Source: Azoarcus sp. L1K30
GTDB lineage: Bacteria > Pseudomonadota > Gammaproteobacteria > Burkholderiales > Rhodocyclaceae
NCBI RefSeq assembly: GCF_018122735.1
Contig: NZ_JAGRRD010000001.1
Span: 2,807,199-2,871,198, forward strand
Direction: 5' to 3'
Length of the DNA: 64,000 nt
Shown here: one piece after another, positions 1-64,000 of the stretch
Layout of the letters: each line of letters starts with the position of its first letter
Numbering within the stretch: the stretch's first letter is position 1
The notes under the pieces: model-generated
Told to the model about the DNA's origin: nothing
The model's input: the letters and a program-made list of their open reading frames with translations, nothing else
The model's database searches: none
Program-made: the position numbers and the translations under genes

Positions 1-267
1 CGGGTCGGCGTTGAGCTGGGCGATGCGGGCCAGCATCTCCACCTCCGCCATATCGGCCGGCAGCGCCACGTGCAGCGAGCGCACGCCGCACTCCTCGCAC
101 GCCTTCACCTTGTTGCCCACATACACCCGCGAGGCCGGATTGTCGCCGACCAGGATGACCGCCAGCCCGGGGCGCACACCCTGCGCCACCAGTTTTTCCA
201 CGCGCTCGCGAAAGCCCACGCGAAGCTGTTTCGACAGCGCCTTGCCGTCGATGATCTGTGCCGTCAT
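1..267 (-). CDS. folD: FolD, methylenetetrahydrofolate dehydrogenase/cyclohydrolase (N-terminal part, cut by window edge)
   Basis: The minus strand reads from ATG at 267 off the left edge, giving 89 residues: MTAQIIDGKALSKQLR, then RPGLAVILVGDNPASRVYV. The GDxxAS.xYV pattern and the segment containing K in YVGNKVKACEE are typical of the FolD N-terminal domain. FolD is cytoplasmic and interconverts 5,10-methylene-THF and 10-formyl-THF. It lies 91 bp downstream of mgsC on the same strand, but a strong terminator stands between them. With purU at the head of the cluster it would complete methylene-THF to formate. The C-terminal NADP domain is outside the window. Confidence 0.93.
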   Translation of the reverse strand, partial: MTAQIIDGKALSKQLRVGFRERVEKLVAQGVRPGLAVILVGDNPASRVYVGNKVKACEECGVRSLHVALPADMAEVEMLARIAQLNADP

Positions 268-285
268 GTCGATCGAATCTCCCTG

Positions 286-320
286 AAAAAAGGGCCGGCC
301 CGGTAACGCCGGCCCGGCCC
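286..320 (-). terminator. Rho-independent terminator after mgsC
   Basis: On the minus strand a GC stem (GGGCCGG, one G:G mismatch, CCGG) closes over the loop CGTTA and is followed by six T (286-291). It lies between the mgsC stop (359) and the folD start (267), so it should end or attenuate the methylamine operon before folD. Confidence 0.85.
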
Positions 321-358
321 GATATCGCCTCATCGGGGCGATGGCGGAATCGCTCGAA

Positions 359-1723
359 TCAGAAGCCCTGACCCGGAATCCAGTTGGTGCCCGCCAGCGG
401 CAGGCCGGCCATCGCGGCAGCCTCGATGGTGAGCGCAACCAGATCCTCGCGTTCGAGGTGATGCACGTTCTGCTTGCCGCAAGCCCGGGCAATGGTGGTG
501 AGTTCCATGTTCAGGGTCTTGAGGTAGTTCCTGAGGTGCTTGGCGCCGACTTCCGGCGACAGGCGCTGCTCGAGGATCGCATCCTGCGTGGTAATCCCGA
601 CCGGGCACTTGCCGGTGTGGCAGTGGTGGCAGAAGCCCGCCGCTGCGCCAATCGCGGTGTAGTCGGCTTCGGCGCTGTGCAGGGTGCCATTCTGGTAGTA
701 GGTCTCGCCGTTACAGCCGAGCGCGACCAGCACGCCCTGGCCGATGGCCACTGCGTCCGCGCCCATGGCCAGCGCCTTGGCGACGTCGGCCCCGGTACGG
801 ATGCCGCCGGACACCACGAGCTGGACCTTGCCGATCATGTCGAGGTCTTCGAGCGCATTCACCGCCTGACGCACTGCGGCCAGGGTCGGGATGCCGATGT
901 GTTCGATGAAGCAGGTCTGGGTCGCAGCGGTGCCGCCCTGCATGCCGTCGACCACGATCACGTCGGCGCCGGAATGCACGGCCAGCTTGACGTCGTGGAA
1001 GGTACGGGTCGCGCCCACCTTGACGTAGATCGGCTTCTCCCAGTCGGTGATCTCGCGCAGTTCCTGGATCTTGATCGCGAGGTCGTCCGGGCCGGTCCAG
1101 TCCGGGTGACGGCAGGCCGAGCGCTGGTCGATGCCTTCGGGCAGGGTACGCATTCCCGCAACACGGGGCGACACCTTCTGCCCCAAGAGCATGCCGCCGC
1201 CGCCGGGCTTGGCGCCCTGGCCGATCACCACTTCGATCGCATCGGCACGGCGCACGTCGTCCGGGTTGAAGCCATAGCGCGACGGCAGGCACTGATAGAT
1301 CAGGGTCTTGGAGGACTGACGCTCTTCCTGTGTCATGCCGCCGTCGCCGGTGGTGGTCGAGGTGCCCATCTCGGTCGCGGCGCGACCGAGCGCCTCCTTC
1401 ACGTTGGCCGACAGCGAGCCGAAGCTCATGCCGGCGATGGTGATCGGGATTTCCAGCTCGATCGGCTTCTTGGCAAAGCGGGTGCCGAGCAGGGTCTTGG
1501 TGAGGCACTTCTCGCGATAGCCTTCGAGCGGGTAACGCGACATCGACGCGCCGAGGAAGACCAGGTCGTCGAAGTTGGGCAGCTTGCGCTTGGCGCCCAT
1601 GCCGCGGATCTCGTACAGACCGTGGGCAGCGGCGTTGCGGATGTAGTCGAGCGTCTTGCGGTCGTAACCGTAGGATTCTTCGCGCGACACGTTCTTGAAA
1701 TGCACGGGTTTGGTTTCCATCAT
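359..1723 (-). CDS. mgsC: N-methylglutamate synthase subunit C (FMN-binding glutamate synthase-like)
   Basis: The 454-residue protein is a stand-alone FMN/Fe-S synthase domain of the GltB type. Visible landmarks are AGMSFGSLS (about 98), GDGGMTQEERQ (about 126), IGQGAKPGGGGMLLG (about 167), VVDGMQGGTAATQ, VSGGIRTGADVAKALAMGADAVAIGQ, and a cysteine cluster CHHCHTGKCPVG for an iron-sulfur centre. Established family role: with MgsA and MgsB it makes N-methylglutamate from gamma-glutamylmethylamide, or from glutamate plus methylamine. The closely related GlxD/GltB-like proteins are the alternative. The start is supported by a GAGGAG-type ribosome site just upstream, and mgsB ends 21 bp before it. 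Confidence 0.88.
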   Translation of the reverse strand: MMETKPVHFKNVSREESYGYDRKTLDYIRNAAAHGLYEIRGMGAKRKLPNFDDLVFLGASMSRYPLEGYREKCLTKTLLGTRFAKKPIELEIPITIAGMSFGSLSANVKEALGRAATEMGTSTTTGDGGMTQEERQSSKTLIYQCLPSRYGFNPDDVRRADAIEVVIGQGAKPGGGGMLLGQKVSPRVAGMRTLPEGIDQRSACRHPDWTGPDDLAIKIQELREITDWEKPIYVKVGATRTFHDVKLAVHSGADVIVVDGMQGGTAATQTCFIEHIGIPTLAAVRQAVNALEDLDMIGKVQLVVSGGIRTGADVAKALAMGADAVAIGQGVLVALGCNGETYYQNGTLHSAEADYTAIGAAAGFCHHCHTGKCPVGITTQDAILEQRLSPEVGAKHLRNYLKTLNMELTTIARACGKQNVHHLEREDLVALTIEAAAMAGLPLAGTNWIPGQGF

Positions 1724-1744
1724 CGAACTCCTCTTGATTCCTGC

Positions 1745-2434
1745 TCAATATTCCTGGTTCGCGTCAGCGTTCCAGTGGTAGAGGGAACGCTGCGAGGCGA
1801 TCCGCTTGAATGCCTTGGGGTCGTGATCCAGACCGGCCTTGTCGAGCAGTCCGGCCACGGTGGCGATGTCGGCGTCAGTCATCGGCTCGAACTGCGCATC
1901 GGCGCCGAGCGACTTCACCGAGCCCTTCACGTACAGCACCGCCTCGTACAGCGAGTCGCCCAGCGCGTCGCCCGCATCGCCGCAAATCACCATGGTGCCG
2001 GCCTGGGCCATGAAGGCCGAGAAGCTGCCGACCGAGCCGCCCACGACGATGTTGCCGCCCTTGAGCGAGATGCCGCAGCGCAGCCCGGCGTCACCCTCGA
2101 TGACCAGCAGTCCGCCATGGGCGGAGGCGCCGGCGCCGTTCGAGGCAAAGCCCTTCACATGCACCTTACCGCTCATCATGTTCTCGCCCACACCGGTGCC
2201 GGCGCTGCCGGTAATGGTGATGGTGGCGGACTTGTTCATGCCGCCGGCGTAGTAGCCGGCGTGGCCGACCACTTCGACGGTGATCGGGCAGTCGAGACCG
2301 ACCGCGATATTGTGGGCGCCGTCCGGATTGACGACGGTAACCGCCTCCACTTTGCCTTCCCTGGCATCCGTGTGCAGGAAGGTATTGAGCTCACGCAGCG
2401 ACGTGGTGGCGAGATCGAAAGTCAGGCGTTCCAT
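1745..2434 (-). CDS. mgsB: N-methylglutamate synthase subunit B (GXGXG domain protein)
   Basis: The 229-residue protein corresponds to the GXGXG beta-helix domain found at the C-terminus of glutamate synthase large subunits. Repeated glycine pairs are visible: HAGYYAGGMN, ITGSAGTGVGEN, GGLLVIEGDAG, GGNIVVGGSVG, TMVICGDAGDALG. It is the structural middle subunit of the three-gene split synthase. Its start overlaps the end of mgsA by 13 bp, so the two are probably translationally coupled. GlxC is the name used for relatives in rhizobia. Confidence 0.87.
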   Translation of the reverse strand: MERLTFDLATTSLRELNTFLHTDAREGKVEAVTVVNPDGAHNIAVGLDCPITVEVVGHAGYYAGGMNKSATITITGSAGTGVGENMMSGKVHVKGFASNGAGASAHGGLLVIEGDAGLRCGISLKGGNIVVGGSVGSFSAFMAQAGTMVICGDAGDALGDSLYEAVLYVKGSVKSLGADAQFEPMTDADIATVAGLLDKAGLDHDPKAFKRIASQRSLYHWNADANQEY

Positions 2435-3330
2435 ACGTACATCTCCTCGGGCGCGGGTTCGAACACATGGGCGTGCTTCACGCCCGGCAGGTGGGCCAGC
2501 GACCGGAATTCGGAGGCGATGGCCACGTAGTCATCGGTTTCCGCCACGACGGCGGGTTTGCAGGCGAAGGGGTCGCGGATCAGCGCAAGCTTGTCCGGGG
2601 TGCCCATGAGGAAGGTGTAGAAGCCGTCGAGCTCCTCGAACCCCTTCTGCAGCGCGACCTCGAGGTCGTCACCTTCACGCAGGCGCCATTCCAGGAAGCG
2701 GCAGGCTGCTTCGGTATCGTTGTCGGTCTCGAAGCGGATGCCGCGCGGCTCCAGCATGCGACGGATGCCGTTGGGGTTCGACAGCGAACCGTTATGCACC
2801 AGGCAAAAGTCCTCGCCCGCGGTAAAGGGGTGGGCGCGGTCCGGGGTCACGGCCGATTCGGTCGCCATCCGGGTATGACCGACCAGGTGCGAGCCCTTGA
2901 GTCCTGCAAAACCGTAGCGTGCGGCCACTTCAGCCGGTGTGCCGATGTCCTTGTACAGGTCGATGCTGCGACCGGTCGACAGGATGTGCAGCCTGGGGTA
3001 ATGCTCCTTCACCCAGCGCTTCACCACTTCGGGGGCGAGACTGAAGCTGAGTACCGCATGGTTGCCCTTGGCCTCGACCTGGGCGCTCACCCCGAGATGC
3101 GCCTTCAGTTCGTGACCGAGACCGAGCCAGTTGAAATCCGCACCATCTTCGGTCAGGCCCGAATACAGGCTGATCTTGCGCTCGCTCTCGGGCAGGGGCT
3201 GACCGAATACCGCGAGGCCGGCCGAATCGGGTCCGCGCTCGGTCATGCCGATCAGCATCGGCACCATCAACTCGCCCAGTCTTTCACGCAATGCCGGCGT
3301 CTTGACCAGCAATCCGACGATTCCACACAT
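2422..3330 (-). CDS. mgsA: N-methylglutamate synthase subunit A (class II glutamine amidotransferase)
   Basis: The 302-residue protein begins MCGIVGLLV, so Cys2 is the N-terminal nucleophile of a class II (Ntn) amidotransferase. HNGSLSNPNGIRR and the segment FETDNDTEAACRFL fit the PurF/GltB glutaminase fold. It would release the amino or methylamino group for transfer in the MgsABC complex. It lies 42 bp downstream of the glutamine-synthetase-like gene, in the same operon. GlxA is the rhizobial equivalent. Confidence 0.87.
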   Translation of the reverse strand: MCGIVGLLVKTPALRERLGELMVPMLIGMTERGPDSAGLAVFGQPLPESERKISLYSGLTEDGADFNWLGLGHELKAHLGVSAQVEAKGNHAVLSFSLAPEVVKRWVKEHYPRLHILSTGRSIDLYKDIGTPAEVAARYGFAGLKGSHLVGHTRMATESAVTPDRAHPFTAGEDFCLVHNGSLSNPNGIRRMLEPRGIRFETDNDTEAACRFLEWRLREGDDLEVALQKGFEELDGFYTFLMGTPDKLALIRDPFACKPAVVAETDDYVAIASEFRSLAHLPGVKHAHVFEPAPEEMYVWNA

Positions 3331-3372
3331 GTTTGCTTCTCCTTGTTTCCAATCTTGTCGCGTCAGGCCGAA

Positions 3373-4713
3373 TCAGAAGAATTCGAGGTAGTTCTTGACT
3401 TCCCAGTCCGACACATGGCGCATGTACTCCACCCACTCCATGTGCTTGAGGCGCAGGAATTCATCCGCGACCGGCCCCAGTGCCTTGCACAGCACGGTGT
3501 CCTGTTCGAGTGCGACCAGCGCTTCATGCAGGTTCTGCGGCAGGATGCCGATGCCCGCTTCCTTCAGCTGCTCCGGGCTCATGTCGTACAGGTTCTGGTT
3601 GTGCGGCTCGCCCGGATCAAGATTGCGCTCGATCCCGTCCAGACCCGCCGCGATCACCGCCGCGGTGGCCAGGTAGGGGTTGCAGGCGCCGTCGGGCAGA
3701 CGCAGTTCGAGACGCCCGCCGGGGATACGCACCATCGACGAACGGTTGTTGTCGCCGTAGCTGATGTAGGCCGGTGCCCAGGTGGCGCCGGTCAGCGAAC
3801 GACCCACCACCAGACGCTTGTAGGAGTTGACCGTGGGCGCGCAGATCGCGGCCAGCGCCGGGGCGTGGGCGAGGATGCCGGCGAGGAACTGGTAGGCCAG
3901 CTTCGACAGCCCGAGGCCATGCTTGTCGGTCTTGTCGGCGAAGAGGTTGGCGTTGCCTTCCTTGTCACCGATCGACATGTGGATGTGCATGCCGTTGCCC
4001 GGCCGGTTGGCGAAGGGCTTGGGCATGAAGGAGCAGATCATGCCCAGATCGTTGGCGATCTCGGAAGCCGCCATCTTGAACAGCAGGTAGTGGTCGGCCG
4101 AGGTCAGGCAGTCGGCGTAGGTGTAGTTGATCTCGAACTGGCCGTTCGCGTCCTCGTGGTCGATCTGATAGACATCGACATCGACCTCGCGCAGGCTCTC
4201 CACCAGCTTTTCGAGGAACTCGCGATTGCGCGACAGGCCCTTGTAGTCGTAACAGGGCTTGGGCAGGGTGTCGGTCGGATCGGTCGGAATGATGTTCCCG
4301 GCGGCATCCTTCTTCAGCAGCGAAAATTCAGGCTCAAGCCCGGTGAAGAAGGTCCAGCCCCTGGCGTCGAGGCGCTTGATCTGCTCCTTCAGCACGACGC
4401 GGGTATCGAGCGGCCAGGGCTCGCGCTTGACGTGGCCGTCGCAGGCGATGCGGGCATAGCCCGGCTGCCACGGCACCAGCGACAGGGTGTCGAGATCGCC
4501 CACGGCCATGAAGTCAGGGCCATTGGGCTCGATGCCGAGCCCCCACACGGCGAAACCGGCAAAACCGGCGCCGTTGGTGAGGATCTCTTCGAAATGCGAA
4601 ACCGGTACGGACTTGGTCTTGGCCGAACCGTGAATATCGACAAACTGGGCCAGGACATACTTGACCTTGTTGTCGGCGAGAAACTGCTTGGCTTCGATGG
4701 GCGTCATTGCCAC
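3373..4713 (-). CDS. gmaS: Glutamine synthetase type III-like, probable gamma-glutamylmethylamide synthetase
   Basis: The 446-residue protein is a glutamine synthetase-fold ligase. Landmarks are EPEFSLL (about 130), the nucleotide/metal segment [21 protein letters not shown], and the ammonia/glutamate-site region NSYKRLVVG ... [19 protein letters not shown]. By sequence alone it could be GlnT or GmaS. The context (mgd genes upstream, mgs genes downstream, amtB nearby) argues for GmaS, which ligates methylamine to glutamate using ATP. It starts 27 bp after mgdD. Substrate choice is inferred from context. Confidence 0.8.
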
Positions 4714-4740
4714 TCTCCGGATAGGAATGTTGGGATCGGG

Positions 4741-5349
4741 TTATGCGTATAGATGCTGGGGTGATACCGTGCCGCCACCGAGCTCGTGCGCGATGTCGTG
4801 AAGCGTTTCAAACACATACCGGCCATAGCTGCCGTCACACCAGATGCGATAGATCAGCCCTTGCGCGGTCTGCTCCAGCAGCACCGTCACACCGACGCCG
4901 ATCAGGCTGGTGAGCACCACCGGACGATCTGCGAGGTTCAGGGCCGCGAAATTCACGTTGCAGGTCTGGCGCAGCAGTTCATTCACCCGCGCACCGCCCA
5001 GCATCAGCGCCGCATCCTCGCGCTGAACCGGATACACCCCGGCGGCCCGCGGCGTCGTGGTGAGACGCTCGACCACCGCTGCATCGCCCTCGATCAGAAA
5101 TTCGGTCATGCCCAGGCGGGCGATCCGGCCGCGTTCACCGAGCGGCAACCAGCTGTTGAATTTCTCCGGCACCGGCACGTCGAGGCTGTCGAGCCAGGCG
5201 ACCGTGCCCGGCCCCTTGCAACCGCAGCGCACCTCCAGCGACACATCGGCAATGCCGAGCACTGCGGCGGCCTCGGCCTGCCGCACCGCATCGGTCAGCA
5301 ATTCGGCGACGATCTCCGCCACCGGGCTGCTTGCAAGCGCCTGACTCAT
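4741..5349 (-). CDS. mgdD: N-methylglutamate dehydrogenase subunit D / sarcosine oxidase gamma-like
   Basis: The 202-residue protein matches the small gamma subunit (SoxG type) of heterotetrameric sarcosine-oxidase-like enzymes. The cues are CGCKGPGTVAWL, the segment RIARLGMTEFLIEG, and the C-terminal GVTVLLEQTAQGLIYRIWCDGSYGRYV. The family subunit stabilises the complex with the folate-binding alpha subunit. Its start codon overlaps the mgdC stop by 4 bp (ATGA), indicating coupled translation. Confidence 0.86.
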   Translation of the reverse strand: MSQALASSPVAEIVAELLTDAVRQAEAAAVLGIADVSLEVRCGCKGPGTVAWLDSLDVPVPEKFNSWLPLGERGRIARLGMTEFLIEGDAAVVERLTTTPRAAGVYPVQREDAALMLGGARVNELLRQTCNVNFAALNLADRPVVLTSLIGVGVTVLLEQTAQGLIYRIWCDGSYGRYVFETLHDIAHELGGGTVSPQHLYA

Positions 5350-8246
5350 ACCGCCTCCTTCTGCTTCAGGTTTTCGGGGTCATGGAACGGGGTCGGGCTG
5401 ACTTCTACCTCGACCATGGCACCGTCGGTCAGGCGGATGCTGACCTTGTTGCCGACGGTGGCGAGATCGGGGCGCAGGAAGGCGAGCCCGATGTGGCGTC
5501 CCAGCGTCGCACTCCAGGCAATGCTGGTGACGCGACCGGCGATGTCGCCATCGGCGATGACGAGGTTGCATTCCAGCGGCACGTCACCGCTGTAGCCCGG
5601 CGGCAGCGTGAAACCGGCGAGCTGCTGCTTGAGCTTCTTCGAGGCGATCGCCTTGAGGCTGCGCTGACCGACGAAGAAGGGCTTGTTCATCTTCACAGCC
5701 CAGCCCATGCCGACTTCGAGCGGCGAGGTGAGGCCGTCGGTATCCTGGCCGATGATGATGTGGCCCTTTTCCAGACGCAGCAGACGCTGCGCTTCGACAC
5801 CGAAGGGGCGGATGCCGTGGGCCGCACCGGCCGCCATCAACGCATCCCACAACGCGCCGCCGAAGCGTGCCGGAACGTGGATCTCGTAGCCCCACTCGCC
5901 GACAAAGCCCACCCGCATCAGTCGGGCGGGGATGTCCGCCACGGTGCATTCGCGCACCGCGAGGTAGGGGAAGGCAGCTGCCGAGAGGTCGGTCGCGGTC
6001 AGTGTGGCCAGCACTTCACGCGAGCGCGGGCCGGCCAGGTTCATGGCGGCGAAGGCGCCGGTGTGATTGACGATGCCGCAATCCAGCCCCCACATCGTGT
6101 TGAGGCGCGACAGTTCGCGATAGATCGTCGCCGCACCGGAGGTGGTGGTGGTGAAGTAGAAATGGTCCTCTGCCAGTCGCGCGACCACGCCGTCGTCGAT
6201 CACCACGCCAGCCTCGTCGCACATCACGGCGTAGCGGGTCATGCCGACCTTGAGGTTGGCGTAGTTGGAGGTATAGACGCGCTCGAGGAACTCGGCCGCC
6301 TGCGGCCCGATCACTTCGAGCTTGCCCAGGGTGCCGACGTCGATCAGACCCACCCCTCCGCGCACCGCCGCCACTTCCTCGCGAATGCAGTCCAGGCGCA
6401 CCTTGCCGGCCAACTGGTAGAACTCGGGACGCTGCCACACACCGGCCGGCATCCACTTCGCACCCAGCGCCTCATGGCGCGAGTGCAGCGGGGTACGGCG
6501 TTCCGGGTTGAAGCCGCGCCCGGCCAGCACCGCCATCGGTACCGGATGGTAGAAGGGACGTGCCGTCGTGGTGCCAACCTGTTGCGGCTCCTTGCCCGAG
6601 AGCCGGGCCAGGATGCGCAGACCGTTCATGTTGGAGTGCTTGCCCTGGCTGGGGCCCATGCCCACGGTGGAGTAGCGCTTGAGCAACTCGATGTTGTCGA
6701 AGCCTTCCTGCACCGCGTTGTGGAAATCCTTGAGCTGAAGGTCCTCGTCGAAATCAACGAAGTTCTTGCCCTCCGGATGCGCCACAATCGGCCACGGATG
6801 GCTGGGCGATTCCACTTCCGGCGCAAGCGCGCTGCCCACCGCCTCGCCAAAGCCTGCAGCCGCTGCGGCATGACTGCCGGCACGGGTGCCATCGGCCATG
6901 CGCCGCGAGAGTTCATGCACACCGTTGACGCGGCCGCAGGCGAACACACCGTCGGGCAGCACATCGGGGACGAACTGTTCGACCGCACGCTCGAAACGCA
7001 TTTTGGTGCCGGCCTGATACAGCAGGTTGGCCGCCGGCGCCCAACCCACGCTCATCAGGATGCCGTCGCAAGCGATGTCGCGCAGGTCTGCCGCCGGCGA
7101 GCCGTCCGCCTGCACCGCGCCGACACGCGCTGCGGCCACGCTGGCACCGCCTGTACCAGGCACGGCCTCGACGATGCAGCTCGACATCAGCACCTCGACC
7201 TTCGCATCGCGCAGCTGCTGCACCAGCGTCGCCGCCGTGCCTGCACGCGCACGCAGATCGACCACTGCCGCCACGGCCACGCCGCGCGCCAGCAGGTCGA
7301 GCGCCGCGCGGTAGCCGTCGGCATTGGCCGTCAGCACCACTGCTCGCTGCATCGGCTTGACGCCGTAACGATGCATCAGGCGCTGTGCTGCCGAGGCCAG
7401 CATGACGCCAGGCAGGTCGTTGTAACGGAATACCGCCGGCTGTTCGAAACCGCCGCTGGCCACCACCACGCTGCCGGCTCGCATCTTGAGCATGCGCTCG
7501 GCACTGACCAGCGGTAGCCAGTGGTCCTTGTAGTAACCGGCCGCATAGGTGCTGGTGAGCACCCGGATCAGCGGATTGGCAGAGACCTGCGCCAACAGTC
7601 GGGCATGAATCTCGGCGCGCGCCGGGTCGTTGCCGATCTGATAGCCGGCGCTGCCGCCAGCGCGTGCGTTCTCATCGACCACCACGACACTTGCACCCTG
7701 GGCAGCCGCAGACAACGCGGCGGACAGGCCCGAGGGGCCCGCGCCGATCACCAGCACGTCGCAGAAATCGTAGGCCTTGGGCGTGCTGCGGCGCGGGCTG
7801 TCGAGGTCGACCTTGCCCAGACCGGTCATTGCACGGAACATGCGCTCCCACATCGGGAACAGGCCCTTGGTGTGGAAGGCCTTGTAGTAGAAGCCCACCG
7901 GCAGGAAGCGGGCGAAGCGGCCGAGCACCCGACCCTTGTCGCCGTCGAGGCCGCCGAAAGTATTGACCGCGGTAAGATCCATGCCGGCCTGCAAGGGCAC
8001 CACGTCGGCGCGAAGGTTGAGCTGGTCGCCCCACTGGTGCAGCGCGTTGGTGTCATGGTTGGCGAGCGAGAGCACACCGCGCGGACGGTGATACTTGAAG
8101 CTGCGGCCGAGCACGCGGACATCCGCGCCCCACAGCGCAGAACTCACCGTGTCGCCGGTGTAGCCGGTGTAGCTGCGGCCTTCAAACTTGAATTCGATGG
8201 GTGCGGAGCGGTCAATCCACTCGCCGCTGGTCGCGGGCAGTCGCAT
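5346..8246 (-). CDS. mgdC: N-methylglutamate dehydrogenase subunit C / sarcosine oxidase alpha-like
   Basis: The 966-residue protein has an N-terminal 2Fe-2S-like/cyanide-dehydrogenase-type domain (RSYTGYTGDTVSSAL), an NAD/FAD Rossmann motif VIGAGPSGLSAALSAA (about 123-138), and a C-terminal GcvT-like aminomethyltransferase domain (about 570-960) that binds tetrahydrofolate. Known relatives move the methyl carbon onto THF as 5,10-methylene-THF. The ATG at 8246 shares its A with the mgdB stop (TGATG), which decides this start over a longer reading frame beginning at 8396. Confidence 0.9.
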   Translation of the reverse strand: MRLPATSGEWIDRSAPIEFKFEGRSYTGYTGDTVSSALWGADVRVLGRSFKYHRPRGVLSLANHDTNALHQWGDQLNLRADVVPLQAGMDLTAVNTFGGLDGDKGRVLGRFARFLPVGFYYKAFHTKGLFPMWERMFRAMTGLGKVDLDSPRRSTPKAYDFCDVLVIGAGPSGLSAALSAAAQGASVVVVDENARAGGSAGYQIGNDPARAEIHARLLAQVSANPLIRVLTSTYAAGYYKDHWLPLVSAERMLKMRAGSVVVASGGFEQPAVFRYNDLPGVMLASAAQRLMHRYGVKPMQRAVVLTANADGYRAALDLLARGVAVAAVVDLRARAGTAATLVQQLRDAKVEVLMSSCIVEAVPGTGGASVAAARVGAVQADGSPAADLRDIACDGILMSVGWAPAANLLYQAGTKMRFERAVEQFVPDVLPDGVFACGRVNGVHELSRRMADGTRAGSHAAAAAGFGEAVGSALAPEVESPSHPWPIVAHPEGKNFVDFDEDLQLKDFHNAVQEGFDNIELLKRYSTVGMGPSQGKHSNMNGLRILARLSGKEPQQVGTTTARPFYHPVPMAVLAGRGFNPERRTPLHSRHEALGAKWMPAGVWQRPEFYQLAGKVRLDCIREEVAAVRGGVGLIDVGTLGKLEVIGPQAAEFLERVYTSNYANLKVGMTRYAVMCDEAGVVIDDGVVARLAEDHFYFTTTTSGAATIYRELSRLNTMWGLDCGIVNHTGAFAAMNLAGPRSREVLATLTATDLSAAAFPYLAVRECTVADIPARLMRVGFVGEWGYEIHVPARFGGALWDALMAAGAAHGIRPFGVEAQRLLRLEKGHIIIGQDTDGLTSPLEVGMGWAVKMNKPFFVGQRSLKAIASKKLKQQLAGFTLPPGYSGDVPLECNLVIADGDIAGRVTSIAWSATLGRHIGLAFLRPDLATVGNKVSIRLTDGAMVEVEVSPTPFHDPENLKQKEAV

Positions 8247-8503
8247 CACGCATCTCCCTGATAGAAGTAGGTCTTGAGCACGACGTCCTTTTCGGTATCG
8301 CGCTCGGCGATGAACCAGGTGTTGCTCGGGGTGTGGCACCACCACTCGCGCTTGACGCCGGGAGCGCCGTTGCGGTTGAACACGTAGTCGGCCCACTCTG
8401 CGTCCGTGCAGGTGTCGGGGTCAGGCATCGGGCGCACTTCGCCCCAGTAGAAGAACTCTGAAACCGGGCGCGGGCCGTTCAGGGGACAGGTCATGATCTT
8501 CAT
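8246..8503 (-). CDS. mgdB: N-methylglutamate dehydrogenase subunit B / sarcosine oxidase delta-like
   Basis: The 85-residue protein is the small zinc-binding delta subunit. It opens MKIMTCPLNGPRPVSEF, has GEVRPMPDP, and contains WADYVFNRNGAPGVKREWWCH followed by TWFIAERDT, the standard SoxD pattern with Cys and His metal ligands. It sits 12 bp after mgdA and overlaps mgdC by one base. Confidence 0.92.
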   Translation of the reverse strand: MKIMTCPLNGPRPVSEFFYWGEVRPMPDPDTCTDAEWADYVFNRNGAPGVKREWWCHTPSNTWFIAERDTEKDVVLKTYFYQGDA

Positions 8504-8515
8504 GGCGTGATTCCT

Positions 8516-9757
8516 TCAGTGGCCGACCGACGCCGCACCCTTTTCACCGGTCAGCGCGTAGTGGCTGAAACGGTCGAGGGAGAAGCCGGTGATCAGGGGG
8601 TGCGGTGTGTCATTGACGAGGGTGTGGGCCATGGTCTTGCCGCACACTGGCGTGGCCTTGAAGCCCCAGGTACCCCAGCCGGAATCGAGGTAGAAGCCTT
8701 CCACCGGCGTCTTGCCCATGATCGGCGCGAAGTCCGGCGTCATGTCGGCCATGCCGGCCCACTGCCGCATCACCTTCACGTTGGACAGGAAGGGGAACAT
8801 GTCGAGCATGTGCGAGGTGAGGCCCTCGACGAAGTCCAGGGTCGAGCGCGTCGCATGCAGCTCGTACGGGTCGAGCGAGGCACCCATCACCAGTTCGCCG
8901 CGTGCAGACTGGCTGATGTACACGTGCAGGCTGCCGGAGACCAGGATCGGGTCGAGCCAGGGCTTGACCGGCTCGCTGACCATGGCCTGCAGCGGATGGA
9001 TGTAGATCGGCGTGCGCACGTCGACCATCTTCAGGATGCGCGGCGTCGACCCGGCGACCGCACACAGCACCTTGTTGGTGGAGATGTAGCCGCGCGAGGT
9101 ATTGACTCCCTTCACCTTTCCGCCCTGAACGTCGATGCCAAGCACTTCGGTCTGCTGGTGGATTTCCACCCCGCGCTGATCGGCACCGCGGCCGTAGCCC
9201 CAGGCCACCGCGTCGTGACGCGCCACGGAACCCGGCGCGTGATAGAGCGCACCGAGGATGGGTGCATGACCGGCACACGAAAGATCGATCATCGGCGCGG
9301 CTTCCTTCACCGCTTCGGGTCCGACGACTTCGGAATCGACGCCGTAATGCTTGTTGACCTCGGCGCGCCAGCGCATGGTGCGCACAGCCGCATCCGTGTG
9401 TGCCAGCGTGAAGTGGCCGCGGTTGGCGTAGAACAGGTTGAGGTCGAAGTCGCGCGACAGGTCCTGCCACAGATTGACCGACTCGTCGTAGAACTTCACG
9501 CCCTCGGGGGTGAGGTAGTTGGAGCGGATGATGGTCGTGTTGCGACCGGTATTGCCGCCGCCGATATAGCCCTTCTCCAGCACGCACACGTTCTTGACGC
9601 CGTGCTCGGCGGCCAGGTAGTAGGCCGCGGCCAGACCATGGCCGCCGGCACCGATGATGACGACGTCGTAGCTCGACTTGAGTTTGTCGTGGTGGGTGAA
9701 CATCCGGGGCTCCGGATGCTTCCTGTTCAGGGCAAAGCGTAATAGACGCCAGGGCAT
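8516..9757 (-). CDS. mgdA: N-methylglutamate dehydrogenase subunit A / sarcosine oxidase beta-like
   Basis: The 413-residue FAD protein has the dinucleotide motif VIIGAGGHGLAAAYYLA (about 33-49), the covalent-flavin-region pattern GGGNTGRNTTIIRSNY, and a C-terminal GWGTWGFKATPVCGKTMAH. It is the amine-oxidising subunit (SoxB type). In the N-methylglutamate pathway it oxidises N-methylglutamate to glutamate. A sarcosine oxidase is the main alternative; the neighbouring gmaS and mgsABC favour N-methylglutamate. The gene starts 9 bp after the purU stop. Confidence 0.9.
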   Translation of the reverse strand: MPWRLLRFALNRKHPEPRMFTHHDKLKSSYDVVIIGAGGHGLAAAYYLAAEHGVKNVCVLEKGYIGGGNTGRNTTIIRSNYLTPEGVKFYDESVNLWQDLSRDFDLNLFYANRGHFTLAHTDAAVRTMRWRAEVNKHYGVDSEVVGPEAVKEAAPMIDLSCAGHAPILGALYHAPGSVARHDAVAWGYGRGADQRGVEIHQQTEVLGIDVQGGKVKGVNTSRGYISTNKVLCAVAGSTPRILKMVDVRTPIYIHPLQAMVSEPVKPWLDPILVSGSLHVYISQSARGELVMGASLDPYELHATRSTLDFVEGLTSHMLDMFPFLSNVKVMRQWAGMADMTPDFAPIMGKTPVEGFYLDSGWGTWGFKATPVCGKTMAHTLVNDTPHPLITGFSLDRFSHYALTGEKGAASVGH

Positions 9758-9766
9758 GGCTGTTCC

Positions 9767-10627
9767 TTAGCGGAAAACGACGGTTTTGTTGCCATGTACC
9801 AGCACCCGGTCTTCCAGGTGGTAGCGCAGGCCGCGGGCGAGGACCGCCTTCTCGATGTCCTTGCCATAACGCACCAGATCGTCCGGTGCGTCCGAGTGGT
9901 CGATGCGGATCACGTCCTGCTCGATGATCGGCCCCTGATCCAGCTCCGAGGTCACGTAGTGGCAGGTCGCCCCGATCAGCTTCACCCCGCGCGCATAGGC
10001 CTGGTGGTAAGGCTTGGCGCCGACGAAGCTGGGCAGGAAGCTGTGGTGGATGTTGATGATCTGACCCGGGTAGCGATCGCACAGCCCCGGCGACAGGATC
10101 TGCATGTAGCGCGCCAGCACCATCACGTCGCCTTCGGCCTCGCGGTACAGGTCCTCGACCCTGGCGTAGGCCTCGGCCTTGGTCTCGGGCGTGACCGGCA
10201 CGTGATGGAAGGGAATGCCGTGCCACTCCACCAGACCGCGAAAGGTCTCGTGGTTGGAGATCACGCACGGGATCTCGATGTTCAGCTCATCCGCATGCCA
10301 GCGCGACAGCAGGTCGTACAGGCAGTGCTCCTGCTTGCTCACCAGCACCACCACGCGCTTCTTGCGCGCGCTGTCGCTGATCTTCCAGTCCATGCCGAAC
10401 TCACGCGCGATCGGGGCGAACTTCTCGCGCAGCGCATCGATTCCGAAGGGCAGCGAGTCGGCCAGGATCTCCTGGCGCATGAAGAAGCGCTTGCCGTCCA
10501 CGTCCGCGTGGTGGTTCGCCTCGGTGATCCAGCCCTGGTGGCTGGAGAAGAACGTGCTGACGGCGGCAACGATACCGACCCGGTCCGGACAGGAGAGCGA
10601 CAGTGTGTAGCGGCGCTGGGGTGACAT
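9767..10627 (-). CDS. purU: Formyltetrahydrofolate deformylase PurU
   Basis: The 286-residue protein has an N-terminal ACT domain (YTLSLSCPDRVGIVAAVSTFF) and a C-terminal formyltransferase-like domain. The active-site region includes NIEIPCVISNHETFRG, GDVMVLARYMQILS and INIHHSFLPSFVGAKPYH, followed by GATCHYVTSELDQGPIIEQD. It hydrolyses 10-formyl-THF to formate and THF. It is the first gene of the mgd/mgs operon, so it likely drains C1 units from methylamine oxidation and regenerates free THF for MgdC. Confidence 0.95.
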   Translation of the reverse strand: MSPQRRYTLSLSCPDRVGIVAAVSTFFSSHQGWITEANHHADVDGKRFFMRQEILADSLPFGIDALREKFAPIAREFGMDWKISDSARKKRVVVLVSKQEHCLYDLLSRWHADELNIEIPCVISNHETFRGLVEWHGIPFHHVPVTPETKAEAYARVEDLYREAEGDVMVLARYMQILSPGLCDRYPGQIINIHHSFLPSFVGAKPYHQAYARGVKLIGATCHYVTSELDQGPIIEQDVIRIDHSDAPDDLVRYGKDIEKAVLARGLRYHLEDRVLVHGNKTVVFR

Positions 10628-10667
10628 GGAGACCTCTGATGTTTCATGTAGAGAACTAATGATTCAC

Positions 10668-10696
10668 ATTCTGCACAGCAGCATTTTTCAAGTCAA
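10668..10696 (-). promoter_or_regulatory. Sigma-70-type promoter for purU-mgd-gmaS-mgs operon
   Basis: On the minus strand, TTGACT (10696-10691) and CAGAAT (10673-10668) are separated by 17 bp. The -35 matches 5 of 6 bases and the -10 4 of 6. Transcription would begin near 10661, about 35 bp ahead of the purU start codon. Confidence 0.65.
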
Positions 10697-10701
10697 CTTA
10701 T

Positions 10702-10716
10702 TTTCCTCATGGGAAA
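10702..10716. promoter_or_regulatory. Palindromic operator TTTCC-N5-GGAAA between purU and the XRE-cupin gene
   Basis: The site reads TTTCC TCATG GGAAA. It lies 5 bp upstream of the purU -35 box, centred near -48 for that promoter, and also upstream of an AATAAT -10-like element (10740-10745) for the divergent regulator. The same arms and spacing recur at 13326-13340 in front of glnK. The adjacent XRE-cupin protein is the obvious candidate ligand (inference). Confidence 0.6.
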
Positions 10717-10745
10717 CAATGTATTTTCGGGCGATATGCAATAAT

Positions 10746-10766
10746 TCTGGAAACGACTGTTTCAGA
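10746..10766. promoter_or_regulatory. Inverted repeat just upstream of the XRE-cupin start
   Basis: TCTGGAAAC GACT GTTTCAGA is an imperfect inverted repeat (one extra G in the left arm). It spans the predicted transcription start and leads into the AGAGAGGAG ribosome site of the regulator at 10778. It could be an autoregulatory site. Confidence 0.4.
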
Positions 10767-10777
10767 GAGGAGAAGCC

Positions 10778-11371
10778 ATGTCCGATGCGACCGCTGCAGG
10801 GAGCCTGGAGCGCTACCTTGGCAACACCCTGCGAGAGATCCGGCTCAAGCACGGCCTCACGATTGCCGATGTGGCCACGCTCGCCAACATCAGTCGCGGC
10901 ATGCTGTCCAAGATCGAGAATGCGCAGACCGCCACCAGCCTGGATACCCTGTCCCGCCTCGCGCAGGCGCTCGGGGTCTCGCTTGCCACCCTGTTCAAGA
11001 GCTATGACGTACCCTCGGGCAGCGCGCAGCTGGTGCCGAAGGATGAGGGCATGGAAGTGGTGCGCCGCGGCACCAAGCGCGGTCACACCTACCATCTGCT
11101 GTCATACGGCCAGGGGCCGACGAAGACTTTCGAACCCTTCCTGATCACCATCGATCACGAATCCGAGACCTTTCCGATCTTCGAGCACCCGGGCACCGAG
11201 TTCATCTACATGCTCGAAGGCTGCATCGAGTATCGCCACGGCCAGCACACCTATGTGCTCAATCCGGGCGATGCCCTGACCTTCGACGGCGAAATTCCTC
11301 ACGGACCGGAGAAACTGATTCAGTGCCCGATCCGCTTTCTCAGCATCCTGATGTATCCGAACCCGGCCTGA
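10778..11371 (+). CDS. XRE-family transcriptional regulator with C-terminal cupin sensor domain
   Basis: The 197-residue protein has an N-terminal helix-turn-helix (about 14-68; IADVATLANISRGMLSKIE is the core) and a C-terminal cupin domain (about 110-190; HPGTEFIYMLEGCIEYR and LNPGDALTFDGEIPHGPE, containing the usual histidine/glutamate metal-site pattern). Proteins of this design regulate amine and amino-acid catabolism. It is divergent from the methylamine operon and its start is backed by AGAGAGGAG. Probable ligand: a pathway intermediate (inference). Confidence 0.9.
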   Translation: MSDATAAGSLERYLGNTLREIRLKHGLTIADVATLANISRGMLSKIENAQTATSLDTLSRLAQALGVSLATLFKSYDVPSGSAQLVPKDEGMEVVRRGTKRGHTYHLLSYGQGPTKTFEPFLITIDHESETFPIFEHPGTEFIYMLEGCIEYRHGQHTYVLNPGDALTFDGEIPHGPEKLIQCPIRFLSILMYPNPA

Positions 11372-11381
11372 TCCGGCCTGC

Positions 11382-11419
11382 CCGTGACCAGCCCCCAACG
11401 CGTCCGAGGCTGGTCACGG
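11382..11419. terminator. Bidirectional hairpin between XRE-cupin gene and amtB
   Basis: A perfect 12-bp stem (CCGTGACCAGCC / GGCTGGTCACGG) with a 14-nt loop lies between two convergent genes, 10 bp after one stop and 12 bp before the other. There is no T run, so it may work as a hairpin barrier rather than a classic intrinsic terminator. Confidence 0.6.
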
Positions 11420-11431
11420 ACAACACGCCAA

Positions 11432-12886
11432 TCAGGCGTGGTAGGCCGTCTCACCGTGTGAGCTGACGTCCAGGCCTTCACGTTCCTCTTCTTCGGAGAC
11501 ACGCAGACCGATGGTCAGATCGACCAGCTTGAGGGCGATGAAGGACACCACGGCGGACCACACCACGGCCGTGCCCACGCCCCATGCCTGAGCAATCACC
11601 TGCGACACCATGTCGTACTCGGCGACGGTGTCGGTGACGTAGTCCCACACGCCGGTGCCACCGAGCGAAGGCGCAGCAAAGACCCCCGTGAGCAGGGCTC
11701 CGAGGATGCCGCCGATACCATGCACGCCGAACACGTCGAGCGAGTCATCCACGCCGAGGGCGTGCTTGAGGCCATTGACCCCCCAGTAGCACACCACGCC
11801 GACCAGACCACCCATGATCAGGCTGCCCATCGGGCCCACGAAGCCGCACGCAGGGGTGATCACGACCAGACCCGCAATGGCGCCAGAGATCGCGCCCAGC
11901 ATCGAGGGCTTGCCCTTGCGCGCCCACTCGATCAGCGTCCAGGCGAAGGTCGCCGCGCAGGTTGCGAGCAAGGTGTTGATGAAGGCCAGCGTCGCCACGC
12001 CGGTGGCTTCCATGTTCGACCCCACGTTGAAGCCGAACCAGCCCACCCACAGCAGCGATGCACCCACCATCGTCATCGGCAGGTTGTGCGGCGCCATGGT
12101 TTCGCGGCCGTAGCCAATGCGCTTGCCCACCACGATCGCAGCCACCAGCGCTGCCACACCGGCGTTGATATGCACCACCGTGCCACCGGCAAAGTCGAGC
12201 GCGCCCTTCTGGAACAGGAAGCCCGCGGTCGCGCCGGCAGCCTCGGCCGCCTCGGCACTGGTGTAGGCGTCGGGACCGGCCCAGAACCAGACCATGTGCG
12301 CCATCGGCAGGTAGGAGAAGGTAAACCACAGCACCATGAACACCAGCACTGCCGAGAACTTGATGCGCTCGGCGAAGGCGCCCACGATCAGCGCCGGCGT
12401 GATGGCGGCAAAGGTGAGCTGGAAGGCGATGTAGATGAACTCAGGCACGACCACGCCCTTGCTGAAGGTGCCGGCCAGCGAATCCGCCGTCACGCCCTGC
12501 AGGAAGAGCTTGTCGAAGCCGCCGATGAAGGCATTGCCTTCGGTAAAGGCCAGCGAGTAGCCATAGATCGCCCACAGGATGCCGAGCATGCAGAACACCA
12601 CCAGGGTCTGCATCAGCACCGAGAGCATGTTCTTGGCGCGCACCATGCCACCGTAGAAAAGCCCCAGCCCAGGTGCGGCCATCATCACGACCAGCAGGGT
12701 CGATACGATCAGCCACGTCGTATCACCCTTGTCAGGGACCGGTGCGGCAACCACCGCATTTGCCGTACCGCCGTCGGCCACTGCCGCCACTGCGGACGCG
12801 GCTACCTCGCCTCCCCCTTCTGCCCAGGCGGGCAGCGCAAAGCCGAAAGCGAACAACATCGCCACCACTGCGAGAATCCTCTGCAT
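11432..12886 (-). CDS. amtB: Ammonium/methylammonium transporter AmtB
   Basis: The 484-residue protein starts with a signal peptide (MQRILAVVAMLFAFGFALPAWA) and then about 11 membrane segments. Family signatures: the segment after DTTWLIVSTLLVVMMAAPGL, FYGGMVRAKNMLS, GGTVVHINAGVAALVA with the pore histidine, and DVFGVHGIGGILGAL with the second pore histidine. It conducts ammonium and, in this family, methylammonium. The ATG at 12886 is preferred over an upstream start at 12979 because it begins the signal peptide and lies 10 bp after the glnK stop. Confidence 0.95.
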   Translation of the reverse strand: MQRILAVVAMLFAFGFALPAWAEGGGEVAASAVAAVADGGTANAVVAAPVPDKGDTTWLIVSTLLVVMMAAPGLGLFYGGMVRAKNMLSVLMQTLVVFCMLGILWAIYGYSLAFTEGNAFIGGFDKLFLQGVTADSLAGTFSKGVVVPEFIYIAFQLTFAAITPALIVGAFAERIKFSAVLVFMVLWFTFSYLPMAHMVWFWAGPDAYTSAEAAEAAGATAGFLFQKGALDFAGGTVVHINAGVAALVAAIVVGKRIGYGRETMAPHNLPMTMVGASLLWVGWFGFNVGSNMEATGVATLAFINTLLATCAATFAWTLIEWARKGKPSMLGAISGAIAGLVVITPACGFVGPMGSLIMGGLVGVVCYWGVNGLKHALGVDDSLDVFGVHGIGGILGALLTGVFAAPSLGGTGVWDYVTDTVAEYDMVSQVIAQAWGVGTAVVWSAVVSFIALKLVDLTIGLRVSEEEEREGLDVSSHGETAYHA

Positions 12887-12896
12887 CGTGCGCTCC

Positions 12897-13235
12897 TTAC
12901 AGTGCTTGCGTACCGGACTCACCGGTACGGATACGAACGACCTCGGCCAGATCGAAAACGAAGATCTTGCCGTCGCCAATCTTTCCGGTAGCGGCCGACT
13001 TCTCGATTGCTGCGATCACGTCATCGAGCCGGTCGTCATCGATGGCAACATCGAGTTTCGTCTTGGGCAGAAAGTCCACGACGTACTCGGCGCCGCGATA
13101 GAGCTCGGTATGCCCCTTCTGACGCCCGAACCCCTTGACGTCGGTCACGGTCAGCCCCTGCACCCCCACCGCAGCGAGCGCCATGCGAACCTCGTCGAGC
13201 TTGAATGGTTTGATGATTGCGCTGACAAATTTCAC
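12897..13235 (-). CDS. glnK: Nitrogen regulatory protein P-II (GlnK)
   Basis: The 112-residue protein reads (M)KFVSAIIKPFKLDEV, with the T-loop HTELYRGAEYVVDF and Tyr51 as uridylylation site, and ends TGESGTQAL. GTG at 13235 is chosen because it gives the exact family length and has GGGAGG upstream; a longer frame to 13334 would add 33 unrelated residues. GlnK binds and blocks AmtB when nitrogen is sufficient. It forms the usual glnK-amtB pair behind a sigma-54 promoter. Confidence 0.96.
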   Translation of the reverse strand: MKFVSAIIKPFKLDEVRMALAAVGVQGLTVTDVKGFGRQKGHTELYRGAEYVVDFLPKTKLDVAIDDDRLDDVIAAIEKSAATGKIGDGKIFVFDLAEVVRIRTGESGTQAL

Positions 13236-13325
13236 TGCGCCTCCCTTCGCGCCCGGATCTGCGCGCCGATCGTCCTCGTGCTGTACATGTAATTGACCCC
13301 CTGTATTGCAGTTTAAGAACAAATG

Positions 13326-13340
13326 TTTCCTCACAGGAAA
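13326..13340. promoter_or_regulatory. Second copy of the TTTCC-N5-GGAAA palindrome, at the glnK promoter
   Basis: The site reads TTTCC TCACA GGAAA. It shares both arms and the first three spacer bases (TCA) with the site at 10702-10716. It starts immediately downstream of the -12 box of the glnK sigma-54 promoter and covers the expected transcription start, a position suited to repression. Confidence 0.6.
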
Positions 13341-13356
13341 AGCACGAGCCGTGCCA
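13341..13356 (-). promoter_or_regulatory. Sigma-54 promoter of glnK-amtB
   Basis: On the minus strand TGGCACG GCTC GTGCT matches the -24/-12 consensus TGGCACG-N4-TTGCW except for one base, with the required 10 bp between the GG and GC pairs. It implies control by RpoN and NtrC, as is usual for glnK-amtB. Confidence 0.8.
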
Positions 13357-13392
13357 CCCCCCGCCGCAGCGAAGAATCAACAAGTTATCTGT

Positions 13393-13409
13393 ATGAATCT
13401 TTTATTCAT
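13393..13409. promoter_or_regulatory. Perfect inverted repeat ATGAAT-N5-ATTCAT upstream of tctC
   Basis: Six-base arms flank CTTTT. With flanking TGT/GCA the arms extend to nine bases with one mismatch. It lies in the 470-bp gap between glnK and tctC, outside any recognised gene. It could bind TctD or another regulator of tctCBA. The remainder of the gap (13410-13690) shows no gene I can support. Confidence 0.4.
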
Positions 13410-13705
13410 GCACTAAAACATCGCACGCCGAGTGGTTTTGCACCAATATGGACTGCGCTCAGCCGCAGCATTGGCCACCGTGTTCGCCTGGAAGCAAGGC
13501 ACAGGGGATTCGAAGGCGCTCCTCGCAGGCTGGCCGCCACCAGCACCGGGAAGCAGCGCGTCGACACCAGGCATGCGCGCACGTCTCAAGATCCGATCTT
13601 TCGCACTGAAAGCAGAACGAAAGCCGGTTCTCCTATCGTTTGCTGCACGTGCCGGCGTTCAGCGTCCGGATACGCCAAGAGATTCCAGAACGGAGGAGAC
13701 CTGAA

Positions 13706-14677
13706 ATGTTCAACAAGACCCTGCTCGTCATCGCCACCACCTTTGCGCTCGGCAGCGCCCATGCCGCGGCACCGGAGAAGCCCGAGTGCATCGCGCCGGC
13801 CAAGCCCGGCGGCGGATTTGATCTCACCTGCAAGCTCGTCCAGGGCGGATTGCAGAACGGCAAGTACATCGATGCGCCGATGCGCGTGACCTACATGCCG
13901 GGCGGCATCGGCGCGGTGGCCTACAACACGGTGATCGCGCAGCGCCCCGACGAAGGCGGCACCATCGTCGCGTTTTCCGGTGGTTCGCTGCTGAATCTGG
14001 CGATCGGCAAGTTCGGCCGATATACGGTCAACGACGTCAAGTGGCTGGCCACTGCCGGCGCTGATTACGGCGCCATCATCGTGCGCGCCGATTCGCCGTT
14101 CAAGGACCTGAAGGAGCTGATGGCGGCGATCAAGGCCGACCCCACCAAGGTCGTGTTCGGTGCCGGCGGTTCCGTCGGCAGCCAGGACTGGATGAAATCG
14201 GCATTGGTTGCCAAGGCTGCCGGCATCGACTTCAAGAGCATGCGCTACGTCGCCTTCGAAGGTGGCGGCGAGGCCATGACCGCGCTGCAGGGCGGGCACG
14301 TACAGGTCTATTCGGGTGACGCCTCGGAAGTGTCCGCCCACATGAAGGGCGGCCGCGTGCGCGTGCTGGGCGTGCTCGCCGCCGAGCGCCTGCCGGGCGA
14401 ACTGAACGCCATCCCCACCGCCAAGGAGCAGGGCTACGACGTCGAGTGGCCGATCATTCGCGGCTATTACATGGGACCGAAGGTCGCCGACGCCGATTAC
14501 AAGTGGTGGCTGGGGACCTTCGACAAGATGCTGCCCTCGCCCGAGTTCGCCAAGCTGCGTGAAGCCCAGGGACTGTTCCCCTTCAACCTGACCGGCGACA
14601 AGCTCGACGCCTACGTGAAGGAGCGCGTGAAGCACTACGCCGAGCTGGCCACCGAATTCGGCATGGTCGCCCAGTAA
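13706..14677 (+). CDS. tctC: TctC-type solute-binding protein of a tripartite tricarboxylate transporter
   Basis: The 323-residue periplasmic protein has a signal peptide (MFNKTLLVIATTFALGSAHA) and the family layout ECIAPAKPGGGFDLTCKL, YMPGGIGAVAYN, DPTKVVFGAGGSVGSQDW, KGGRVRVLGVLAAERLPG. It captures a carboxylate for TctBA. ATG at 13706 follows CGGAGGAG. The exact ligand cannot be read from the sequence; citrate or another di/tricarboxylate is typical of the family. Confidence 0.9.
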   Translation: MFNKTLLVIATTFALGSAHAAAPEKPECIAPAKPGGGFDLTCKLVQGGLQNGKYIDAPMRVTYMPGGIGAVAYNTVIAQRPDEGGTIVAFSGGSLLNLAIGKFGRYTVNDVKWLATAGADYGAIIVRADSPFKDLKELMAAIKADPTKVVFGAGGSVGSQDWMKSALVAKAAGIDFKSMRYVAFEGGGEAMTALQGGHVQVYSGDASEVSAHMKGGRVRVLGVLAAERLPGELNAIPTAKEQGYDVEWPIIRGYYMGPKVADADYKWWLGTFDKMLPSPEFAKLREAQGLFPFNLTGDKLDAYVKERVKHYAELATEFGMVAQ

Positions 14678-14770
14678 TTTCGTCTGGTCCGGACGCGTCG
14701 GCCACGGCGGCGCCGCGAATGCGGCGCGACACGGCCGACGCTGCTCCCTCACCCACGACTGGAGAGAATC

Positions 14771-15214
14771 ATGAGCGAACGCGTCTTTGGCGTCTTCCTA
14801 CTGCTGCTTGCTGCGGGCGGCATCTACTTCGGTTGGGACCTGCGGGCCCCGATCTCCTACGAACCGGTCGGCCCGCGCGCGTTCCCGCTGCTGGTGTTCT
14901 CGCTGCTGGGCATCTGCGCAATCGGACTCATTGCCACCCGGCGCCCCCCCACCGAATGGGCACCATCACCGGTGTTGATGCGCATTGGCGCCATGTTCCT
15001 GGTCGTTCTGGCCTATGCGCTGTTGTTCGACAAACTCGGTTTCGTGATCTCGACCGCGCTGATGTCGATTCCGCTGGCCCGCTTCTTCGGCGGCACGTGG
15101 AAGCAGGCCGCGATCGGCGGCACCGGCCTCGGTATCGCATTGTTCGTGATGTTCGATCGCGTGCTCGACGTCGCCCTGCCCACGGGCTTCTGGCTCAAGC
15201 CACTTCTGGGGTAA
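14771..15214 (+). CDS. tctB: TctB small permease subunit
   Basis: The 147-residue membrane protein has four predicted segments (about 7-25, 40-60, 76-110, 118-135) and the family feature YEPVGPRAFPLLVF near residue 35. It is the small integral subunit of the tripartite tricarboxylate transporter. Start supported by GGAGAGA. It lies 93 bp after tctC and 3 bp before tctA. Confidence 0.88.
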   Translation: MSERVFGVFLLLLAAGGIYFGWDLRAPISYEPVGPRAFPLLVFSLLGICAIGLIATRRPPTEWAPSPVLMRIGAMFLVVLAYALLFDKLGFVISTALMSIPLARFFGGTWKQAAIGGTGLGIALFVMFDRVLDVALPTGFWLKPLLG

Positions 15215-15217
15215 GCC

Positions 15218-16726
15218 ATGGAAATCATCTCTCATCTGCTCGACGGCTTTGCCGTCGCCGGCACCCCCACCAACCTGCTGATCTGCCTGATCGGTGCCTT
15301 CCTCGGCACCATCATCGGCATGCTGCCTGGGTTGGGTCCGATCAACGGGGTCGCGATCCTGCTGCCCATCGCCTATGCGATGAAGCTGCCACCGGAGTCC
15401 GCCCTCATCCTGCTTGCAGCGGTCTATTCCGGCTGCGAGTTCGGCGGCCGTATCTCGGCCATCCTGATCAACGTACCCGGCGACGCCGGTGCGGTCATGA
15501 CCACGCTCGACGGCTACCCGATGGCCAAGAAGGGGCTGGCCGGCCCCGCACTGTCGATCTCGGCGGTCGCCTCGTTTACCGGCGCCATCATCGCCACCGT
15601 CGGCATCGTCGCCTTTGCGCCGCTGCTGGCCAACTGGGCACTGGCATTCGGTCCGGCCGAGTACTTTGCACTGATGGTGCTGGCCCTGTCCTGCCTCGGC
15701 GGACTGGTCGGCGACTCACTGCTCAAGGCGGCGATCGGCATGCTGATCGGCCTGGTCATCGCCTGCGTCGGCATCGATGCCAACAGTGGCGTGTATCGCT
15801 ACACCTTCGACCTGCTTCATCTGTCGGACGGCATTCCCTTCATCGTGGTGGTGATCGGCCTGTTTGCCGTCAGCGAGCTGATGCTGATGCTGCAGGGTCA
15901 CCATGGCGGCGTGCAGGCGGTGGAGGTTACCGGGCGCACGATGTTCAACTCGGCGGAGTTCCTGCGCGCGAAATGGACCATGCTGCGCTCCGCGGTCGTG
16001 GGCTTCTTCGTCGGTGTGCTGCCGGGCGCGGGCGCCTCGATCGCGTCGGCGATGACCTACTCGATGGAGCGCCGCCTCGCAGGCAAGGACCACTGCTTTG
16101 GCGAAGGCGACGTGCGCGGCGTGGCCGCGCCGGAAGCGGCCAACAACGCCTCCGCCTACGGTTCGCTGATTCCGATGCTGACCCTCGGCGTACCGGGCTC
16201 GGGCACCACCGCGGTAATGATCGGTGCGCTCACGCTGTACAACATCACGCCGGGTCCGACCCTGTTCCAGGACCAGCCGGTGATCGTGTGGGGCCTGATC
16301 GCATCGCTTGCCATCTGCAGCGTGATGCTGGTGCTGATGAACATCCCGATGATCAAGCTCTTCGTGAAGTTCCTGCAGATCCCGAACTGGATCCTGGTGC
16401 CGGGTGTCGCCGCAGTGTCGATGGTCGGGGTGTATGCCGTGCATGGGACCACCTTCGACCTCATCGTCGGCACGCTGCTGGGCGGGTTCGGCTACCTGCT
16501 CAGGGTGATGAACTTTCCCATGGCACCGTTCATCCTCGGCTTCGTGCTCGGAGACATGATGGAGCAGAATCTGCGCCGCGCGCTGTCGATCAGCAATGGC
16601 GAACTGGGCATCCTGTTTTCGAGCCCGATCTCGATCGGCTTGTGGATTGCCGCCATTGCGATGCTGGTGGGGCCCCGCGTGTTCAAGGCCATCGACGCCC
16701 ATCGTCGCCAGCACGCAATGGCATGA
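15218..16726 (+). CDS. tctA: TctA large permease subunit
   Basis: The 502-residue membrane protein has about 11-12 segments and the conserved family signatures GTIIGMLPGLGPINGVAILLP (the highly conserved N-terminal glycine motif), YSGCEFGGRISAILINVPGD, FFVGVLPGAGASIASAMTYS and EAANNASAYGSLIPMLTLGVPGSGTTA. It forms the transport channel. It ends the tct operon just before a perfect hairpin terminator. Confidence 0.95.
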   Translation: MEIISHLLDGFAVAGTPTNLLICLIGAFLGTIIGMLPGLGPINGVAILLPIAYAMKLPPESALILLAAVYSGCEFGGRISAILINVPGDAGAVMTTLDGYPMAKKGLAGPALSISAVASFTGAIIATVGIVAFAPLLANWALAFGPAEYFALMVLALSCLGGLVGDSLLKAAIGMLIGLVIACVGIDANSGVYRYTFDLLHLSDGIPFIVVVIGLFAVSELMLMLQGHHGGVQAVEVTGRTMFNSAEFLRAKWTMLRSAVVGFFVGVLPGAGASIASAMTYSMERRLAGKDHCFGEGDVRGVAAPEAANNASAYGSLIPMLTLGVPGSGTTAVMIGALTLYNITPGPTLFQDQPVIVWGLIASLAICSVMLVLMNIPMIKLFVKFLQIPNWILVPGVAAVSMVGVYAVHGTTFDLIVGTLLGGFGYLLRVMNFPMAPFILGFVLGDMMEQNLRRALSISNGELGILFSSPISIGLWIAAIAMLVGPRVFKAIDAHRRQHAMA

Positions 16727-16817
16727 TGTCCGGCTCGGGCGGCGGACCTCCTCCCCGTATCCGCCCGGCCTGATGTGGCGCCCTCCGGAAATTGCGCCGG
16801 CGGCGATACATCCACCT

Positions 16818-16845
16818 GCAGGGCGCCCCGGCGCCCTGCTTTTTT
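16818..16845 (+). terminator. Intrinsic terminator after tctA
   Basis: A perfect 10-bp stem GCAGGGCGCC / GGCGCCCTGC with a two-base C loop is followed by six T. It lies between convergent tctA and tctE; its T run reaches the tctE stop codon (16844-16846). Confidence 0.9.
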
Positions 16846-18247
16846 ATTCCGGCGCCCGGCGCGCCCGCGGAAACTCCACCAGCACGGTCAGCCCGCAGCC
16901 ATCCGTACCCTCGTCGAGGGAAATGCTGCCACCGTGGGCAAGTACGATCTCGCGTACGATCGCCAGACCAAGTCCGCTACCCGAGGCCTTGTCCTGCCCG
17001 AGGATGCGATAGAAGCGCTGGAACACCTTGTCCCTTTCGGACGGCGGAATTCCCGGTCCCTGGTCACTCACGCACAAGGCCACCCGCTCTCCGGTCGCAC
17101 CACTGGCGATGACCACCTGGGTATTGGCAGGGCTGTAGCGGATCGCGTTGTCGAGCAGATTGGCCGTCAGTTCGCGCAGCATCTGCAGGTTGCCATCGAC
17201 GTGGGCTTCACCACCATCCTCGAAGGCCAGCTCGATACCCTTGTTCAGCGCCACCGGCGCCAGTTCGAGCGCCACCTCCCTGGCCAGGCGGCTGATGTCG
17301 ACGCGCTCCTGCGACTGCATCAGCAATTCGGCCGATTCCGCATGCGACAGCGCCAACATCTGGTCGGCCATCCTGCGCGTACTGCGCAAGGTGCCGAGCA
17401 GGCTCTTGAAGGTATGCCGGACCTCCTGCAGATCGCTCAGGCGCTGGCCGTACTCGGCCTGGGTACTGAGCACCGCCAGCGGGGTACGGATCTGGTGTGC
17501 GGCATCTGCAAGAAAGCGCCGCCGCGCCGCATGCATGCGTGACAGACGTTCGGTGTGATGGTTGATTGCATCGATCAGCGGCCTGACCTCGGTCGGGACG
17601 TCGGTGGCGGTGATGGGCGTCAGGTCCTCCTCGTCGCGGGTACGAATGGCCTCGCGCAGCGCCAGCAGCGGACGAAAGGCCGAGGTCAGCGCCATCGCCA
17701 ATACCACGGCGCCCAGCGCGACCAGCAGAAACTGCCTCTTCAGACTGTCGAAAAACAGCTCCTTTGCCAATTCGAGCCGCGACTCCGTCGTCTCGGCGAA
17801 CACGATCGTTGCCGCATCCCCCCCGTTCAACGCGGGGTCGTAGAGACGTTTGCGGACCGCCCCCACGCGCACGCTGAAGTTGCGGTAGATGCTATCAACG
17901 ATCTGCGGCGGCTGGTCGTCGGCCAGCCCGGACGGCGGCACGAGATCACCGTACCCCGTCACCAGAACGCCATCGGGCCCGATCACCGCATAGAACAGGC
18001 GCTCCTGCATGTTCGACTCGAATACGTCGAAGGCCGAATACGGCATGTCCACCGAGATATTGCCCTCGAGCGAATGCACGCGCTCTGCGATTGCACTGAT
18101 GGACGCGGTGAGCGAACGGTCGTAGGCACGGTTTACCGCCGTGAGCGCGCCGTAATATGACAGCACCGCATTGATCAGCAGCAACGCGAGCAGCGAGGGC
18201 AGCAGCCAGGTCGCAAACCGGCGCCGCAGGCTGACGTCACGCGTCAT
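16844..18247 (-). CDS. tctE: Sensor histidine kinase TctE
   Basis: The 467-residue inner-membrane kinase has two membrane segments (about 13-32 and 172-192) enclosing a periplasmic sensor region. The H box has His251 in FLADAAHQIRTPLAVLS, with an N box LLDNAIRYS and ATP-lid motifs DQGPGIPPSERDKVFQRFYR and GSGLGLAIV. It phosphorylates TctD. Its start overlaps the tctD stop by 4 bp. Induction of tctCBA by its substrate is the expected role. Confidence 0.92.
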   Translation of the reverse strand: MTRDVSLRRRFATWLLPSLLALLLINAVLSYYGALTAVNRAYDRSLTASISAIAERVHSLEGNISVDMPYSAFDVFESNMQERLFYAVIGPDGVLVTGYGDLVPPSGLADDQPPQIVDSIYRNFSVRVGAVRKRLYDPALNGGDAATIVFAETTESRLELAKELFFDSLKRQFLLVALGAVVLAMALTSAFRPLLALREAIRTRDEEDLTPITATDVPTEVRPLIDAINHHTERLSRMHAARRRFLADAAHQIRTPLAVLSTQAEYGQRLSDLQEVRHTFKSLLGTLRSTRRMADQMLALSHAESAELLMQSQERVDISRLAREVALELAPVALNKGIELAFEDGGEAHVDGNLQMLRELTANLLDNAIRYSPANTQVVIASGATGERVALCVSDQGPGIPPSERDKVFQRFYRILGQDKASGSGLGLAIVREIVLAHGGSISLDEGTDGCGLTVLVEFPRARRAPE

Positions 18248-18918
18248 CCAGCGGCTTCGCTCAACAGGTAGCCCAGGCCTCGCAAGGTCGTCACCACCGC
18301 GCCCGAACCATCGAGCTTCTTGCGCAGACGATGCACATAAATCTCGATGGCCTCGGCGCGCGCCTCCTCGTCGAAGGCAAACACTTTCTCGAACAGGGTT
18401 TCACGCGCCACCGGCCGCCCCTGGCGGGAAATCAGCACTTCCAGCACGGCAAGCTCACGCGGCGTCAGTGCCAGCGGCTTGCCATCCACCCTTGCCAGCC
18501 TGGAGCCGGTGTCGAATTCGAGCCGGCCGATACGGACCACGGGCACCAGATTGCCGGCACGACGCAGCAAGGCCTTGATCCGGGCCTCGAGCTCCGAGAG
18601 ATCGAAGGGCTTGGGCAGATAGTCGTCCGCCCCCAGATTGAGGCCACGCACCCGATCTTCGGTGCTGCCACGCGCCGTCAGCACGAGGACCGGCGTATGC
18701 GCCGTCGTCTCGCGGGCGCGCATGCGCTTGAGCACCTCGAGACCGTCGAGCCCCGGCAGCGACAGGTCGAGCACCACCACATCGTAGGGCTGGGTCAGCA
18801 GTGCATGATCCGCGTGATCGCCACGGCTCATGACATCGACCGCATAACCGGCATGGTTCAGGGCTTTCGACACCCACTCGGCCAGGTCCGCATGGTCTTC
18901 CACGAGCAACAGGCGCAT
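18244..18918 (-). CDS. tctD: Response regulator TctD (OmpR/PhoB family)
   Basis: The 224-residue protein has a receiver domain (EDHADLAEW; phosphoacceptor Asp51 in VVLDLSLPGLDG; Lys in DYLPKPFDL) and a C-terminal winged-helix domain (LTPRELAVLEVLISRQGRPV, IYVHRLRKKLDGSGA). It is the DNA-binding partner of TctE and is divergent from the periplasmic binding protein gene at 19012. Confidence 0.93.
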   Translation of the reverse strand: MRLLLVEDHADLAEWVSKALNHAGYAVDVMSRGDHADHALLTQPYDVVVLDLSLPGLDGLEVLKRMRARETTAHTPVLVLTARGSTEDRVRGLNLGADDYLPKPFDLSELEARIKALLRRAGNLVPVVRIGRLEFDTGSRLARVDGKPLALTPRELAVLEVLISRQGRPVARETLFEKVFAFDEEARAEAIEIYVHRLRKKLDGSGAVVTTLRGLGYLLSEAAG

Positions 18919-19011
18919 AAGAATGAAAGTGGATCGAAAGGTTGTTGGTCAATTATCCTGCCGCAAAACGCCTGCCGAGCAAAGCACCCCGCATCCGACT
19001 GGAGCATTCCA

Positions 19012-20103
19012 TTGCGTATCCTGACCTGCCGTATCGGTCGCCTCGTCGCCCTGATGTGCGCGCTGGCGACTGCCACTACGGCCGCAGGTGCCGAATTCGT
19101 CTCGGATCAGCACGAGGCCGCCGTGCGCGAAGGCACGGTGGTGATCTATGCTGCGACCGACGAAGTCGTCGCCCGCGAACTCGTACTCGATTTCGAGCGC
19201 CGCTACCCGGGCGTCAGGATCGACTACCGTGACATGGCCTCGTCCGACCTGTACCGGCGCATTGTCGCCGAAGCGCCCGAGGGCGGTGTCGCGGATGTGG
19301 TGTGGAGCTCGGCCATGGACCTGCAGGTGAAGCTGGTCAATGACGGTTACGCCCAGGCGCACCGTTCGGAGCAGACCGCGGCGCTGCCGAAGTGGGCGAT
19401 CTGGAAGGACGAAGCCTTCGGCACCAGCTTCGAGCCCGTGGCAATCGTATACAACAACAAACTGCTGCCGGCCGATCTTGTGCCGCGAAGCCACGCCGAA
19501 CTGCTGCGTCTGCTGGCTCACCCGCCCACACGGATGCGGGGCAAGCTGATCACCTACGATCCCGCGCGCTCGGGCCTCGGCTATCTGTTGCACAGCCAGG
19601 ATGTACTGGCCAACCCGGTGGTGTTCTGGCGCCTGGCCGAGGCGTTTGCCCGCACGGGCATCCAGACTGAACCTTCCACCGCCGACATGCTCGACCGCAT
19701 ATCCTCGGGAAACGCCCTGCTGGGCTACAACCTGCTCGGTTCGTACGCCGCACTTCGCGCGGCCCGGGATCCCGTATTGAGCATCGTCCTGCCCCGTGAC
19801 TACACGCTGGTCATGAGCCGGGTAGCGTTCATCTCGCGTCAGGCGCGCCATCCGAACGGCGCGCGCCTGTGGCTCGACTATCTGCTGTCCCCGAGCGGCC
19901 AGCGCCTGCTGTCGAAAAATGCCGGGTTCTACTCCGTGCGCGCCGACGTCCCCGCCGAGTCCGCGGCAGGCGACCTCCAGCAGCAACTCGGCGCGGCCTT
20001 CCGGCCCATTCATATCGGCGCAGGCCTGCTGACCTACCTCGACCAACTCAAGGCACGCGATTTCCTGCGCCAATGGCAAGACACCATTGCCCCGCCGCCA
20101 TGA
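19012..20103 (+). CDS. Periplasmic ABC-type (Fe3+/AfuA-like) substrate-binding protein, possible sensor accessory
   Basis: The 363-residue protein has a signal peptide ending ATTAAGA and a binding-protein body: GTVVIYAATDEVVARELVLD, YPGVRIDYRDM, ADVVWSSAMDLQVKL, GTSFEPVAIVYNN, GARLWLDYLLSPSGQ. No ATG begins it. TTG at 19012 with GGAG seven bases upstream gives the signal peptide. No ABC permease or ATPase is adjacent. It is divergent from tctDE, so it may feed a signal to TctE, as PgtC is thought to do for its regulatory system. That role is inferred. Confidence 0.85.
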   Translation: MRILTCRIGRLVALMCALATATTAAGAEFVSDQHEAAVREGTVVIYAATDEVVARELVLDFERRYPGVRIDYRDMASSDLYRRIVAEAPEGGVADVVWSSAMDLQVKLVNDGYAQAHRSEQTAALPKWAIWKDEAFGTSFEPVAIVYNNKLLPADLVPRSHAELLRLLAHPPTRMRGKLITYDPARSGLGYLLHSQDVLANPVVFWRLAEAFARTGIQTEPSTADMLDRISSGNALLGYNLLGSYAALRAARDPVLSIVLPRDYTLVMSRVAFISRQARHPNGARLWLDYLLSPSGQRLLSKNAGFYSVRADVPAESAAGDLQQQLGAAFRPIHIGAGLLTYLDQLKARDFLRQWQDTIAPPP

Positions 20104-21197
20104 AAGTCGGACCCGATCAACAACAGGCCGAGTGTATGTCCCCTGATCCTGCGGGCGCGAATCGATTGGGCAACATCGCCCTCGTTCTCGTCACCCTTGC
20201 GATCGGTGGCGCGGCCGGCGCTGCCGCCCTGAGCATTCGCAGCCCCCTGCCGTGGATGCTCGGGCCGCTATTCGGTGTCGCCTTGCTGCGCGTGCTCGGC
20301 GCCCCGCTGATGCCGGCGCCGGGTGGCCGGCATGCAGGACAATGGGCCATCGGCACCGCGCTCGGCCTCTATTTCACCCCGGCCGTGCTGAGCCTGCTCC
20401 AGGCAAACCTGATGCTGGTCAGCCTGATTGCCGGCGGCGCCCTGATCGTGGGCCTGCTGTGCGCCGTGCTCACGCTGCGTCTGGCGAAGGTAGACAAACC
20501 GACAGCGTTCTTCGCCGCCCTGCCCGGCGGCGCATCGGAAATGGCCGTGCTGGCGGAACGCTTCGGCGGTGCCGTCGACCGCATTGCCGCCGCGCACGCG
20601 CTCAGGGTCATGCTGGTGGTGGCCATCGTCCCCCTCGGGCTGAACTGGTCGGGCGCGCACGGTAGCGACCTCTATCAACCGCTGGCCGCCACCGTCGTGC
20701 CCTCGCAACTGCCGGCCCTTGTCGCCGCCAGCCTGGGTGGCGGCTTGCTGCTCACCGCACTGCGCATCGGCAACGCATGGGTGCTGGGCCCCTTGTTCGG
20801 GGTCGGCATCCTGACCGGGCTGGGTCTCAGCCTGTCTGCACTGCCAGGGTGGGTGGTCAATGGCGGGCAGTTGCTCATCGGGTGTTCGCTCGGCTGCCGC
20901 TTCTCGCCCACGTTCTTCCGCGCCGCGCCACGCTTTCTGGCGACAGCAGCCGTGTCAGCGCTGTTCGCCGTCGCCCTAGGATGCGTGCTGGCCCTGCTCG
21001 CAGCCAGTGCGTCAGACACGCCACTGGCAACACTCGTCCTCGCTGCCGCGCCTGGCGGCGTCGCCGAAATGTGCATTACCGCCAAGGTCCTCCAGCTCGG
21101 CGTGCCGCTGGTGACCGTGACCCACGTACTCAGGGTCGTCGTGCTCACCCTCGGCGCCCCCTTCCTGTACCGGGTCTTTCTCCGCCTGCCCGACTGA
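20100..21197 (+). CDS. AbrB-family integral membrane protein
   Basis: The 365-residue protein contains about nine to ten membrane segments in two similar halves. Each half carries a LPWMLGPLFGVALL-type motif: SPLPWMLGPLFGV near residue 49 and GNAWVLGPLFGVGIL near 225. FFAALPGGASEMAVLAERFGG and LAAAPGGVAEMCITAK are the paired PGGxxEM motifs of the AbrB (putative ammonia-monooxygenase-like) family. ATG at 20100 overlaps the preceding stop (ATGA); another ATG lies at 20136. Transport substrate unknown. Confidence 0.85.
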   Translation: MKVGPDQQQAECMSPDPAGANRLGNIALVLVTLAIGGAAGAAALSIRSPLPWMLGPLFGVALLRVLGAPLMPAPGGRHAGQWAIGTALGLYFTPAVLSLLQANLMLVSLIAGGALIVGLLCAVLTLRLAKVDKPTAFFAALPGGASEMAVLAERFGGAVDRIAAAHALRVMLVVAIVPLGLNWSGAHGSDLYQPLAATVVPSQLPALVAASLGGGLLLTALRIGNAWVLGPLFGVGILTGLGLSLSALPGWVVNGGQLLIGCSLGCRFSPTFFRAAPRFLATAAVSALFAVALGCVLALLAASASDTPLATLVLAAAPGGVAEMCITAKVLQLGVPLVTVTHVLRVVVLTLGAPFLYRVFLRLPD

Positions 21198-21297
21198 GCG
21201 CTGCCACGCAGCGCGACCCGAGCCGTGCTTCAGCCAGCGTTAATACTTGCCGTATACTCTTGCGGCCCACTGGCCCTGCGCGCAACGAGGCGCGTGA

Positions 21298-21319
21298 CCG
21301 CACAGCCGGCGCTGTGCGG
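21298..21319. other. Hairpin ahead of the gene at 21344
   Basis: A perfect 9-bp stem (CCGCACAGC / GCTGTGCGG) closes on CGGC. It follows a TATACT element (21253-21258) and precedes GAGAGGA. It has no T run, so it may be a 5' leader structure or a weak terminator for the AbrB-family gene. Confidence 0.35.
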
Positions 21320-21343
21320 CTTGCTCGATGGAGAGGATCTTCC

Positions 21344-22108
21344 GTGAACAGAGGTTTACTGGCGCTGGGCCTGACCCTCGTTGCCAACGCCATGCCGGCT
21401 GCGGCCGGCGACTGGAGCATGATCTACGGGCTGGACTATTCGAGCGGAAAATACGGCGGATCGCGCACGTCCGAAACCTGGTATCTGCCCATCATTGGCA
21501 AATACGAAGACCACGCGATGACCTACAAGGTCACCCTCCCCTACCTCAGGACAACGGGACCGGGCGGGGTGTCGGTCGGCCCCGACCTGACACCGCTGCC
21601 CGGCACCGGGACCAGCCGAAGAACCGAAAGCGGTCTGGGAGACGTCGTACTCAGTGCATCATGGACCGCACTCGATGGCGCTGACGGCGGACTGCTGCTC
21701 GATGTCGTGACCAAGCTCAAGCTGCCCACCGGTGACGAAAAGCGCGGCCTCAGCACTGGTGAAGCCGACGTCGCACTCCAGGTCGATGTCGCCCACCGCT
21801 TCGGGCCGGTCACGGGTTTCGGCACGCTCGGCTGGAAGAAATTCGGCGACCCGCCCGGCAGCGATTTCCGCAACCCGGTCTACACCTCGCTCGGTCTGGC
21901 CTCCCGCCTCAATCCCGGCCTGACAGCCGGCATCTCCTATGACTGGCGGCAGAAGATCATCAAGCACGGAGCCGAAACCAGTGAAGCCACGCTCTTCCTG
22001 AGCCAGAGGCTGAGCGCATCGACGAAGATCCAGCTCTATCTGATCAACGGCTTTTCCGACGCCAGCCCCGACCGGGGGGGCGGACTGATGCTGAACCAGA
22101 CGTTCTGA
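21344..22108 (+). CDS. Outer-membrane beta-barrel-type protein of unknown function (transporter-like)
   Basis: The 254-residue exported protein has a signal peptide (LLALGLTLVANAMPAAAG). Its body is built of alternating polar/aromatic strands (WSMIYGLDYSSGKYGG, TWYLPIIGKYED, MTYKVTLPYLRT, LLLDVVTKLKLPTGDEKRGLSTG), and it ends in phenylalanine (LMLNQTF), which is the outer-membrane insertion signature. GTG at 21344 is chosen for its GAGAGGA site. It resembles the loosely defined outer-membrane transporter/alginate-like barrel families. No specific function can be assigned. Confidence 0.7.
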   Translation: MNRGLLALGLTLVANAMPAAAGDWSMIYGLDYSSGKYGGSRTSETWYLPIIGKYEDHAMTYKVTLPYLRTTGPGGVSVGPDLTPLPGTGTSRRTESGLGDVVLSASWTALDGADGGLLLDVVTKLKLPTGDEKRGLSTGEADVALQVDVAHRFGPVTGFGTLGWKKFGDPPGSDFRNPVYTSLGLASRLNPGLTAGISYDWRQKIIKHGAETSEATLFLSQRLSASTKIQLYLINGFSDASPDRGGGLMLNQTF

Positions 22109-22145
22109 TCAAGCCGCACGCATCGGGCGCGCGATCACTGTCTGC

Positions 22146-23987
22146 TCAGTGCCGCTCGAGCCTTTCCGCACGTTCGGGCGCTTCCACCTTTTCGGCCTTC
22201 TCCGGCCGTTCGACTTTCTCGACTGACTCCGGCCGCTCCACTTTCTCGACGCGCGCCACCCTGTCCATGCTTTCGGGGCGCTCGGCCTTTTCGACCCGCT
22301 CCACCTTCTCCACGGCTTCGGGGCGTTCGACACGCTCGACTTTCTCGACCCGCTCGACCTTTTCCACCGATTCGGGGCGCTCCACTCTTTCCACCCGCTC
22401 CACCTTTTCCGCGGTTTCCGGACGTTCGACGCGCTCGACTTTCTCGACGCGCTCGACCTTTTCAACCGATTCGGGGCGCTCCACTCTTTCCACCCGTTCC
22501 ACCTTTTCCGTGGCTTCCGGGCGCTCGACGCGCTCGACTTTCTCGACGCGCTCGACCTTCTCGATCGAATCGGGCCGCTCCACTTTTTCCACCTTCTCGA
22601 CCCGTTCGACCTTTTCCACCCTTTCGGCGCGCTCGACCCGCTCCACGACATCGCCGCGTTCAAGCCTGTCGATCCGTGCCGAAAGCGCTTCAGCATCGGC
22701 GTCCTGTGTGGCGTCGAGTCCAGTTGTTGTCCCCGCGACGCCGGCGGATGAATTGCCAGCAGCCACGTCGGCCGATCCTTCGCCGGTGCCGGCCGTCCCG
22801 TCCGACACCTCGACGCCCCCATCCTGAACCGTCCCACCGAGGCCGGACTCAAGCTCCTTCCCGTTATCCTTGCGACGCTCGCCGGGCATCTGCCTTTCCT
22901 GCTGCGGTCGCGTCTCGAGCACGTCGATGCGATCCGCAATCACGGATCGACCGCCATCGAGACGCCCGGTCACCCGCACCCGGGTGTCGACGCTGAAGCG
23001 GCTCGCATCGGCCTGCGCCACGGAACCGCCCTTCACCCGGACGTCGAAACCGCCCACCTTGAGAGCCTGATTCCCGGCGCCCTGGACAAGCCCCTCGATC
23101 ACGGCCCTCGCTGCCGCGCCCCTGAAGGGCAATCCCGGATCCGCACGCGTCGCCGCAACCTCCATGACCCCGCCGTTCCAGCGTCCACTGACGAGGACGT
23201 TGCCGGCACCCGGGCGCGCCAAGGACGGTCCGCCCCGCAGCGGCAGACCGGTGCCCGGTCCCTGTCGTCCCACGCCGACAATCGCGCTATCGCCTCGGCC
23301 TGCAGGCGCCGGATCGAGGCGGGATGCGCGCACTGCGCCCGCAGCGGTCACCAGGCCGCTGACGGACACCCGCATTCCCGGGCGCAGGTCGACACCGATC
23401 AGGGTGTCGCGCGACAGCAGCACCGCCTGGCCCATGACACGGATCACCCCCCGGGCAAGATCCACGTCGGTCACCGGGCCCTCGTAGGCGTGCAGCACAT
23501 CGATCCGGCGCGCTTCGAGTCCGCGTCGACCGCTGTAGGCCTCGATCGCCACCACCTGCCCGACTGCCAGCTCGCCCAGCCCCGCAGGCTGGTCATTGAC
23601 CGCCACCGGCGTGCCGTTGTCATAGAAGACCTCGAGCCCATTGACGCATACCGACGCAAATCCGGTAATGGTGCCCACGATGCCGGTGCCACCGATGCCA
23701 TCCTCGCCCGCCAGCGGCGCGCCCGTTCCTCCGACGCCTCCCGGCATCTGCGGCGCGCCGGTACCCCCCAATCCGCCGTCGTTAAGGGGCGCACCGGTGC
23801 CACCGATTCCCCCCTCCCGCTGCGGCGCGCCCGTACCCCCGATTCCGCCATGGTTTGCCTGCGCCCCTGTTCCGCCGATGCCGCCCGGATCCACGCAGGC
23901 CGGCTGCGACCACGCCGACACGGACGCGATGGCGGGCAAGGCCGCCATCAGGAAACGCGCTAGGAATGATCGCCAGTCAGACAGCAT
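22146..23987 (-). CDS. DUF5666-type exported protein with GGxGGTGAP repeats and a long VE[RK] repeat tail
   Basis: The 613-residue protein has four parts: a signal peptide (about 1-28); five 12-residue repeats GGIGGTGAPxxx (35-102); a central region of repeated DUF5666-like beta modules (about 105-360; GQVVAIEAYSGRRGLEARRIDVL, LRPGMRVSVSGLVTA, DTRVRVTGRLDGGRSVIADRIDVL); and a highly charged tail of about 167 residues made of VER/VEK tripeptides broken by RPE. ATG at 23987 is preferred (AGGA nine bases upstream) over a TTG at 23993 that overlaps the preceding stop. Function unknown; it looks like a surface or periplasmic protein with a rigid helical tail. Confidence 0.75.
   Translation of the reverse strand: MLSDWRSFLARFLMAALPAIASVSAWSQPACVDPGGIGGTGAQANHGGIGGTGAPQREGGIGGTGAPLNDGGLGGTGAPQMPGGVGGTGAPLAGEDGIGGTGIVGTITGFASVCVNGLEVFYDNGTPVAVNDQPAGLGELAVGQVVAIEAYSGRRGLEARRIDVLHAYEGPVTDVDLARGVIRVMGQAVLLSRDTLIGVDLRPGMRVSVSGLVTAAGAVRASRLDPAPAGRGDSAIVGVGRQGPGTGLPLRGGPSLARPGAGNVLVSGRWNGGVMEVAATRADPGLPFRGAAARAVIEGLVQGAGNQALKVGGFDVRVKGGSVAQADASRFSVDTRVRVTGRLDGGRSVIADRIDVLETRPQQERQMPGERRKDNGKELESGLGGTVQDGGVEVSDGTAGTGEGSADVAAGNSSAGVAGTTTGLDATQDADAEALSARIDRLERGDVVERVERAERVEKVERVEKVEKVERPDSIEKVERVEKVERVERPEATEKVERVERVERPESVEKVERVEKVERVERPETAEKVERVERVERPESVEKVERVEKVERVERPEAVEKVERVEKAERPESMDRVARVEKVERPESVEKVERPEKAEKVEAPERAERLERH
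22149..22649 (-). repeat. Tandem coding repeats of about 99 bp in the VE[RK] tail
   Basis: The unit encodes 33 residues (a 15-residue RPE..EKVERVERVE block plus an 18-residue RPESVEKVERVEKVERVE block). Equivalent bases GATTCGGG recur at 22369 and 22468, exactly 99 bp apart. Shorter 9- and 15-residue variants follow at the C-terminal end. Such arrays vary in copy number by slippage. Confidence 0.85.
23682..23885 (-). repeat. Tandem 36-bp coding repeats (GGxGGTGAP)
   Basis: Five consecutive 12-residue units starting GGIGGTGAQ, GGIGGTGAP, GGIGGTGAP, GGLGGTGAP, GGVGGTGAP and a final partial GIGGTG are encoded here, directly after the signal peptide of the DUF5666-type protein. Confidence 0.85.
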
Positions 23988-23989
23988 GC

Positions 23990-24823
23990 TCAATCTTCCT
24001 GTTTGCCGTCAGCGGGTTCGGTATAGCAGTAGAGCCCCACCGTGATGCGGTGTCTATCGACCAAGGTCGCTGCATCGCGCTGCTCGAGCTCCATCGCCAG
24101 ACGGTTGAACGAGATCAGGGTTTCCATGCCCAATTCACCCACACGCTCAGAGATCTGCGCAACACTCTCCTTGCTGAGCGCGTCGTAGTGCACCGCGCGT
24201 TCAAAGAAGGGGGTGCCCTCGCCGACCAGGTTATGTACCGCGGCGGCGGCGTGGTCATGGACGTTATGCCCGAAATAGGCGACCTTTTCCTCGAAGCCTT
24301 TCTGCGGAATGAATGCATTGACGTTGAGGACCACATTGTCCTGCTCGTCGAGGCTGACGACGCCCAGACGCAACCATTCATCCAGCACGACTCTGGGCCG
24401 CACATCCCTCACGACATTCCCCACCAAAGACTCGAACGACAATTCGCCACCATAGCGCGCATGCCGCGGCAAGGGGCGCGGCCGTAACGCCTCGTCACAA
24501 TAGGGAGGGACATTGGCCCACGTTGCAACCAGTCGGGCGCCGTAAGACACGGCCTCCGGCAGGGCCAGGGTCGCGCAATTTCCTGCCGCGCGAATGCGCT
24601 TGACGTCTTTCCGGTGCACACCGCTGATCAGGCTCAGCCGACTGTCGGATTGTCGCTTTCCATCGATCGGAAAATCGTGCTCGGCAACATCGATGAATAC
24701 ATCCTTCAGCAACTCGGAAAAATAGCCGTAGCTGACGCCCTTGGCGAGCAGCAGACGCACGATGGGCCGCATCACTTGGCGCAGGGCATGGACGAGAGCG
24801 GAGGACGGATCGGTACTGGCCAT
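23990..24823 (-). CDS. DUF6502 family protein
   Basis: The 277-residue, apparently cytoplasmic protein matches the DUF6502 pattern: MRPIVRLLLAKGVSYGYFSELLKDVFIDVA, SRLSLISGVHRKDVKRIR (helix-turn-helix-like), and a C-terminal region with HNVHDHAAAAVHNL. The N-terminal part looks like a winged-helix DNA-binding fold, so a regulator is possible. It sits directly upstream of the repeat protein and ends 2 bp before that protein's ATG, so the pair is likely coexpressed. Function unknown. Confidence 0.75.
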   Translation of the reverse strand: MASTDPSSALVHALRQVMRPIVRLLLAKGVSYGYFSELLKDVFIDVAEHDFPIDGKRQSDSRLSLISGVHRKDVKRIRAAGNCATLALPEAVSYGARLVATWANVPPYCDEALRPRPLPRHARYGGELSFESLVGNVVRDVRPRVVLDEWLRLGVVSLDEQDNVVLNVNAFIPQKGFEEKVAYFGHNVHDHAAAAVHNLVGEGTPFFERAVHYDALSKESVAQISERVGELGMETLISFNRLAMELEQRDAATLVDRHRITVGLYCYTEPADGKQED

Positions 24824-24855
24824 TCAACGGAAAAGCGGCAAAGCTGACTTGGGGA

Positions 24856-24895
24856 AAAAGCGCCGACAGCCCCTCCCCGCAAGAGAAGGGGGCTG
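24856..24895 (-). terminator. Terminator after psiE
   Basis: On the minus strand CAGCCCCC pairs with GGGGCTG across a loop of about 14 nt and is followed, after CGGCG, by five T (24856-24860). It separates psiE (ends 24961) from the downstream DUF6502 gene. Confidence 0.55.
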
Positions 24896-24960
24896 CCAAA
24901 ACAGCATGTTTGCCCAATGATACCCGTTGTGCCGCGCACGCCGGCATTGATTACGCGCCT

Positions 24961-25425
24961 TTACTCCGACTTCAGCGACACCAGCCAGTAGGTGATGCCG
25001 AGGGCCAGCACAATCACGCCGATCGCATACAGGTAGGATGGTTCGAGCACGCTGAGGTCGAGCACGATGACTTTCCGAGCAATGGCCATCAGCGCCGTCG
25101 CCAGGACCAGCTTCACATGGATGACGTCATCACGCAGGTAGAGCGTAATGTTGGCGAAGATCTCGATTGCGATCAGCACCGCGAGAAAAGCCGCAAAGAC
25201 GACGAAGATGTCGTTCAGTTCCAGCAGCATGACCGGCGGTTCCGACAGCTTTTCATACAGCACGAGCACGACGTCCGCCACGCACCACAGAATGACGGCG
25301 ACCATCAGCACCGCCAGCAACCGTATTGCCTGGCGGATCACCCAGTGCAGGCCGTCGATCAGTGGATCCTCATTTCTGGCGGACAGATGGTTGTCACACT
25401 CCGTCGCGGGCAGTTCTGGCCTCAT
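24961..25425 (-). CDS. PsiE-family membrane protein
   Basis: The 154-residue protein has four predicted membrane segments (about 32-52, 70-92, 103-118, 130-148), with LLELNDIFVVFAAFLAVLIAIEIFANI and YLRDDVIHVKLVLATALMAIARKVIVLD as the characteristic PsiE (phosphate-starvation-inducible E) core. Role not established in the family. Start taken at ATG 25425. Confidence 0.85.
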   Translation of the reverse strand: MRPELPATECDNHLSARNEDPLIDGLHWVIRQAIRLLAVLMVAVILWCVADVVLVLYEKLSEPPVMLLELNDIFVVFAAFLAVLIAIEIFANITLYLRDDVIHVKLVLATALMAIARKVIVLDLSVLEPSYLYAIGVIVLALGITYWLVSLKSE

Positions 25426-25494
25426 GGGGCTCGATTCCTCGATCTGGTCGTGGCGGCCGGGAAGGCCCGGCCGCCATGGGGCAGGGCAGGATGC

Positions 25495-25917
25495 TCAGCC
25501 GCTGCGCCTTTCCTGCAAGCGGCTGCTCGCCTGCGCATTGGTCCACACGGCAGCCGCGTGCGACAGCAAGGCGGCCTCTTCCTCGGTTCGAACGCCATCC
25601 GCATGAACGATGTCGTCCATGGCCTTCAGGATCAGGGTCTGGAACGCCGGATCCTGGATCTCTTCCAGCAATAACCTCAATACGTCCGGCGCCAGGCGCA
25701 GGGCAATGCCATCGAGATACTCGGCACCCTGCAGCAGATCCTGGCAGTATGCCTGCAGCACGCCCTCGAACGCGTGCTCGTCGATCTTGAGGCGTTCGAC
25801 GGCTTCGGACCGGGACAGTGACTCGAGTTCGGTCCGGTCCAGCCCTCCATCCGCGAGAATGGTGAGCGCAAGAATCCGCGCAGCAGCCTGGGCACTGTTG
25901 GTTGCATATTGACGCAT
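25495..25917 (-). CDS. TerB-like protein
   Basis: The 140-residue acidic helical protein (MRQYATNSAQAAARILALTILADGGLDRTELESL ...; later MDDIVHADGVRTEEEAALLSHAAAVW) shows the two repeated ADG(x)ExE calcium/metal-type loops of TerB/tellurite-resistance domains. The ATG at 25917 follows AAGGAGGA; the open frame continues upstream to 26073 but without such a site. It lies 69 bp upstream of psiE on the same strand. Function unknown. Confidence 0.75.
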   Translation of the reverse strand: MRQYATNSAQAAARILALTILADGGLDRTELESLSRSEAVERLKIDEHAFEGVLQAYCQDLLQGAEYLDGIALRLAPDVLRLLLEEIQDPAFQTLILKAMDDIVHADGVRTEEEAALLSHAAAVWTNAQASSRLQERRSG

Positions 25918-26048
25918 GCTTCGTCCTCCTTGATCGGTATTCACCCCGCGTCGCCGCACCCGAAGCTTCCGGGACGGCAGCGCACTCGATGCGCGGTCAG
26001 GCGACATGCGCTGACCGTGAATCCAGCTTAGAGGAGCGCAACGCGACA

Positions 26049-26086
26049 AAAAAGTCGAATATAGTGTTACCACTCATCGACTTTTT
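26049..26086. promoter_or_regulatory. Perfect 10-bp inverted repeat in the nhaR promoter region
   Basis: AAAAAGTCGA (26049-26058) and TCGACTTTTT (26077-26086) flank 18 bp. A TATAGT -10-like box (26060-26065) lies inside the spacer, and the nhaR ATG follows at 26101. The layout fits an autoregulatory operator over the promoter. Confidence 0.5.
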
Positions 26087-26100
26087 CGAGGAATCGGGCG

Positions 26101-26994
26101 ATGTCGCTGAACTTCAAGCATCTGCGTTATTTCTGGACGGTTGCCAAGGCCGGCAGTGTTGCGCGTGCCGCCAGGCTGCTGCATCTGACGCCGCATGCGA
26201 TCAGTGCCCAGTTGGCGACGCTTGAAACCAGTCTCGGCACTAGCCTTTTCCATCGCGTGGGGCGGCGCCTCGAACTCACCGAAGCGGGTCAGCGCATACT
26301 CGGTCACGCGGACGAGATCTTTGCGCTGGGCGACCGGATCGTCGAGCTGATGCGGGACGAGAACCTGAACATTGCGCAGCCCTTCCGCATCGGGATTGCC
26401 GATTCGATGCCGAAATCGGTGGTCTATCGGCTCATCGAGCCGGCGCTCCAGCTCGACGCCGCGCCGCGCCTGATCTGCCGCGAGGGGCGACTGGAGGGGC
26501 TGCTGGGTGAGCTGGCCGTGCATCGGCTCGACATCGTGCTTGCCGATCGCCCCTTGCCGCCGGGTGTCAGCGTGCGCGGCTACAGTCATCTGCTCGGCGA
26601 CAGCCCACTGTCGGTATTCGCCAGTCCCGCGCTCGCCGCAACCTTGCCGGGCAGCTTTCCGGCCTCGCTCGATCGCGCGCCCTTCCTGCTGCCAGGGGAG
26701 GATGTCGCCCATCGGCCGGCACTCCTGCAGTGGCTGGAGCGCATGGACGTGCATCCGCGAATCGTCGCCGAGTTCGACGACGGCGCCCTGATGAAAGCCT
26801 TCGGCCAAGCCGGCGCGGGGCTCTTCGTCGCCCCCACTGCCATTGCCGCCTACATTTGCGAGCAGTACAAGGTCATTGAACTCGGCAAAATCGACAAGGT
26901 CCGCGAGCAGATCTATGCGATCACGACCGAACGCAAGCTCACCCATCCGGCCATGCTGGCGATCCGCCAGCGCGCACGCGAGGCGATACCGTGA
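26101..26994 (+). CDS. nhaR: NhaR-type LysR-family transcriptional regulator
   Basis: The 297-residue protein has a LysR helix-turn-helix (FKHLRYFWTVAKAGSVARAARLLHLTPHAISAQLATLE, residues 5-42) followed by LGTSLFHRVGRRLELTEAGQ, and an effector domain with RIGIADSMPKSVVYRLIEPAL, typical of NhaR. In enterobacteria NhaR responds to sodium and activates nhaA and pgaABCD; no nhaA is adjacent here. It is divergent from the terB-like gene. Confidence 0.85.
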   Translation: MSLNFKHLRYFWTVAKAGSVARAARLLHLTPHAISAQLATLETSLGTSLFHRVGRRLELTEAGQRILGHADEIFALGDRIVELMRDENLNIAQPFRIGIADSMPKSVVYRLIEPALQLDAAPRLICREGRLEGLLGELAVHRLDIVLADRPLPPGVSVRGYSHLLGDSPLSVFASPALAATLPGSFPASLDRAPFLLPGEDVAHRPALLQWLERMDVHPRIVAEFDDGALMKAFGQAGAGLFVAPTAIAAYICEQYKVIELGKIDKVREQIYAITTERKLTHPAMLAIRQRAREAIP

Positions 26995-27082
26995 CCCGCT
27001 GCGCGCACCGGGCACGACAGCCCGGCCGCCAGTCGGCTAGACTCGGGCTCCCGCATCGCTTTTCGCCAACCCGCCACGCACC

Positions 27083-28156
27083 GTGCCGCACACCTCTCTT
27101 CCGCGCAATCTCACCATCGCCTACGCACTGCTGGTGGCATACGCCTGCCTGCACCCGTTTGCCGGCTGGCGCGAGAGCGGCCTGCCTCTGTTCGACTATC
27201 TGATCGCGCCGTGGCCGAAGTACTTCCAGATCGAGGATCTCGTATTCAACGTGCTGGGTTACCTGCCATTCGGCTTCGTACTGGCCACCGCGCTGCCGAC
27301 CCGATGGTCAGCGACGCGCCTGATAGGGGTCGCGTCCCTGTTGGCCGGGCTGTTCAGCTTCGGCCTCGAAACCGCGCAGCATTTCCTGCCATCGCGGATC
27401 TCGAGCAATATCGACCTTGGCGCCAATCTTGCCGGCGCCGCGCTCGGCGCCGTGCTCGGCGCCTGCTATGGCCAGCGCGTCTTTGCGCCGCGCGGCGGTA
27501 TCGCGCGCTGGCGTAACGATCATTTCATCGGCGGCCACACCGGAGACATCGGCCTCATCCTGCTGGGGCTGTGGCTGCTCGCACAGCTCACGCCCAACAG
27601 CCTGCTGTTCGGCAGCGGCGACATTCGCCGGATGCTGGCGATTCCGCCCCCGCTGCCCTTCCGTCCGGAGCGCTTCATCGGCCTCGAAGCCGCGCTCGAC
27701 ACCTGCTCCGTGATCGCCATCGGACTCTTTGCGCGCTGCATGATGCGAACGTCGGCACCATGGCCGATCATTGCCGTCGTGGCACTCGGCATCGGCGCAA
27801 AGACGCTCGCCGCGGCCACCTTTTTCGTACCGACCGACCCGCTGGCCTGGCTCTCGCCCGGCGCCGAGCGCGGCCTGCTGCTGGGCAGCGCGCTGCTTGC
27901 CGCAGCCCTGCTGCTGCCACGCGTGGTCCAGCACGCGCTGGCCGGGACCGCGCTGCTGGTGGCCACGGCACTGGTCAACCTGCTGCCCGAAAACCCCTAC
28001 GTGGGCAACGACCACGCGGTTCTGAACCGTGGCAACTTTCTCAACTTTCACGGTCTGACCCAGCTCGTCGCCAGCCTGTGGCCCTTCGTCGCGCTCGCCT
28101 ACCTGTCCGCGCTCGGACTGTGGCGCGGCGAGCACCTGGACAAGCCGCGCCTATAA
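27083..28156 (+). CDS. VanZ-family membrane protein
   Basis: The 357-residue protein has about ten membrane segments. Residues 35-135 carry the VanZ core (DLVFNVLGYLPFGFVLATAL, FSFGLETAQHFLPSRISSNIDLGANLAGAALGA). The GTG start at 27083 has no convincing ribosome site, so the start is uncertain. VanZ confers low-level teicoplanin resistance in enterococci, but most proteobacterial members are of unknown role. Confidence 0.82.
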   Translation: MPHTSLPRNLTIAYALLVAYACLHPFAGWRESGLPLFDYLIAPWPKYFQIEDLVFNVLGYLPFGFVLATALPTRWSATRLIGVASLLAGLFSFGLETAQHFLPSRISSNIDLGANLAGAALGAVLGACYGQRVFAPRGGIARWRNDHFIGGHTGDIGLILLGLWLLAQLTPNSLLFGSGDIRRMLAIPPPLPFRPERFIGLEAALDTCSVIAIGLFARCMMRTSAPWPIIAVVALGIGAKTLAAATFFVPTDPLAWLSPGAERGLLLGSALLAAALLLPRVVQHALAGTALLVATALVNLLPENPYVGNDHAVLNRGNFLNFHGLTQLVASLWPFVALAYLSALGLWRGEHLDKPRL

Positions 28157-28179
28157 TCGGCACACCAACGGAGACTTGA

Positions 28180-28506
28180 ATGAGCTATTTCAAACACCAC
28201 GTATTCTTTTGCTGCAATCAGCGTGCGCCCGGCGAAGACTGCTGCAACAATCATCAGGCCAGCGCACTGCAGCTCTACGCCAAAGAGCGCACCGGCGAGC
28301 TGGGCCTGAAGGGCAAGGGCAGCGTACGCATCAACAAGGCCGGCTGCCTCGGGCGCTGCGACGACGGCCCGGTGATGGTGGTGTACCCGGACAACGTCTG
28401 GTATACCTTTGTCGACAAGGAAGATGTGGACGAGATCATCGACGAACACCTGGTGCACGGCCGCATCGTCGAGCGCCTGCGCCTGCCCGATGGAGGAAAC
28501 GCATGA
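28180..28506 (+). CDS. Thioredoxin-like [2Fe-2S] ferredoxin
   Basis: The 108-residue protein carries four cysteine-rich cluster ligands in the pattern HVFFCCNQRAPGEDCC and later KAGCLGRCDDGPVMVVYPDNVWY, typical of the Shethna-type/thioredoxin-like ferredoxin family. It would carry electrons; the partner is unknown. Its stop overlaps the next start (ATGA), so it is coupled to the hydrolase gene. Confidence 0.9.
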   Translation: MSYFKHHVFFCCNQRAPGEDCCNNHQASALQLYAKERTGELGLKGKGSVRINKAGCLGRCDDGPVMVVYPDNVWYTFVDKEDVDEIIDEHLVHGRIVERLRLPDGGNA

Positions 28507-29171
28507 CCCGTGCCCTGCCGACCGAATCCGCCCTGCTGCGCGGTGCAGCAGGCAATATCGAAGTCCTGATCGACGCGCCCGAAACCGTGCGCGGCATCGC
28601 ATTGGTGTGCCACCCGCATCCGCTTTTTGGCGGCGCCAACACCAACAAGGTGGCGCACACGCTGGCGCGCAGTTACCGTGACCTCGGCTTCGCCGCAATC
28701 CGTCCCAATTTTCGCGGCGTGGGCAAGAGCGAGGGCGAACATGACCACGGCACCGGCGAAACCGAAGACATGCTGTCGGTGATCGCCTGGGCGCAGTCGC
28801 GCTGGGGCAGCCTGCCGCTGGCACTGGGCGGCTTTTCGTTCGGCGGTTTCGTCCAGACCCGCATCGCCAACCGTCTGGCCGACGACATCAGCCCGCCGCG
28901 TCAGCTCGTGCTGGTCGGCATGGCGGCCGGCGTTGCCGCCGACGGCGCACGCAGCTACGACACCCCGCCGGTGCCCAAGAGCGTGCCCACCCTGGTGATC
29001 CATGGCGAGATCGACGACACCGTGGCGCTGGCGAACGTGCTCGACTGGGCACGACCGCAGGAGCTGCCCGTCATCGTCATCCCCGGTGCCGACCATTTTT
29101 TCCACGGCAAGCTGCACCTGATCCGTGAATTGATCGCCCGCAACGTTGCGCCGGCCCCCGGCCGCGCCTGA
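28503..29171 (+). CDS. Alpha/beta hydrolase
   Basis: The 222-residue protein has the alpha/beta-hydrolase order: oxyanion region CHPHPLFGGANTNKV, nucleophile elbow GGFSFGG (Ser about 113), acid in VIHGEIDDTV and catalytic His in IPGADHFFHGKL. It resembles the short YcjY/dienelactone-hydrolase-like group often encoded beside 2Fe-2S ferredoxins. Substrate unknown. ATG at 28503 overlaps the ferredoxin stop. Confidence 0.88.
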   Translation: MTRALPTESALLRGAAGNIEVLIDAPETVRGIALVCHPHPLFGGANTNKVAHTLARSYRDLGFAAIRPNFRGVGKSEGEHDHGTGETEDMLSVIAWAQSRWGSLPLALGGFSFGGFVQTRIANRLADDISPPRQLVLVGMAAGVAADGARSYDTPPVPKSVPTLVIHGEIDDTVALANVLDWARPQELPVIVIPGADHFFHGKLHLIRELIARNVAPAPGRA

Positions 29172-29185
29172 TACCGGAGACCACG

Positions 29186-29796
29186 ATGAAACTGCTCGCC
29201 TCGCTGACCAGCCCCTATGCGCGCAAGATCCGCATCCTGCTCGCGGAGAAGTCGCTGCCGTTCGAACTCGTCGTCGACTCCCCGTGGGAGGCGGCCACCC
29301 GCGTGCCCGACGTCAACCCGCTGGGCAAGGTGCCGGCGCTGGTGCTCGACAGCAGTGAGGTGTTCTTCGATTCGCCGGTCATCGCAGGTTATCTCGAAAC
29401 CCTGCACGCCCCGCCGGCGCTGCTCCCCGCCAGCGGCATCGAGCGCGTGCGAGTGCGCCAGACCGAAGCCCTCGCCGACGGCATTCTGGATGCATCGGTG
29501 AACGCCTATCTCGAGAGCAAGCGCCCGCCCGAGCAGCAGAGCGCGCCCAGCATCGAGCGCCAGCTCGACAAGATCCGGCGCAGTCTGGACGAACTCGAAA
29601 GGCGCGCCACCGGCCGCGACTGGATCGACGGCGACGTCATGCAACTGGGTGACATCAGCGTCGGGGTCGCGCTCGGCTATCTCGACCTGCGCCTGCCCCA
29701 GACCGACTGGCGCGCTCGACGTCCCGCCCTCGTGGCCCTGTGCGATCGCCTGTTTGCACGTCCGAGCTTCGCCGACACCGTCCCGCCGGCCGGTTG

Positions 29797-29797
<1 letters not shown>
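29186..29797 (+). CDS. Glutathione S-transferase family protein
   Basis: The 203-residue protein has the thioredoxin-fold N-terminal domain MKLLASLTSPYARKIRILLAE (catalytic Ser/Tyr region SPYARK), a NPLGKVPALVLD cis-proline segment and DSPVIAGYLE, followed by an all-helical C-terminal domain. It resembles the YibF type. Its stop overlaps the ABC ATPase start (TGATGA). Confidence 0.9.
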
Positions 29798-30795
<998 letters not shown>

Positions 30796-30806
30796 AAGAA
30801 CCGAAC

Positions 30807-31061
30807 ATGGACCCAGACGCCAACGCCCGCCACCGCCGCACCACCCGCGCCGCCGCCCCGACGCCGCGCCGGAGCAGCCTGCAGCTCATCCGGGCATGGA
30901 CAATCAGCCTGTTGCTGACCGGTGCGATGAGCGGCTGCGCGGTCGTGGCAGTGGCCGACGCGGCCGTCACGGTCGTGGCGACCACGGTGAAGGTCGGCGC
31001 CAAGGTGGTTGGCGCGGGCGTGGATGTGATACTTCCCGATGACGAGCATGAAGACGAATAG
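30807..31061 (+). CDS. Small predicted lipoprotein, unknown function
   Basis: The 84-residue protein has an arginine-rich N-terminus, a membrane segment and a lipobox-like TGAMSGC, then an alanine/valine-rich run VAVADAAVTVVATTVKVGAKVVGAG and an acidic end DDEHEDE. It starts 12 bp after nodI and overlaps the start of the DUF1615 gene. The family is not recognised. Confidence 0.6.
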   Translation: MDPDANARHRRTTRAAAPTPRRSSLQLIRAWTISLLLTGAMSGCAVVAVADAAVTVVATTVKVGAKVVGAGVDVILPDDEHEDE

Positions 31062-32199
31062 CGGACATCCGCAGCTGGCACGCCACCGTCTCTGGTCTGT
31101 CGCCCTGAGCCTCGCGCTGCTCGCCGGCTGCACGAGCACCGTCTACCAGCCGGAACCCGCCCCGTCGCGACCCGCCGATATCCGTGCCCAGGTCTTGCGC
31201 CTGTTACCCCCCGGCACCGGCGACCGGAATGGCTGGGCCGCGGACATACAGGTGGCCTTCAGCGCGCTCGAGATCAGCCCCAGCGTAGCCAACCTGTGCG
31301 CCGCACTGGCCGTCGCCGAACAGGAGTCCGGCCTTGTGGCCGATCCGGCGGTCGCCGGCCTGCCCGCGATCGCATGGCGGGAGATCGAGCGCCGCGCCGA
31401 GCAACTGGGCATCCCGATGCTCGCGGTACGACTCGCCCTGAAACTGCCCTCGCCCGATGGCCGCGCCTACGCCGAACGTCTCGACCGGGTCCGCACCGAG
31501 CGCGAGCTGAGCCTGATCTTCGAGGACTTCATCGACATGGTCCCGATGGGCAAGCAGCTCTTTGCCGGTTTTAACCCGGTGCGCACAGCCGGCGCGATGC
31601 AGGTCAGCATCGCCTTTGCCGAGCAGCATGCGCGCGAGCGCACCTATCCCTACCCGGTCACCGAATCCATTCGCCGCGAAGTCTTCACCCGCCGCGGCGG
31701 CATGTACTTCGGCATTGCCCACCTACTCGACTACCCCGCCAACTACGACAGCCCGCTGTATCGTTTCGCCGACTTCAACGCCGGCCGTTACGCCAGCCGC
31801 AATGCGGCCTTCCAGAAGGCGGTCGGCACCGCATCGGGGATCAGGCTGGCGCTCGATGGTGACCTCGTCATCCACGGCAACACCGACCCCAACCGCATCG
31901 GTTCTACCGAACGTGCAACACGCGCGATCGGCAAATCAATCGACATGGACGATCGAGCCATCCGGCGTGCACTCGAACAGGGCGACACCGCGGACTTCGA
32001 ACGCAGCCGGCTGTACACGCGCGTATTCGACCTGGCTGAAAAGCTCGAGGGCCGCAGCCTGCCGCGCGCCATCATGCCGCAAATCGCACTGTCGGGCCCC
32101 AAGATCAGCCGCAAACTGACTACCGAGTGGTTCGCGAGGCGCGTCGACACAAGGTATCGAAGGTGTCTGGCGCGGGGAGAAGGCCCCTCAGACCAGTAG
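31039..32199 (+). CDS. DUF1615 family lipoprotein
   Basis: The 386-residue protein has an N-terminal lipoprotein signal (LWSVALSLALLAGC, lipobox LLAGC) and a body typical of DUF1615: WAADIQVAFSALEISPSVANLCAALAVAEQES, a lysozyme-like fold with Glu in AEQESG, FNPVRTAGAMQVSIAFAE, and RRGGMYFGIAHLLDYPANYDSP. The ESG and GAMQVS segments resemble lytic transglycosylase motifs, so peptidoglycan cleavage is possible but unproven. The start (31039 or 31048) is uncertain. Confidence 0.8.
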   Translation: MTSMKTNSGHPQLARHRLWSVALSLALLAGCTSTVYQPEPAPSRPADIRAQVLRLLPPGTGDRNGWAADIQVAFSALEISPSVANLCAALAVAEQESGLVADPAVAGLPAIAWREIERRAEQLGIPMLAVRLALKLPSPDGRAYAERLDRVRTERELSLIFEDFIDMVPMGKQLFAGFNPVRTAGAMQVSIAFAEQHARERTYPYPVTESIRREVFTRRGGMYFGIAHLLDYPANYDSPLYRFADFNAGRYASRNAAFQKAVGTASGIRLALDGDLVIHGNTDPNRIGSTERATRAIGKSIDMDDRAIRRALEQGDTADFERSRLYTRVFDLAEKLEGRSLPRAIMPQIALSGPKISRKLTTEWFARRVDTRYRRCLARGEGPSDQ

Positions 32200-32504
32200 T
32201 TCGCTCAAGGGATCGGCATCGCAAATTCCCAACGCGAATATCGAAGGGCAGCATCCGACACACCCAAACCTCAACCGTACGGAGCCGTTTCAGGCCACGC
32301 GGAGTGAGTTGCCCCCAAGCGCCGGACAGCTTCATAGCTATTCTCGATAGACGCTTGATCTTGATTCCCGGTACCGCGCCGGTTGCCCTGGCGCTTGTCA
32401 CAAACCTTCGTGCCGATGATTCAAAGCGCTCGGCTAGTTGAGTTGGGCACAGGAAGTACCTTATGATGAAAACATTCTAAATGTCATTTTATCAGTAGGC
32501 ATTC
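32200..32504. other. Gene-free stretch, lower GC
   Basis: No convincing gene is visible. The last 60 bases are AT-rich. It marks the left edge of a lower-GC patch that runs to about 33800. Confidence 0.5.
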
Positions 32505-32995
32505 ATGCCAATCAGAAGACCCGCCTTCAATAGCGCATGGAGCGCCTTCATGGCCGTCCGCCTCACTGTCCCTGACGTGGGCAAGAAGATCGGCGGAGTC
32601 GTGCAGAAGAACACGGAGATGGCAACCGGCGGTTTTGAAAACGCCTGCCCAATCCGAATGAGCTAAACCACACAGGCTTTCCCATCCCCAAGAGTTCCCG
32701 GTATGCGATGGTCAGTGGCGGCGATCATCGTCAGTACATCTACCGCCTCAATGACATGATGACCTATCTGGAACGCACGCTTGGTGCGCCGGACAAGACG
32801 GTGAGGTCTCCCAAACCGTCCGATTTCACAGGTTTGAAGGGGATCATTGTCGTCAAAGGACACGGCTGGGGCAACGCCAAGGGTCATGTGACCCTTTGGA
32901 ACGGCAACATCTGTTCCGATACCTGCCATCTCATGGCCGACCCCGAAAATGGGCCTTTCATTCCTGAAACGGCGTCGATATGGTTACTGCCCTGA
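32505..32995 (+). pseudogene. tae4: Type VI secretion amidase effector Tae4, frameshifted
   Basis: Two frames together give an almost complete Tae4. The first (32505-32666) runs from FNSAWSAFMAVRLTVPDVGKKIGG to FENACPIRMS, holding the catalytic Cys. The second (32663-32995) runs from LNHTGFPIP through the segment GWGNAKGHVTLWNG, holding the catalytic His, to ICSDTCHLMADPENGPFIPE. The join lacks the Tyr-x pair that follows RMS in intact members; a 7-bp deletion explains the stop at 32664. Intact Tae4 cleaves the D-Glu-mDAP bond of peptidoglycan. Base composition is lower in GC than neighbouring genes, suggesting transfer. Confidence 0.82.
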
Positions 32996-33387
32996 AGCCG
33001 GCTGCTGTTGCGCTGATCCTCGCGCTGTTTGCCTATGCCTGCCCCGCCCAGGCACAGGACAAGCAGACAGGAGCGTATTCGGTTCCAATGACCGACACGT
33101 ATTCTCAGAAGACGTTGTTAAAGAACTGGGCTTTGAGTGTCTGTCTGGCGGCAGTCACCAAAGACGCCGATGCGAGAGATGATGCCAATGCAACCGCGAG
33201 CGCCTACCTGGAGTTTGGGCGGCAAGGGATTGAAGCATACGAAGCGCTAAGGGAACTGGCACATCAGTATGCCAATCGGAAATACGGGGGATCCATCAAG
33301 TCCGATTTCAACACGATGAAATGCATCGACCTGTTTCACAGCAAGGATCTGGATCGCATGGTCACCAAGCTGGTACACCAACGCTAG
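32980..33387 (+). CDS. tai4: Tae4 immunity protein Tai4
   Basis: The 135-residue periplasmic protein has a signal peptide (LKPAAVALILALFAYACPAQAQ) and the Tai4-like body SQKTLLKNWALSVCLAAVTKD, ASAYLEFGRQGIEAYEAL and KSDFNTMKCIDLFHSKDLD, with paired cysteines. It overlaps the end of tae4 by 16 bp. It would neutralise Tae4 in the periplasm. The frame is intact although its effector partner is broken. Confidence 0.85.
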   Translation: MVTALKPAAVALILALFAYACPAQAQDKQTGAYSVPMTDTYSQKTLLKNWALSVCLAAVTKDADARDDANATASAYLEFGRQGIEAYEALRELAHQYANRKYGGSIKSDFNTMKCIDLFHSKDLDRMVTKLVHQR

Positions 33388-33486
33388 GCCTTCGACTACG
33401 TCTGTTCAAGCTCGTGCGTGACACCGGTTCGGCCGAACCGGAACTGCCTAGGCCTCCATCATGTCTCGCGTCGGAACAGAAGAAGG

Positions 33487-33790
33487 TGATCACCCCCCGG
33501 GCGATTGCGGAGTACTACGACTTGATGCTGCACCGTACCCGGCCGGATAAATGGATGCAGAAAAACTCGCATGCGATCTTTGCCTGTACCTTGCAGCAAG
33601 AAGCCGAAAGTGCAATGCTCAATGTGACCTTCGGCTTGCGCCAGCGCGGTGGTTTTTCGTTCTGGAACGGTCCGAATGCGGCTGTCACGATGCAAGCGGG
33701 GGTACGGTATTGCTCAGCGAGGATGCGCAGCATCTCGATCACTGCCTACAGGTCACCATCCCCCGGATCGACGTGGTGCCACCAAAATGA
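33487..33790 (+). pseudogene. Possible gene remnant of unknown identity
   Basis: One frame gives VITPRAIAEYYDLMLHRTRP ... GGFSFWNGPNAAVTMQAG. At about 33700 the coding character appears to shift to the frame that reads LLSEDAQHLDHCLQVTIPR and stops at 33788-33790. Both look protein-like, but no single frame or clear start joins them. No family is recognised. It sits between tai4 and the nodJ-like permease. Confidence 0.3.
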
Positions 33791-33803
33791 CGGAACCCCA
33801 CTG

Positions 33804-34589
33804 ATGACTCCCGATCACTGGCGCCTGCCCCAGCTCTCACGCCGCTTCATCCCGGTGTGGCAGCGCAATTTCCTGGTGTGGCGCAAGCTCGCGCTGCCGT
33901 CGATCCTGGGCAACCTCGCCGATCCCGTGATCTATCTGTTCGGGCTGGGGTTCGGTATCGGCATGCTGGTTCCCGAGGTGGGCGGTGTGTCCTACATCAG
34001 TTTTCTGGCCGCCGGCATGGTGTGCTACTCGACGATGAACAGCGCGACCTTCGAAGTGCTGTACTCGAGCTTTTCGCGCATGCACGTGCAGCGCACGTGG
34101 GACGCGATCCTCAACGCGCCGGTGTCTCTCGACGACGTCGTATTCGCCGAACTGGTGTGGGCGGCATCCAAGGCGCTGCTGTCGGGCGCCGCCATCCTGC
34201 TGGTGGTGAGCCTGTTCGGGCTGGTCGATACACGCCATGTACTGTGGCTGCTGCCGCTGATTTTCCTCGTCGGGCTGACCTTCGGCGCACTCGGGCTGAT
34301 CGTCACCGCCCTCGCACCGAATTATGACTTTTTCATGTACTACTTCACCCTCTTCATCACCCCGATGATGCTGGTGTCGGGCGTGTTCTTCCCTGCAGAC
34401 CAGCTGCCGCCGACGATCCGCGCGGTCACCGCCGTGCTGCCGCTGTCGCACGCCGTCGAACTCGCCCGCCCGCTGCTGCTCGGCCGCGCCCCCGAACAGG
34501 CCGCGATGCACCTGCTCGTCCTCGGGGGCTACTGTGGCGTCGCGTTCTGGCTCGCCCTGGCACTCACCCGGCGACGCCTGCTCAAGTAG
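33804..34589 (+). CDS. nodJ: ABC transporter permease, NodJ type
   Basis: The 261-residue membrane protein has six predicted segments. Landmarks are WRKLALPSILGNLADPVIYLFGLGFGIG, SYISFLAAGMVCYSTMNSATFE, the cytoplasmic EVLYSSFSRMHVQRTWDAIL, and ITPMMLVSGVFFPADQLPP, all NodJ/ABC-2 features. It pairs with the NodI-like ATPase at 29797. ATG at 33804 gives the family length; the ribosome site is weak. The intervening genes make this a split transporter operon. Confidence 0.88.
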   Translation: MTPDHWRLPQLSRRFIPVWQRNFLVWRKLALPSILGNLADPVIYLFGLGFGIGMLVPEVGGVSYISFLAAGMVCYSTMNSATFEVLYSSFSRMHVQRTWDAILNAPVSLDDVVFAELVWAASKALLSGAAILLVVSLFGLVDTRHVLWLLPLIFLVGLTFGALGLIVTALAPNYDFFMYYFTLFITPMMLVSGVFFPADQLPPTIRAVTAVLPLSHAVELARPLLLGRAPEQAAMHLLVLGGYCGVAFWLALALTRRRLLK

Positions 34590-34604
34590 CCGCCGCCTGC
34601 AGGC

Positions 34605-35885
34605 TCAGTCGCTGCCCTTGAGCTTGGCGATGCCGATGGCGCTCATCACCACCCGTTCATACACCGGCTCGGTCGTGCCCTTGCGCATCTTGCGCAGGAA
34701 GTACTTCTCGAACCCGATCTTGGCCAGATGGACCCACTTGCCCTGGCCAAACCAGTTCATGTTGCGCGGTGGAATCTGCGGAATCGCCACGAAGGCAGCG
34801 CCGGTGTCCCCGAAGTCGGCCAGACAGACCGCGTTCCAGGTCGCCTTTTCGGTCGGCTCCTTGCCGTCGATCAGGCAGCGGATGTTGTGTGCGGTCGCCG
34901 TCACCATGGACTCGATCATGTAGCCGGTCTTGGGGGTACCAGTCGGCACCGGTGTCGTCTCTACCGGCGGGATTGCCACGCACACGCCTACCGAAAAGAC
35001 GTTGCGGAAGGTCGGGTTGCGCTGGTGCTGGTCGATGAGCACGAAGCCGCGCGGATTCACCAGCCCCTCGATGCCGAACACGGCCTCCACCCCCTTGAAC
35101 GCCGGCAGCATCATCGAATACTTGAACGGGAGTTCATGACGGCGCTTCTCCTTGCCGTCCTCGTCGTGCTCGATGACATGCATCTTGCCGTCTTCGATGC
35201 GCTCGACCTTCGCATTGCAGATCCATTTGACGTGGCGCTCGCGGAAGGCCGACTCCATGATGCCCTTGGAGTCACCCACGCCGGCCAGTCCGAGGTGACC
35301 GATATAGGGTTCGGAGGTGACGAAGGTCATCGGCACGCGGTCGCGCAGCTTGCGCTTGCGCAGGTCGGCGTCGAGGATCATCGCAAACTCGTAGGCAGGC
35401 CCGAAACAGGAGGCCCCCTGCACCGCGCCGACGACGATCGGCCCCGGGTCGGCCACGAACTGCTGCCATGCCTTCTCTGAAGTCACTGCGTGATCGACGT
35501 GACACACGGATTGCGTGAAACCGCCGTGGGGACCGAGTCCGGGCACTTCATCGAAGGCCAGCCGTGGACCGGTGGCGATGACGAGATAGTCGTACTCGAG
35601 GCGGCGGCCATCTTCGAGCTCGAGTGCGTTGTCGCCCGGCTCCACCCGCTTCACCCCGACCGGGATGAAATCGATCTTGCGGCGCGCGAGCACGTCCGCC
35701 GGATCGACCTCGATGTCCTCGCGCGAACGCCAGTTCACAGCCACCCAGGGGTTCGATGGCACGAAATGAAACTTCGCGTCCTTTGATACGACCGTGATGC
35801 GATCCTCCGCACGCGCGTGGTCGCGCATCTCGTAGGCCATCGGCAGACCGCCAATTCCAGCGCCAATGATGACGATGTGGGCCAT
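34605..35885 (-). CDS. sqr: Sulfide:quinone oxidoreductase
   Basis: The 426-residue FAD protein has GAGIGG near its N-terminus and cysteines at 128 (SVCHVDHA), 160 (GASCFGPAYEFA) and 354 (AVCLADFGDTGAAFVAIPQ), matching the three redox cysteines described for the Acidithiobacillus ferrooxidans enzyme. A C-terminal amphipathic region would seat it on the inner membrane. It oxidises sulfide and passes electrons to quinone. ATG at 35885 follows GAGGAGGAG. Confidence 0.9.
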   Translation of the reverse strand: MAHIVIIGAGIGGLPMAYEMRDHARAEDRITVVSKDAKFHFVPSNPWVAVNWRSREDIEVDPADVLARRKIDFIPVGVKRVEPGDNALELEDGRRLEYDYLVIATGPRLAFDEVPGLGPHGGFTQSVCHVDHAVTSEKAWQQFVADPGPIVVGAVQGASCFGPAYEFAMILDADLRKRKLRDRVPMTFVTSEPYIGHLGLAGVGDSKGIMESAFRERHVKWICNAKVERIEDGKMHVIEHDEDGKEKRRHELPFKYSMMLPAFKGVEAVFGIEGLVNPRGFVLIDQHQRNPTFRNVFSVGVCVAIPPVETTPVPTGTPKTGYMIESMVTATAHNIRCLIDGKEPTEKATWNAVCLADFGDTGAAFVAIPQIPPRNMNWFGQGKWVHLAKIGFEKYFLRKMRKGTTEPVYERVVMSAIGIAKLKGSD

Positions 35886-36050
35886 GCAGTGCTCCTCCTC
35901 ATATTGTTTGAATGGTCGTTGCATCCCTGCTGCCGGACGGCGGCCCATGCCCCGCGTCCGGCCGGCAAGGCTCCCCGGGCCAGAATGGAAGGCGCGGGAT
36001 ACGCGAAGCAAGACTTGTGTTCTGCAGTTCCCGATTCAGGGGATATGTAT

Positions 36051-36079
36051 ATATTAGTAACTGCTAATTTTATTAACAA
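36051..36079 (-). promoter_or_regulatory. Probable sqr promoter with overlapping inverted repeat
   Basis: On the minus strand TTGTTA (36079-36074) and TAATAT (36056-36051) are 17 bp apart. The inverted repeat TTAG-TAACTG-CTAA (36054-36067) covers the -10 end of the spacer. The AT-rich island stands out in the 490-bp gap between sqr and the divergent LysR gene; no gene is seen in the rest of that gap. Confidence 0.5.
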
Positions 36080-36376
36080 CCACTATATATGCGGCTATGC
36101 AGCAGAATGTGCGCGCCTCTTGGCTGTAATGGCCCCACTTGGTGGTGCCAGCATTGTTGCGACGCAAGTCCGTGACACTACGACGACGAACGCAGCGGTG
36201 CGAAGCAGGCAATGATCCGCCGCGATCCCGTCACCCGGTTCCCGGACGCGGCGACGCGGCACCGGCGAAGGTGGCCCGGCCAATCCCCACTGAATCGTCA
36301 TGGCATGCGCGCGCAATCTGGTGTGTACTGCGCCTGTGCGGAATAGGCCGCACACTGGACGCACGCAAGGCCTGCC

Positions 36377-37276
36377 ATGGAGCTCTACCACCTCAGAACC
36401 TTCGTCACGGTCGCGGAGGAACGCCATCTCACGCGCGCGGCCGACCGCCTGTTTGTCAGCCAGCCCGCGATCAGCGCGCACATCAAGGCACTCGAGGATG
36501 AACTCGGCCTTGCCTTGTTCGAGCGTACCCCGAAAGGCATGGTGCCGACAGCGGCGGGCGAAGCGCTCGCTGCCCGTGCCCGGCACGCCTTGTCGGCCGT
36601 GGCGGAGATCGGCCTGCATGCACAGGAGTTGCGCGGCGAGGTAATCGGTTCGGTACGCATCGGCCTGAACACCGACGCCAGTTTCCTCAAACTCGTCGAA
36701 CTGCAGCAACTGCTCAAGGCCCGCCACCCCCGCCTTGATCTCGAATTTCTCGGCGGCACCACGGGCGCCAACATGCCAAAACTCAACAAGGGCCGCCTGG
36801 ATGCAAGCTTTGTGAGTGGCGCAGTCGACGACACGGTGTTCGACAGCCAGGTGCTGCGGGAAGAGGAAATGGCGATTGCCGCACCGACGGCCCTGCGGGA
36901 TGCCATCGGCGACGCGGATATCGCCACCCTGGCCCGTCAGCCGTGGATCCATTCCTCGCCCGACCGGATACAGCACGCGGTCATGCAGGCGATGTTCGAG
37001 CCGCACGGCTTGCAGCCCATCCGCAGCATGCTCGCCAACCAGAAGGATGCCGTACTCGCCCTCGTCGCGGCCGGCGTCGGCCTGGCAATCACGCGTCGAC
37101 AGGACATCGAGCGTGCGGCCGAGGCGGGGGCCATTTATGCCATACCGCTGCCATTGCAGCCCGTGCCCACCGTCAGCCTGCGCTTTGCCTGCCTCAAGCG
37201 CCGGGCGGACGAGCCCTTGTTGCGGGCCGTGAGTGCGGCGGTACGGTCCGTGTGGACCGAGCACGCCGCACCGTGA
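36377..37276 (+). CDS. LysR-family transcriptional regulator
   Basis: The 299-residue protein has a LysR helix-turn-helix (MELYHLRTFVTVAEERHLTRAADRLFVSQPAISAHIKALE), then LGLALFERTPKGMVPTAAGE, and an effector domain with VRIGLNTDASFLKLVELQQLL and LVAAGVGLAITRRQDIE. It is divergent from sqr across a 490-bp gap, so sqr is a likely target (inference). The ligand cannot be read. Confidence 0.88.
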   Translation: MELYHLRTFVTVAEERHLTRAADRLFVSQPAISAHIKALEDELGLALFERTPKGMVPTAAGEALAARARHALSAVAEIGLHAQELRGEVIGSVRIGLNTDASFLKLVELQQLLKARHPRLDLEFLGGTTGANMPKLNKGRLDASFVSGAVDDTVFDSQVLREEEMAIAAPTALRDAIGDADIATLARQPWIHSSPDRIQHAVMQAMFEPHGLQPIRSMLANQKDAVLALVAAGVGLAITRRQDIERAAEAGAIYAIPLPLQPVPTVSLRFACLKRRADEPLLRAVSAAVRSVWTEHAAP

Positions 37277-37300
37277 AGGGACGTGCGTCGAGCATGCGGG

Positions 37301-38092
37301 TCAGGATTTCTCCAGCATCTTCCTCACCGCCTCCAGATGCTCGGGCTCGTTGTGGCACATGCCCTGGAAGGCCGCGCTGAGATCGAGGAAATCCTTGAGC
37401 TCCATGCGCTGCGCCATCTTCATCAGGCGTTTGGTCAGGCGTACCGCCTTAGGCGGCTGAGCGGCGAAGCGGGCGGCGATCTCGCCGGCGCGCGTCATCA
37501 GCGCGTCCGGGGCCACCACCTCGAGCACGATGCCGATCTCCTTCGCTTCGGCCGCACCCACGATGCGCCCGCTCAGCGTCAGCTCGAAGGCACGCTGGTA
37601 GCCGATCAAGCGCTGCATGAACCAGGCCCCGCCGTCACCGGGGATAATGCCGAGGTTGAGGAAGGTTTCGCCAAACTTGGCCCTTTCCGAGGCGACGCGG
37701 ATATCGGCCATATTGGCGAGATCGAAGCCGGCACCGATGGCCGGGCCGTTGACCGCGGCGATAATCGGCACCTCGACCTGCTGCAGCGCCAGCGGAATAC
37801 GCTGGATGCCGCGGCGGTAACGGGTGGCGACCTCGGCCACGTCGCCAGCAAAGTCGCCGCCGCGCTCGGCCATGTCCTTGACGTTCCCGCCGGAGGAGAA
37901 GGCCGCGCCGGCACCGGTGACGACGAGGACCGACACCTCGTCGCAGCGGTTGATCCACTCGGCGACCGCGATGATGTCCTCGATGAGCGCGGTACCGGTC
38001 AGCGCGTTGCGCACGTCGTCGCGATCGAGGGTGAGCGTGGCGACGCGGTTGGCCACGATCAGCCGCGCGTCGGTGAGTTGGGGCAGATTCAT
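37301..38092 (-). CDS. Enoyl-CoA hydratase/isomerase (crotonase) family protein
   Basis: The 263-residue protein has crotonase signatures: oxyanion-hole segments GAAFSSGGNVKDM and VNGPAIGAGFDLA, then FGETFLNLGIIPGDGGAWF with Glu in GET and an aspartate where many hydratases carry the second glutamate. It probably acts on a CoA-bound acid made by the upstream ligase. ATG at 38092; the upstream ligase stops 20 bp before it. Substrate unknown. Confidence 0.85.
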   Translation of the reverse strand: MNLPQLTDARLIVANRVATLTLDRDDVRNALTGTALIEDIIAVAEWINRCDEVSVLVVTGAGAAFSSGGNVKDMAERGGDFAGDVAEVATRYRRGIQRIPLALQQVEVPIIAAVNGPAIGAGFDLANMADIRVASERAKFGETFLNLGIIPGDGGAWFMQRLIGYQRAFELTLSGRIVGAAEAKEIGIVLEVVAPDALMTRAGEIAARFAAQPPKAVRLTKRLMKMAQRMELKDFLDLSAAFQGMCHNEPEHLEAVRKMLEKS

Positions 38093-38111
38093 TGTGCGGG
38101 CTCCAGCAGGG

Positions 38112-40286
38112 TCAGAGAACGGAACGGTTGACGATGACGCGCGCATCGACAGCGGCATAGCCTTCGGGGTAGGCGATCACCGGGTTGAGGTCGAGCTCGG
38201 AAATCTGCGGATACGCACTGACGATGCCCGACACCTTGAGCAGCAGGTCGACGAGTGCGGCCTTGTCGGCCGGCGGTTCGCCACGCGCACCTTCCAGCAC
38301 CTTGCGCGCCTTGAGTTGATCGACCATGGATTCGGCATCGTGCTGCGACAGCGGAATGGCGCGGAAAGCGACGTCCTTTAGAATCTCGACGAAAATGCCG
38401 CCCAGCCCGAACATCAGCACCGGGCCGAAGATGGGATCGCGGCTGACGCCGATGATGACCTCGGTGCCCTTCTTCGCCATCGGCGTCACCAGCGCACCGC
38501 GAATGTCGGCATTCGGATCGTAGGCGCGACACGACGACATGATGCGGTCGAAAGCCTGGCGCAGGTCGGCCTCGCCATGCAGGTTCAGTTTCACCCCGCC
38601 GGCATCGGACTTGTGCAGGATGTCCTTGGAGACGACCTTCATCACCAGCGCCTGGTCGCCGAACTGCGCCGCGACCGCTGGCAGCTCGTCCGCACTGCGG
38701 ACCACCACTTCCGGCGCCACATCGACACCATGCGCGCGCAACAGCGTCTTGGCCTCGAACTCGAACAGATCGCGGCCTTCATTCTGCGCTCGGGCGAACA
38801 TCGCCTTCATGTCCTCGCTCGGCACCACCGCAGGCGCATGTGAGTCGGCAGCACGGCTCTTGAGGTAGATGCCGCGCTCGCCCAGGGCGGCAAGCACGCG
38901 CACGGCATGCTCGATCGAGGTATACACCGGCAGACCGGCCTCGTGCAGCCGACGCAGCGCCGGCGGCTTGATCGGCGCATAGAGGCTGTAGACCACCACC
39001 GCCTTGTCGACACGGCGGGCGAGTTCGATCATCGACTCCGCCCCCCGCATCTCGCCACCCAGCAGGTCTTCGGCGAAGCGAATGCTGTAGCCGCCGAACA
39101 TGCCGACGAGAAAGATGCTATCCACGTTGTCGTCTTCGGCCACGATTTCCATGCACTCGGCCAGCAGTGCCGGATTGGCATCGCTGCTGCCGGCCACGTC
39201 CACCGGATTGACCAGCGAGGCCTGCGGGAACAGGATCTCGCCGAGGCGACGACGGGTATGCTCGCTGAGTTCGGCCAGCTCCAGCCCCGCTTCAGCCAGG
39301 CGGTCGGAGGCAATCGTGGCCTGGCCGCCGCCGTCCGAGATCACCGCCACACGCTTGCCCGGCGCCTTCTGCATCAGCCCCAGCCCTTCGGCCACGGGCA
39401 GGATTTCATTGGAATGCTGCACGACGCTGACACCGACCTGGCGCAGCAGGTCGACGGTCATCGCATAACTGCCGGCCAGCGCGCCGGTGTGCGAACTGGC
39501 CGCTTTCTGCCCCTGCTCGGTCGAGCCCGACTTGTACACCACCACCGGCTTGACGGCCGAAATCTCGCGTGCGACCTCGAGAAAGCGCTGACCATCGCGG
39601 AAGCCTTCGACGTAAAGGGTCGCAACCCGCGTGTTCGCGTCTTCACCGAGGTAGCGCAGGTAGTCGTTGAAGCCGATATCGGTCTGGTTGCCGGGGCCGA
39701 CATAGGTGGAAAAGCCGACATGGCCGTTGTGCTCCGCTTCCAGCACCAGCGACAGCAGCATGTTGCCGGACTGCGAGATGAAGCCGATGTCGCCGGGCTT
39801 GACGTTGGCCAGCGCCAGCAGGTTCACCTTCTTGTGCAGGTTGAACATGCCCGAAGTATTGGGCCCGATCACGCGCACGCCGCCGGCACGTGCGGCATCG
39901 AGCACCTGCTGTTCGAGCTTCGCGCCCTCGGAGCCAATTTCCTTGAAGCCGCTGGCGAGCACGATCGCGCCCTTCACCCCCTTGCGCCCGCATTCGGCGA
40001 GAATGCCGGGCACGGTGCTGGCAGGGGTGCAGATCAGCGCCAGATCGACCGGCCCCGGCACCGCGTCGAGCGAGGCGCAGGTCTTCACGCCGAGAACCCT
40101 GTCGATCTTAGGGTTGATCGGGTAGATCGCGCCGCGATAACCGTCCTTAATCAGCCCGATCATGGCCTTGTAGCCGCGCTTGGTGGGGTCGGCCGAAGCG
40201 CCGACGATGGCAATGGAATCCGGTGCAAGAAAATCGTGCAACGGGCTTTTTGCCGGCAGCGTTGCCGGCTGATCGTGCATGCTCAT
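38112..40286 (-). CDS. ADP-forming acyl-CoA ligase (acetate-CoA ligase family)
   Basis: The 724-residue protein has an N-terminal CoA-binding domain (DSIAIVGASADPTKRGYKAM), a succinyl-CoA-ligase-like central domain (GFISQSGNMLLSL, the active histidine region SSHTGALAGSYA) and a C-terminal ATP-grasp domain (LVMKVVSKDILHKSDAGGVKL; GLGGIFVEILKDVAF). It activates an acid with ATP and CoA. GGGAG precedes the ATG at 40286; another ATG lies at 40280. It lies between two crotonase genes, suggesting beta-oxidation-like degradation of an unidentified acid. Confidence 0.88.
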   Translation of the reverse strand: MSMHDQPATLPAKSPLHDFLAPDSIAIVGASADPTKRGYKAMIGLIKDGYRGAIYPINPKIDRVLGVKTCASLDAVPGPVDLALICTPASTVPGILAECGRKGVKGAIVLASGFKEIGSEGAKLEQQVLDAARAGGVRVIGPNTSGMFNLHKKVNLLALANVKPGDIGFISQSGNMLLSLVLEAEHNGHVGFSTYVGPGNQTDIGFNDYLRYLGEDANTRVATLYVEGFRDGQRFLEVAREISAVKPVVVYKSGSTEQGQKAASSHTGALAGSYAMTVDLLRQVGVSVVQHSNEILPVAEGLGLMQKAPGKRVAVISDGGGQATIASDRLAEAGLELAELSEHTRRRLGEILFPQASLVNPVDVAGSSDANPALLAECMEIVAEDDNVDSIFLVGMFGGYSIRFAEDLLGGEMRGAESMIELARRVDKAVVVYSLYAPIKPPALRRLHEAGLPVYTSIEHAVRVLAALGERGIYLKSRAADSHAPAVVPSEDMKAMFARAQNEGRDLFEFEAKTLLRAHGVDVAPEVVVRSADELPAVAAQFGDQALVMKVVSKDILHKSDAGGVKLNLHGEADLRQAFDRIMSSCRAYDPNADIRGALVTPMAKKGTEVIIGVSRDPIFGPVLMFGLGGIFVEILKDVAFRAIPLSQHDAESMVDQLKARKVLEGARGEPPADKAALVDLLLKVSGIVSAYPQISELDLNPVIAYPEGYAAVDARVIVNRSVL

Positions 40287-40287
40287 G

Positions 40288-41070
40288 TCACTCTCCCTTG
40301 AAGACCGGATCACGCTTCTCGGCGAAGGCATCGACACCTTCCTGCCAGTCGCGCGTGGTGCCGACGAACATCATGCCTTCGAGCTCCGCCGTCAGCGCGG
40401 CATCGAGCGTGCGCTCGGCAGCCATGTTGAGTTGCTCCTTGGCCAGCTGCATCGAGAACGGCGCCTTGGTGGCCAGCCTGCGCGCAAAGTCGCGCGCCGC
40501 ACCATGGAAGCCCTCATCCGCAAAGCATCGGTTGGCCAGGCCGATGCGCACCGCCTCCTCCCCGCCGATGCGCTCGCCGAGGAAGACCAGTTCGCGCGCC
40601 TTGGCCAATCCCACCAGCCGCGGCAACAACCAGGTCACTCCGCCGCCGAGGAAATTGCCGATACTGATTTCAGGCAAGCCGATCCTGGCGCTGCCGGCCA
40701 TGACGATGAAGTCGGACGCCATCGCCAGCTCGGCGCCTGCGCCCAGCGCATAGCCATTGACCGCGGCCACGACGGGCTTGCCCAGCTGCATCAGGCGCTT
40801 GCACACGACCTGCTCACCCTGCAGGTACTGCCGGCGATCGAACGCGGTGCGCCCGACCTTGTGCTCCTTGAGATCAGCCCCGACGCAGAACGCACGTCCC
40901 TCGCCCGTGATCAGCACCACCCTGGCATCACGGTCGGCCTCGGCACGGCCGAGTGCATCGTTGAATTCCTCATACAGTTTCGCGGTCACCGCGTTCAGGC
41001 GATGCGGACGGTTGAAACGGATCTCGGCGATTCCGTCCGTCATTGAATAGAGAATGGTTTCGTAGTTCAT
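40288..41070 (-). CDS. Enoyl-CoA hydratase/isomerase (crotonase) family protein
   Basis: The 260-residue crotonase has RFNRPHRLNAVTAKLYEEF, oxyanion segments GRAFCVGADLKEHK and VNGYALGAGAELAMASDF, then IGLPEISIGNFLGGGVTWLLPRLVG with the catalytic glutamate region LPEI. It ends 1 bp before the ligase start. ATG at 41070 is set by domain onset and an AGAGGAAC upstream. It differs clearly from the other crotonase of the operon, so two successive steps are likely. Confidence 0.86.
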   Translation of the reverse strand: MNYETILYSMTDGIAEIRFNRPHRLNAVTAKLYEEFNDALGRAEADRDARVVLITGEGRAFCVGADLKEHKVGRTAFDRRQYLQGEQVVCKRLMQLGKPVVAAVNGYALGAGAELAMASDFIVMAGSARIGLPEISIGNFLGGGVTWLLPRLVGLAKARELVFLGERIGGEEAVRIGLANRCFADEGFHGAARDFARRLATKAPFSMQLAKEQLNMAAERTLDAALTAELEGMMFVGTTRDWQEGVDAFAEKRDPVFKGE

Positions 41071-41131
41071 CGTTGTTCCTCTTTCTGTCGTACCGACGAC
41101 GGAATTCATCAGCATCAGGCGCGCTCGGCAC

Positions 41132-42064
41132 TCAACGCATCTCGATGTCCAGCGCTGCAATGAATTGTTCGTGGCGCTCGAGTGACTTCAGCGCCTTGCC
41201 GCCGAGCGCCTTGGCGACAAGGTTGATCAGGCCCTCGCAGAACACCGCGTAAGCACCGATGCTGTTGCTGATGAAACTGCTTGCATGAGGAATGAAGAAC
41301 GCGTGATCCGCACAGGCCGTCAGCGGTGAGGCGCGCGAATCGGTCAGTGCGATCACGCTGATGCCGGCGGCAGATGCCGCGCTAGCAACCATCACCGCCT
41401 GCCGGCTGTAGGGGGAGACGCCCGACAGCAGCAGCACATCGCCCCCGCGCATGTGCGCGAGCGAGGCCGCAATGCTTTGCCCCGGCCCGTCGAGCAGGCC
41501 GACATCCGGGCGGACCAGACCGAGACCATAGGACAGCAGACTCGCCACCGCATGCATCTGGCGCGCACCGAACACTCGCACCCTGCGCGCCCGTGCCAGC
41601 ACCCCGGCCGCCGCGGCGAGGTCACTGGCATCGAGCTGGGACAGACAGCCGTCGATGTTGCGGATCGACTCCTGTGCCAGCTGCGCCACCACGGCCAGCG
41701 GCCCGCTCCCTGCGTGTTCGTCATCATCGAGCAGGCGTTGCCCCTGCTCGCTGTAGAAGCGCTGTTGCCCGCGCGTCAGCGCATCACGGAAGACCTGCTG
41801 AAACTGGGCGAAGCTGTCGTACCCGAGGCTGCGCGCCAGCCGCGACAGGGTGGAGGCATTGACGCCCACGCTGGCGGACAGCGACATGATGCTGCTGACA
41901 GCGACCTCATCCGGGCGCTCGACCAGACTCGCCAGCACCTTGAGCGCCTTGCTGCCCAGGGAAATCTCGGCCTCGCCGCGACTGATGCGGACCACCAGCT
42001 CGCGCAGCGCCTGCACCGTGGGCGGCGCCATGGTCACATTGCCAGCTCTCTCTTCGTCCGCCAT
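41132..42064 (-). CDS. MurR/RpiR-family transcriptional regulator
   Basis: The 310-residue protein has an N-terminal helix-turn-helix (SLSASVGVNASTLSRLARSLGYDSFAQFQQVF, about 62-93) and a C-terminal SIS domain (VRVFGARQMHAVASLLSYGL; DVLLLSGVSPYSRQAVMVASAA; VIALTDSRASPL). It probably controls the crotonase-ligase operon that follows it on the same strand, 61 bp downstream. Three tandem palindromes upstream are candidate operators. Confidence 0.9.
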   Translation of the reverse strand: MADEERAGNVTMAPPTVQALRELVVRISRGEAEISLGSKALKVLASLVERPDEVAVSSIMSLSASVGVNASTLSRLARSLGYDSFAQFQQVFRDALTRGQQRFYSEQGQRLLDDDEHAGSGPLAVVAQLAQESIRNIDGCLSQLDASDLAAAAGVLARARRVRVFGARQMHAVASLLSYGLGLVRPDVGLLDGPGQSIAASLAHMRGGDVLLLSGVSPYSRQAVMVASAASAAGISVIALTDSRASPLTACADHAFFIPHASSFISNSIGAYAVFCEGLINLVAKALGGKALKSLERHEQFIAALDIEMR

Positions 42065-42148
42065 GCGGCACCCTGTCAGGTCTCACTCCTGGTGCAGGAC
42101 CGGCACCGTCGCGCTGGCGCGTGGCACACACGGAGCAAGACAAATTTG

Positions 42149-42223
42149 TGCAAAACATCTTGCAAATCAGCCCTTACGTGCAAGTTTAATTGCACGATGG
42201 ACAGTCGTGCAAGCCGAGCTGCA
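42149..42223. promoter_or_regulatory. Three tandem TGCAA-N6-YTGCA palindromes upstream of the RpiR gene
   Basis: Copies at 42149-42164 (spacer AACATC), 42179-42194 (GTTTAA) and 42208-42223 (GCCGAG; right arm CTGCA). They are spaced 30 and 29 bp, close to three helical turns, so they face the same side of DNA. They lie in the 258-bp gap between hpaR and rpiR and are the likely binding sites of the RpiR protein (inference). Confidence 0.65.
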
Positions 42224-42322
42224 CGCAGGCAGCGCGCCGGCAGCGAGTCCACGGCGTCGGACTCGACCGCGTTCGAGCGCATCTGGCAGCAGACCCCAGC
42301 CAGGCCCGGTTCCGGTTCCCGA

Positions 42323-42853
42323 CTAGTCCTGGTCGGCGCGTACGGCCGCGGCGCGTTTGCGGCCATTGCCTTTCTGCGCCCCGATCGACAACGCGGTCTC
42401 GGGCAGCGGCACGTGCGCCACCGGTCGCGACTCATACTGCAGCACGCGGTCGAGCATCGCGTACAACTGCGTCAGCAGATCCTCGCCCACCGCGGCCTCC
42501 AGGTGGTGGTATTGCGCTTCGATGAGTGGCGCCAGTTCCTCGACCATGGCCTGGCTGTGGGCGGTCAGGCGCACCAGCACCCGACGCTGATCTTCCGGCA
42601 CGCGCCGGCGCTCGACCAAGCCCACATCCTCCATGCGTGAAAGCACACCGGCGAGACTTGGGCTCAGGATCTGACAGGCCTCACAGATCTGCCACGGCTC
42701 GAGTGCGTCCTGCTCGCTCAGCGCCCGCATCACCCGCCACTGCTGCTCGGTAATGCCGTAATGGGCGAGGATGGGACGAAAGTGACTCAGAAAACTTTCC
42801 CGCGACTTGAGCAACAGCAACGGGAGGTTGCGAAAAGCGATCTTGCGCGGCAT
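42323..42853 (-). CDS. hpaR: MarR-family repressor HpaR (homoprotocatechuate operon)
   Basis: The 176-residue protein (MPRKIAFRNLPLLLLKSRESFLSHFRPIL; GITEQQWRVMRALSEQDALEPWQICEACQILSPSLAGVLSRMEDVGLVERR; DQRRVLVRLT) has the MarR winged helix and the N-terminal pattern of HpaR. It is longer than usual at its C-terminus. AGGAG precedes ATG 42853. It is divergent from the hpa operon and likely represses it until the aromatic inducer is present. Confidence 0.9.
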   Translation of the reverse strand: MPRKIAFRNLPLLLLKSRESFLSHFRPILAHYGITEQQWRVMRALSEQDALEPWQICEACQILSPSLAGVLSRMEDVGLVERRRVPEDQRRVLVRLTAHSQAMVEELAPLIEAQYHHLEAAVGEDLLTQLYAMLDRVLQYESRPVAHVPLPETALSIGAQKGNGRKRAAAVRADQD

Positions 42854-42926
42854 GGCCAGCGCTCCTTGCATCAGAGTGATTGAAATCGGTACGCGAGACA
42901 AACGTTCCGGACTGCCATTTTACCGC

Positions 42927-42955
42927 TTGACTTACTAAGATGTTATCGGTTTAAT
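42927..42955 (+). promoter_or_regulatory. Sigma-70 promoter of the hpa operon
   Basis: TTGACT (42927-42932) and TTTAAT (42950-42955) are 17 bp apart, each with five of six consensus bases. The predicted start is near 42962, about 60 bp before the short leader ORF. Confidence 0.7.
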
Positions 42956-42969
42956 TACTAACATATTAA
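42932..42969. promoter_or_regulatory. Probable HpaR operator repeats
   Basis: Two similar elements, TTACTAAGATGTTA (42932-42945) and TTACTAACATATTA (42955-42968), are 23 bp apart. They overlap the -35 to +1 region of the hpa promoter. An AT-rich repeated site covering the promoter fits repression by the divergent HpaR. Confidence 0.55.
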
Positions 42970-43020
42970 CAAGTTCAAAGCGCCTCCGTTCGGCGCAATC
43001 CCTGACAAGGAGTGGAGACA

Positions 43021-43101
43021 ATGCAGATCCAACGTTCGCCCCGCACTTCGCTGCTGACCGCTGTACTCGATGCCCCTCTACCGCGGACGGCACGGCAATG
43101 A
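43021..43101 (+). CDS. 26-residue leader ORF coupled to the TRAP permease gene
   Basis: ATG at 43021 has the best ribosome site of the region (AAGGAGTGGAG, 43008-43018). The peptide is MQIQRSPRTSLLTAVLDAPL plus six residues. Its stop (43099-43101) overlaps the permease start at 43098 as ATGA. It may be a translational-coupling leader or the stub of a lost gene. No family is recognised. Confidence 0.45.
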   Translation: MQIQRSPRTSLLTAVLDAPLPRTARQ

Positions 43102-43655
43102 GCATGAGCGCCACACACGACCCGATGGGCCAGCCTCACGAGCTGGTGGAGCACAACCGCATCGAGCACTACCTGATCCTGGGCAGTAAGGGCATGGCAT
43201 TGAGCGGGGGGATGCTGTTCGTCGCCCTGATCGGCATGTCACTGGTCTCGATCGTCGGGCGCAAGACGGGCTTTGGCTCGGTGACCGGCGACATCGAGCT
43301 GATGCAGGCCGGCACGGCCGTCGCAGCAGGCGCATTCCTGCCGTATTGCACCCTGCTTGGCGAGCATCTCAAGGTCGATTTCTTCACCGAAAGCCTGCGC
43401 GCAGGTCTCAAGCGTTCAATTGACGGTTTCGCAGACCTGCTGCTCGCCCTCTTCGCAGCCCTGCTGGCTTGGCGCACCGGACTTGCGGCCCTCTCGCTCC
43501 ATGACGTCGGAGAAGTCACACCGCTAGTGTCGCTGCCGGTGTGGATTCCGGTTGCGGCGCTGGTACCGAGCCTGGCCATGATGGGTGTGTGCGCGGCGTA
43601 TCGTTTCGTGGCCGCATTCTCATCACGCAAGATGCTGGTCGGAGGTGAAGCATGA
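43098..43655 (+). CDS. TRAP transporter small permease (DctQ type)
   Basis: The 185-residue inner-membrane protein has four segments (about 34-54, 70-90, 110-130, 148-168). The pattern ALIGMSLVSIVGRKTGFGSVTGDIELMQAGTAVAAGAFLPYC and the following LLGEHLKVDFF fits DctQ. It pairs with the large permease that overlaps its end by 4 bp; the binding protein gene lies at 53744, at the far end of the cluster. Likely uptake of 4-hydroxyphenylacetate-type aromatics (inferred from context). Confidence 0.88.
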   Translation: MSMSATHDPMGQPHELVEHNRIEHYLILGSKGMALSGGMLFVALIGMSLVSIVGRKTGFGSVTGDIELMQAGTAVAAGAFLPYCTLLGEHLKVDFFTESLRAGLKRSIDGFADLLLALFAALLAWRTGLAALSLHDVGEVTPLVSLPVWIPVAALVPSLAMMGVCAAYRFVAAFSSRKMLVGGEA

Positions 43656-44983
43656 GCGGCACGATGATCGGCATGATCGGCTTTACCGGGCTGCTCGGCC
43701 TGCTCGCGGTGCGCATCCATATCGGTATGGCCATGTTCATTGCCGGCGCAGCGATCTACCTGGCAGTGAACACGTGGGAGCCCGCCGGGTTGCTGTTCAC
43801 CCTCAACAACCTGGTCTATGCCCGCCTGTCGAATTACGACCTGGCCGTCATCCCCCTGTTCATCCTGATGGGCCAGTTCGCCACCCATGGCGGACTGTCG
43901 AAGGCGTTGTTCCGCGCCGCCGGCTCCCTGATCGGACACTGGCGCGGTGGCCTGGCCATGGCCTCGACCGCAGCGTGCGCGGCATTCGGGGCGATCTGCG
44001 GCTCCTCGCTGGCCACCGCGGCGACCATGGGTCAGGTCGCACTTCCCGAGTTGCGCGCACACGGCTACTCGGGAAAGCTCGCCACCGCCACGCTCGCGGC
44101 AAGCGGTACGCTCGGCATCCTGATCCCGCCTTCCGTGCCGCTGGTGATCTACGCCGTGCTCACCCAGGAGTCGATCGGCAAGCTCTTCGTCGCCGCAGTC
44201 ATCCCGGGCATTCTCGCGGCCCTCGGCTATCTGCTGGTCATCCGCATCATGGTCACCCGCGATCCGTCAGCCGGCCCGGCCGGCGAACGCGCCAGCCTGG
44301 GCACCATGCTGCGCGCCCAGCTCGGCATCCTGCCGGTCCTGATGGTGTTCCTGGTGGTGATCGTCGGCATCTACGGCGGCTGGGCCAACCCCACCGAAGC
44401 CGCATCGATCGGTGCAGCGGCCTGCGGGATCATTGCTGCGGTATCAGGCGGAATGAAGACGAAGGACTTCGTACAGAGCGTATATGGCACCGCCCACGCC
44501 ACCGCAATGATCTTTGTCGTGCTGCTTGGCGCCGACCTGCTCAACGCATCGCTCGCGCTGTCCCAGATGCCGGTCGAACTTGCCAACTGGGTCAAGGACA
44601 GCGGCTTCGAGCCGATGCTGGTGCTGCTTGCCATCCTGCTGATCTACCTGGTACTGGGCTGCGTGATGGATTCGCTGGCCATGATCCTGCTGACCATCCC
44701 CATCTTCTACCCCGTCATCATGGGCCTCGACTTCTTCGGCATGTCCGATGCGGACAAGTCGATCTGGTTCGGCATCGTCGCCCTGATGGTGGTCGAAATC
44801 GGCCTGGTGACCCCGCCGGTCGGCATGAACCTGTACGTCATCAACAAGATTGCGCGCGACGTGCCACTGAAGGACACGGCCAGCGGCGTGCTGTGCTTCC
44901 TCGCCTCCGATCTCCTGCGCATCGCCCTGCTGGTCTTCGTGCCAGGCATCTCGCTGTGGCTGGTTCATGCGACCGGCGGCTGA
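43652..44983 (+). CDS. TRAP transporter large permease (DctM type)
   Basis: The 443-residue protein has about 12 membrane segments. DctM features include LFILMGQFATHGGLSKALF, FGAICGSSLATAATMGQVALPE, ASGTLGILIPPSVPLVIYA, and GLVTPPVGMNLYVINKIA. It is the substrate channel of the TRAP system. Confidence 0.93.
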   Translation: MSGTMIGMIGFTGLLGLLAVRIHIGMAMFIAGAAIYLAVNTWEPAGLLFTLNNLVYARLSNYDLAVIPLFILMGQFATHGGLSKALFRAAGSLIGHWRGGLAMASTAACAAFGAICGSSLATAATMGQVALPELRAHGYSGKLATATLAASGTLGILIPPSVPLVIYAVLTQESIGKLFVAAVIPGILAALGYLLVIRIMVTRDPSAGPAGERASLGTMLRAQLGILPVLMVFLVVIVGIYGGWANPTEAASIGAAACGIIAAVSGGMKTKDFVQSVYGTAHATAMIFVVLLGADLLNASLALSQMPVELANWVKDSGFEPMLVLLAILLIYLVLGCVMDSLAMILLTIPIFYPVIMGLDFFGMSDADKSIWFGIVALMVVEIGLVTPPVGMNLYVINKIARDVPLKDTASGVLCFLASDLLRIALLVFVPGISLWLVHATGG

Positions 44984-44995
44984 CCCATTCAATCA

Positions 44996-45703
44996 ATGTC
45001 CCGAGTCCGAATCATGACGTCTCAATTCTCCTCATCCTCCTTACCGGCGCCGCAAGTGGGCACGGTCTACGGTGTGGTCCTGAACGACCACCGCTCACTC
45101 GCCCGTTTTGGCGATGCGCTCGAAGCCCCCCCCTACAAGGGCGCACCAAAAGCGCCGGCAATGTACCTGAAGCCGGCCAATACCATCGTCGCCGACGGCG
45201 CCACGGTTCGCCTGCCCAAAGGCGAGACCGCGGTCGAGATCGGTGCCACGGTCGGCATCGTCATCGGCCGCCCGGCGGCACGCCTGACTGCGGACAGCGC
45301 ATTGGCAGCGGTTGCGGGCTATGTGCTGGTGGCAGACCTCAGCCTGCCGCACGCAAGCTACTACCGGCCGGCGATCCGCGAGAAATGCTTCGACGGCGCC
45401 TGTCCGGTTGCTGCGCGGACCGTGCCCGCAGCCGAGGCCGGCAGACTTGCCGACCTCAAGCTCACCATCAGTGTGGATGGCGTAGCCGTTGGCACACGCA
45501 CGTTTACCGAGCTGGTACGCGACGTTCCCCGCCTGCTCGCCGACGTGACCGAGTTCATGACCCTGTCGGTTGGCGACGTATTGCTGCTCGGCGTCGAGTA
45601 CCAGGCCCCTCAGGCCAGGGCCGGCAGCAGCGTGCACATCGAGGCGGGCCCGCTCGGCACGCTCGGGTTCAACATTCAAGCTGCAACGGAGGCCGCACAA
45701 TGA
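44996..45703 (+). CDS. hpaG1: HpaG N-terminal-half protein (fumarylacetoacetate hydrolase family)
   Basis: The 235-residue protein corresponds to the first half of enterobacterial HpaG/HpcE: GTVYGVVLNDHRSLARFGDALEAPPYKGAPKAPAMYLKPANT, RLPKGETAVEIGATVGIVIGR. HpaG converts 5-carboxymethyl-2-oxohex-3-ene-1,5-dioate by decarboxylation and isomerises the product to 2-oxohept-4-ene-1,7-dioate. In this genome the two halves are separate genes. The start may be 44996 or ATG 45014. Confidence 0.87.
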   Translation: MSRVRIMTSQFSSSSLPAPQVGTVYGVVLNDHRSLARFGDALEAPPYKGAPKAPAMYLKPANTIVADGATVRLPKGETAVEIGATVGIVIGRPAARLTADSALAAVAGYVLVADLSLPHASYYRPAIREKCFDGACPVAARTVPAAEAGRLADLKLTISVDGVAVGTRTFTELVRDVPRLLADVTEFMTLSVGDVLLLGVEYQAPQARAGSSVHIEAGPLGTLGFNIQAATEAAQ

Positions 45704-46488
45704 GGCGCGCACGCATCGCCTGGCAGGGCGCAATCCACGAAGCCGTGCCGCACGGCGAACAACAACTCAAGCTCGCCGACGGCCGCATCGTCGATGAGAC
45801 CGAAGTCATCTGGCTGCCGCCGGTCGTACCGGGCACCGTGTTCGCACTCGGCCTGAACTACGCCGACCATGCGAAGGAACTCGCGTTCAAGGCGCCCGAC
45901 GTACCCCTGGTCTTCCTCAAAGGCCCCAATGCCATCACCGGACACCGTGCTTTCAGCCGCCGCCCTGCAGATGCAAGCTACATGCACTACGAGTGCGAGC
46001 TGGCAGTGGTCATCGGCAAGACCGGCACCCGCATCGCGAAATCCGATGCGATGGACTACGTTGCCGGCTACACCGTGGCCAACGACTACGCGATCCGCGA
46101 CTACCTCGAAAACTGGTACCGCCCCAATCTGCGGGTGAAGAACCGCGACGCCTGCACCCCGCTCGGCCCCTGGCTGGTCGATCGTGATGACGTCGCCGAC
46201 CCGACGCGGCTGGCGCTCACCACCCGCGTCAACGGCGTCACCACCCAGCAGGGCACGACCGCCGACATGATCTTCGACATCCCGACCCTGATCGAATACC
46301 TGTCGTCCTTCATGACCCTCGCCCCGGGCGATCTCATTCTCACCGGCACCCCGGAAGGCCTGGCCGACGTCAAAGCGGGCGATGTCGTGGAAACCGAGAT
46401 CGAAGGCATCGGTTGCCTGATGAACACCATCGTCGATGACGAAACCTGGTTCGCCAACGCGCATTTCGATAAAGCGAGAACAGCATGA
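45700..46488 (+). CDS. hpaG2: HpaG C-terminal-half protein (fumarylacetoacetate hydrolase family)
   Basis: The 262-residue protein is a FAH-family hydrolase: FALGLNYADHAKELAFKAP, FLKGPNAITGH, acidic metal ligands in YECELAVVIGK, YTVANDYAIRDYLEN, and LILTGTPEGL. It is the second half of the OPET decarboxylase/HHDD isomerase. ATG at 45700 overlaps the hpaG1 stop (ATGA), so the two halves are translated together. Confidence 0.9.
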   Translation: MRRARIAWQGAIHEAVPHGEQQLKLADGRIVDETEVIWLPPVVPGTVFALGLNYADHAKELAFKAPDVPLVFLKGPNAITGHRAFSRRPADASYMHYECELAVVIGKTGTRIAKSDAMDYVAGYTVANDYAIRDYLENWYRPNLRVKNRDACTPLGPWLVDRDDVADPTRLALTTRVNGVTTQQGTTADMIFDIPTLIEYLSSFMTLAPGDLILTGTPEGLADVKAGDVVETEIEGIGCLMNTIVDDETWFANAHFDKARTA

Positions 46489-47939
46489 TCAAGCACATCA
46501 TCAATGGCCGGAAGGTCGACAGCGCAGAAACCTTCCAGACCATCAACCCGGCCACCGGCGAGGTGCTCGCCGAAGTCGCCAGCGGCGGCGCTGAAGAGGT
46601 CAATGCGGCGGTGGCCGCTGCCAAGGCCGCGTTTCCGGGCTGGGCCGCCACACCGGTCAAGGAGCGCGCGCGTCTGGTACGCAAGCTGGGCGAGCTGATT
46701 GCGGCCAACGTCGAGCCGATCGCCGACATGGAAACCGCCGACTGCGGCCAGGTGACAAACCAGACCAAGCGCGTGCTGATCCCGCGCGCGTCCGACAACT
46801 TCAACTACTTCGCCGAGCTGATCCAGCACATGCATGGCGAAACCTACGACTCCGACACCGGCCACCTGAACTACACGCTGTGGCAGCCGGTCGGTGTGTG
46901 CGCGCTGATCTCGCCGTGGAACGTGCCCTTCATGACCGCGACGTGGAAAACGGCACCCTGCCTGGCCTTCGGCAATACCGCAGTGATGAAGATGTCCGAG
47001 CTGTCACCACTGACCGCCAATCGCCTGGGCGAGCTGGCGCTCGAAGCCGGCATCCCGCCGGGCGTCTTCAACGTGGTGCAGGGTTTCGGCGACAAGGCCG
47101 GAGAACCGCTGGTATCGCATCCGGACGTGCGCTCGATCTCCTTTACCGGCTCCACCGCCACCGGCAACCGCATCGTCAAGGCCGCAGGACTGAAGAAGTT
47201 CTCGATGGAGCTCGGCGGCAAGTCGCCCTTCATCATCTTCGACGATGCCGATTACGAACGCGCCCTCGACGCCGCGATCTTCATGATCTTCTCCAACAAC
47301 GGCGAACGCTGCACCGCCGGTTCGCGGATCATCGTCCAGGCCGGCATCTACGACAAATTCGTCGCCGATTTCGCCGCCCGCGCGTCGCGTCTGACCGTCG
47401 GCGACCCGATGGACCCGAACACCGTGATCGGCCCGATGATTTCCAGGGGTCACATGGACAAGGTCAATTACTACATCGAGCTCGGCCAGCAGGAAGGCGC
47501 GGAGGTCGTCTTCGGCGGCGGCACGCCGGTGGTCGATGACAGGTTCAGGAACGGCTTCTGGGTGCAGCCCACCGTCTTCGCCAACGTCGACAACAGGATG
47601 CGCATCGCCCAGGAAGAGATCTTCGGGCCGGTGCCCTGCATCATCCCCTTCAAGACCGAAGAGGACGCGGTGCGCATCGCCAACGACACCATCTACGGCC
47701 TGTCGTCCTACCTGTGGACCAACAACACCGGGCGCGCCATTCGCCTGGCCAAGGCCATCGAGTCGGGCATGACCTTCGTCAACAGCCAGAACGTGCGCGA
47801 TCTGCGCCAGCCCTTCGGCGGTTCCAAGGCCTCGGGCACCGGCCGCGAAGGCAATCATTACAGCTTTGAAGTGTTCTGCGAGGCCAAGAACATCGCGGTT
47901 TCGTATGGCGACCACCACATCCCGCGCTGGGGCATCTGA
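46485..47939 (+). CDS. hpaE: 5-carboxymethyl-2-hydroxymuconate semialdehyde dehydrogenase
   Basis: The 484-residue NAD-dependent aldehyde dehydrogenase has PWNVPFMTATWK, FTGSTATGNRI, the catalytic glutamate in MELGGKSPFIIFDD and catalytic cysteine in NNGERCTAGSR. It oxidises the ring-cleavage semialdehyde to the diacid. It overlaps hpaG2 by 4 bp. Family assignment is supported by identity of neighbours rather than substrate residues alone. Confidence 0.92.
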   Translation: MIKHIINGRKVDSAETFQTINPATGEVLAEVASGGAEEVNAAVAAAKAAFPGWAATPVKERARLVRKLGELIAANVEPIADMETADCGQVTNQTKRVLIPRASDNFNYFAELIQHMHGETYDSDTGHLNYTLWQPVGVCALISPWNVPFMTATWKTAPCLAFGNTAVMKMSELSPLTANRLGELALEAGIPPGVFNVVQGFGDKAGEPLVSHPDVRSISFTGSTATGNRIVKAAGLKKFSMELGGKSPFIIFDDADYERALDAAIFMIFSNNGERCTAGSRIIVQAGIYDKFVADFAARASRLTVGDPMDPNTVIGPMISRGHMDKVNYYIELGQQEGAEVVFGGGTPVVDDRFRNGFWVQPTVFANVDNRMRIAQEEIFGPVPCIIPFKTEEDAVRIANDTIYGLSSYLWTNNTGRAIRLAKAIESGMTFVNSQNVRDLRQPFGGSKASGTGREGNHYSFEVFCEAKNIAVSYGDHHIPRWGI

Positions 47940-48092
47940 GCCTGCCCCAGCCTCGAGGAGGAGAAAGGCCGGAGCGGTTCGATGAAGTCCATGAAGCCCG
48001 CCCCGGCGCCCGAAGCACCACGGTAGTACCCAAGCGCACATCGGCCTCGGCGCAGAAATAGACCAATAGAGGACACGAAGGAGACAGTCTCA

Positions 48093-49241
48093 ATGAACAT
48101 AATCACTCTTGTTGCCCGGATCGCCGAGGCATGCCAACTGGGGTCCAGCAGGACTGACCGGTCAGCCCTTCCGACCCAGGCCTTCGAGCCTGGCGCCACC
48201 CGCGTGGGGCACCTGCCTGCCCGCTTCGATCACCAAATCCGAGCGACGCCAGCTGGATCAATTCGAGTCCACAAACCCGTGTGCGCGAAGCTGCTGGGCC
48301 TGGCGACCGCGCTTGCCCTGATCTGCAGCGCCGCGCAGGCGGAAGAACTGATGCGGGTCACCCTGCTCGGCACAGGCTCACCGCGCCCGGCCCCCGACCG
48401 CAACGGGCCGAGCACCCTGGTCGAGGCGGGCGGCCTGCGGCTGATGTTCGATTTCGGGCGCGGCAACACGGTGGCCCTGTTTCGCCTGAAAGTCCCGATT
48501 GGCAGCATCGACGCCCACTTCCTCACCCACATGCATTCCGATCACATCAACGGTCTGCCAGACACTTACCTGACCGGCTGGCTCGGGACGCCCTATGCCA
48601 ATCGAACCAAGCCCTTTCGCCTTTTCGGCCCGAAGGGCACGCAAGCGATGATGGAGAACCTTTATGCCGCATTCTCGGAGGACCGCCGCATCCGCCAGGA
48701 GGATGAAGGCTATCCTCTGTCCGGGGTCGCATTCGATGCCAAGGATATCGAGGAAGGGACCGTCTTCGAGCAGGATGGAGTGCGGGTCAGTGCTTTCCCG
48801 GTCGATCACGGCGAGCATATCAAGCCGGCGTTCGGTTATCGCATCGACTACCGCGGCCATGCCGTGGTCCTGTCAGGCGACACCCGTTATTCGAAGCGCA
48901 TCGAAAAGGAGGCGACGGGCGCCGACCTCCTGGTTCACGAAGTCGCCACCGTCTCGGGCAACCCGGACAAGGTGCTGGCGGACTTCCCCAACTATCGCAC
49001 CATCCTTGCGCATCACACCAATCCGGTCGAGGCGGGGCGCCTGTTCGCTGCCGCCAGACCGAAGCTGGCGGTGTATAGCCATATCGTCAGTCCCGACAAT
49101 CCGGCCAAGGGCGTGCCGTCCGCAACGCCAGCCGAGATCGTTGCACAAACCCGCCAGAGTTACGACGGCCCGCTGGTCGTCGGCGAGGATCTGATGCGCT
49201 TCTCGGTGACGGATGACGGCGTAGAGCAAATCAAGAACTGA
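48093..49241 (+). CDS. Exported metallo-beta-lactamase-fold hydrolase (RNase Z/arylsulfatase-like)
   Basis: The protein is up to 382 residues. Zinc motif HMHSDHINGLPDTYL (about 143), later PVDHGEHIKPAFGYRID, LSGDTRYS and LAHHTNP give a complete MBL active site. A signal peptide (LLGLATALALICSAAQA) begins only near residue 65; ATG 48093 has AAGGAG but adds about 62 residues before it, while GTG 48279 begins the signal peptide without a ribosome site. The true start is therefore unclear. It lies inside the hpa cluster between hpaE and hpaD. Role unknown. Confidence 0.75.
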   Translation: MNIITLVARIAEACQLGSSRTDRSALPTQAFEPGATRVGHLPARFDHQIRATPAGSIRVHKPVCAKLLGLATALALICSAAQAEELMRVTLLGTGSPRPAPDRNGPSTLVEAGGLRLMFDFGRGNTVALFRLKVPIGSIDAHFLTHMHSDHINGLPDTYLTGWLGTPYANRTKPFRLFGPKGTQAMMENLYAAFSEDRRIRQEDEGYPLSGVAFDAKDIEEGTVFEQDGVRVSAFPVDHGEHIKPAFGYRIDYRGHAVVLSGDTRYSKRIEKEATGADLLVHEVATVSGNPDKVLADFPNYRTILAHHTNPVEAGRLFAAARPKLAVYSHIVSPDNPAKGVPSATPAEIVAQTRQSYDGPLVVGEDLMRFSVTDDGVEQIKN

Positions 49242-49271
49242 ATCACGAACTCAAGCAAAAGGAATCATCTC

Positions 49272-50120
49272 ATGGGCAAACTCGCTCTCGCCGCCAAGAT
49301 CACCCACGTACCCTCCATGTATCTGTCGGAAATCGACGGACCGCACAAGGGCTGCCGTCAGCCCGCCATCGACGGCCACATCGAGATCGGTCGCCGCTGC
49401 CGCGAACTCGGGGTGGACACCATCGTCGTGTTCGACACCCACTGGCTGGTGAATGGCGGCTATCACGTGAATTGCGCGCCGCATTTCGAAGGCGTGTACA
49501 CCAGCAATGAGCTGCCGCACTTCATCAAGAACATGCCCTATGCCTATGACGGCAACCCGGCGCTGGGCAAGATCCTGGCCGAAGTGAGCACTGCCGAGGG
49601 CATCCACACCCGTGCCCATGACGCCACCACGCTGGCGCTGGAGTACGGCACTCTGGTGCCGATGCGCTACATGAACACCGACCGTCACTTCAAGGTGGTA
49701 TCGGTGTCGGCATTGTGCACCGTGCATAACCTCGAAGACTCGGTGCGCCTCGGCGCGGCGATGCGCAAGGCCGTGGAGGAACAGTACGACGGCACGGTGG
49801 CCTTCTTCGCCAGCGGTTCGCTGTCGCACCGCTTCGCGCAGAACGGCACCGCCGAAGCATTCATGCACAAGATGTGGAGCCCCTTCCTCGAGACCATGGA
49901 CCGCGCCGTAGTCGACATGTGGCAGCGCGGCGACTGGAAGACCTTCTGCGCGATGCTTCCCGAGTACGCCGACAAGTGCCACGGCGAAGGCTTCATGCAT
50001 GACACCGCAATGCTGCTCGGCGCACTTGGGTGGGACGCTTACCAGGGCAAGGTCGAGGTGATCACCCCCTTCTTCGGCAGCTCCGGCACCGGCCAGATCA
50101 ACGCCGTGTTCCCGGTCTGA
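49272..50120 (+). CDS. hpaD: 3,4-dihydroxyphenylacetate 2,3-dioxygenase
   Basis: The 282-residue LigB-type (class III) extradiol dioxygenase has His12 ([20 protein letters not shown]) and His57 ([14 protein letters not shown]), plus [15 protein letters not shown] and [14 protein letters not shown]. It opens the homoprotocatechuate ring between C2 and C3 with Fe(II). AAAGGAA precedes ATG 49272. Confidence 0.94.
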
Positions 50121-50170
50121 CCCCACGCCGACCCCGACAGAGCCCCCTACCACACACGGAGCCCGCACAG

Positions 50171-50557
50171 ATGGCGCACCTCATCTTCGAATACACCGAC
50201 AACCTCGGCACCGCGGCCGACATCCCTGGTCTGCTGCGAAAAGCCAATCAGGTGATGATCGCCCAGGATGTATTTCCTGTCGGCGGCATCCGTTCGCGCG
50301 CGATCGAACTCAAGGACTACTGCGTCGCCGACGGCAGCGCCGACGACGCCTTTGTTCATGCGACGGTCAAGATCGGCGCCGGCCGCAGCGCGGATGCACG
50401 GCAGAAAACAGGCGACGAGCTGTTCGAGATGATGAAGGCCCACTTCGCCGAGCTCTACGCCAGCCGCGGCCTGGCGCTCTCGCTCGAGCTCATCGAGTTT
50501 TCCGAAGCCGGCACATGGAAGCACAACAACCTCCACGCCCGCTACCGCAAGACCTGA
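50171..50557 (+). CDS. hpaF: 5-carboxymethyl-2-hydroxymuconate isomerase with Pro1 replaced
   Basis: The 128-residue protein aligns with CHMI ([54 protein letters not shown]). Family members begin Met-Pro, and the N-terminal proline is the catalytic base. Here codon 2 is GCG (Ala). Arg residues in GIRSR and AGRS are kept. GGAG nine bases upstream supports this start. It would tautomerise the hydroxymuconate to the oxo form, but its activity is uncertain because of the change. Confidence 0.88.
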
Positions 50558-50580
50558 ACCCGATACAGGACCCGAACATC

Positions 50581-51384
50581 ATGCTCCCTCCCGATACCAT
50601 CGCTGCCATCGCCCGGCGCCTGCACCAGGCCGAGAAGAACCGCGAACAGGTGCGCGCGCCCTCGCTCGACCACCCCGAGATCACCATCCCCGACGCCTAC
50701 GCAGTGCAGCGCGAGGGCATCCGCCTCAAACTGGCCGAAGGCCGCACGATCAAGGGCCACAAGATCGGCCTGACCTCACGCGCCATGCAGATGTCGTCGC
50801 AGATCGACGAGCCCGACTACGGCACCCTGCTCGATGACATGTTCTTCGACGACGGCGCCACGATCCCCAATGGCCGGTTCATTCTGCCGATGGTCGAAGT
50901 CGAACTCGCCTTCATCCTGTCGCGCCGCCTGGAAGGCGAGAACGTGAGCCTGTTCGACGTGATCTCGGCTTCCGAGTACGTGACCCCGGCCATCGAGATC
51001 ATCGACGCACGCTGCCACCGGGTCGACCCCGAGAGCAAGCGCCCGCGCAAGGTCATGGACACCATCTCGGACAACGCAGCCAATGCCGGCATCATTCTGG
51101 GCGGACGTCCGATCAAGCCCCTGGACGTCGACCTGCGCTGGATCTGCGCCCTGCTCTATCGCAATGGCGTGATCGAGGAAACCGGCGTCGCCGCCGGTGT
51201 GCTGAACCACCCGGGCAACGGCATTGCCTGGCTGGCGCGGAAGTTTGCCCCCCACGGCGTCGCACTGGAAGCCGGACAGGTCATTCTCGCCGGCTCCTTC
51301 ACCCGCCCGGTAGCGGCCCGCCCGGGCGACACCTTCCAGGCGGACTACGGCCCGATGGGCAGCATCAGCTGTCACTTCGCCTGA
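50581..51384 (+). CDS. hpaH: 2-oxo-hept-4-ene-1,7-dioate hydratase
   Basis: The 267-residue FAH-fold hydratase has [56 protein letters not shown] and [14 protein letters not shown], as in HpaH/MhpD. It adds water to give 4-hydroxy-2-oxoheptane-1,7-dioate. ATG 50581 is preferred over a frame-extension to 50515 that would overlap hpaF. Confidence 0.92.
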
Positions 51385-51394
51385 GGAATGCACC

Positions 51395-52192
51395 ATGCTG
51401 ATGCCCGAAAATCACTTCAAGCGCGCGCTCGCCGCGGGCGAGTTCCAGGTCGGCGCGTTTCTTGGCCTGATCGATCCTTATTGCGCCGAGATCATGGCCA
51501 GCGCCGGCTTCGACTGGCTGATGATAGACGGCGAGCACGGCCCCAATGACCCACGCTCGGTGCTCGCCCAGCTTCAGGCGATCGCACCCTACCCGGTCAA
51601 GGTGGTCGTGCGCACCGTGGATCACGACGCCGCGCGTATCAAGCAGTATCTTGATGTCGGCGTACAGTCGCTGCTGGTGCCGATGGTCGAATCCGCAGAG
51701 CAGGCCCGTGCGCTGGTACGCGCCATGCGCTATCCGCCGTCCGGCATCCGCGGCGTCGGCACCGCACTCGCCCGCGCCGCACGCTGGAACGGCGTCGATG
51801 GCTACTTCGCCCAGGCCGATGCACAGATGTGCCTGATCGTGCAGATCGAATCGCGCGCCGGACTCGAGGCGATCGACGAAATCCTTGCAGTGGAAGGCGT
51901 CGATGCGGTCTTTGTCGGTCCGTCCGACCTCGCCGCATCCCTCGGCCACCTCGGCAACCTCGGGCACCCGGAAGTCATCACCGTGGTCAGCGACGCCCTT
52001 TCGCGCATCGCCGCCGCCGGCAAGGCCGCCGGGGTGTTTTCCGCCGACCCCGCGGCCGCCGAGCGCTACCGCCAGGCCGGCGCCAGCTTCGTTGCCGCCG
52101 GCGTCGACACCCTGCTGCTACGCAACGCTGCCGTGCAGCTTGCAAGCCGCTTCAAGTCTGCCGACGCCCCGCGTGCCGGCGCAGCTTACTGA
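51395..52192 (+). CDS. hpaI: 4-hydroxy-2-oxoheptane-1,7-dioate aldolase
   Basis: The 265-residue class II pyruvate aldolase has MIDGEHGPNDPRSVL, VVRTVDHD (catalytic Arg), LVPMVESAEQA, metal ligand Glu in IVQIESRAG and Asp in FVGPSDLAASLG. It cleaves the chain to pyruvate and succinate semialdehyde. GAGGA precedes ATG 51395. Confidence 0.93.
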   Translation: MLMPENHFKRALAAGEFQVGAFLGLIDPYCAEIMASAGFDWLMIDGEHGPNDPRSVLAQLQAIAPYPVKVVVRTVDHDAARIKQYLDVGVQSLLVPMVESAEQARALVRAMRYPPSGIRGVGTALARAARWNGVDGYFAQADAQMCLIVQIESRAGLEAIDEILAVEGVDAVFVGPSDLAASLGHLGNLGHPEVITVVSDALSRIAAAGKAAGVFSADPAAAERYRQAGASFVAAGVDTLLLRNAAVQLASRFKSADAPRAGAAY

Positions 52193-52208
52193 TCATCAGG
52201 AACATGCC

Positions 52209-53663
52209 ATGCTGAACCTCAAGGATCCCGGCCTGCTGAGGCAGGCTTGCTACATCGACGGCCACTGGGTCGCCGCGGACAGCGGAGAAGCCTTTCCGGT
52301 CACCGACCCGGCTGACGGCCAGGTCATTGCCAGCGTACCCCGTGCGGGCGCGGCCGAAACCGAACGCGCCATCGCCGCGGCGCAGAAGGCCCTGCCCGCC
52401 TGGCGCGCACGCACCGCGGCCGAGCGCGCCCGCATCCTGCGGCGCTGGTACGAACTGATGCTCGCGCATCAGGACGACCTCGCACTCATCATGACGGCTG
52501 AGCAGGGTAAGCCGTTGGCCGAGGCGCGAGGCGAAATCGCCTATGCCGCAGCCTATCTCGAATGGTTCTCCGAAGAGGCCAAGCGCGCCTACGGCGACGT
52601 CATTCCCTCACCGTTCGCCGACCGCCGCATCGTGGTCACCAAGGAACCGGTCGGCGTCTGTGCGGCCATCACACCGTGGAATTTCCCCTCGGCGATGATC
52701 ACCCGCAAGGCCGGCCCTGCACTCGCGGCCGGCTGCACGATGATCCTCAAACCCGCCGAGCAGACCCCGCTGTCGGCGCTCGCACTGGCTGAACTGGCCG
52801 AGCGGGCCGGCGTGCCCGCGGGCGTGTTCAGCGTCGTCACCGGCGATGCGCGTGCCATCGGCGGTGTGCTCACCGCCAGCCCGGTGGTGCGCAAGCTCAC
52901 CTTCACCGGCTCGACCGAAGTCGGCCGTCTGCTGATGCAGCAGTGCGCGCCGACGATCAAGAAGCTGTCGCTCGAACTCGGCGGCAACGCCCCCTTCATC
53001 GTCTTCGATGACGCCGATCTCGACGCCGCGGTCGCCGGTGCCATGGCGTCCAAGTACCGCAACGCCGGCCAGACCTGCGTGTGCAGCAATCGCTTTCTGG
53101 TGCAGGAAGGCGTGTACCAAGCCTTTGCCGACAAGCTCGCCACCGCCGTGGCGGCTCTCAAGGTCGGCAAAGGCACGGAAGACGGCGTGACCCAGGGACC
53201 GCTGATCGATGAGGCCGCCATTGCCAAGGTCGAGTCGCTGGTCGCTGACGCCCTCAGCAAGGGCGCCCAGGTGGTGTCCGGTGGCTCCCGCCACGCGCTC
53301 GGCGGCACCTGGTTCCAGCCCACCGTGCTCACCGACACGACACCCGACATGGCGGTGGCGAAGGAAGAAATCTTCGGTCCTGTGGCCCCGCTGTTCCGCT
53401 TCCGCACCGAGGAAGAGGCAATTGCCATGGCCAACGACACCGAATTCGGTCTGGCCGCCTATTTCTACTCGCGTGACATTGGCCGCGTCTGGCGGGTCTC
53501 GGGCCAGCTCGAATACGGCATGGTCGGCATCAATACCGGCCTGATCTCGACCGAGGTCGCGCCCTTCGGCGGCGTCAAGAACTCGGGCCTTGGTCGCGAA
53601 GGTTCGCACCATGGGCTCGATGAGTACATGGAGTTGAAGTACCTGTCGATGGGCGGGCTTTAG
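52209..53663 (+). CDS. gabD: NAD(P)-dependent succinate-semialdehyde dehydrogenase
   Basis: The 484-residue aldehyde dehydrogenase has TPWNFPSAMITRKAGPALAA, FTGSTEVGRLL, catalytic Glu in SLELGGNAPFIVFDD and catalytic Cys in RNAGQTCVCSNRF, closest to GabD. Its position right after hpaI indicates that it oxidises the succinate semialdehyde from the aldolase to succinate. Confidence 0.9.
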   Translation: MLNLKDPGLLRQACYIDGHWVAADSGEAFPVTDPADGQVIASVPRAGAAETERAIAAAQKALPAWRARTAAERARILRRWYELMLAHQDDLALIMTAEQGKPLAEARGEIAYAAAYLEWFSEEAKRAYGDVIPSPFADRRIVVTKEPVGVCAAITPWNFPSAMITRKAGPALAAGCTMILKPAEQTPLSALALAELAERAGVPAGVFSVVTGDARAIGGVLTASPVVRKLTFTGSTEVGRLLMQQCAPTIKKLSLELGGNAPFIVFDDADLDAAVAGAMASKYRNAGQTCVCSNRFLVQEGVYQAFADKLATAVAALKVGKGTEDGVTQGPLIDEAAIAKVESLVADALSKGAQVVSGGSRHALGGTWFQPTVLTDTTPDMAVAKEEIFGPVAPLFRFRTEEEAIAMANDTEFGLAAYFYSRDIGRVWRVSGQLEYGMVGINTGLISTEVAPFGGVKNSGLGREGSHHGLDEYMELKYLSMGGL

Positions 53664-53743
53664 CACCGTCTTTCGTATCTGCGTAGCACCACCAGACACT
53701 CGCGCATCCGTTCGCGAGGCAATTCGATCATCAGGAGACAACC

Positions 53744-54775
53744 ATGAACACCCTGCGCCTTTCATCCCTCGCCCTGCTTGCCGGCTTTGTCGCGCTGCCC
53801 GCCGCCGCGCAGGAAGTCACGCTGAAAGTCAGCCACTTCCTGCCCGGCATGGCCCTCGCCCAGAAGGCCGTGCTCGAGCCCTGGTGCGAGGATCTCGGCC
53901 GCGCCTCGGCCGGACGCATCAAGTGCCAGTTTTTCCCATCGATGCAGCTCGGCGGCACGCCGGCGCAATTGCCCGACCTGGTGAAGAACGGTGTCGCCGA
54001 CATCGTATGGACCGCGCCGGGCTATTCGGCGGGCCGCTTCCCCAAGACCGAAGCGCTCGAGCTGCCGGGCGTGCTGCCGTTGGGTGGTGTTGCGCAAGGA
54101 CGGGCGATCTGGCCCTTCTTCGAACAACACCTGCAAGCTGAATACGGTGCATTCAAGGTGCTTGCCATGCACGGCGACGGGGGCATGAACATCCACACGG
54201 CGAAGACGGCGATCAAATCCGCCGACGACCTCAAGGGCCTCAAGCTGCGCGCGCCGAACCGCACCATCGCCCGCACCCTGACCGTGCTCGGTGCCACACC
54301 GGTGGCGATGCCGCCCGCACAGATGACCGAAGCCATTTCCAAGGGTGTCGTCGATGGCGCGTCCGCGGTATGGGAGGTCATCGTGCCCACCAAACTCGAC
54401 GAGGTCACGCACTTCCACATGGAAACCCCGGCCGATCAGCCGGCGATGGGCTCGACCATTCTGACCGTGCTGATGAACAAGGAACGTTATGCGGCCCTCC
54501 CCGCCGATCTGCGCGACATCATCGACCGCTACAGCGGCATGGCACTGGTCGAGCGTTTCGGCCAGGCGTGGGATGGTGCGATCACCGGCGCACGCGACAA
54601 GGTGAAGGCCGCCGGTCACACGGTGACCCAGGTTGAAGGCGCTGCCTACACCACCATGCGCGAACGTGCGCTCCCGGTCGAACAGGAGTGGATTGCCGAC
54701 GCCAAGGGCAAGGGCTTCGACGGCGCCGTACTGGTTGCCGCCGCCCGCGACGCCGCCGCCAAGACCCGCCCCTGA
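53744..54775 (+). CDS. TRAP transporter substrate-binding protein (DctP type)
   Basis: The 343-residue periplasmic protein has signal peptide LSSLALLAGFVALPAAA and DctP features VSHFLPGMALAQKAVLEPWCEDLGRAS, GTPAQLPDLVKNGVADIVW, the ligand-arginine region LRAPNRTIARTLTVLG, and EAISKGVVDGASAVWEV. It is the likely binding partner of the permeases at 43098-44983, although ten genes separate them. Confidence 0.92.
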   Translation: MNTLRLSSLALLAGFVALPAAAQEVTLKVSHFLPGMALAQKAVLEPWCEDLGRASAGRIKCQFFPSMQLGGTPAQLPDLVKNGVADIVWTAPGYSAGRFPKTEALELPGVLPLGGVAQGRAIWPFFEQHLQAEYGAFKVLAMHGDGGMNIHTAKTAIKSADDLKGLKLRAPNRTIARTLTVLGATPVAMPPAQMTEAISKGVVDGASAVWEVIVPTKLDEVTHFHMETPADQPAMGSTILTVLMNKERYAALPADLRDIIDRYSGMALVERFGQAWDGAITGARDKVKAAGHTVTQVEGAAYTTMRERALPVEQEWIADAKGKGFDGAVLVAAARDAAAKTRP

Positions 54776-54844
54776 TACCGAACCCACCTCCCCCATGGCC
54801 GTTGCCCGGTTCAGGGCAGCGGCCCCCATTCTGAGGAACAGCCG

Positions 54845-55615
54845 ATGTCGAACACCAAACGCTACTACGAACACCCCGCCCGCTTCGGCGACACCGAATG
54901 GCAGGCCCGCGTGCAGCTTGCCGCGATGTACCGCATCTTTGCCTATCTCAAGTGGGACGAATCGATCTACAACCATATCTCGCTGCGCGTGCCTGGCGAA
55001 CCCGGTCACTTCCTGATCAACCCCTTCGGTCTGCATTACTCGGAAGTGTGCGCATCCAATCTGGTCAAGATCGACATCGACGGCAACATCATCGGCCATG
55101 CCGATTGGCCGATCAATCCGGCTGGTTTCACCTTTCATAGCGCGATCCATGCAACGGTGCCGGACGGCCACTGCGTGATGCACGTCCACACCACGGCAAC
55201 CCAGGCCGTGTGCTGCCTGAAGGACGGGCTGTCGTTCAGCAACTTCTATGCGGCACAGCTCTACGGCAAGATCGCCTACCACGACTTCGAGGGCATTACC
55301 GTCCATCTGGACGAAGGTCAGCGCATCCTCGCCAGTGCGGGCGACAAACCCGTGCTGCTGCTGCGCAACCACGGACCGGTCGTGATCGGCGCAACCCTGG
55401 CACAGGCCTTCTCGCTGATGTGGCTGGTCAATCGCGCCTGCGAGATTCAGCTCGCCACCCAATCCATGGGACAGGCGCTTGAATTGCCGACGCCGGTTCT
55501 GGAAAAATGCGTGGCAGACTCGCTGAACTTCGATCCCAAGTACGGCGCCGGAGAAGACGCCTTCGCCGCCTTTGTCCGCCTGGTCGAAAGGCAGGACCCA
55601 GGCTTTCGTCACTGA
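54845..55615 (+). CDS. Class II aldolase/adducin family protein
   Basis: The 256-residue protein has SIYNHISLRVPG, FLINPFGLHYSEV, the zinc ligands of HVHTTATQAV (about 111) and LLRNHGPVVIG. It belongs to the fuculose-aldolase-like group; the substrate is unknown. GAGGAA precedes the ATG. It may act on a hydroxylated side product of aromatic or tyrosine catabolism, but no step of the hpa route requires it. Confidence 0.85.
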   Translation: MSNTKRYYEHPARFGDTEWQARVQLAAMYRIFAYLKWDESIYNHISLRVPGEPGHFLINPFGLHYSEVCASNLVKIDIDGNIIGHADWPINPAGFTFHSAIHATVPDGHCVMHVHTTATQAVCCLKDGLSFSNFYAAQLYGKIAYHDFEGITVHLDEGQRILASAGDKPVLLLRNHGPVVIGATLAQAFSLMWLVNRACEIQLATQSMGQALELPTPVLEKCVADSLNFDPKYGAGEDAFAAFVRLVERQDPGFRH

Positions 55616-55657
55616 GCACCCGGTTTCGGCCCTCCCGCCACGGGTGAAGGAGCAGGA

Positions 55658-56632
55658 ATGAAGATCTGCCTGTACGGCGCCGGCGCGGTCGGCGGCCTTA
55701 TCGGGGCACGCATTGCCGCCACCGGTCAACCCTTGTCGGTGGTCGCACGCGGCTCGACGCTGGCCGCGCTGCAGCACGACGGCCTCGGCCTTCAGCAAGT
55801 GGATGGCCGCCGCCACTTCGCGGTCACTGCGGTGGCCGACCCTGGCGAACTGGGGCCGCAGGATCTCGTGATCGTTGCCGTCAAGGAGCCGGCGATGGCC
55901 GCCGTCGCCGAGGCCATCGGGCCGCTGATCGGGCCCGACACCAAGGTGATGACGGCCATGAACGGCGTGCCGTGGTGGTTCTTCGACGGCCTGCCCGGGC
56001 CGCTGGCCGGCGCCACCCTTACCAGCGTCGACCCCACGGGCGAACTGCGCAGTCGCATCCCCTCCGCACAGGTCATCGGTTGCGTCGTGCATATCGCGTG
56101 CGCCACCCTGTCGCCTGGCGTCAGCCTGCACAAGATGGGCAACGGGCTGGTCATCGGCGATGCCACCGGCCCCGTCACGGTGGCCACCCGGGCGGTGGCC
56201 GGTCTGCTCACCGCGGCCGGCTTTGATCTCACCGTGTCCGATCGCATCCAGCGCGACATCTGGTTCAAGCTGTGGGGCAACATGACCATGAACCCGGTAT
56301 CGGCAATCACCGGCGCCACCAGCGACCGCATCCTCGACGACGAACTGGTCGAATCCTTTTGTGTGCGGGTCATGGAAGAGGCCGCCGCCGTGGGCGAGCG
56401 CATCGGCTGCCCGGTGGCACAGAGTCCGGCCGAGCGTAACGCGGTCACGCGCAAACTGGGCGCGATGAAGACCTCGATGTTGCAGGACGTCGAGGCCGGC
56501 CGCGCGTTAGAGATTGATGCGCTGCTCGGCGTGGTGCACGAGATCGCCGGCAAGGCAGGCGTCGAGGTGCCCAACATCGCTGCCCTGCTCGGCCTGGTGA
56601 GGCTCTTTGCCCGCACCCGCGGGCTGTATTGA
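55658..56632 (+). CDS. 2-dehydropantoate 2-reductase-like protein (PanE/ApbA family)
   Basis: The 324-residue protein has the nucleotide motif ICLYGAGAVGGLIGARIAATG (about 3-22), VIVAVKEPAM, NGVPWWFFDG, and the C-terminal helix IWFKLWGNMTMNPVSAITGATSDRILDD typical of the ketopantoate reductase family. GAAGGAGCAGGA precedes ATG 55658. The location at the end of a catabolic cluster suggests a different 2-keto acid; ketopantoate is not excluded. Confidence 0.85.
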   Translation: MKICLYGAGAVGGLIGARIAATGQPLSVVARGSTLAALQHDGLGLQQVDGRRHFAVTAVADPGELGPQDLVIVAVKEPAMAAVAEAIGPLIGPDTKVMTAMNGVPWWFFDGLPGPLAGATLTSVDPTGELRSRIPSAQVIGCVVHIACATLSPGVSLHKMGNGLVIGDATGPVTVATRAVAGLLTAAGFDLTVSDRIQRDIWFKLWGNMTMNPVSAITGATSDRILDDELVESFCVRVMEEAAAVGERIGCPVAQSPAERNAVTRKLGAMKTSMLQDVEAGRALEIDALLGVVHEIAGKAGVEVPNIAALLGLVRLFARTRGLY

Positions 56633-56637
56633 AATGC

Positions 56638-56662
56638 AGGCGCGCCTATCAGGGCGCGCCTT
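56638..56662. terminator. Hairpin terminator between convergent panE-like gene and hppD
   Basis: GGCGCGCC (56639-56646) and GGCGCGCC (56653-56660) form a perfect 8-bp stem with a six-base loop, flanked by A and TT. It lies 6 bp after one stop and 21 bp before the other, so it may serve both directions. Confidence 0.65.
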
Positions 56663-56682
56663 CCATGCCGAACGCGCCGGTA

Positions 56683-57762
56683 CTATTCCGGGATCGTGAT
56701 TGCGCCGCGCCGGATCTGGTCGCGTTCAAGCGATTCGAACAAAGCCTTGAAATTGCCCTCGCCAAAGCCATCGTCACCCTTGCGCTGGATGAACTCGAAG
56801 AACACCGGCCCGAGTAGGGTCTCGGAGAAGATCTGCAGCAACAGGCGGCGCTTGCCACCTTCGGTGCTGCCATCGAGGAGGATGCCGCGGGCGCTCAGTT
56901 CCGCCGCGTTCTCACCATGGCCGGGCAAGCGCTCGTCGAGCATCTCGTAATAGGTGGCCGGGGGCGCCGTCATCAGCGGAATGCCGGCAGCACGCAGCTT
57001 GTCCACACTGGCGATGAGATCGTCGGTGAGCAGCGCCACGTGCTGGATGCCTTCGCCGTTGAACTTCATCAGGAACTCCTCGATCTGCCCCGAGCCCTTC
57101 GACGCCTCTTCGTTGAGCGGAATGCGGATCTTGCCGTCCGGTGCGGTCATCGCACGCGAAGTCAGGCCGGTGTACTCGCCCTTGATGTCGAAGTAGCGAA
57201 TCTCGCGGAAGTTGAAGATGCGCTCGTAGAAGCTTCCCCAATGGTTCATGCGGCCGCGATAGACGTTGTGCGTCAGGTGGTCGATGAGCTTGAAGCCATG
57301 CCCGACCGGATGCCGATCGACGCCTTCGATGAAGTTGAAGTCGATGTCGTAGATCGAGGTGCCGTCGCCGTAGCGGTCGATCAGGTACAGCGGCGCGCCG
57401 CCAATGCCCTTGATCGCTGGCAGGCGCAGCTCCATCGGGCCGGTCGGCATGTCCATCGGCTGGGCACCGAGCTCGATCGCGCGTCTGAACGCAAGATGCG
57501 CATCGCGCACGCGAAACGCCATGCCGCAGGCTGACGGCCCGTGCTCGGCGGCGAAATAGGCCGGAATGCTGCGCGGCTCTCGATTGACGATGAAATTGAT
57601 ATCACCCTGACGGTACAGGGTGACGTCCTTCGAGCGGTGCTGCGCCACGCGGGAAAAGCCCATCATCTCGAAGATGGGTTCGAGCACGTTGGGAATGGGC
57701 GAGGCGAATTCGACGAACTCGAAGCCCATGAGGCCCATCGGATTTTCAAAAAGGTCAGCCAT
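56683..57762 (-). CDS. hppD: 4-hydroxyphenylpyruvate dioxygenase
   Basis: The 359-residue protein has the metal ligands His162 (LIDHLTHNV), His241 ([10 protein letters not shown]) and Glu323 ([19 protein letters not shown]), within one residue of the classical HPPD positions. It converts 4-hydroxyphenylpyruvate to homogentisate. It is convergent with the hpa-side cluster and feeds a different ring-cleavage route than hpaD. GAGCAAG lies upstream of ATG 57762. Confidence 0.96.
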
Positions 57763-58202
57763 TGTCTTGCTCCTGATAGCGAATGGTTCGGGTGGACCGC
57801 AGTCCAGGGTCGAAACGGCCTATCGGAACAAGGGGGGCGCACACGGCACCCCGCGCACACTGCGTGCGAGGTGATCGCCCACGAACAGCTCACTACCCCG
57901 TCCATGCCCGCGCGGCTGCGCTGAGCAGTCGTGGCAGCGAACCGGTGAACCGGGCTTGGGCATGCTGTGGTCTCCGCGGTGGCATGGGCGCGCTTGCGCC
58001 CTTGTTATTCGTTATAGTCCAACTACTTTAACACCACTGAAGACGAACGTCGTTCCCCCGAGGGGGACCGGGGCGCCCGGTGCGCCGCCAATCTCATCAG
58101 CCAGAACATTTGCATGTCCCGGACAACAGGGTAATAGTCCTGCTGCAAGCACCGCCAAGAGCGGGCACCTCACCCCCACACGCGAACCAACAAGGAGAGC
58201 CG
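57763..58202. other. Gene-free stretch between hppD and the AlaX gene
   Basis: No gene is supported. It should hold divergent promoters of hppD and the editing-protein gene. A short inverted repeat TCCCCC-GA-GGGGGA lies near 58050-58070. No regulator site is recognised. Confidence 0.5.
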
Positions 58203-58910
58203 ATGACCGAACGTCTTTTCCATGCCGACAGCTATGCCCAGGCCTGCGACGCCATTGTCACCCGCAGCGAACCGGGCATCATCGAACTCGACCGCACCGT
58301 GTTCTACCCCACCGGCGGCGGCCAGCCCGGCGACATCGGTACATTGATCCTCGAGGACGGCAGCCGCCTCGAGGTGACCGACACGATCAAGGGCGATAGC
58401 GAGACCATCGTGCACCGCGTCGACGCCGCTGCCCCGGTGCCCGGCCCCGGCACCCGGCTGCGGGCAGAGATCGACTGGCCCCGGCGGCACACCCTGATGC
58501 GCTATCACACCTGCCTGCACCTGCTGTGCGCAGTGGTTGATGCTCCGGTGACCGGCGGCAAGATGGCCGTGGACAAGGCCCATCTCGACTTCGACATCGA
58601 CATGGACAAACTGGTCGCTGCCGATATCGAAGCCGCGCTCAACGCCCTCATCGCGCGCGACCAGGCGGTGGAAACCGGATCGATCAGCGATGCGGAGCTC
58701 GACGCCAATCCAGGGTTGGTGAAGACCATGTCGGTACAGCCGCCGCGCGGACAGGGCAGCGTGCGCACCATCCGCGTCGGAGACATCGATTACCAGCCCT
58801 GCGGCGGCACCCATCTGCGCCACACCCGCGAGATCGGCACGGCCAGCGTGGTCAGAATCCGCTCGGAGGGCAAACGCAACAAGCGCGTGACGATCGTCCT
58901 CAATCGCTGA
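58203..58910 (+). CDS. Alanyl-tRNA editing protein (AlaX family)
   Basis: The 235-residue protein has TVFYPTGGGQPGDIGTL, the zinc-binding HTCLH pair in LMRYHTCLHLLCAV and the second pair CGGTHLRHT, the defining pattern of free-standing AlaX editing domains. It removes Ser or Gly from mischarged tRNA-Ala. Start supported by AAGGAGAGC before ATG 58203. Confidence 0.92.
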   Translation: MTERLFHADSYAQACDAIVTRSEPGIIELDRTVFYPTGGGQPGDIGTLILEDGSRLEVTDTIKGDSETIVHRVDAAAPVPGPGTRLRAEIDWPRRHTLMRYHTCLHLLCAVVDAPVTGGKMAVDKAHLDFDIDMDKLVAADIEAALNALIARDQAVETGSISDAELDANPGLVKTMSVQPPRGQGSVRTIRVGDIDYQPCGGTHLRHTREIGTASVVRIRSEGKRNKRVTIVLNR

Positions 58911-58994
58911 ACCCGCCCGCCGCTGTCTGCGATGCATCCGGAGGACTTGGCCACGATCAAGAAAACTGCGCCGACGCGGTGCTAGGATCCGTTC

Positions 58995-60422
58995 ATGGAT
59001 CCGACGCCCTCACACAATTTCCCCGACCTGCGCGCGCGCCTGGCGGCCTTGCTCGACATGCTCGAAACCGGGCTGGTCGAGCGCCGCCAGGCGGTTCGCC
59101 TGAGCCTGCTCGGCGCGCTTGCCGGCGAACATACGCTGCTGATCGGCCCGCCGGGCACCGCCAAGAGCGAACTGGCGCGGCGCCTGCACACCGCGTTTGC
59201 CAATGCCCGCTATTTCGAGCGCCTGTTGACCCGCTTCTCGGTACCCGAAGAGCTGTTCGGCCCGTTGTCGATCAAGGCCCTCGAAGAGGACCGCTACGAG
59301 CGCCACACCGCCGGCTTCCTGCCCGACGCCTCGATCGCCTTCATCGACGAAGTATTCAAGGCCAACAGCGCCATCCTCAACGCGCTGCTGACGCTGCTCA
59401 ACGAGCGCGAGTTCGACAACGGCGCCGGCCGCCAGCACTGTCCGCTGATCAGTGTGGTCGGCGCCACCAATGACGTCCCCGAGGACGAAGTGGCGGAGGC
59501 CTTTTTCGACCGCTTCCTGTTGCGTCTGCCGGTCGCACCGGTCAGCGCAGGCGGCTTTGCGCAGCTGCTGCAGACCCTGCACGGCGCGAACTGGACGGCG
59601 CCTCCCGCGGCGCTGCGCCTGGACACCACGGATCTCGACGCGCTGGCCAGCAGGGCCGGCAAGGTCGTTCTGGCCGTAGACGTGGGGGCGATCCTCGCCG
59701 AACTGCGCGCGCATTTCGCCGCAGAAGAAATCTATGTTTCCGACCGCCGCTGGGTCAAGGCCGTGTGGTGGCTGCGTATCGCCGCTGCGTGCGAAGGCCG
59801 CGCAACGGTGGCGGTGTGGGATCTGCTCCTGCTCCCGTGCTGCACCGCGCCCGATGCGCCGCGCCAGGCCGCGGTCGCCGAGTGGCTGCAGGCCCGTCTC
59901 GGTGTGCGCGAGGCATTCTCGCCACCGCGGCTGACACGGGTGATCGAAGCCTTCGAGGCGCAGCTCGACGCCGAATCGAAAGCCAACGAACTCGACTACG
60001 ATGCTTCCGGACGCCTGCGCTTCTCCGCGACCGAACTCGCCGACGAGATTGGCGACGCCAAGGGCGGCGCCGGCGCACTGCGCATGCGCTACAACCGTCG
60101 GCGTCGTTACGGCGCCTGTCACATTGCGGCGCGTACCGGCCAGATCGATGCCCTGCTCGCCCGCATCGCAGGCTATGCCGACGAACTCGCCGCGCAGCGC
60201 GATGACCTGGCGGCCTACCTCGACAACAGTCTGTGGCTGGACCCCGTGCTCGGCCAGCGCGTAGACACCAATCTGGCGGCCGTGGCCACGGCGCTGGACA
60301 GTCTGCGACAGCGTGCAGAGGCGGCGCGCGAAGGCTTTACCCGCCTGCCCCGCCTGCCCGACAACGAAGACGATGGCAACGTGCCCGACCCCATCGCCGA
60401 GCCCCTGCCACACGCGCCGTGA
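58995..60422 (+). CDS. MoxR-family AAA ATPase, RavA-like
   Basis: The 475-residue protein has Walker A LLIGPPGTAKSEL (about 51-63), the segment RFSVPEELFGPLSIKALEEDRY, Walker B IAFIDEVFKANSAILNALLTLLNER, sensor VVGATNDVPEDE and an arginine-finger region AFFDRFLLRL. A long C-terminal helical part follows. It is the ATPase of a MoxR-VWA pair; its stop overlaps the next gene's GTG. RavA itself works with ViaA on metal-dependent respiratory enzymes; the client here is unknown. Confidence 0.88.
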   Translation: MDPTPSHNFPDLRARLAALLDMLETGLVERRQAVRLSLLGALAGEHTLLIGPPGTAKSELARRLHTAFANARYFERLLTRFSVPEELFGPLSIKALEEDRYERHTAGFLPDASIAFIDEVFKANSAILNALLTLLNEREFDNGAGRQHCPLISVVGATNDVPEDEVAEAFFDRFLLRLPVAPVSAGGFAQLLQTLHGANWTAPPAALRLDTTDLDALASRAGKVVLAVDVGAILAELRAHFAAEEIYVSDRRWVKAVWWLRIAAACEGRATVAVWDLLLLPCCTAPDAPRQAAVAEWLQARLGVREAFSPPRLTRVIEAFEAQLDAESKANELDYDASGRLRFSATELADEIGDAKGGAGALRMRYNRRRRYGACHIAARTGQIDALLARIAGYADELAAQRDDLAAYLDNSLWLDPVLGQRVDTNLAAVATALDSLRQRAEAAREGFTRLPRLPDNEDDGNVPDPIAEPLPHAP

Positions 60423-61999
60423 ACCCCGTGCCTCCCCAAGCGCGCCTGTTCGAGGCGCGCGAGCGGCGCCTGGCCGCACTCGACGCCTTGTCGCGCAAAC
60501 TGTGGCTGGGTGGCATGACCCATGCCGAAGGCCAGCTCGAGCCACGCCTGGAAGGGCTGTGCCTGTTGCACGATGCCCTGTTCGCCGGGCAGTTGCCGCC
60601 TGCCGCCGTCTGGCCCTGGCCGCCGCCTCCGCTGACCGACGAACTGCACGCGACGCTGCAAGCGCTCACACTGCCGGCCTACTGTCGGGATCAGTCTGAC
60701 TTGAGCGTCACGGTGCTGATGAGTGCGCTCTTCCACCTTGATTTCATCGTCGACTACCGCGATCGCGGTGCGGACCCATGCCAGGCGAGCCGAATGGCAC
60801 TGGAGGCCTTTGCCGCCGACTGGCAGACGCGATGCGGCGAGATCGACGAATTGGTCGAGGTCTTCGGCAGCTTGCCCGACGGCAGCAAGAACACGCACTG
60901 GGACAGCCTGCGCGGCACCTTGCGCAGCGAGGGCTGGCAGGAGGTCCTGCGCATCCGTCGACTGATCGAAAAACTGCCGGAGTTGAGCCAGCTGATTCGC
61001 CGCCTCGGCCGCAGCCGCACCACCGACGAACCCGACCGCCACAGCCAGCGTCCGGTCGAGCGCATGGACGCGGCCATCGCCCGCCTGCCACAGGCGCGCA
61101 GCGTGCACATCCCCGATCTCCCCGGCGAGACCCGCGGCATCAAGCGCTCCGAGCGCATCGCGCGCATGTTGCCAGCCGAAGCCATGCTCCTGGGCCATCC
61201 ACGCTTGCGCCTCGTGTGGCATGCACGTCGGGCCGAGCGTACGCTGCTCGCCTACGACGACGATGAGCGCATGGAGGAGCTGCACCAGCGGCAGGCGCCG
61301 ACGCCGCGTCCGTCGCCACAAGCCGCGCCGGCGCGCCGGCTGGAGATGGGCCCACTGCTGATCTGTGTCGACACCTCGGGGTCGATGCAGGGCGGCGCCG
61401 AAGCGGTGGCCAAGGCCACCGTACTCGAGGCGGTACGCGCCGCTCACGCACAACAGCGCGACTGCCACGTTTTCGCCTTCGGCGGCCCGGACGAGGTGGT
61501 GGACATGGCGCTTGGCGTCGATGCCGGCGGCATCGAACGCCTGACGCGCTTTCTCTGCCAGACCTTTCGCGGCGGCACCGACATCTGCGGGCCGCTCGAG
61601 CACGCGATCGACAAGCTGGAAGACACCCGCTGGCAGCTGGCCGACCTGCTGCTGGCCTCGGACGGCGAATTCGGCGCCACCCCTGCCGTCGTCGCCCGCC
61701 TCAACCAGGCCAAGCAGACACAAGGTTTGCGTGTGCAGGGCATCCTCATCGGCGACCGCGAAACCGTCGGTCTGCTCGAAATAGCGGACGACATCCTGTG
61801 GGTGCGCGACTGGCGCCGTTTCGGCCATTCAGACGCAGACTCGCCGGTGCATTCGAAGAGCCTGACCGCGCTCTACTTTCCCGGGGCGCTGCGCAGCCCA
61901 GAAAACCGGCGCGCCACCGTCACCGGCGACACCGCCTCGGCCGCCGTCCGTGCCGGCCTGCACCGCGGCGAGACGCCCCCGAACCAGGAGACATCGTGA
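60419..61999 (+). CDS. VWA-domain protein, ViaA-like
   Basis: The 526-residue protein carries a C-terminal von Willebrand A domain with the MIDAS motif DTSGSM (about 320) and GGTDICGPLEHAI plus LLASDGEFG as further metal-site segments. The N-terminal 300 residues are mainly helical (LMSALFHLDFIVDYRDRG). GTG 60419 overlaps the ATPase stop (GTGA), so they are a coupled partner pair. Confidence 0.88.
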   Translation: MNPVPPQARLFEARERRLAALDALSRKLWLGGMTHAEGQLEPRLEGLCLLHDALFAGQLPPAAVWPWPPPPLTDELHATLQALTLPAYCRDQSDLSVTVLMSALFHLDFIVDYRDRGADPCQASRMALEAFAADWQTRCGEIDELVEVFGSLPDGSKNTHWDSLRGTLRSEGWQEVLRIRRLIEKLPELSQLIRRLGRSRTTDEPDRHSQRPVERMDAAIARLPQARSVHIPDLPGETRGIKRSERIARMLPAEAMLLGHPRLRLVWHARRAERTLLAYDDDERMEELHQRQAPTPRPSPQAAPARRLEMGPLLICVDTSGSMQGGAEAVAKATVLEAVRAAHAQQRDCHVFAFGGPDEVVDMALGVDAGGIERLTRFLCQTFRGGTDICGPLEHAIDKLEDTRWQLADLLLASDGEFGATPAVVARLNQAKQTQGLRVQGILIGDRETVGLLEIADDILWVRDWRRFGHSDADSPVHSKSLTALYFPGALRSPENRRATVTGDTASAAVRAGLHRGETPPNQETS

Positions 62000-62826
62000 G
62001 TTTTGCCGACGACTACCTCGCCCAGCTCGAGCACTTTGCCGCCCGCAGCCCACTGCCGCGCATCCGCGCCCTGCACCTGCCACCGCTGCAGCCCAATACC
62101 GACGACCGCGGCGAATTCTGCGCATTGGAACTGGAAGACGGCTCGCTCGGCCTGTCCTACGTGCTGCTCGACGACACCCTTGCCCACCTGCACGCGCGGG
62201 CCGATCTGGCCGGGCTTGCCGGCACCGACGCCCTCGAGCTGGCGCGGCGTTACGCAGGCAGCAACGGGCTCGACAGAACCATCGGCTTCGCCGCCGCCAA
62301 CGCCCTGACCCGATGCCTGTACACCCGCGCCGCTTTCTGCCCCGACACCAGCACCGACTCGATCGGCGAGCTGCAGCCCGTGGCCGGAGAACACATCGGC
62401 ATGATCGGCCTGTTCCGGCCGCTGCTCGGCCGCATCCTCGCGGCCGGCGCCCGGCTCACCGTGGTCGAACTCAGGGCCGAACTCGCCGGCGAACGCGACG
62501 GCTACCGCGTCACCACCGACCCCGCTGCGCTTGCCGACTGCAGCAAGGTGGTATCGACCAGCACCCTGCTGCTCAACGACACCCTCGACCGCATGCTCGC
62601 CAGCTGCCGGCAAGCGTGCCGCTTTGCGATGATCGGCCCCAGCGCCGGCTGCCTGCCGGACGCCCTGTTCGCGCGCGGGGTGACCTTTGTCGGCGGCAGC
62701 TGGGTGACCGACCCGCCCGCCTTCATCGACGCCCTCCGGCGCGGGGTGCGCAGCAAGCACGCAGTGAAGTTCGGATTGACGCGCGACAACTACCCCGGCT
62801 TCGACGCGCTGCTGGCCCGCGTCTGA
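61996..62826 (+). CDS. DUF364/DUF4213-type protein
   Basis: The 276-residue protein shows an N-terminal enolase-like domain and a C-terminal Rossmann-like half: GLSYVLLDD, the GMIGLFRPLLGRILAAGARLTVVELRAEL segment, STSTLLLNDTLDRML, and IGPSAGCLPDALFARGVTFVGGSWV. This matches the DUF4213-DUF364 pair linked to anaerobic metal or coenzyme metabolism. GTG 61996 follows AGGAG and overlaps the VWA-gene stop, so the three proteins are made together. Confidence 0.82.
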   Translation: MSFADDYLAQLEHFAARSPLPRIRALHLPPLQPNTDDRGEFCALELEDGSLGLSYVLLDDTLAHLHARADLAGLAGTDALELARRYAGSNGLDRTIGFAAANALTRCLYTRAAFCPDTSTDSIGELQPVAGEHIGMIGLFRPLLGRILAAGARLTVVELRAELAGERDGYRVTTDPAALADCSKVVSTSTLLLNDTLDRMLASCRQACRFAMIGPSAGCLPDALFARGVTFVGGSWVTDPPAFIDALRRGVRSKHAVKFGLTRDNYPGFDALLARV

Positions 62827-62839
62827 ATTCGGTCGCCAC

Positions 62840-63847
62840 TCAAAGGACGCTCTCAGCCAGGTTGTGCTGCTCGACCAGCGAGCGCAAGGTGTTGCCGTGC
62901 GTCTTGCCTTCGTAGCCGCAGCACACGTCGACGGCACCGCTGCCGCCGAGCAAGGGACAGGCAGCGAACAGCTCGGCCACCCAATCGACGAATGCGCGAA
63001 CCTTTGGCGACAGGTGGCGATTGGCCGGATAGATCGCCGAGATCGGCATCGGCGCCGGCCCCCACTGCGGCAGGATTTCGCGCAACGCGCCGCTCTCGAG
63101 ATGCGGCAGGGCCATGAAACGCGGCACCTGCACCAGGCCAAAGCCCTGCAACGCGCAGGCAAGGTAGGCATCGCCGTCATTGACCGACACCACGCCTTCC
63201 ATCTTCACCTCCTTCACGACGCCGTCGACGACGAAGTCCCAGTCGAGGACGCGTCCGCTCAGGCTGGAAAAGTAGTTCACCGCACGGTGCTGGGCGAGCG
63301 CCTCCAGCGTCGTGGGCTCGCCGTAGCGCTCGAGATAGGACGGTGCCGCACAGGTGATGCCGGCAAAGGTGCCAATGCGGCGGGCCACCAGCGACGAATC
63401 CGGCAGTGCACCGACGCGGATAGCACAGTCAACGGCTTCGCGCACCATATCCACCGGGCGGTCGGTCATGCCGATCGCGAGTTCGACCTCGGGAAAACGC
63501 GTGTGGAAATCGCACAGCTGCGGAATGAGCACCAGGCGCCCGATCGTGGCCGGTACGTCGATGCGAAGCCGGCCACGCGGGGCACGTGCCGCCTCGCGGA
63601 ATGAGGCTTCGGTTTCCTCCACTTCCGCAAGGATGCTCACGCAACGCTCGTAATACGCGGCACCGTCCTGGGTCAGGCTCAGGCGACGGGTGCTGCGATT
63701 GAGCAGCCGTACCTGCAGCAGGCGCTCGAGGTTCTGAATGATGTTGGTGACGGTGGCGCGCGGCAAGCCGAGGCTGTCCGCCGCGCGCGAAAAACTGTTC
63801 GCGTCCACCACCCGGGTGAACACCTGCATGGCCTGAAAGCGATCCAT
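62840..63847 (-). CDS. LysR-family transcriptional regulator
   Basis: The 335-residue protein has a LysR helix-turn-helix (MDRFQAMQVFTRVVDANSFSRAADSLGLPRATVTNIIQNLE), RLLNRSTRRLSLTQDG, and an effector domain (GRLRIDVPATIGRLVLIPQL; VAIRVGALPDSSLVAR-like core). It is convergent with the MoxR operon. The ATG at 63847 begins the typical MDRFQAM N-terminus; a longer frame to 63901 adds unrelated residues. Its target probably lies to the right of the window. No gene is visible in 63848-64000. Confidence 0.87.
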   Translation of the reverse strand: MDRFQAMQVFTRVVDANSFSRAADSLGLPRATVTNIIQNLERLLQVRLLNRSTRRLSLTQDGAAYYERCVSILAEVEETEASFREAARAPRGRLRIDVPATIGRLVLIPQLCDFHTRFPEVELAIGMTDRPVDMVREAVDCAIRVGALPDSSLVARRIGTFAGITCAAPSYLERYGEPTTLEALAQHRAVNYFSSLSGRVLDWDFVVDGVVKEVKMEGVVSVNDGDAYLACALQGFGLVQVPRFMALPHLESGALREILPQWGPAPMPISAIYPANRHLSPKVRAFVDWVAELFAACPLLGGSGAVDVCCGYEGKTHGNTLRSLVEQHNLAESVL

Positions 63848-64000
63848 CACCCCTCCGCACCTGAATGTATTGCTGGCTGAATTATCGCGCAATCCGCGCA
63901 TCGATTATTCGCCATGAGCAAATAGTGTTTCCACTTTTTGTGTATTTATCCAATCAACAACAACACCGAAGATTGATGCAGCGCCGCAAATCGATGAGGC

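Follow-up and report, generated by a model that had tools for sequence, protein, structure and literature searches.

The exported repeat protein encoded in the window, meaning the whole 64,000-nucleotide stretch of Azoarcus sp. L1K30 DNA analyzed here, is part of a widespread three-gene cassette that the earlier note on this DNA had overlooked. In the window, the cassette consists of genes for a DUF6502 (HTH-like) protein, a DUF5666 protein with a repeat tail, and a small beta-barrel protein. The same gene set was found in Pseudomonas, in betaproteobacteria, and in two alphaproteobacterial MAGs. The features of the locus are as follows.

21198 to 24963, no strand assigned: whole cassette, absent at the syntenic site of G001 (same genus); boundaries from blastn
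21344 to 22108, plus strand: outer-membrane beta-barrel protein (remote FapF/Phenol_MetA type), GTG start, chosen by eye
22146 to 23987, minus strand: coding sequence of the exported DUF5666 protein, 613 residues plus stop (in-frame pN/pS, orthologs)
22149 to 22649, minus strand: polyampholyte VE[RK] tail, residues 447 to 613
22234 to 22593, minus strand: 99-bp tandem repeat array in the tail, 3.6 copies, 86% matches (TRF, score 503)
22650 to 22907, minus strand: low-complexity linker, residues 361 to 446, with a low-confidence helix from 429 (AlphaFold2)
22908 to 23696, minus strand: predicted folded beta core, residues 98 to 360, DUF5666/OB-like modules with invariant C114
23685 to 23885, minus strand: GGxGGTG repeat linker, residues 35 to 101, predicted disordered almost throughout
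23913 to 23987, minus strand: likely Sec signal peptide, residues 1 to 25 (VSA, then W; cleavage site inferred), followed by conserved Cys31
23990 to 24823, minus strand: DUF6502 gene, putative HTH/winged-helix-like regulator

Distribution of the cassette

A scan of genome contigs recovered at least 61 loci, many of them from Pseudomonas. Tail peptides were among the search patterns; some loci match by the tail alone, and the scan is uninformative on how often the tail occurs. The DUF5666 proteins of other genera share one domain order, from the signal peptide through GGxGGTG, ITGFAS-C-VNG, and the beta core to the VEK tail. Among relatives of the window genome, 11 of 61 match (own genome included, some by tail only); of the five genomes of the genus, only the window's own has a match to the protein. 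Loci L020 to L080 of this tail-biased scan plus the window contained 59 DUF5666 ORFs. DUF6502 lies directly upstream in 57 of these and a barrel gene lies next in 50 (47 co-directional and 3 convergent, including the window), with 6 others cut off by the end of the available sequence and 3 that have no barrel gene. In L063 the DUF5666 gene is broken into two ORFs, both entered in the count, one as lacking DUF6502 and the other as lacking the barrel. In the window, the barrel gene is convergent to the DUF5666 gene, so the two are not in the same transcript there.

A further sample was chosen by DUF6502 rather than by tail. DUF6502 gave 26 hits in 21 of the 121 genomes of the family and none in 14 control genomes, and the neighborhoods of all 26, window included, were inspected. 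As judged by eye, 17 are followed by a DUF5666 gene of the signal peptide type, with a Cys near the start and no lipobox with a Gly run; the barrel gene accompanying these 17 is intact in 13, a remnant in 1 (L098), and absent in 3 (the upstream pair of L095, L096, and L109). In eight other cases the DUF5666 protein is of the lipoprotein type (Cys, then a Gly run), and none of the eight has a barrel gene or a charged tail; the last neighborhood (L088) has no recognizable DUF5666 gene. With 13 barrels among 25 cases, the probability that none falls within the 8 is 4.6e-4 (calculated by hand), a guide only, as the genomes are related. A charged segment of at least 40 residues is present in 10 of the 17 (the window, L087, L090 to L094, the downstream pair of L095, L096, and L109; the tails of L093 to L096 were scored under L052, L002, L039, and L004, respectively) and absent from L086, L089, L097, L098, L099, L103, and the upstream pair of L095. 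In 5 of the 13 cases with an intact barrel gene (L086, L089, L097, L099, and L103), the DUF5666 gene has no such segment, so it is not the tail that ties the DUF5666 protein to the barrel.

In a tree of 59 DUF6502 proteins, the eight lipoprotein-type cases form one group (100/99), and a further lipoprotein case from another family (L009) falls outside it. Nine Pseudomonas rows group with three rows of the window's family (100/99), and the placement of the window branch beside this Pseudomonas group is weakly supported (86/63).

Several loci depart from the common layout. The barrel remnant of L098 (3168 to 3359) lies behind a DUF5666 gene with a weak tail, and tandem DUF6502-DUF5666 pairs occur in L028 and in L039 (the same genome stretch as L095), the upstream copy having no charged tail. 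L112 encodes a relative with a DRDIDRDF tail (5188 to 7116) and a barrel-cluster ORF downstream, with no DUF6502 gene found in the 10 kb of sequence examined. In L066 (5602 to 6570), KLRGDGTIDDTQPGG repeats are joined to a long VERPEK tail, and DUF6502 is absent from the surrounding sequence examined. A short exported protein made almost wholly of [VPA]E[RK] repeats, the tail as a stand-alone protein, lies divergent to the DUF6502-DUF5666 pair in L067 (5827 to 6414). Genome G013 encodes a number of exported repeat proteins with a high content of PERAER, PEK, or RPER (L094, 3563 to 4606; L110, 7689 to 8576; L111, 6231 to 7007), one of them just upstream of its DUF6502 gene. In 27 loci, those listed being from Pseudomonas, an exported protein lies upstream of DUF6502 in which a Gly-rich part precedes GEPGDDHG repeats; examples are L020 (4310 to 5155, GGGGGGH repeats), L031 (4081 to 4953, GGGGGGH repeats), and L033 (4333 to 5010, GGN). 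L033 has a further exported Gly-rich protein past the barrel gene (8692 to 9738); it carries DAAREAAED repeats, and its signal peptide is similar. One candidate relative, L007 (62% identity), was set aside as an antisense artifact, having a long open frame on the opposite strand.

An empty site in a related genome

Alignment of the window with L118 of G001 (blastn) paired 13597 to 21197 with 17061 to 9450 and 24964 to 27011 with 9434 to 7398. About 15 bases separate the two flanks in G001, and only the barrel, DUF5666, and DUF6502 genes (3.77 kb) are missing. Since the convergent barrel gene is missing together with the other two, the cassette appears to be a unit; its absence fits gain or loss alike. 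In G003 and G004 (19.5 kb compared), alignment was limited to portions of the PsiE and LysR regions, and no PsiE match was found in G002. The cassette ends showed no inverted repeats and no direct repeats of at least 14 pairing the two ends, and GC content is 0.650 within the cassette versus 0.647 and 0.641 in the flanks. A scan for signals detected no promoter-like site and two terminator-like sites, versus 2.4 expected.

The DUF6502 gene

The TGA of the DUF6502 gene (23990 to 23992) lies 2 nt ahead of the DUF5666 ATG, with AGGAAG at 23995 to 24000. The protein matches Pfam DUF6502 (PF20112) at 120.2 bits (cut-off, 27), and its model (pLDDT 83.7) contains an HTH-like part (31 to 81) and a winged-helix-like part (87 to 170). 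HetR was its first structural neighbor (Z 7.7, rmsd 10.9 over 220) in a second look that covered the families listed there, as for the DUF5666 core below, and leaves room for unlisted ones. Foldseek against PDB returned no match to the model at an E value of 0.001 or below, no PDB sequence match was better than E 0.5, and DUF6502 was not mentioned in the literature searched.

The exported DUF5666 protein

The DUF5666 gene runs on the minus strand from an ATG at 23987 to a stop codon at 22146 to 22148; the earlier note had the right frame and left the stop codon out of its span. Comparison of repeat copies offset by 99 bp gave a pN/pS of 0.42 for this frame and 1.47, 1.24, 1.13, 0.58, and 1.26 for the other five, so that one antisense frame through the repeats is also below 1 (0.58). 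The low in-frame ratio and an architecture conserved in other genera together suggest that the frame is translated, the earlier note having named an untranslated frame as a refutation, and the same ratio suggests that the amino acid pattern of the tail is kept. A 186-residue antisense open frame crosses the tail repeats on the plus strand (22267 to 22827; STRSTFSTRSTF) and is probably a mere by-product of the repeat.

The modular, exported character that had been proposed for the protein is supported. The signal peptide was called from sequence features and a predicted helix at residues 2 to 24, without a signal peptide predictor; no lipobox was seen after it, and Cys31 is nearly invariant among orthologs. 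Of the five GGxGGTGAP units described earlier, all five GGxGGTG cores were found and AP follows four of them; one DGIGGTG is also present. AlphaFold2, with a model built from 45 sequences, gave pLDDT below 50 and no secondary structure for residues 34 to 97 and pLDDT above 90 in 20 of the 26 ten-residue blocks of residues 101 to 360.

The DUF5666-like beta modules that the earlier note had recognized are likewise upheld, by this predicted beta core and by Pfam. The window protein matches DUF5666 (PF18914) at 51.1 bits (cut-off, 27; E 1.6e-13), with three stretches at an E limit of 1 and one at 0.001, and all 45 aligned members match the family. DUF5666 proteins in general differ from the cassette type, which has the GGxGGTG linker, a Cys pair, no lipobox, and often a charged tail. 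Weaker Pfam candidates were rejected: the LED repeat (PF20854) scored 21.2 bits against a cut-off of 59, and DUF5818 and eIF_4G1 were also under their cut-offs.

CusF was the first structural neighbor of the core (Z 9.2), followed by PilY2 (7.9) and then the OB domains of PriB, SSB, and AspRS; the best PDB profile match lying within the core was CcmE (E 0.038), and Foldseek against PDB gave no match to the model at E 0.001 or below. We read the core as OB-like modules, a likeness judged from modules modeled inside the whole protein (Z up to 9.2, Foldseek E above 0.001). The periplasmic OB folds CusF and CcmE are single-domain proteins with known ligands, whereas the cassette core comprises several modules, and any ligand of it is hypothetical. 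In the portions of the literature consulted, DUF5666 is mentioned only as an entry in lists of genes or families or as a protein with no known function. Like the earlier note, we found no function described for this combination of features in the literature searched.

A variable, charged tail

The 167-residue VE[RK] tail built of 99-bp DNA repeats was recovered as the earlier note had described it. Residues 447 to 613 contain 34 VE[RK] triplets and 44 xE[KR], with E at 52 of 55 positions of one phase and R or K at 46 of 56 positions of another. Its units vary among orthologs, from VEK or PEK to PEIAK/PEIAR (L087), APERIE (L092), VERPEK (L091), and DRDI/DRDF (L005). A charged segment of at least 40 residues was present in 56 of the 67 orthologs scored, most of them from the tail-biased scan, and these segments have a median length of 108 residues (66 to 187) and a net charge per residue of -0.21 to +0.03. 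The change in tail length that had been anticipated from slippage is also seen: the post-core region differs in length in 44 of the closest 45 of 106 ortholog pairs with more than 85% core identity, a comparison that includes the linker; many of the differences, counted in residues, are not divisible by three. L060 and L062, at 96.3% identity, have post-core regions 30 residues apart in length. The DUF5666 tail of L109 contains an assembly gap of Ns across which the frame changes, so draft genomes may contain broken versions of repeat-rich tails.

The stiff helical or coiled rod suggested earlier fared poorly. AlphaFold2, which is weak on low-complexity repeats, predicted low-confidence helices at residues 429 to 445 and 447 to 461 and no secondary structure for residues 462 to 613 (ten-residue mean pLDDT, 34 to 44). 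A helix would suit the window tail, where 78% of acidic residues have K or R at i+4 (26% after shuffling); in the PEIAK-type tail of L087, the figure is 3%, with 17% Pro. Helicity as a conserved tail feature is therefore unlikely, as far as models and charge spacing can tell, and a conserved stiff rod is unlikely because units differ, some orthologs are tail-less, and length varies between near relatives. The earlier note had named predicted disorder combined with a fixed length as evidence against its proposal; nearly the whole tail is predicted disordered, but lengths differ between orthologs. Charges at the window C terminus are better mixed than in shuffles (z -4.0), and some tails, e.g., those of L002, L090, and L064, show no clear advantage over their shuffled versions; this analysis used the best core domain only, so that the core profile stays out of the tails. 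The tail is thus predicted to be a disordered, well-mixed, nearly neutral polyampholyte.

The PEVK segment of titin has been seen as a polyampholyte. In the titin sources partially available to us, that segment is disordered, repetitive, and rich in Pro, Glu, Val, and Lys, as predicted for the cassette tail, which differs in being bacterial, predicted to be exported, and shorter; no homology is claimed. Literature listings on VEK repeats and on polyampholytes and the periplasm contained nothing on this protein. A PDB sequence match to 9e5c (E 3.8e-38), which has VEATEVAE-type repeats, was judged from the alignments to be a match of composition.

The barrel protein is remotely homologous to FapF

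A profile of 30 barrel proteins had FapF, of the Fap functional amyloid system of Pseudomonas, as its first PDB match (E 3.9e-5), and hhalign against five FapF sequences gave 96.1% (E 3.2e-9) over 230 columns, versus 0.3% for a control PF13557 protein (L121, single sequence). In bit scores, two FapF proteins reached 26.7 and 25.5, this control, another PF13557 protein of the same genome, reached 4.1, and shuffled or reversed copies stayed below 0. Against PF13557 (Phenol_MetA_deg) itself, the window barrel scored 16.5 bits, under the cut-off of 22; 10 of the 30 members match at E 0.01, and one of the two FapF proteins scanned, that of L122, exceeds the cut-off. Given this last result and the single-sequence control, the link to FapF may reach a wide barrel superfamily.

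The cassette barrel was rejected as FapF proper, having no coiled coil and scoring far under the equivalog cut-off of 700 bits of NF058560 (NCBIfam FapF). The window member does not match that model at E 0.01, and 1 of the 30 members does, at 25.2 bits. In comparison with FapF, the 254-residue cassette protein is without the N-terminal periplasmic coiled coil and the helical plug region, and the alignment starts at FapF residue 121. The PT[GA] and [GS]TG motifs of the cassette barrel align with the two PTG places of FapF, and low-complexity exported proteins near the barrel are a further Fap-like trait. According to the portion of the FapF report consulted, FapF lets unfolded amyloid substrates out, its nearest structure is the importer Pput2725, and the PTG motif of Pput2725 sits in a region proposed as a lateral gate (PMC5557850). 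Because the nearest structure to FapF is an importer, homology does not fix the direction of transport; direction aside, the alignments support a role for the barrel as an outer-membrane channel.

Possible roles in the cell envelope

We tentatively favor the reading that these genes form a cell envelope cassette in which a DUF6502-regulated, exported OB-fold protein acts with the barrel and carries a tunable polyampholyte tail. DUF6502, with its predicted HTH and winged-helix-like parts and a gene end 2 nt before the DUF5666 start, would regulate the cassette. The DUF5666 protein would leave the cytoplasm by its signal peptide, without a lipid anchor, and fold outside into a row of OB-like modules, its two conserved Cys residues possibly forming a disulfide. 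The tail is predicted to behave as a flexible chain in a swollen state, not as a rod, with a length set by in-frame gain and loss of repeats. Gene linkage and remote homology suggest that the protein acts with the FapF-like barrel, its likeliest role being that of cargo or surface partner; the tail may then act as a hydrated brush or spring on the cell surface or within the matrix. In a bolder version, which we regard as unlikely, the cassette is a novel outer-membrane export system: a FapF-like barrel without a coiled coil exports the DUF5666 protein, the PEVK-like tail serves as surface spring or brush, DUF6502 exerts control, the cassette is gained or lost whole, and the tail is tuned by in-frame repeat number.

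The same parts could be arranged as a periplasmic tether, with the OB modules docked at the barrel and the tail spanning the periplasm to the cell wall or inner membrane, as proposed for the FapF coiled coil. The i+4 charge spacing of the window tail would favor a helix there, but the tail is mostly predicted disordered, its unit, Pro content, and length are too variable for one geometry, some barrel-linked orthologs have no charged tail, and no peptidoglycan-binding family was among the Pfam matches; we consider this arrangement improbable. If, instead, the tail merely solubilizes a periplasmic ligand or metal binder of the CusF/CcmE type, the barrel would import the ligand in a COG4313-like manner. 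This account draws on CusF as first structural neighbor and CcmE as best PDB sequence match of the core, on the upstream Gly-rich exported repeat proteins of 27 loci, several containing His, and on the importer Pput2725 being structurally nearest to FapF in the part of the source consulted. OB folds bind many things, however, and we give this account only a small chance of being right. A smaller chance still attaches to a functionless tail that arose neutrally through repeat slippage. Low complexity, fast turnover, and tail-less orthologs speak for neutrality, yet pN/pS between copies is 0.42, different units keep a similar alternating, nearly neutral charge pattern, and a stand-alone exported polyampholyte lies beside a DUF6502 gene in L067 (5827 to 6414).

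For Pseudomonas and many betaproteobacteria, these results bring forward a common gene set that appears to be without a studied function. Should the tail be a disordered polyampholyte of tunable length on the cell surface, as in the reading we favor, it would offer a bacterial test case in which selection keeps a charge pattern rather than a sequence.
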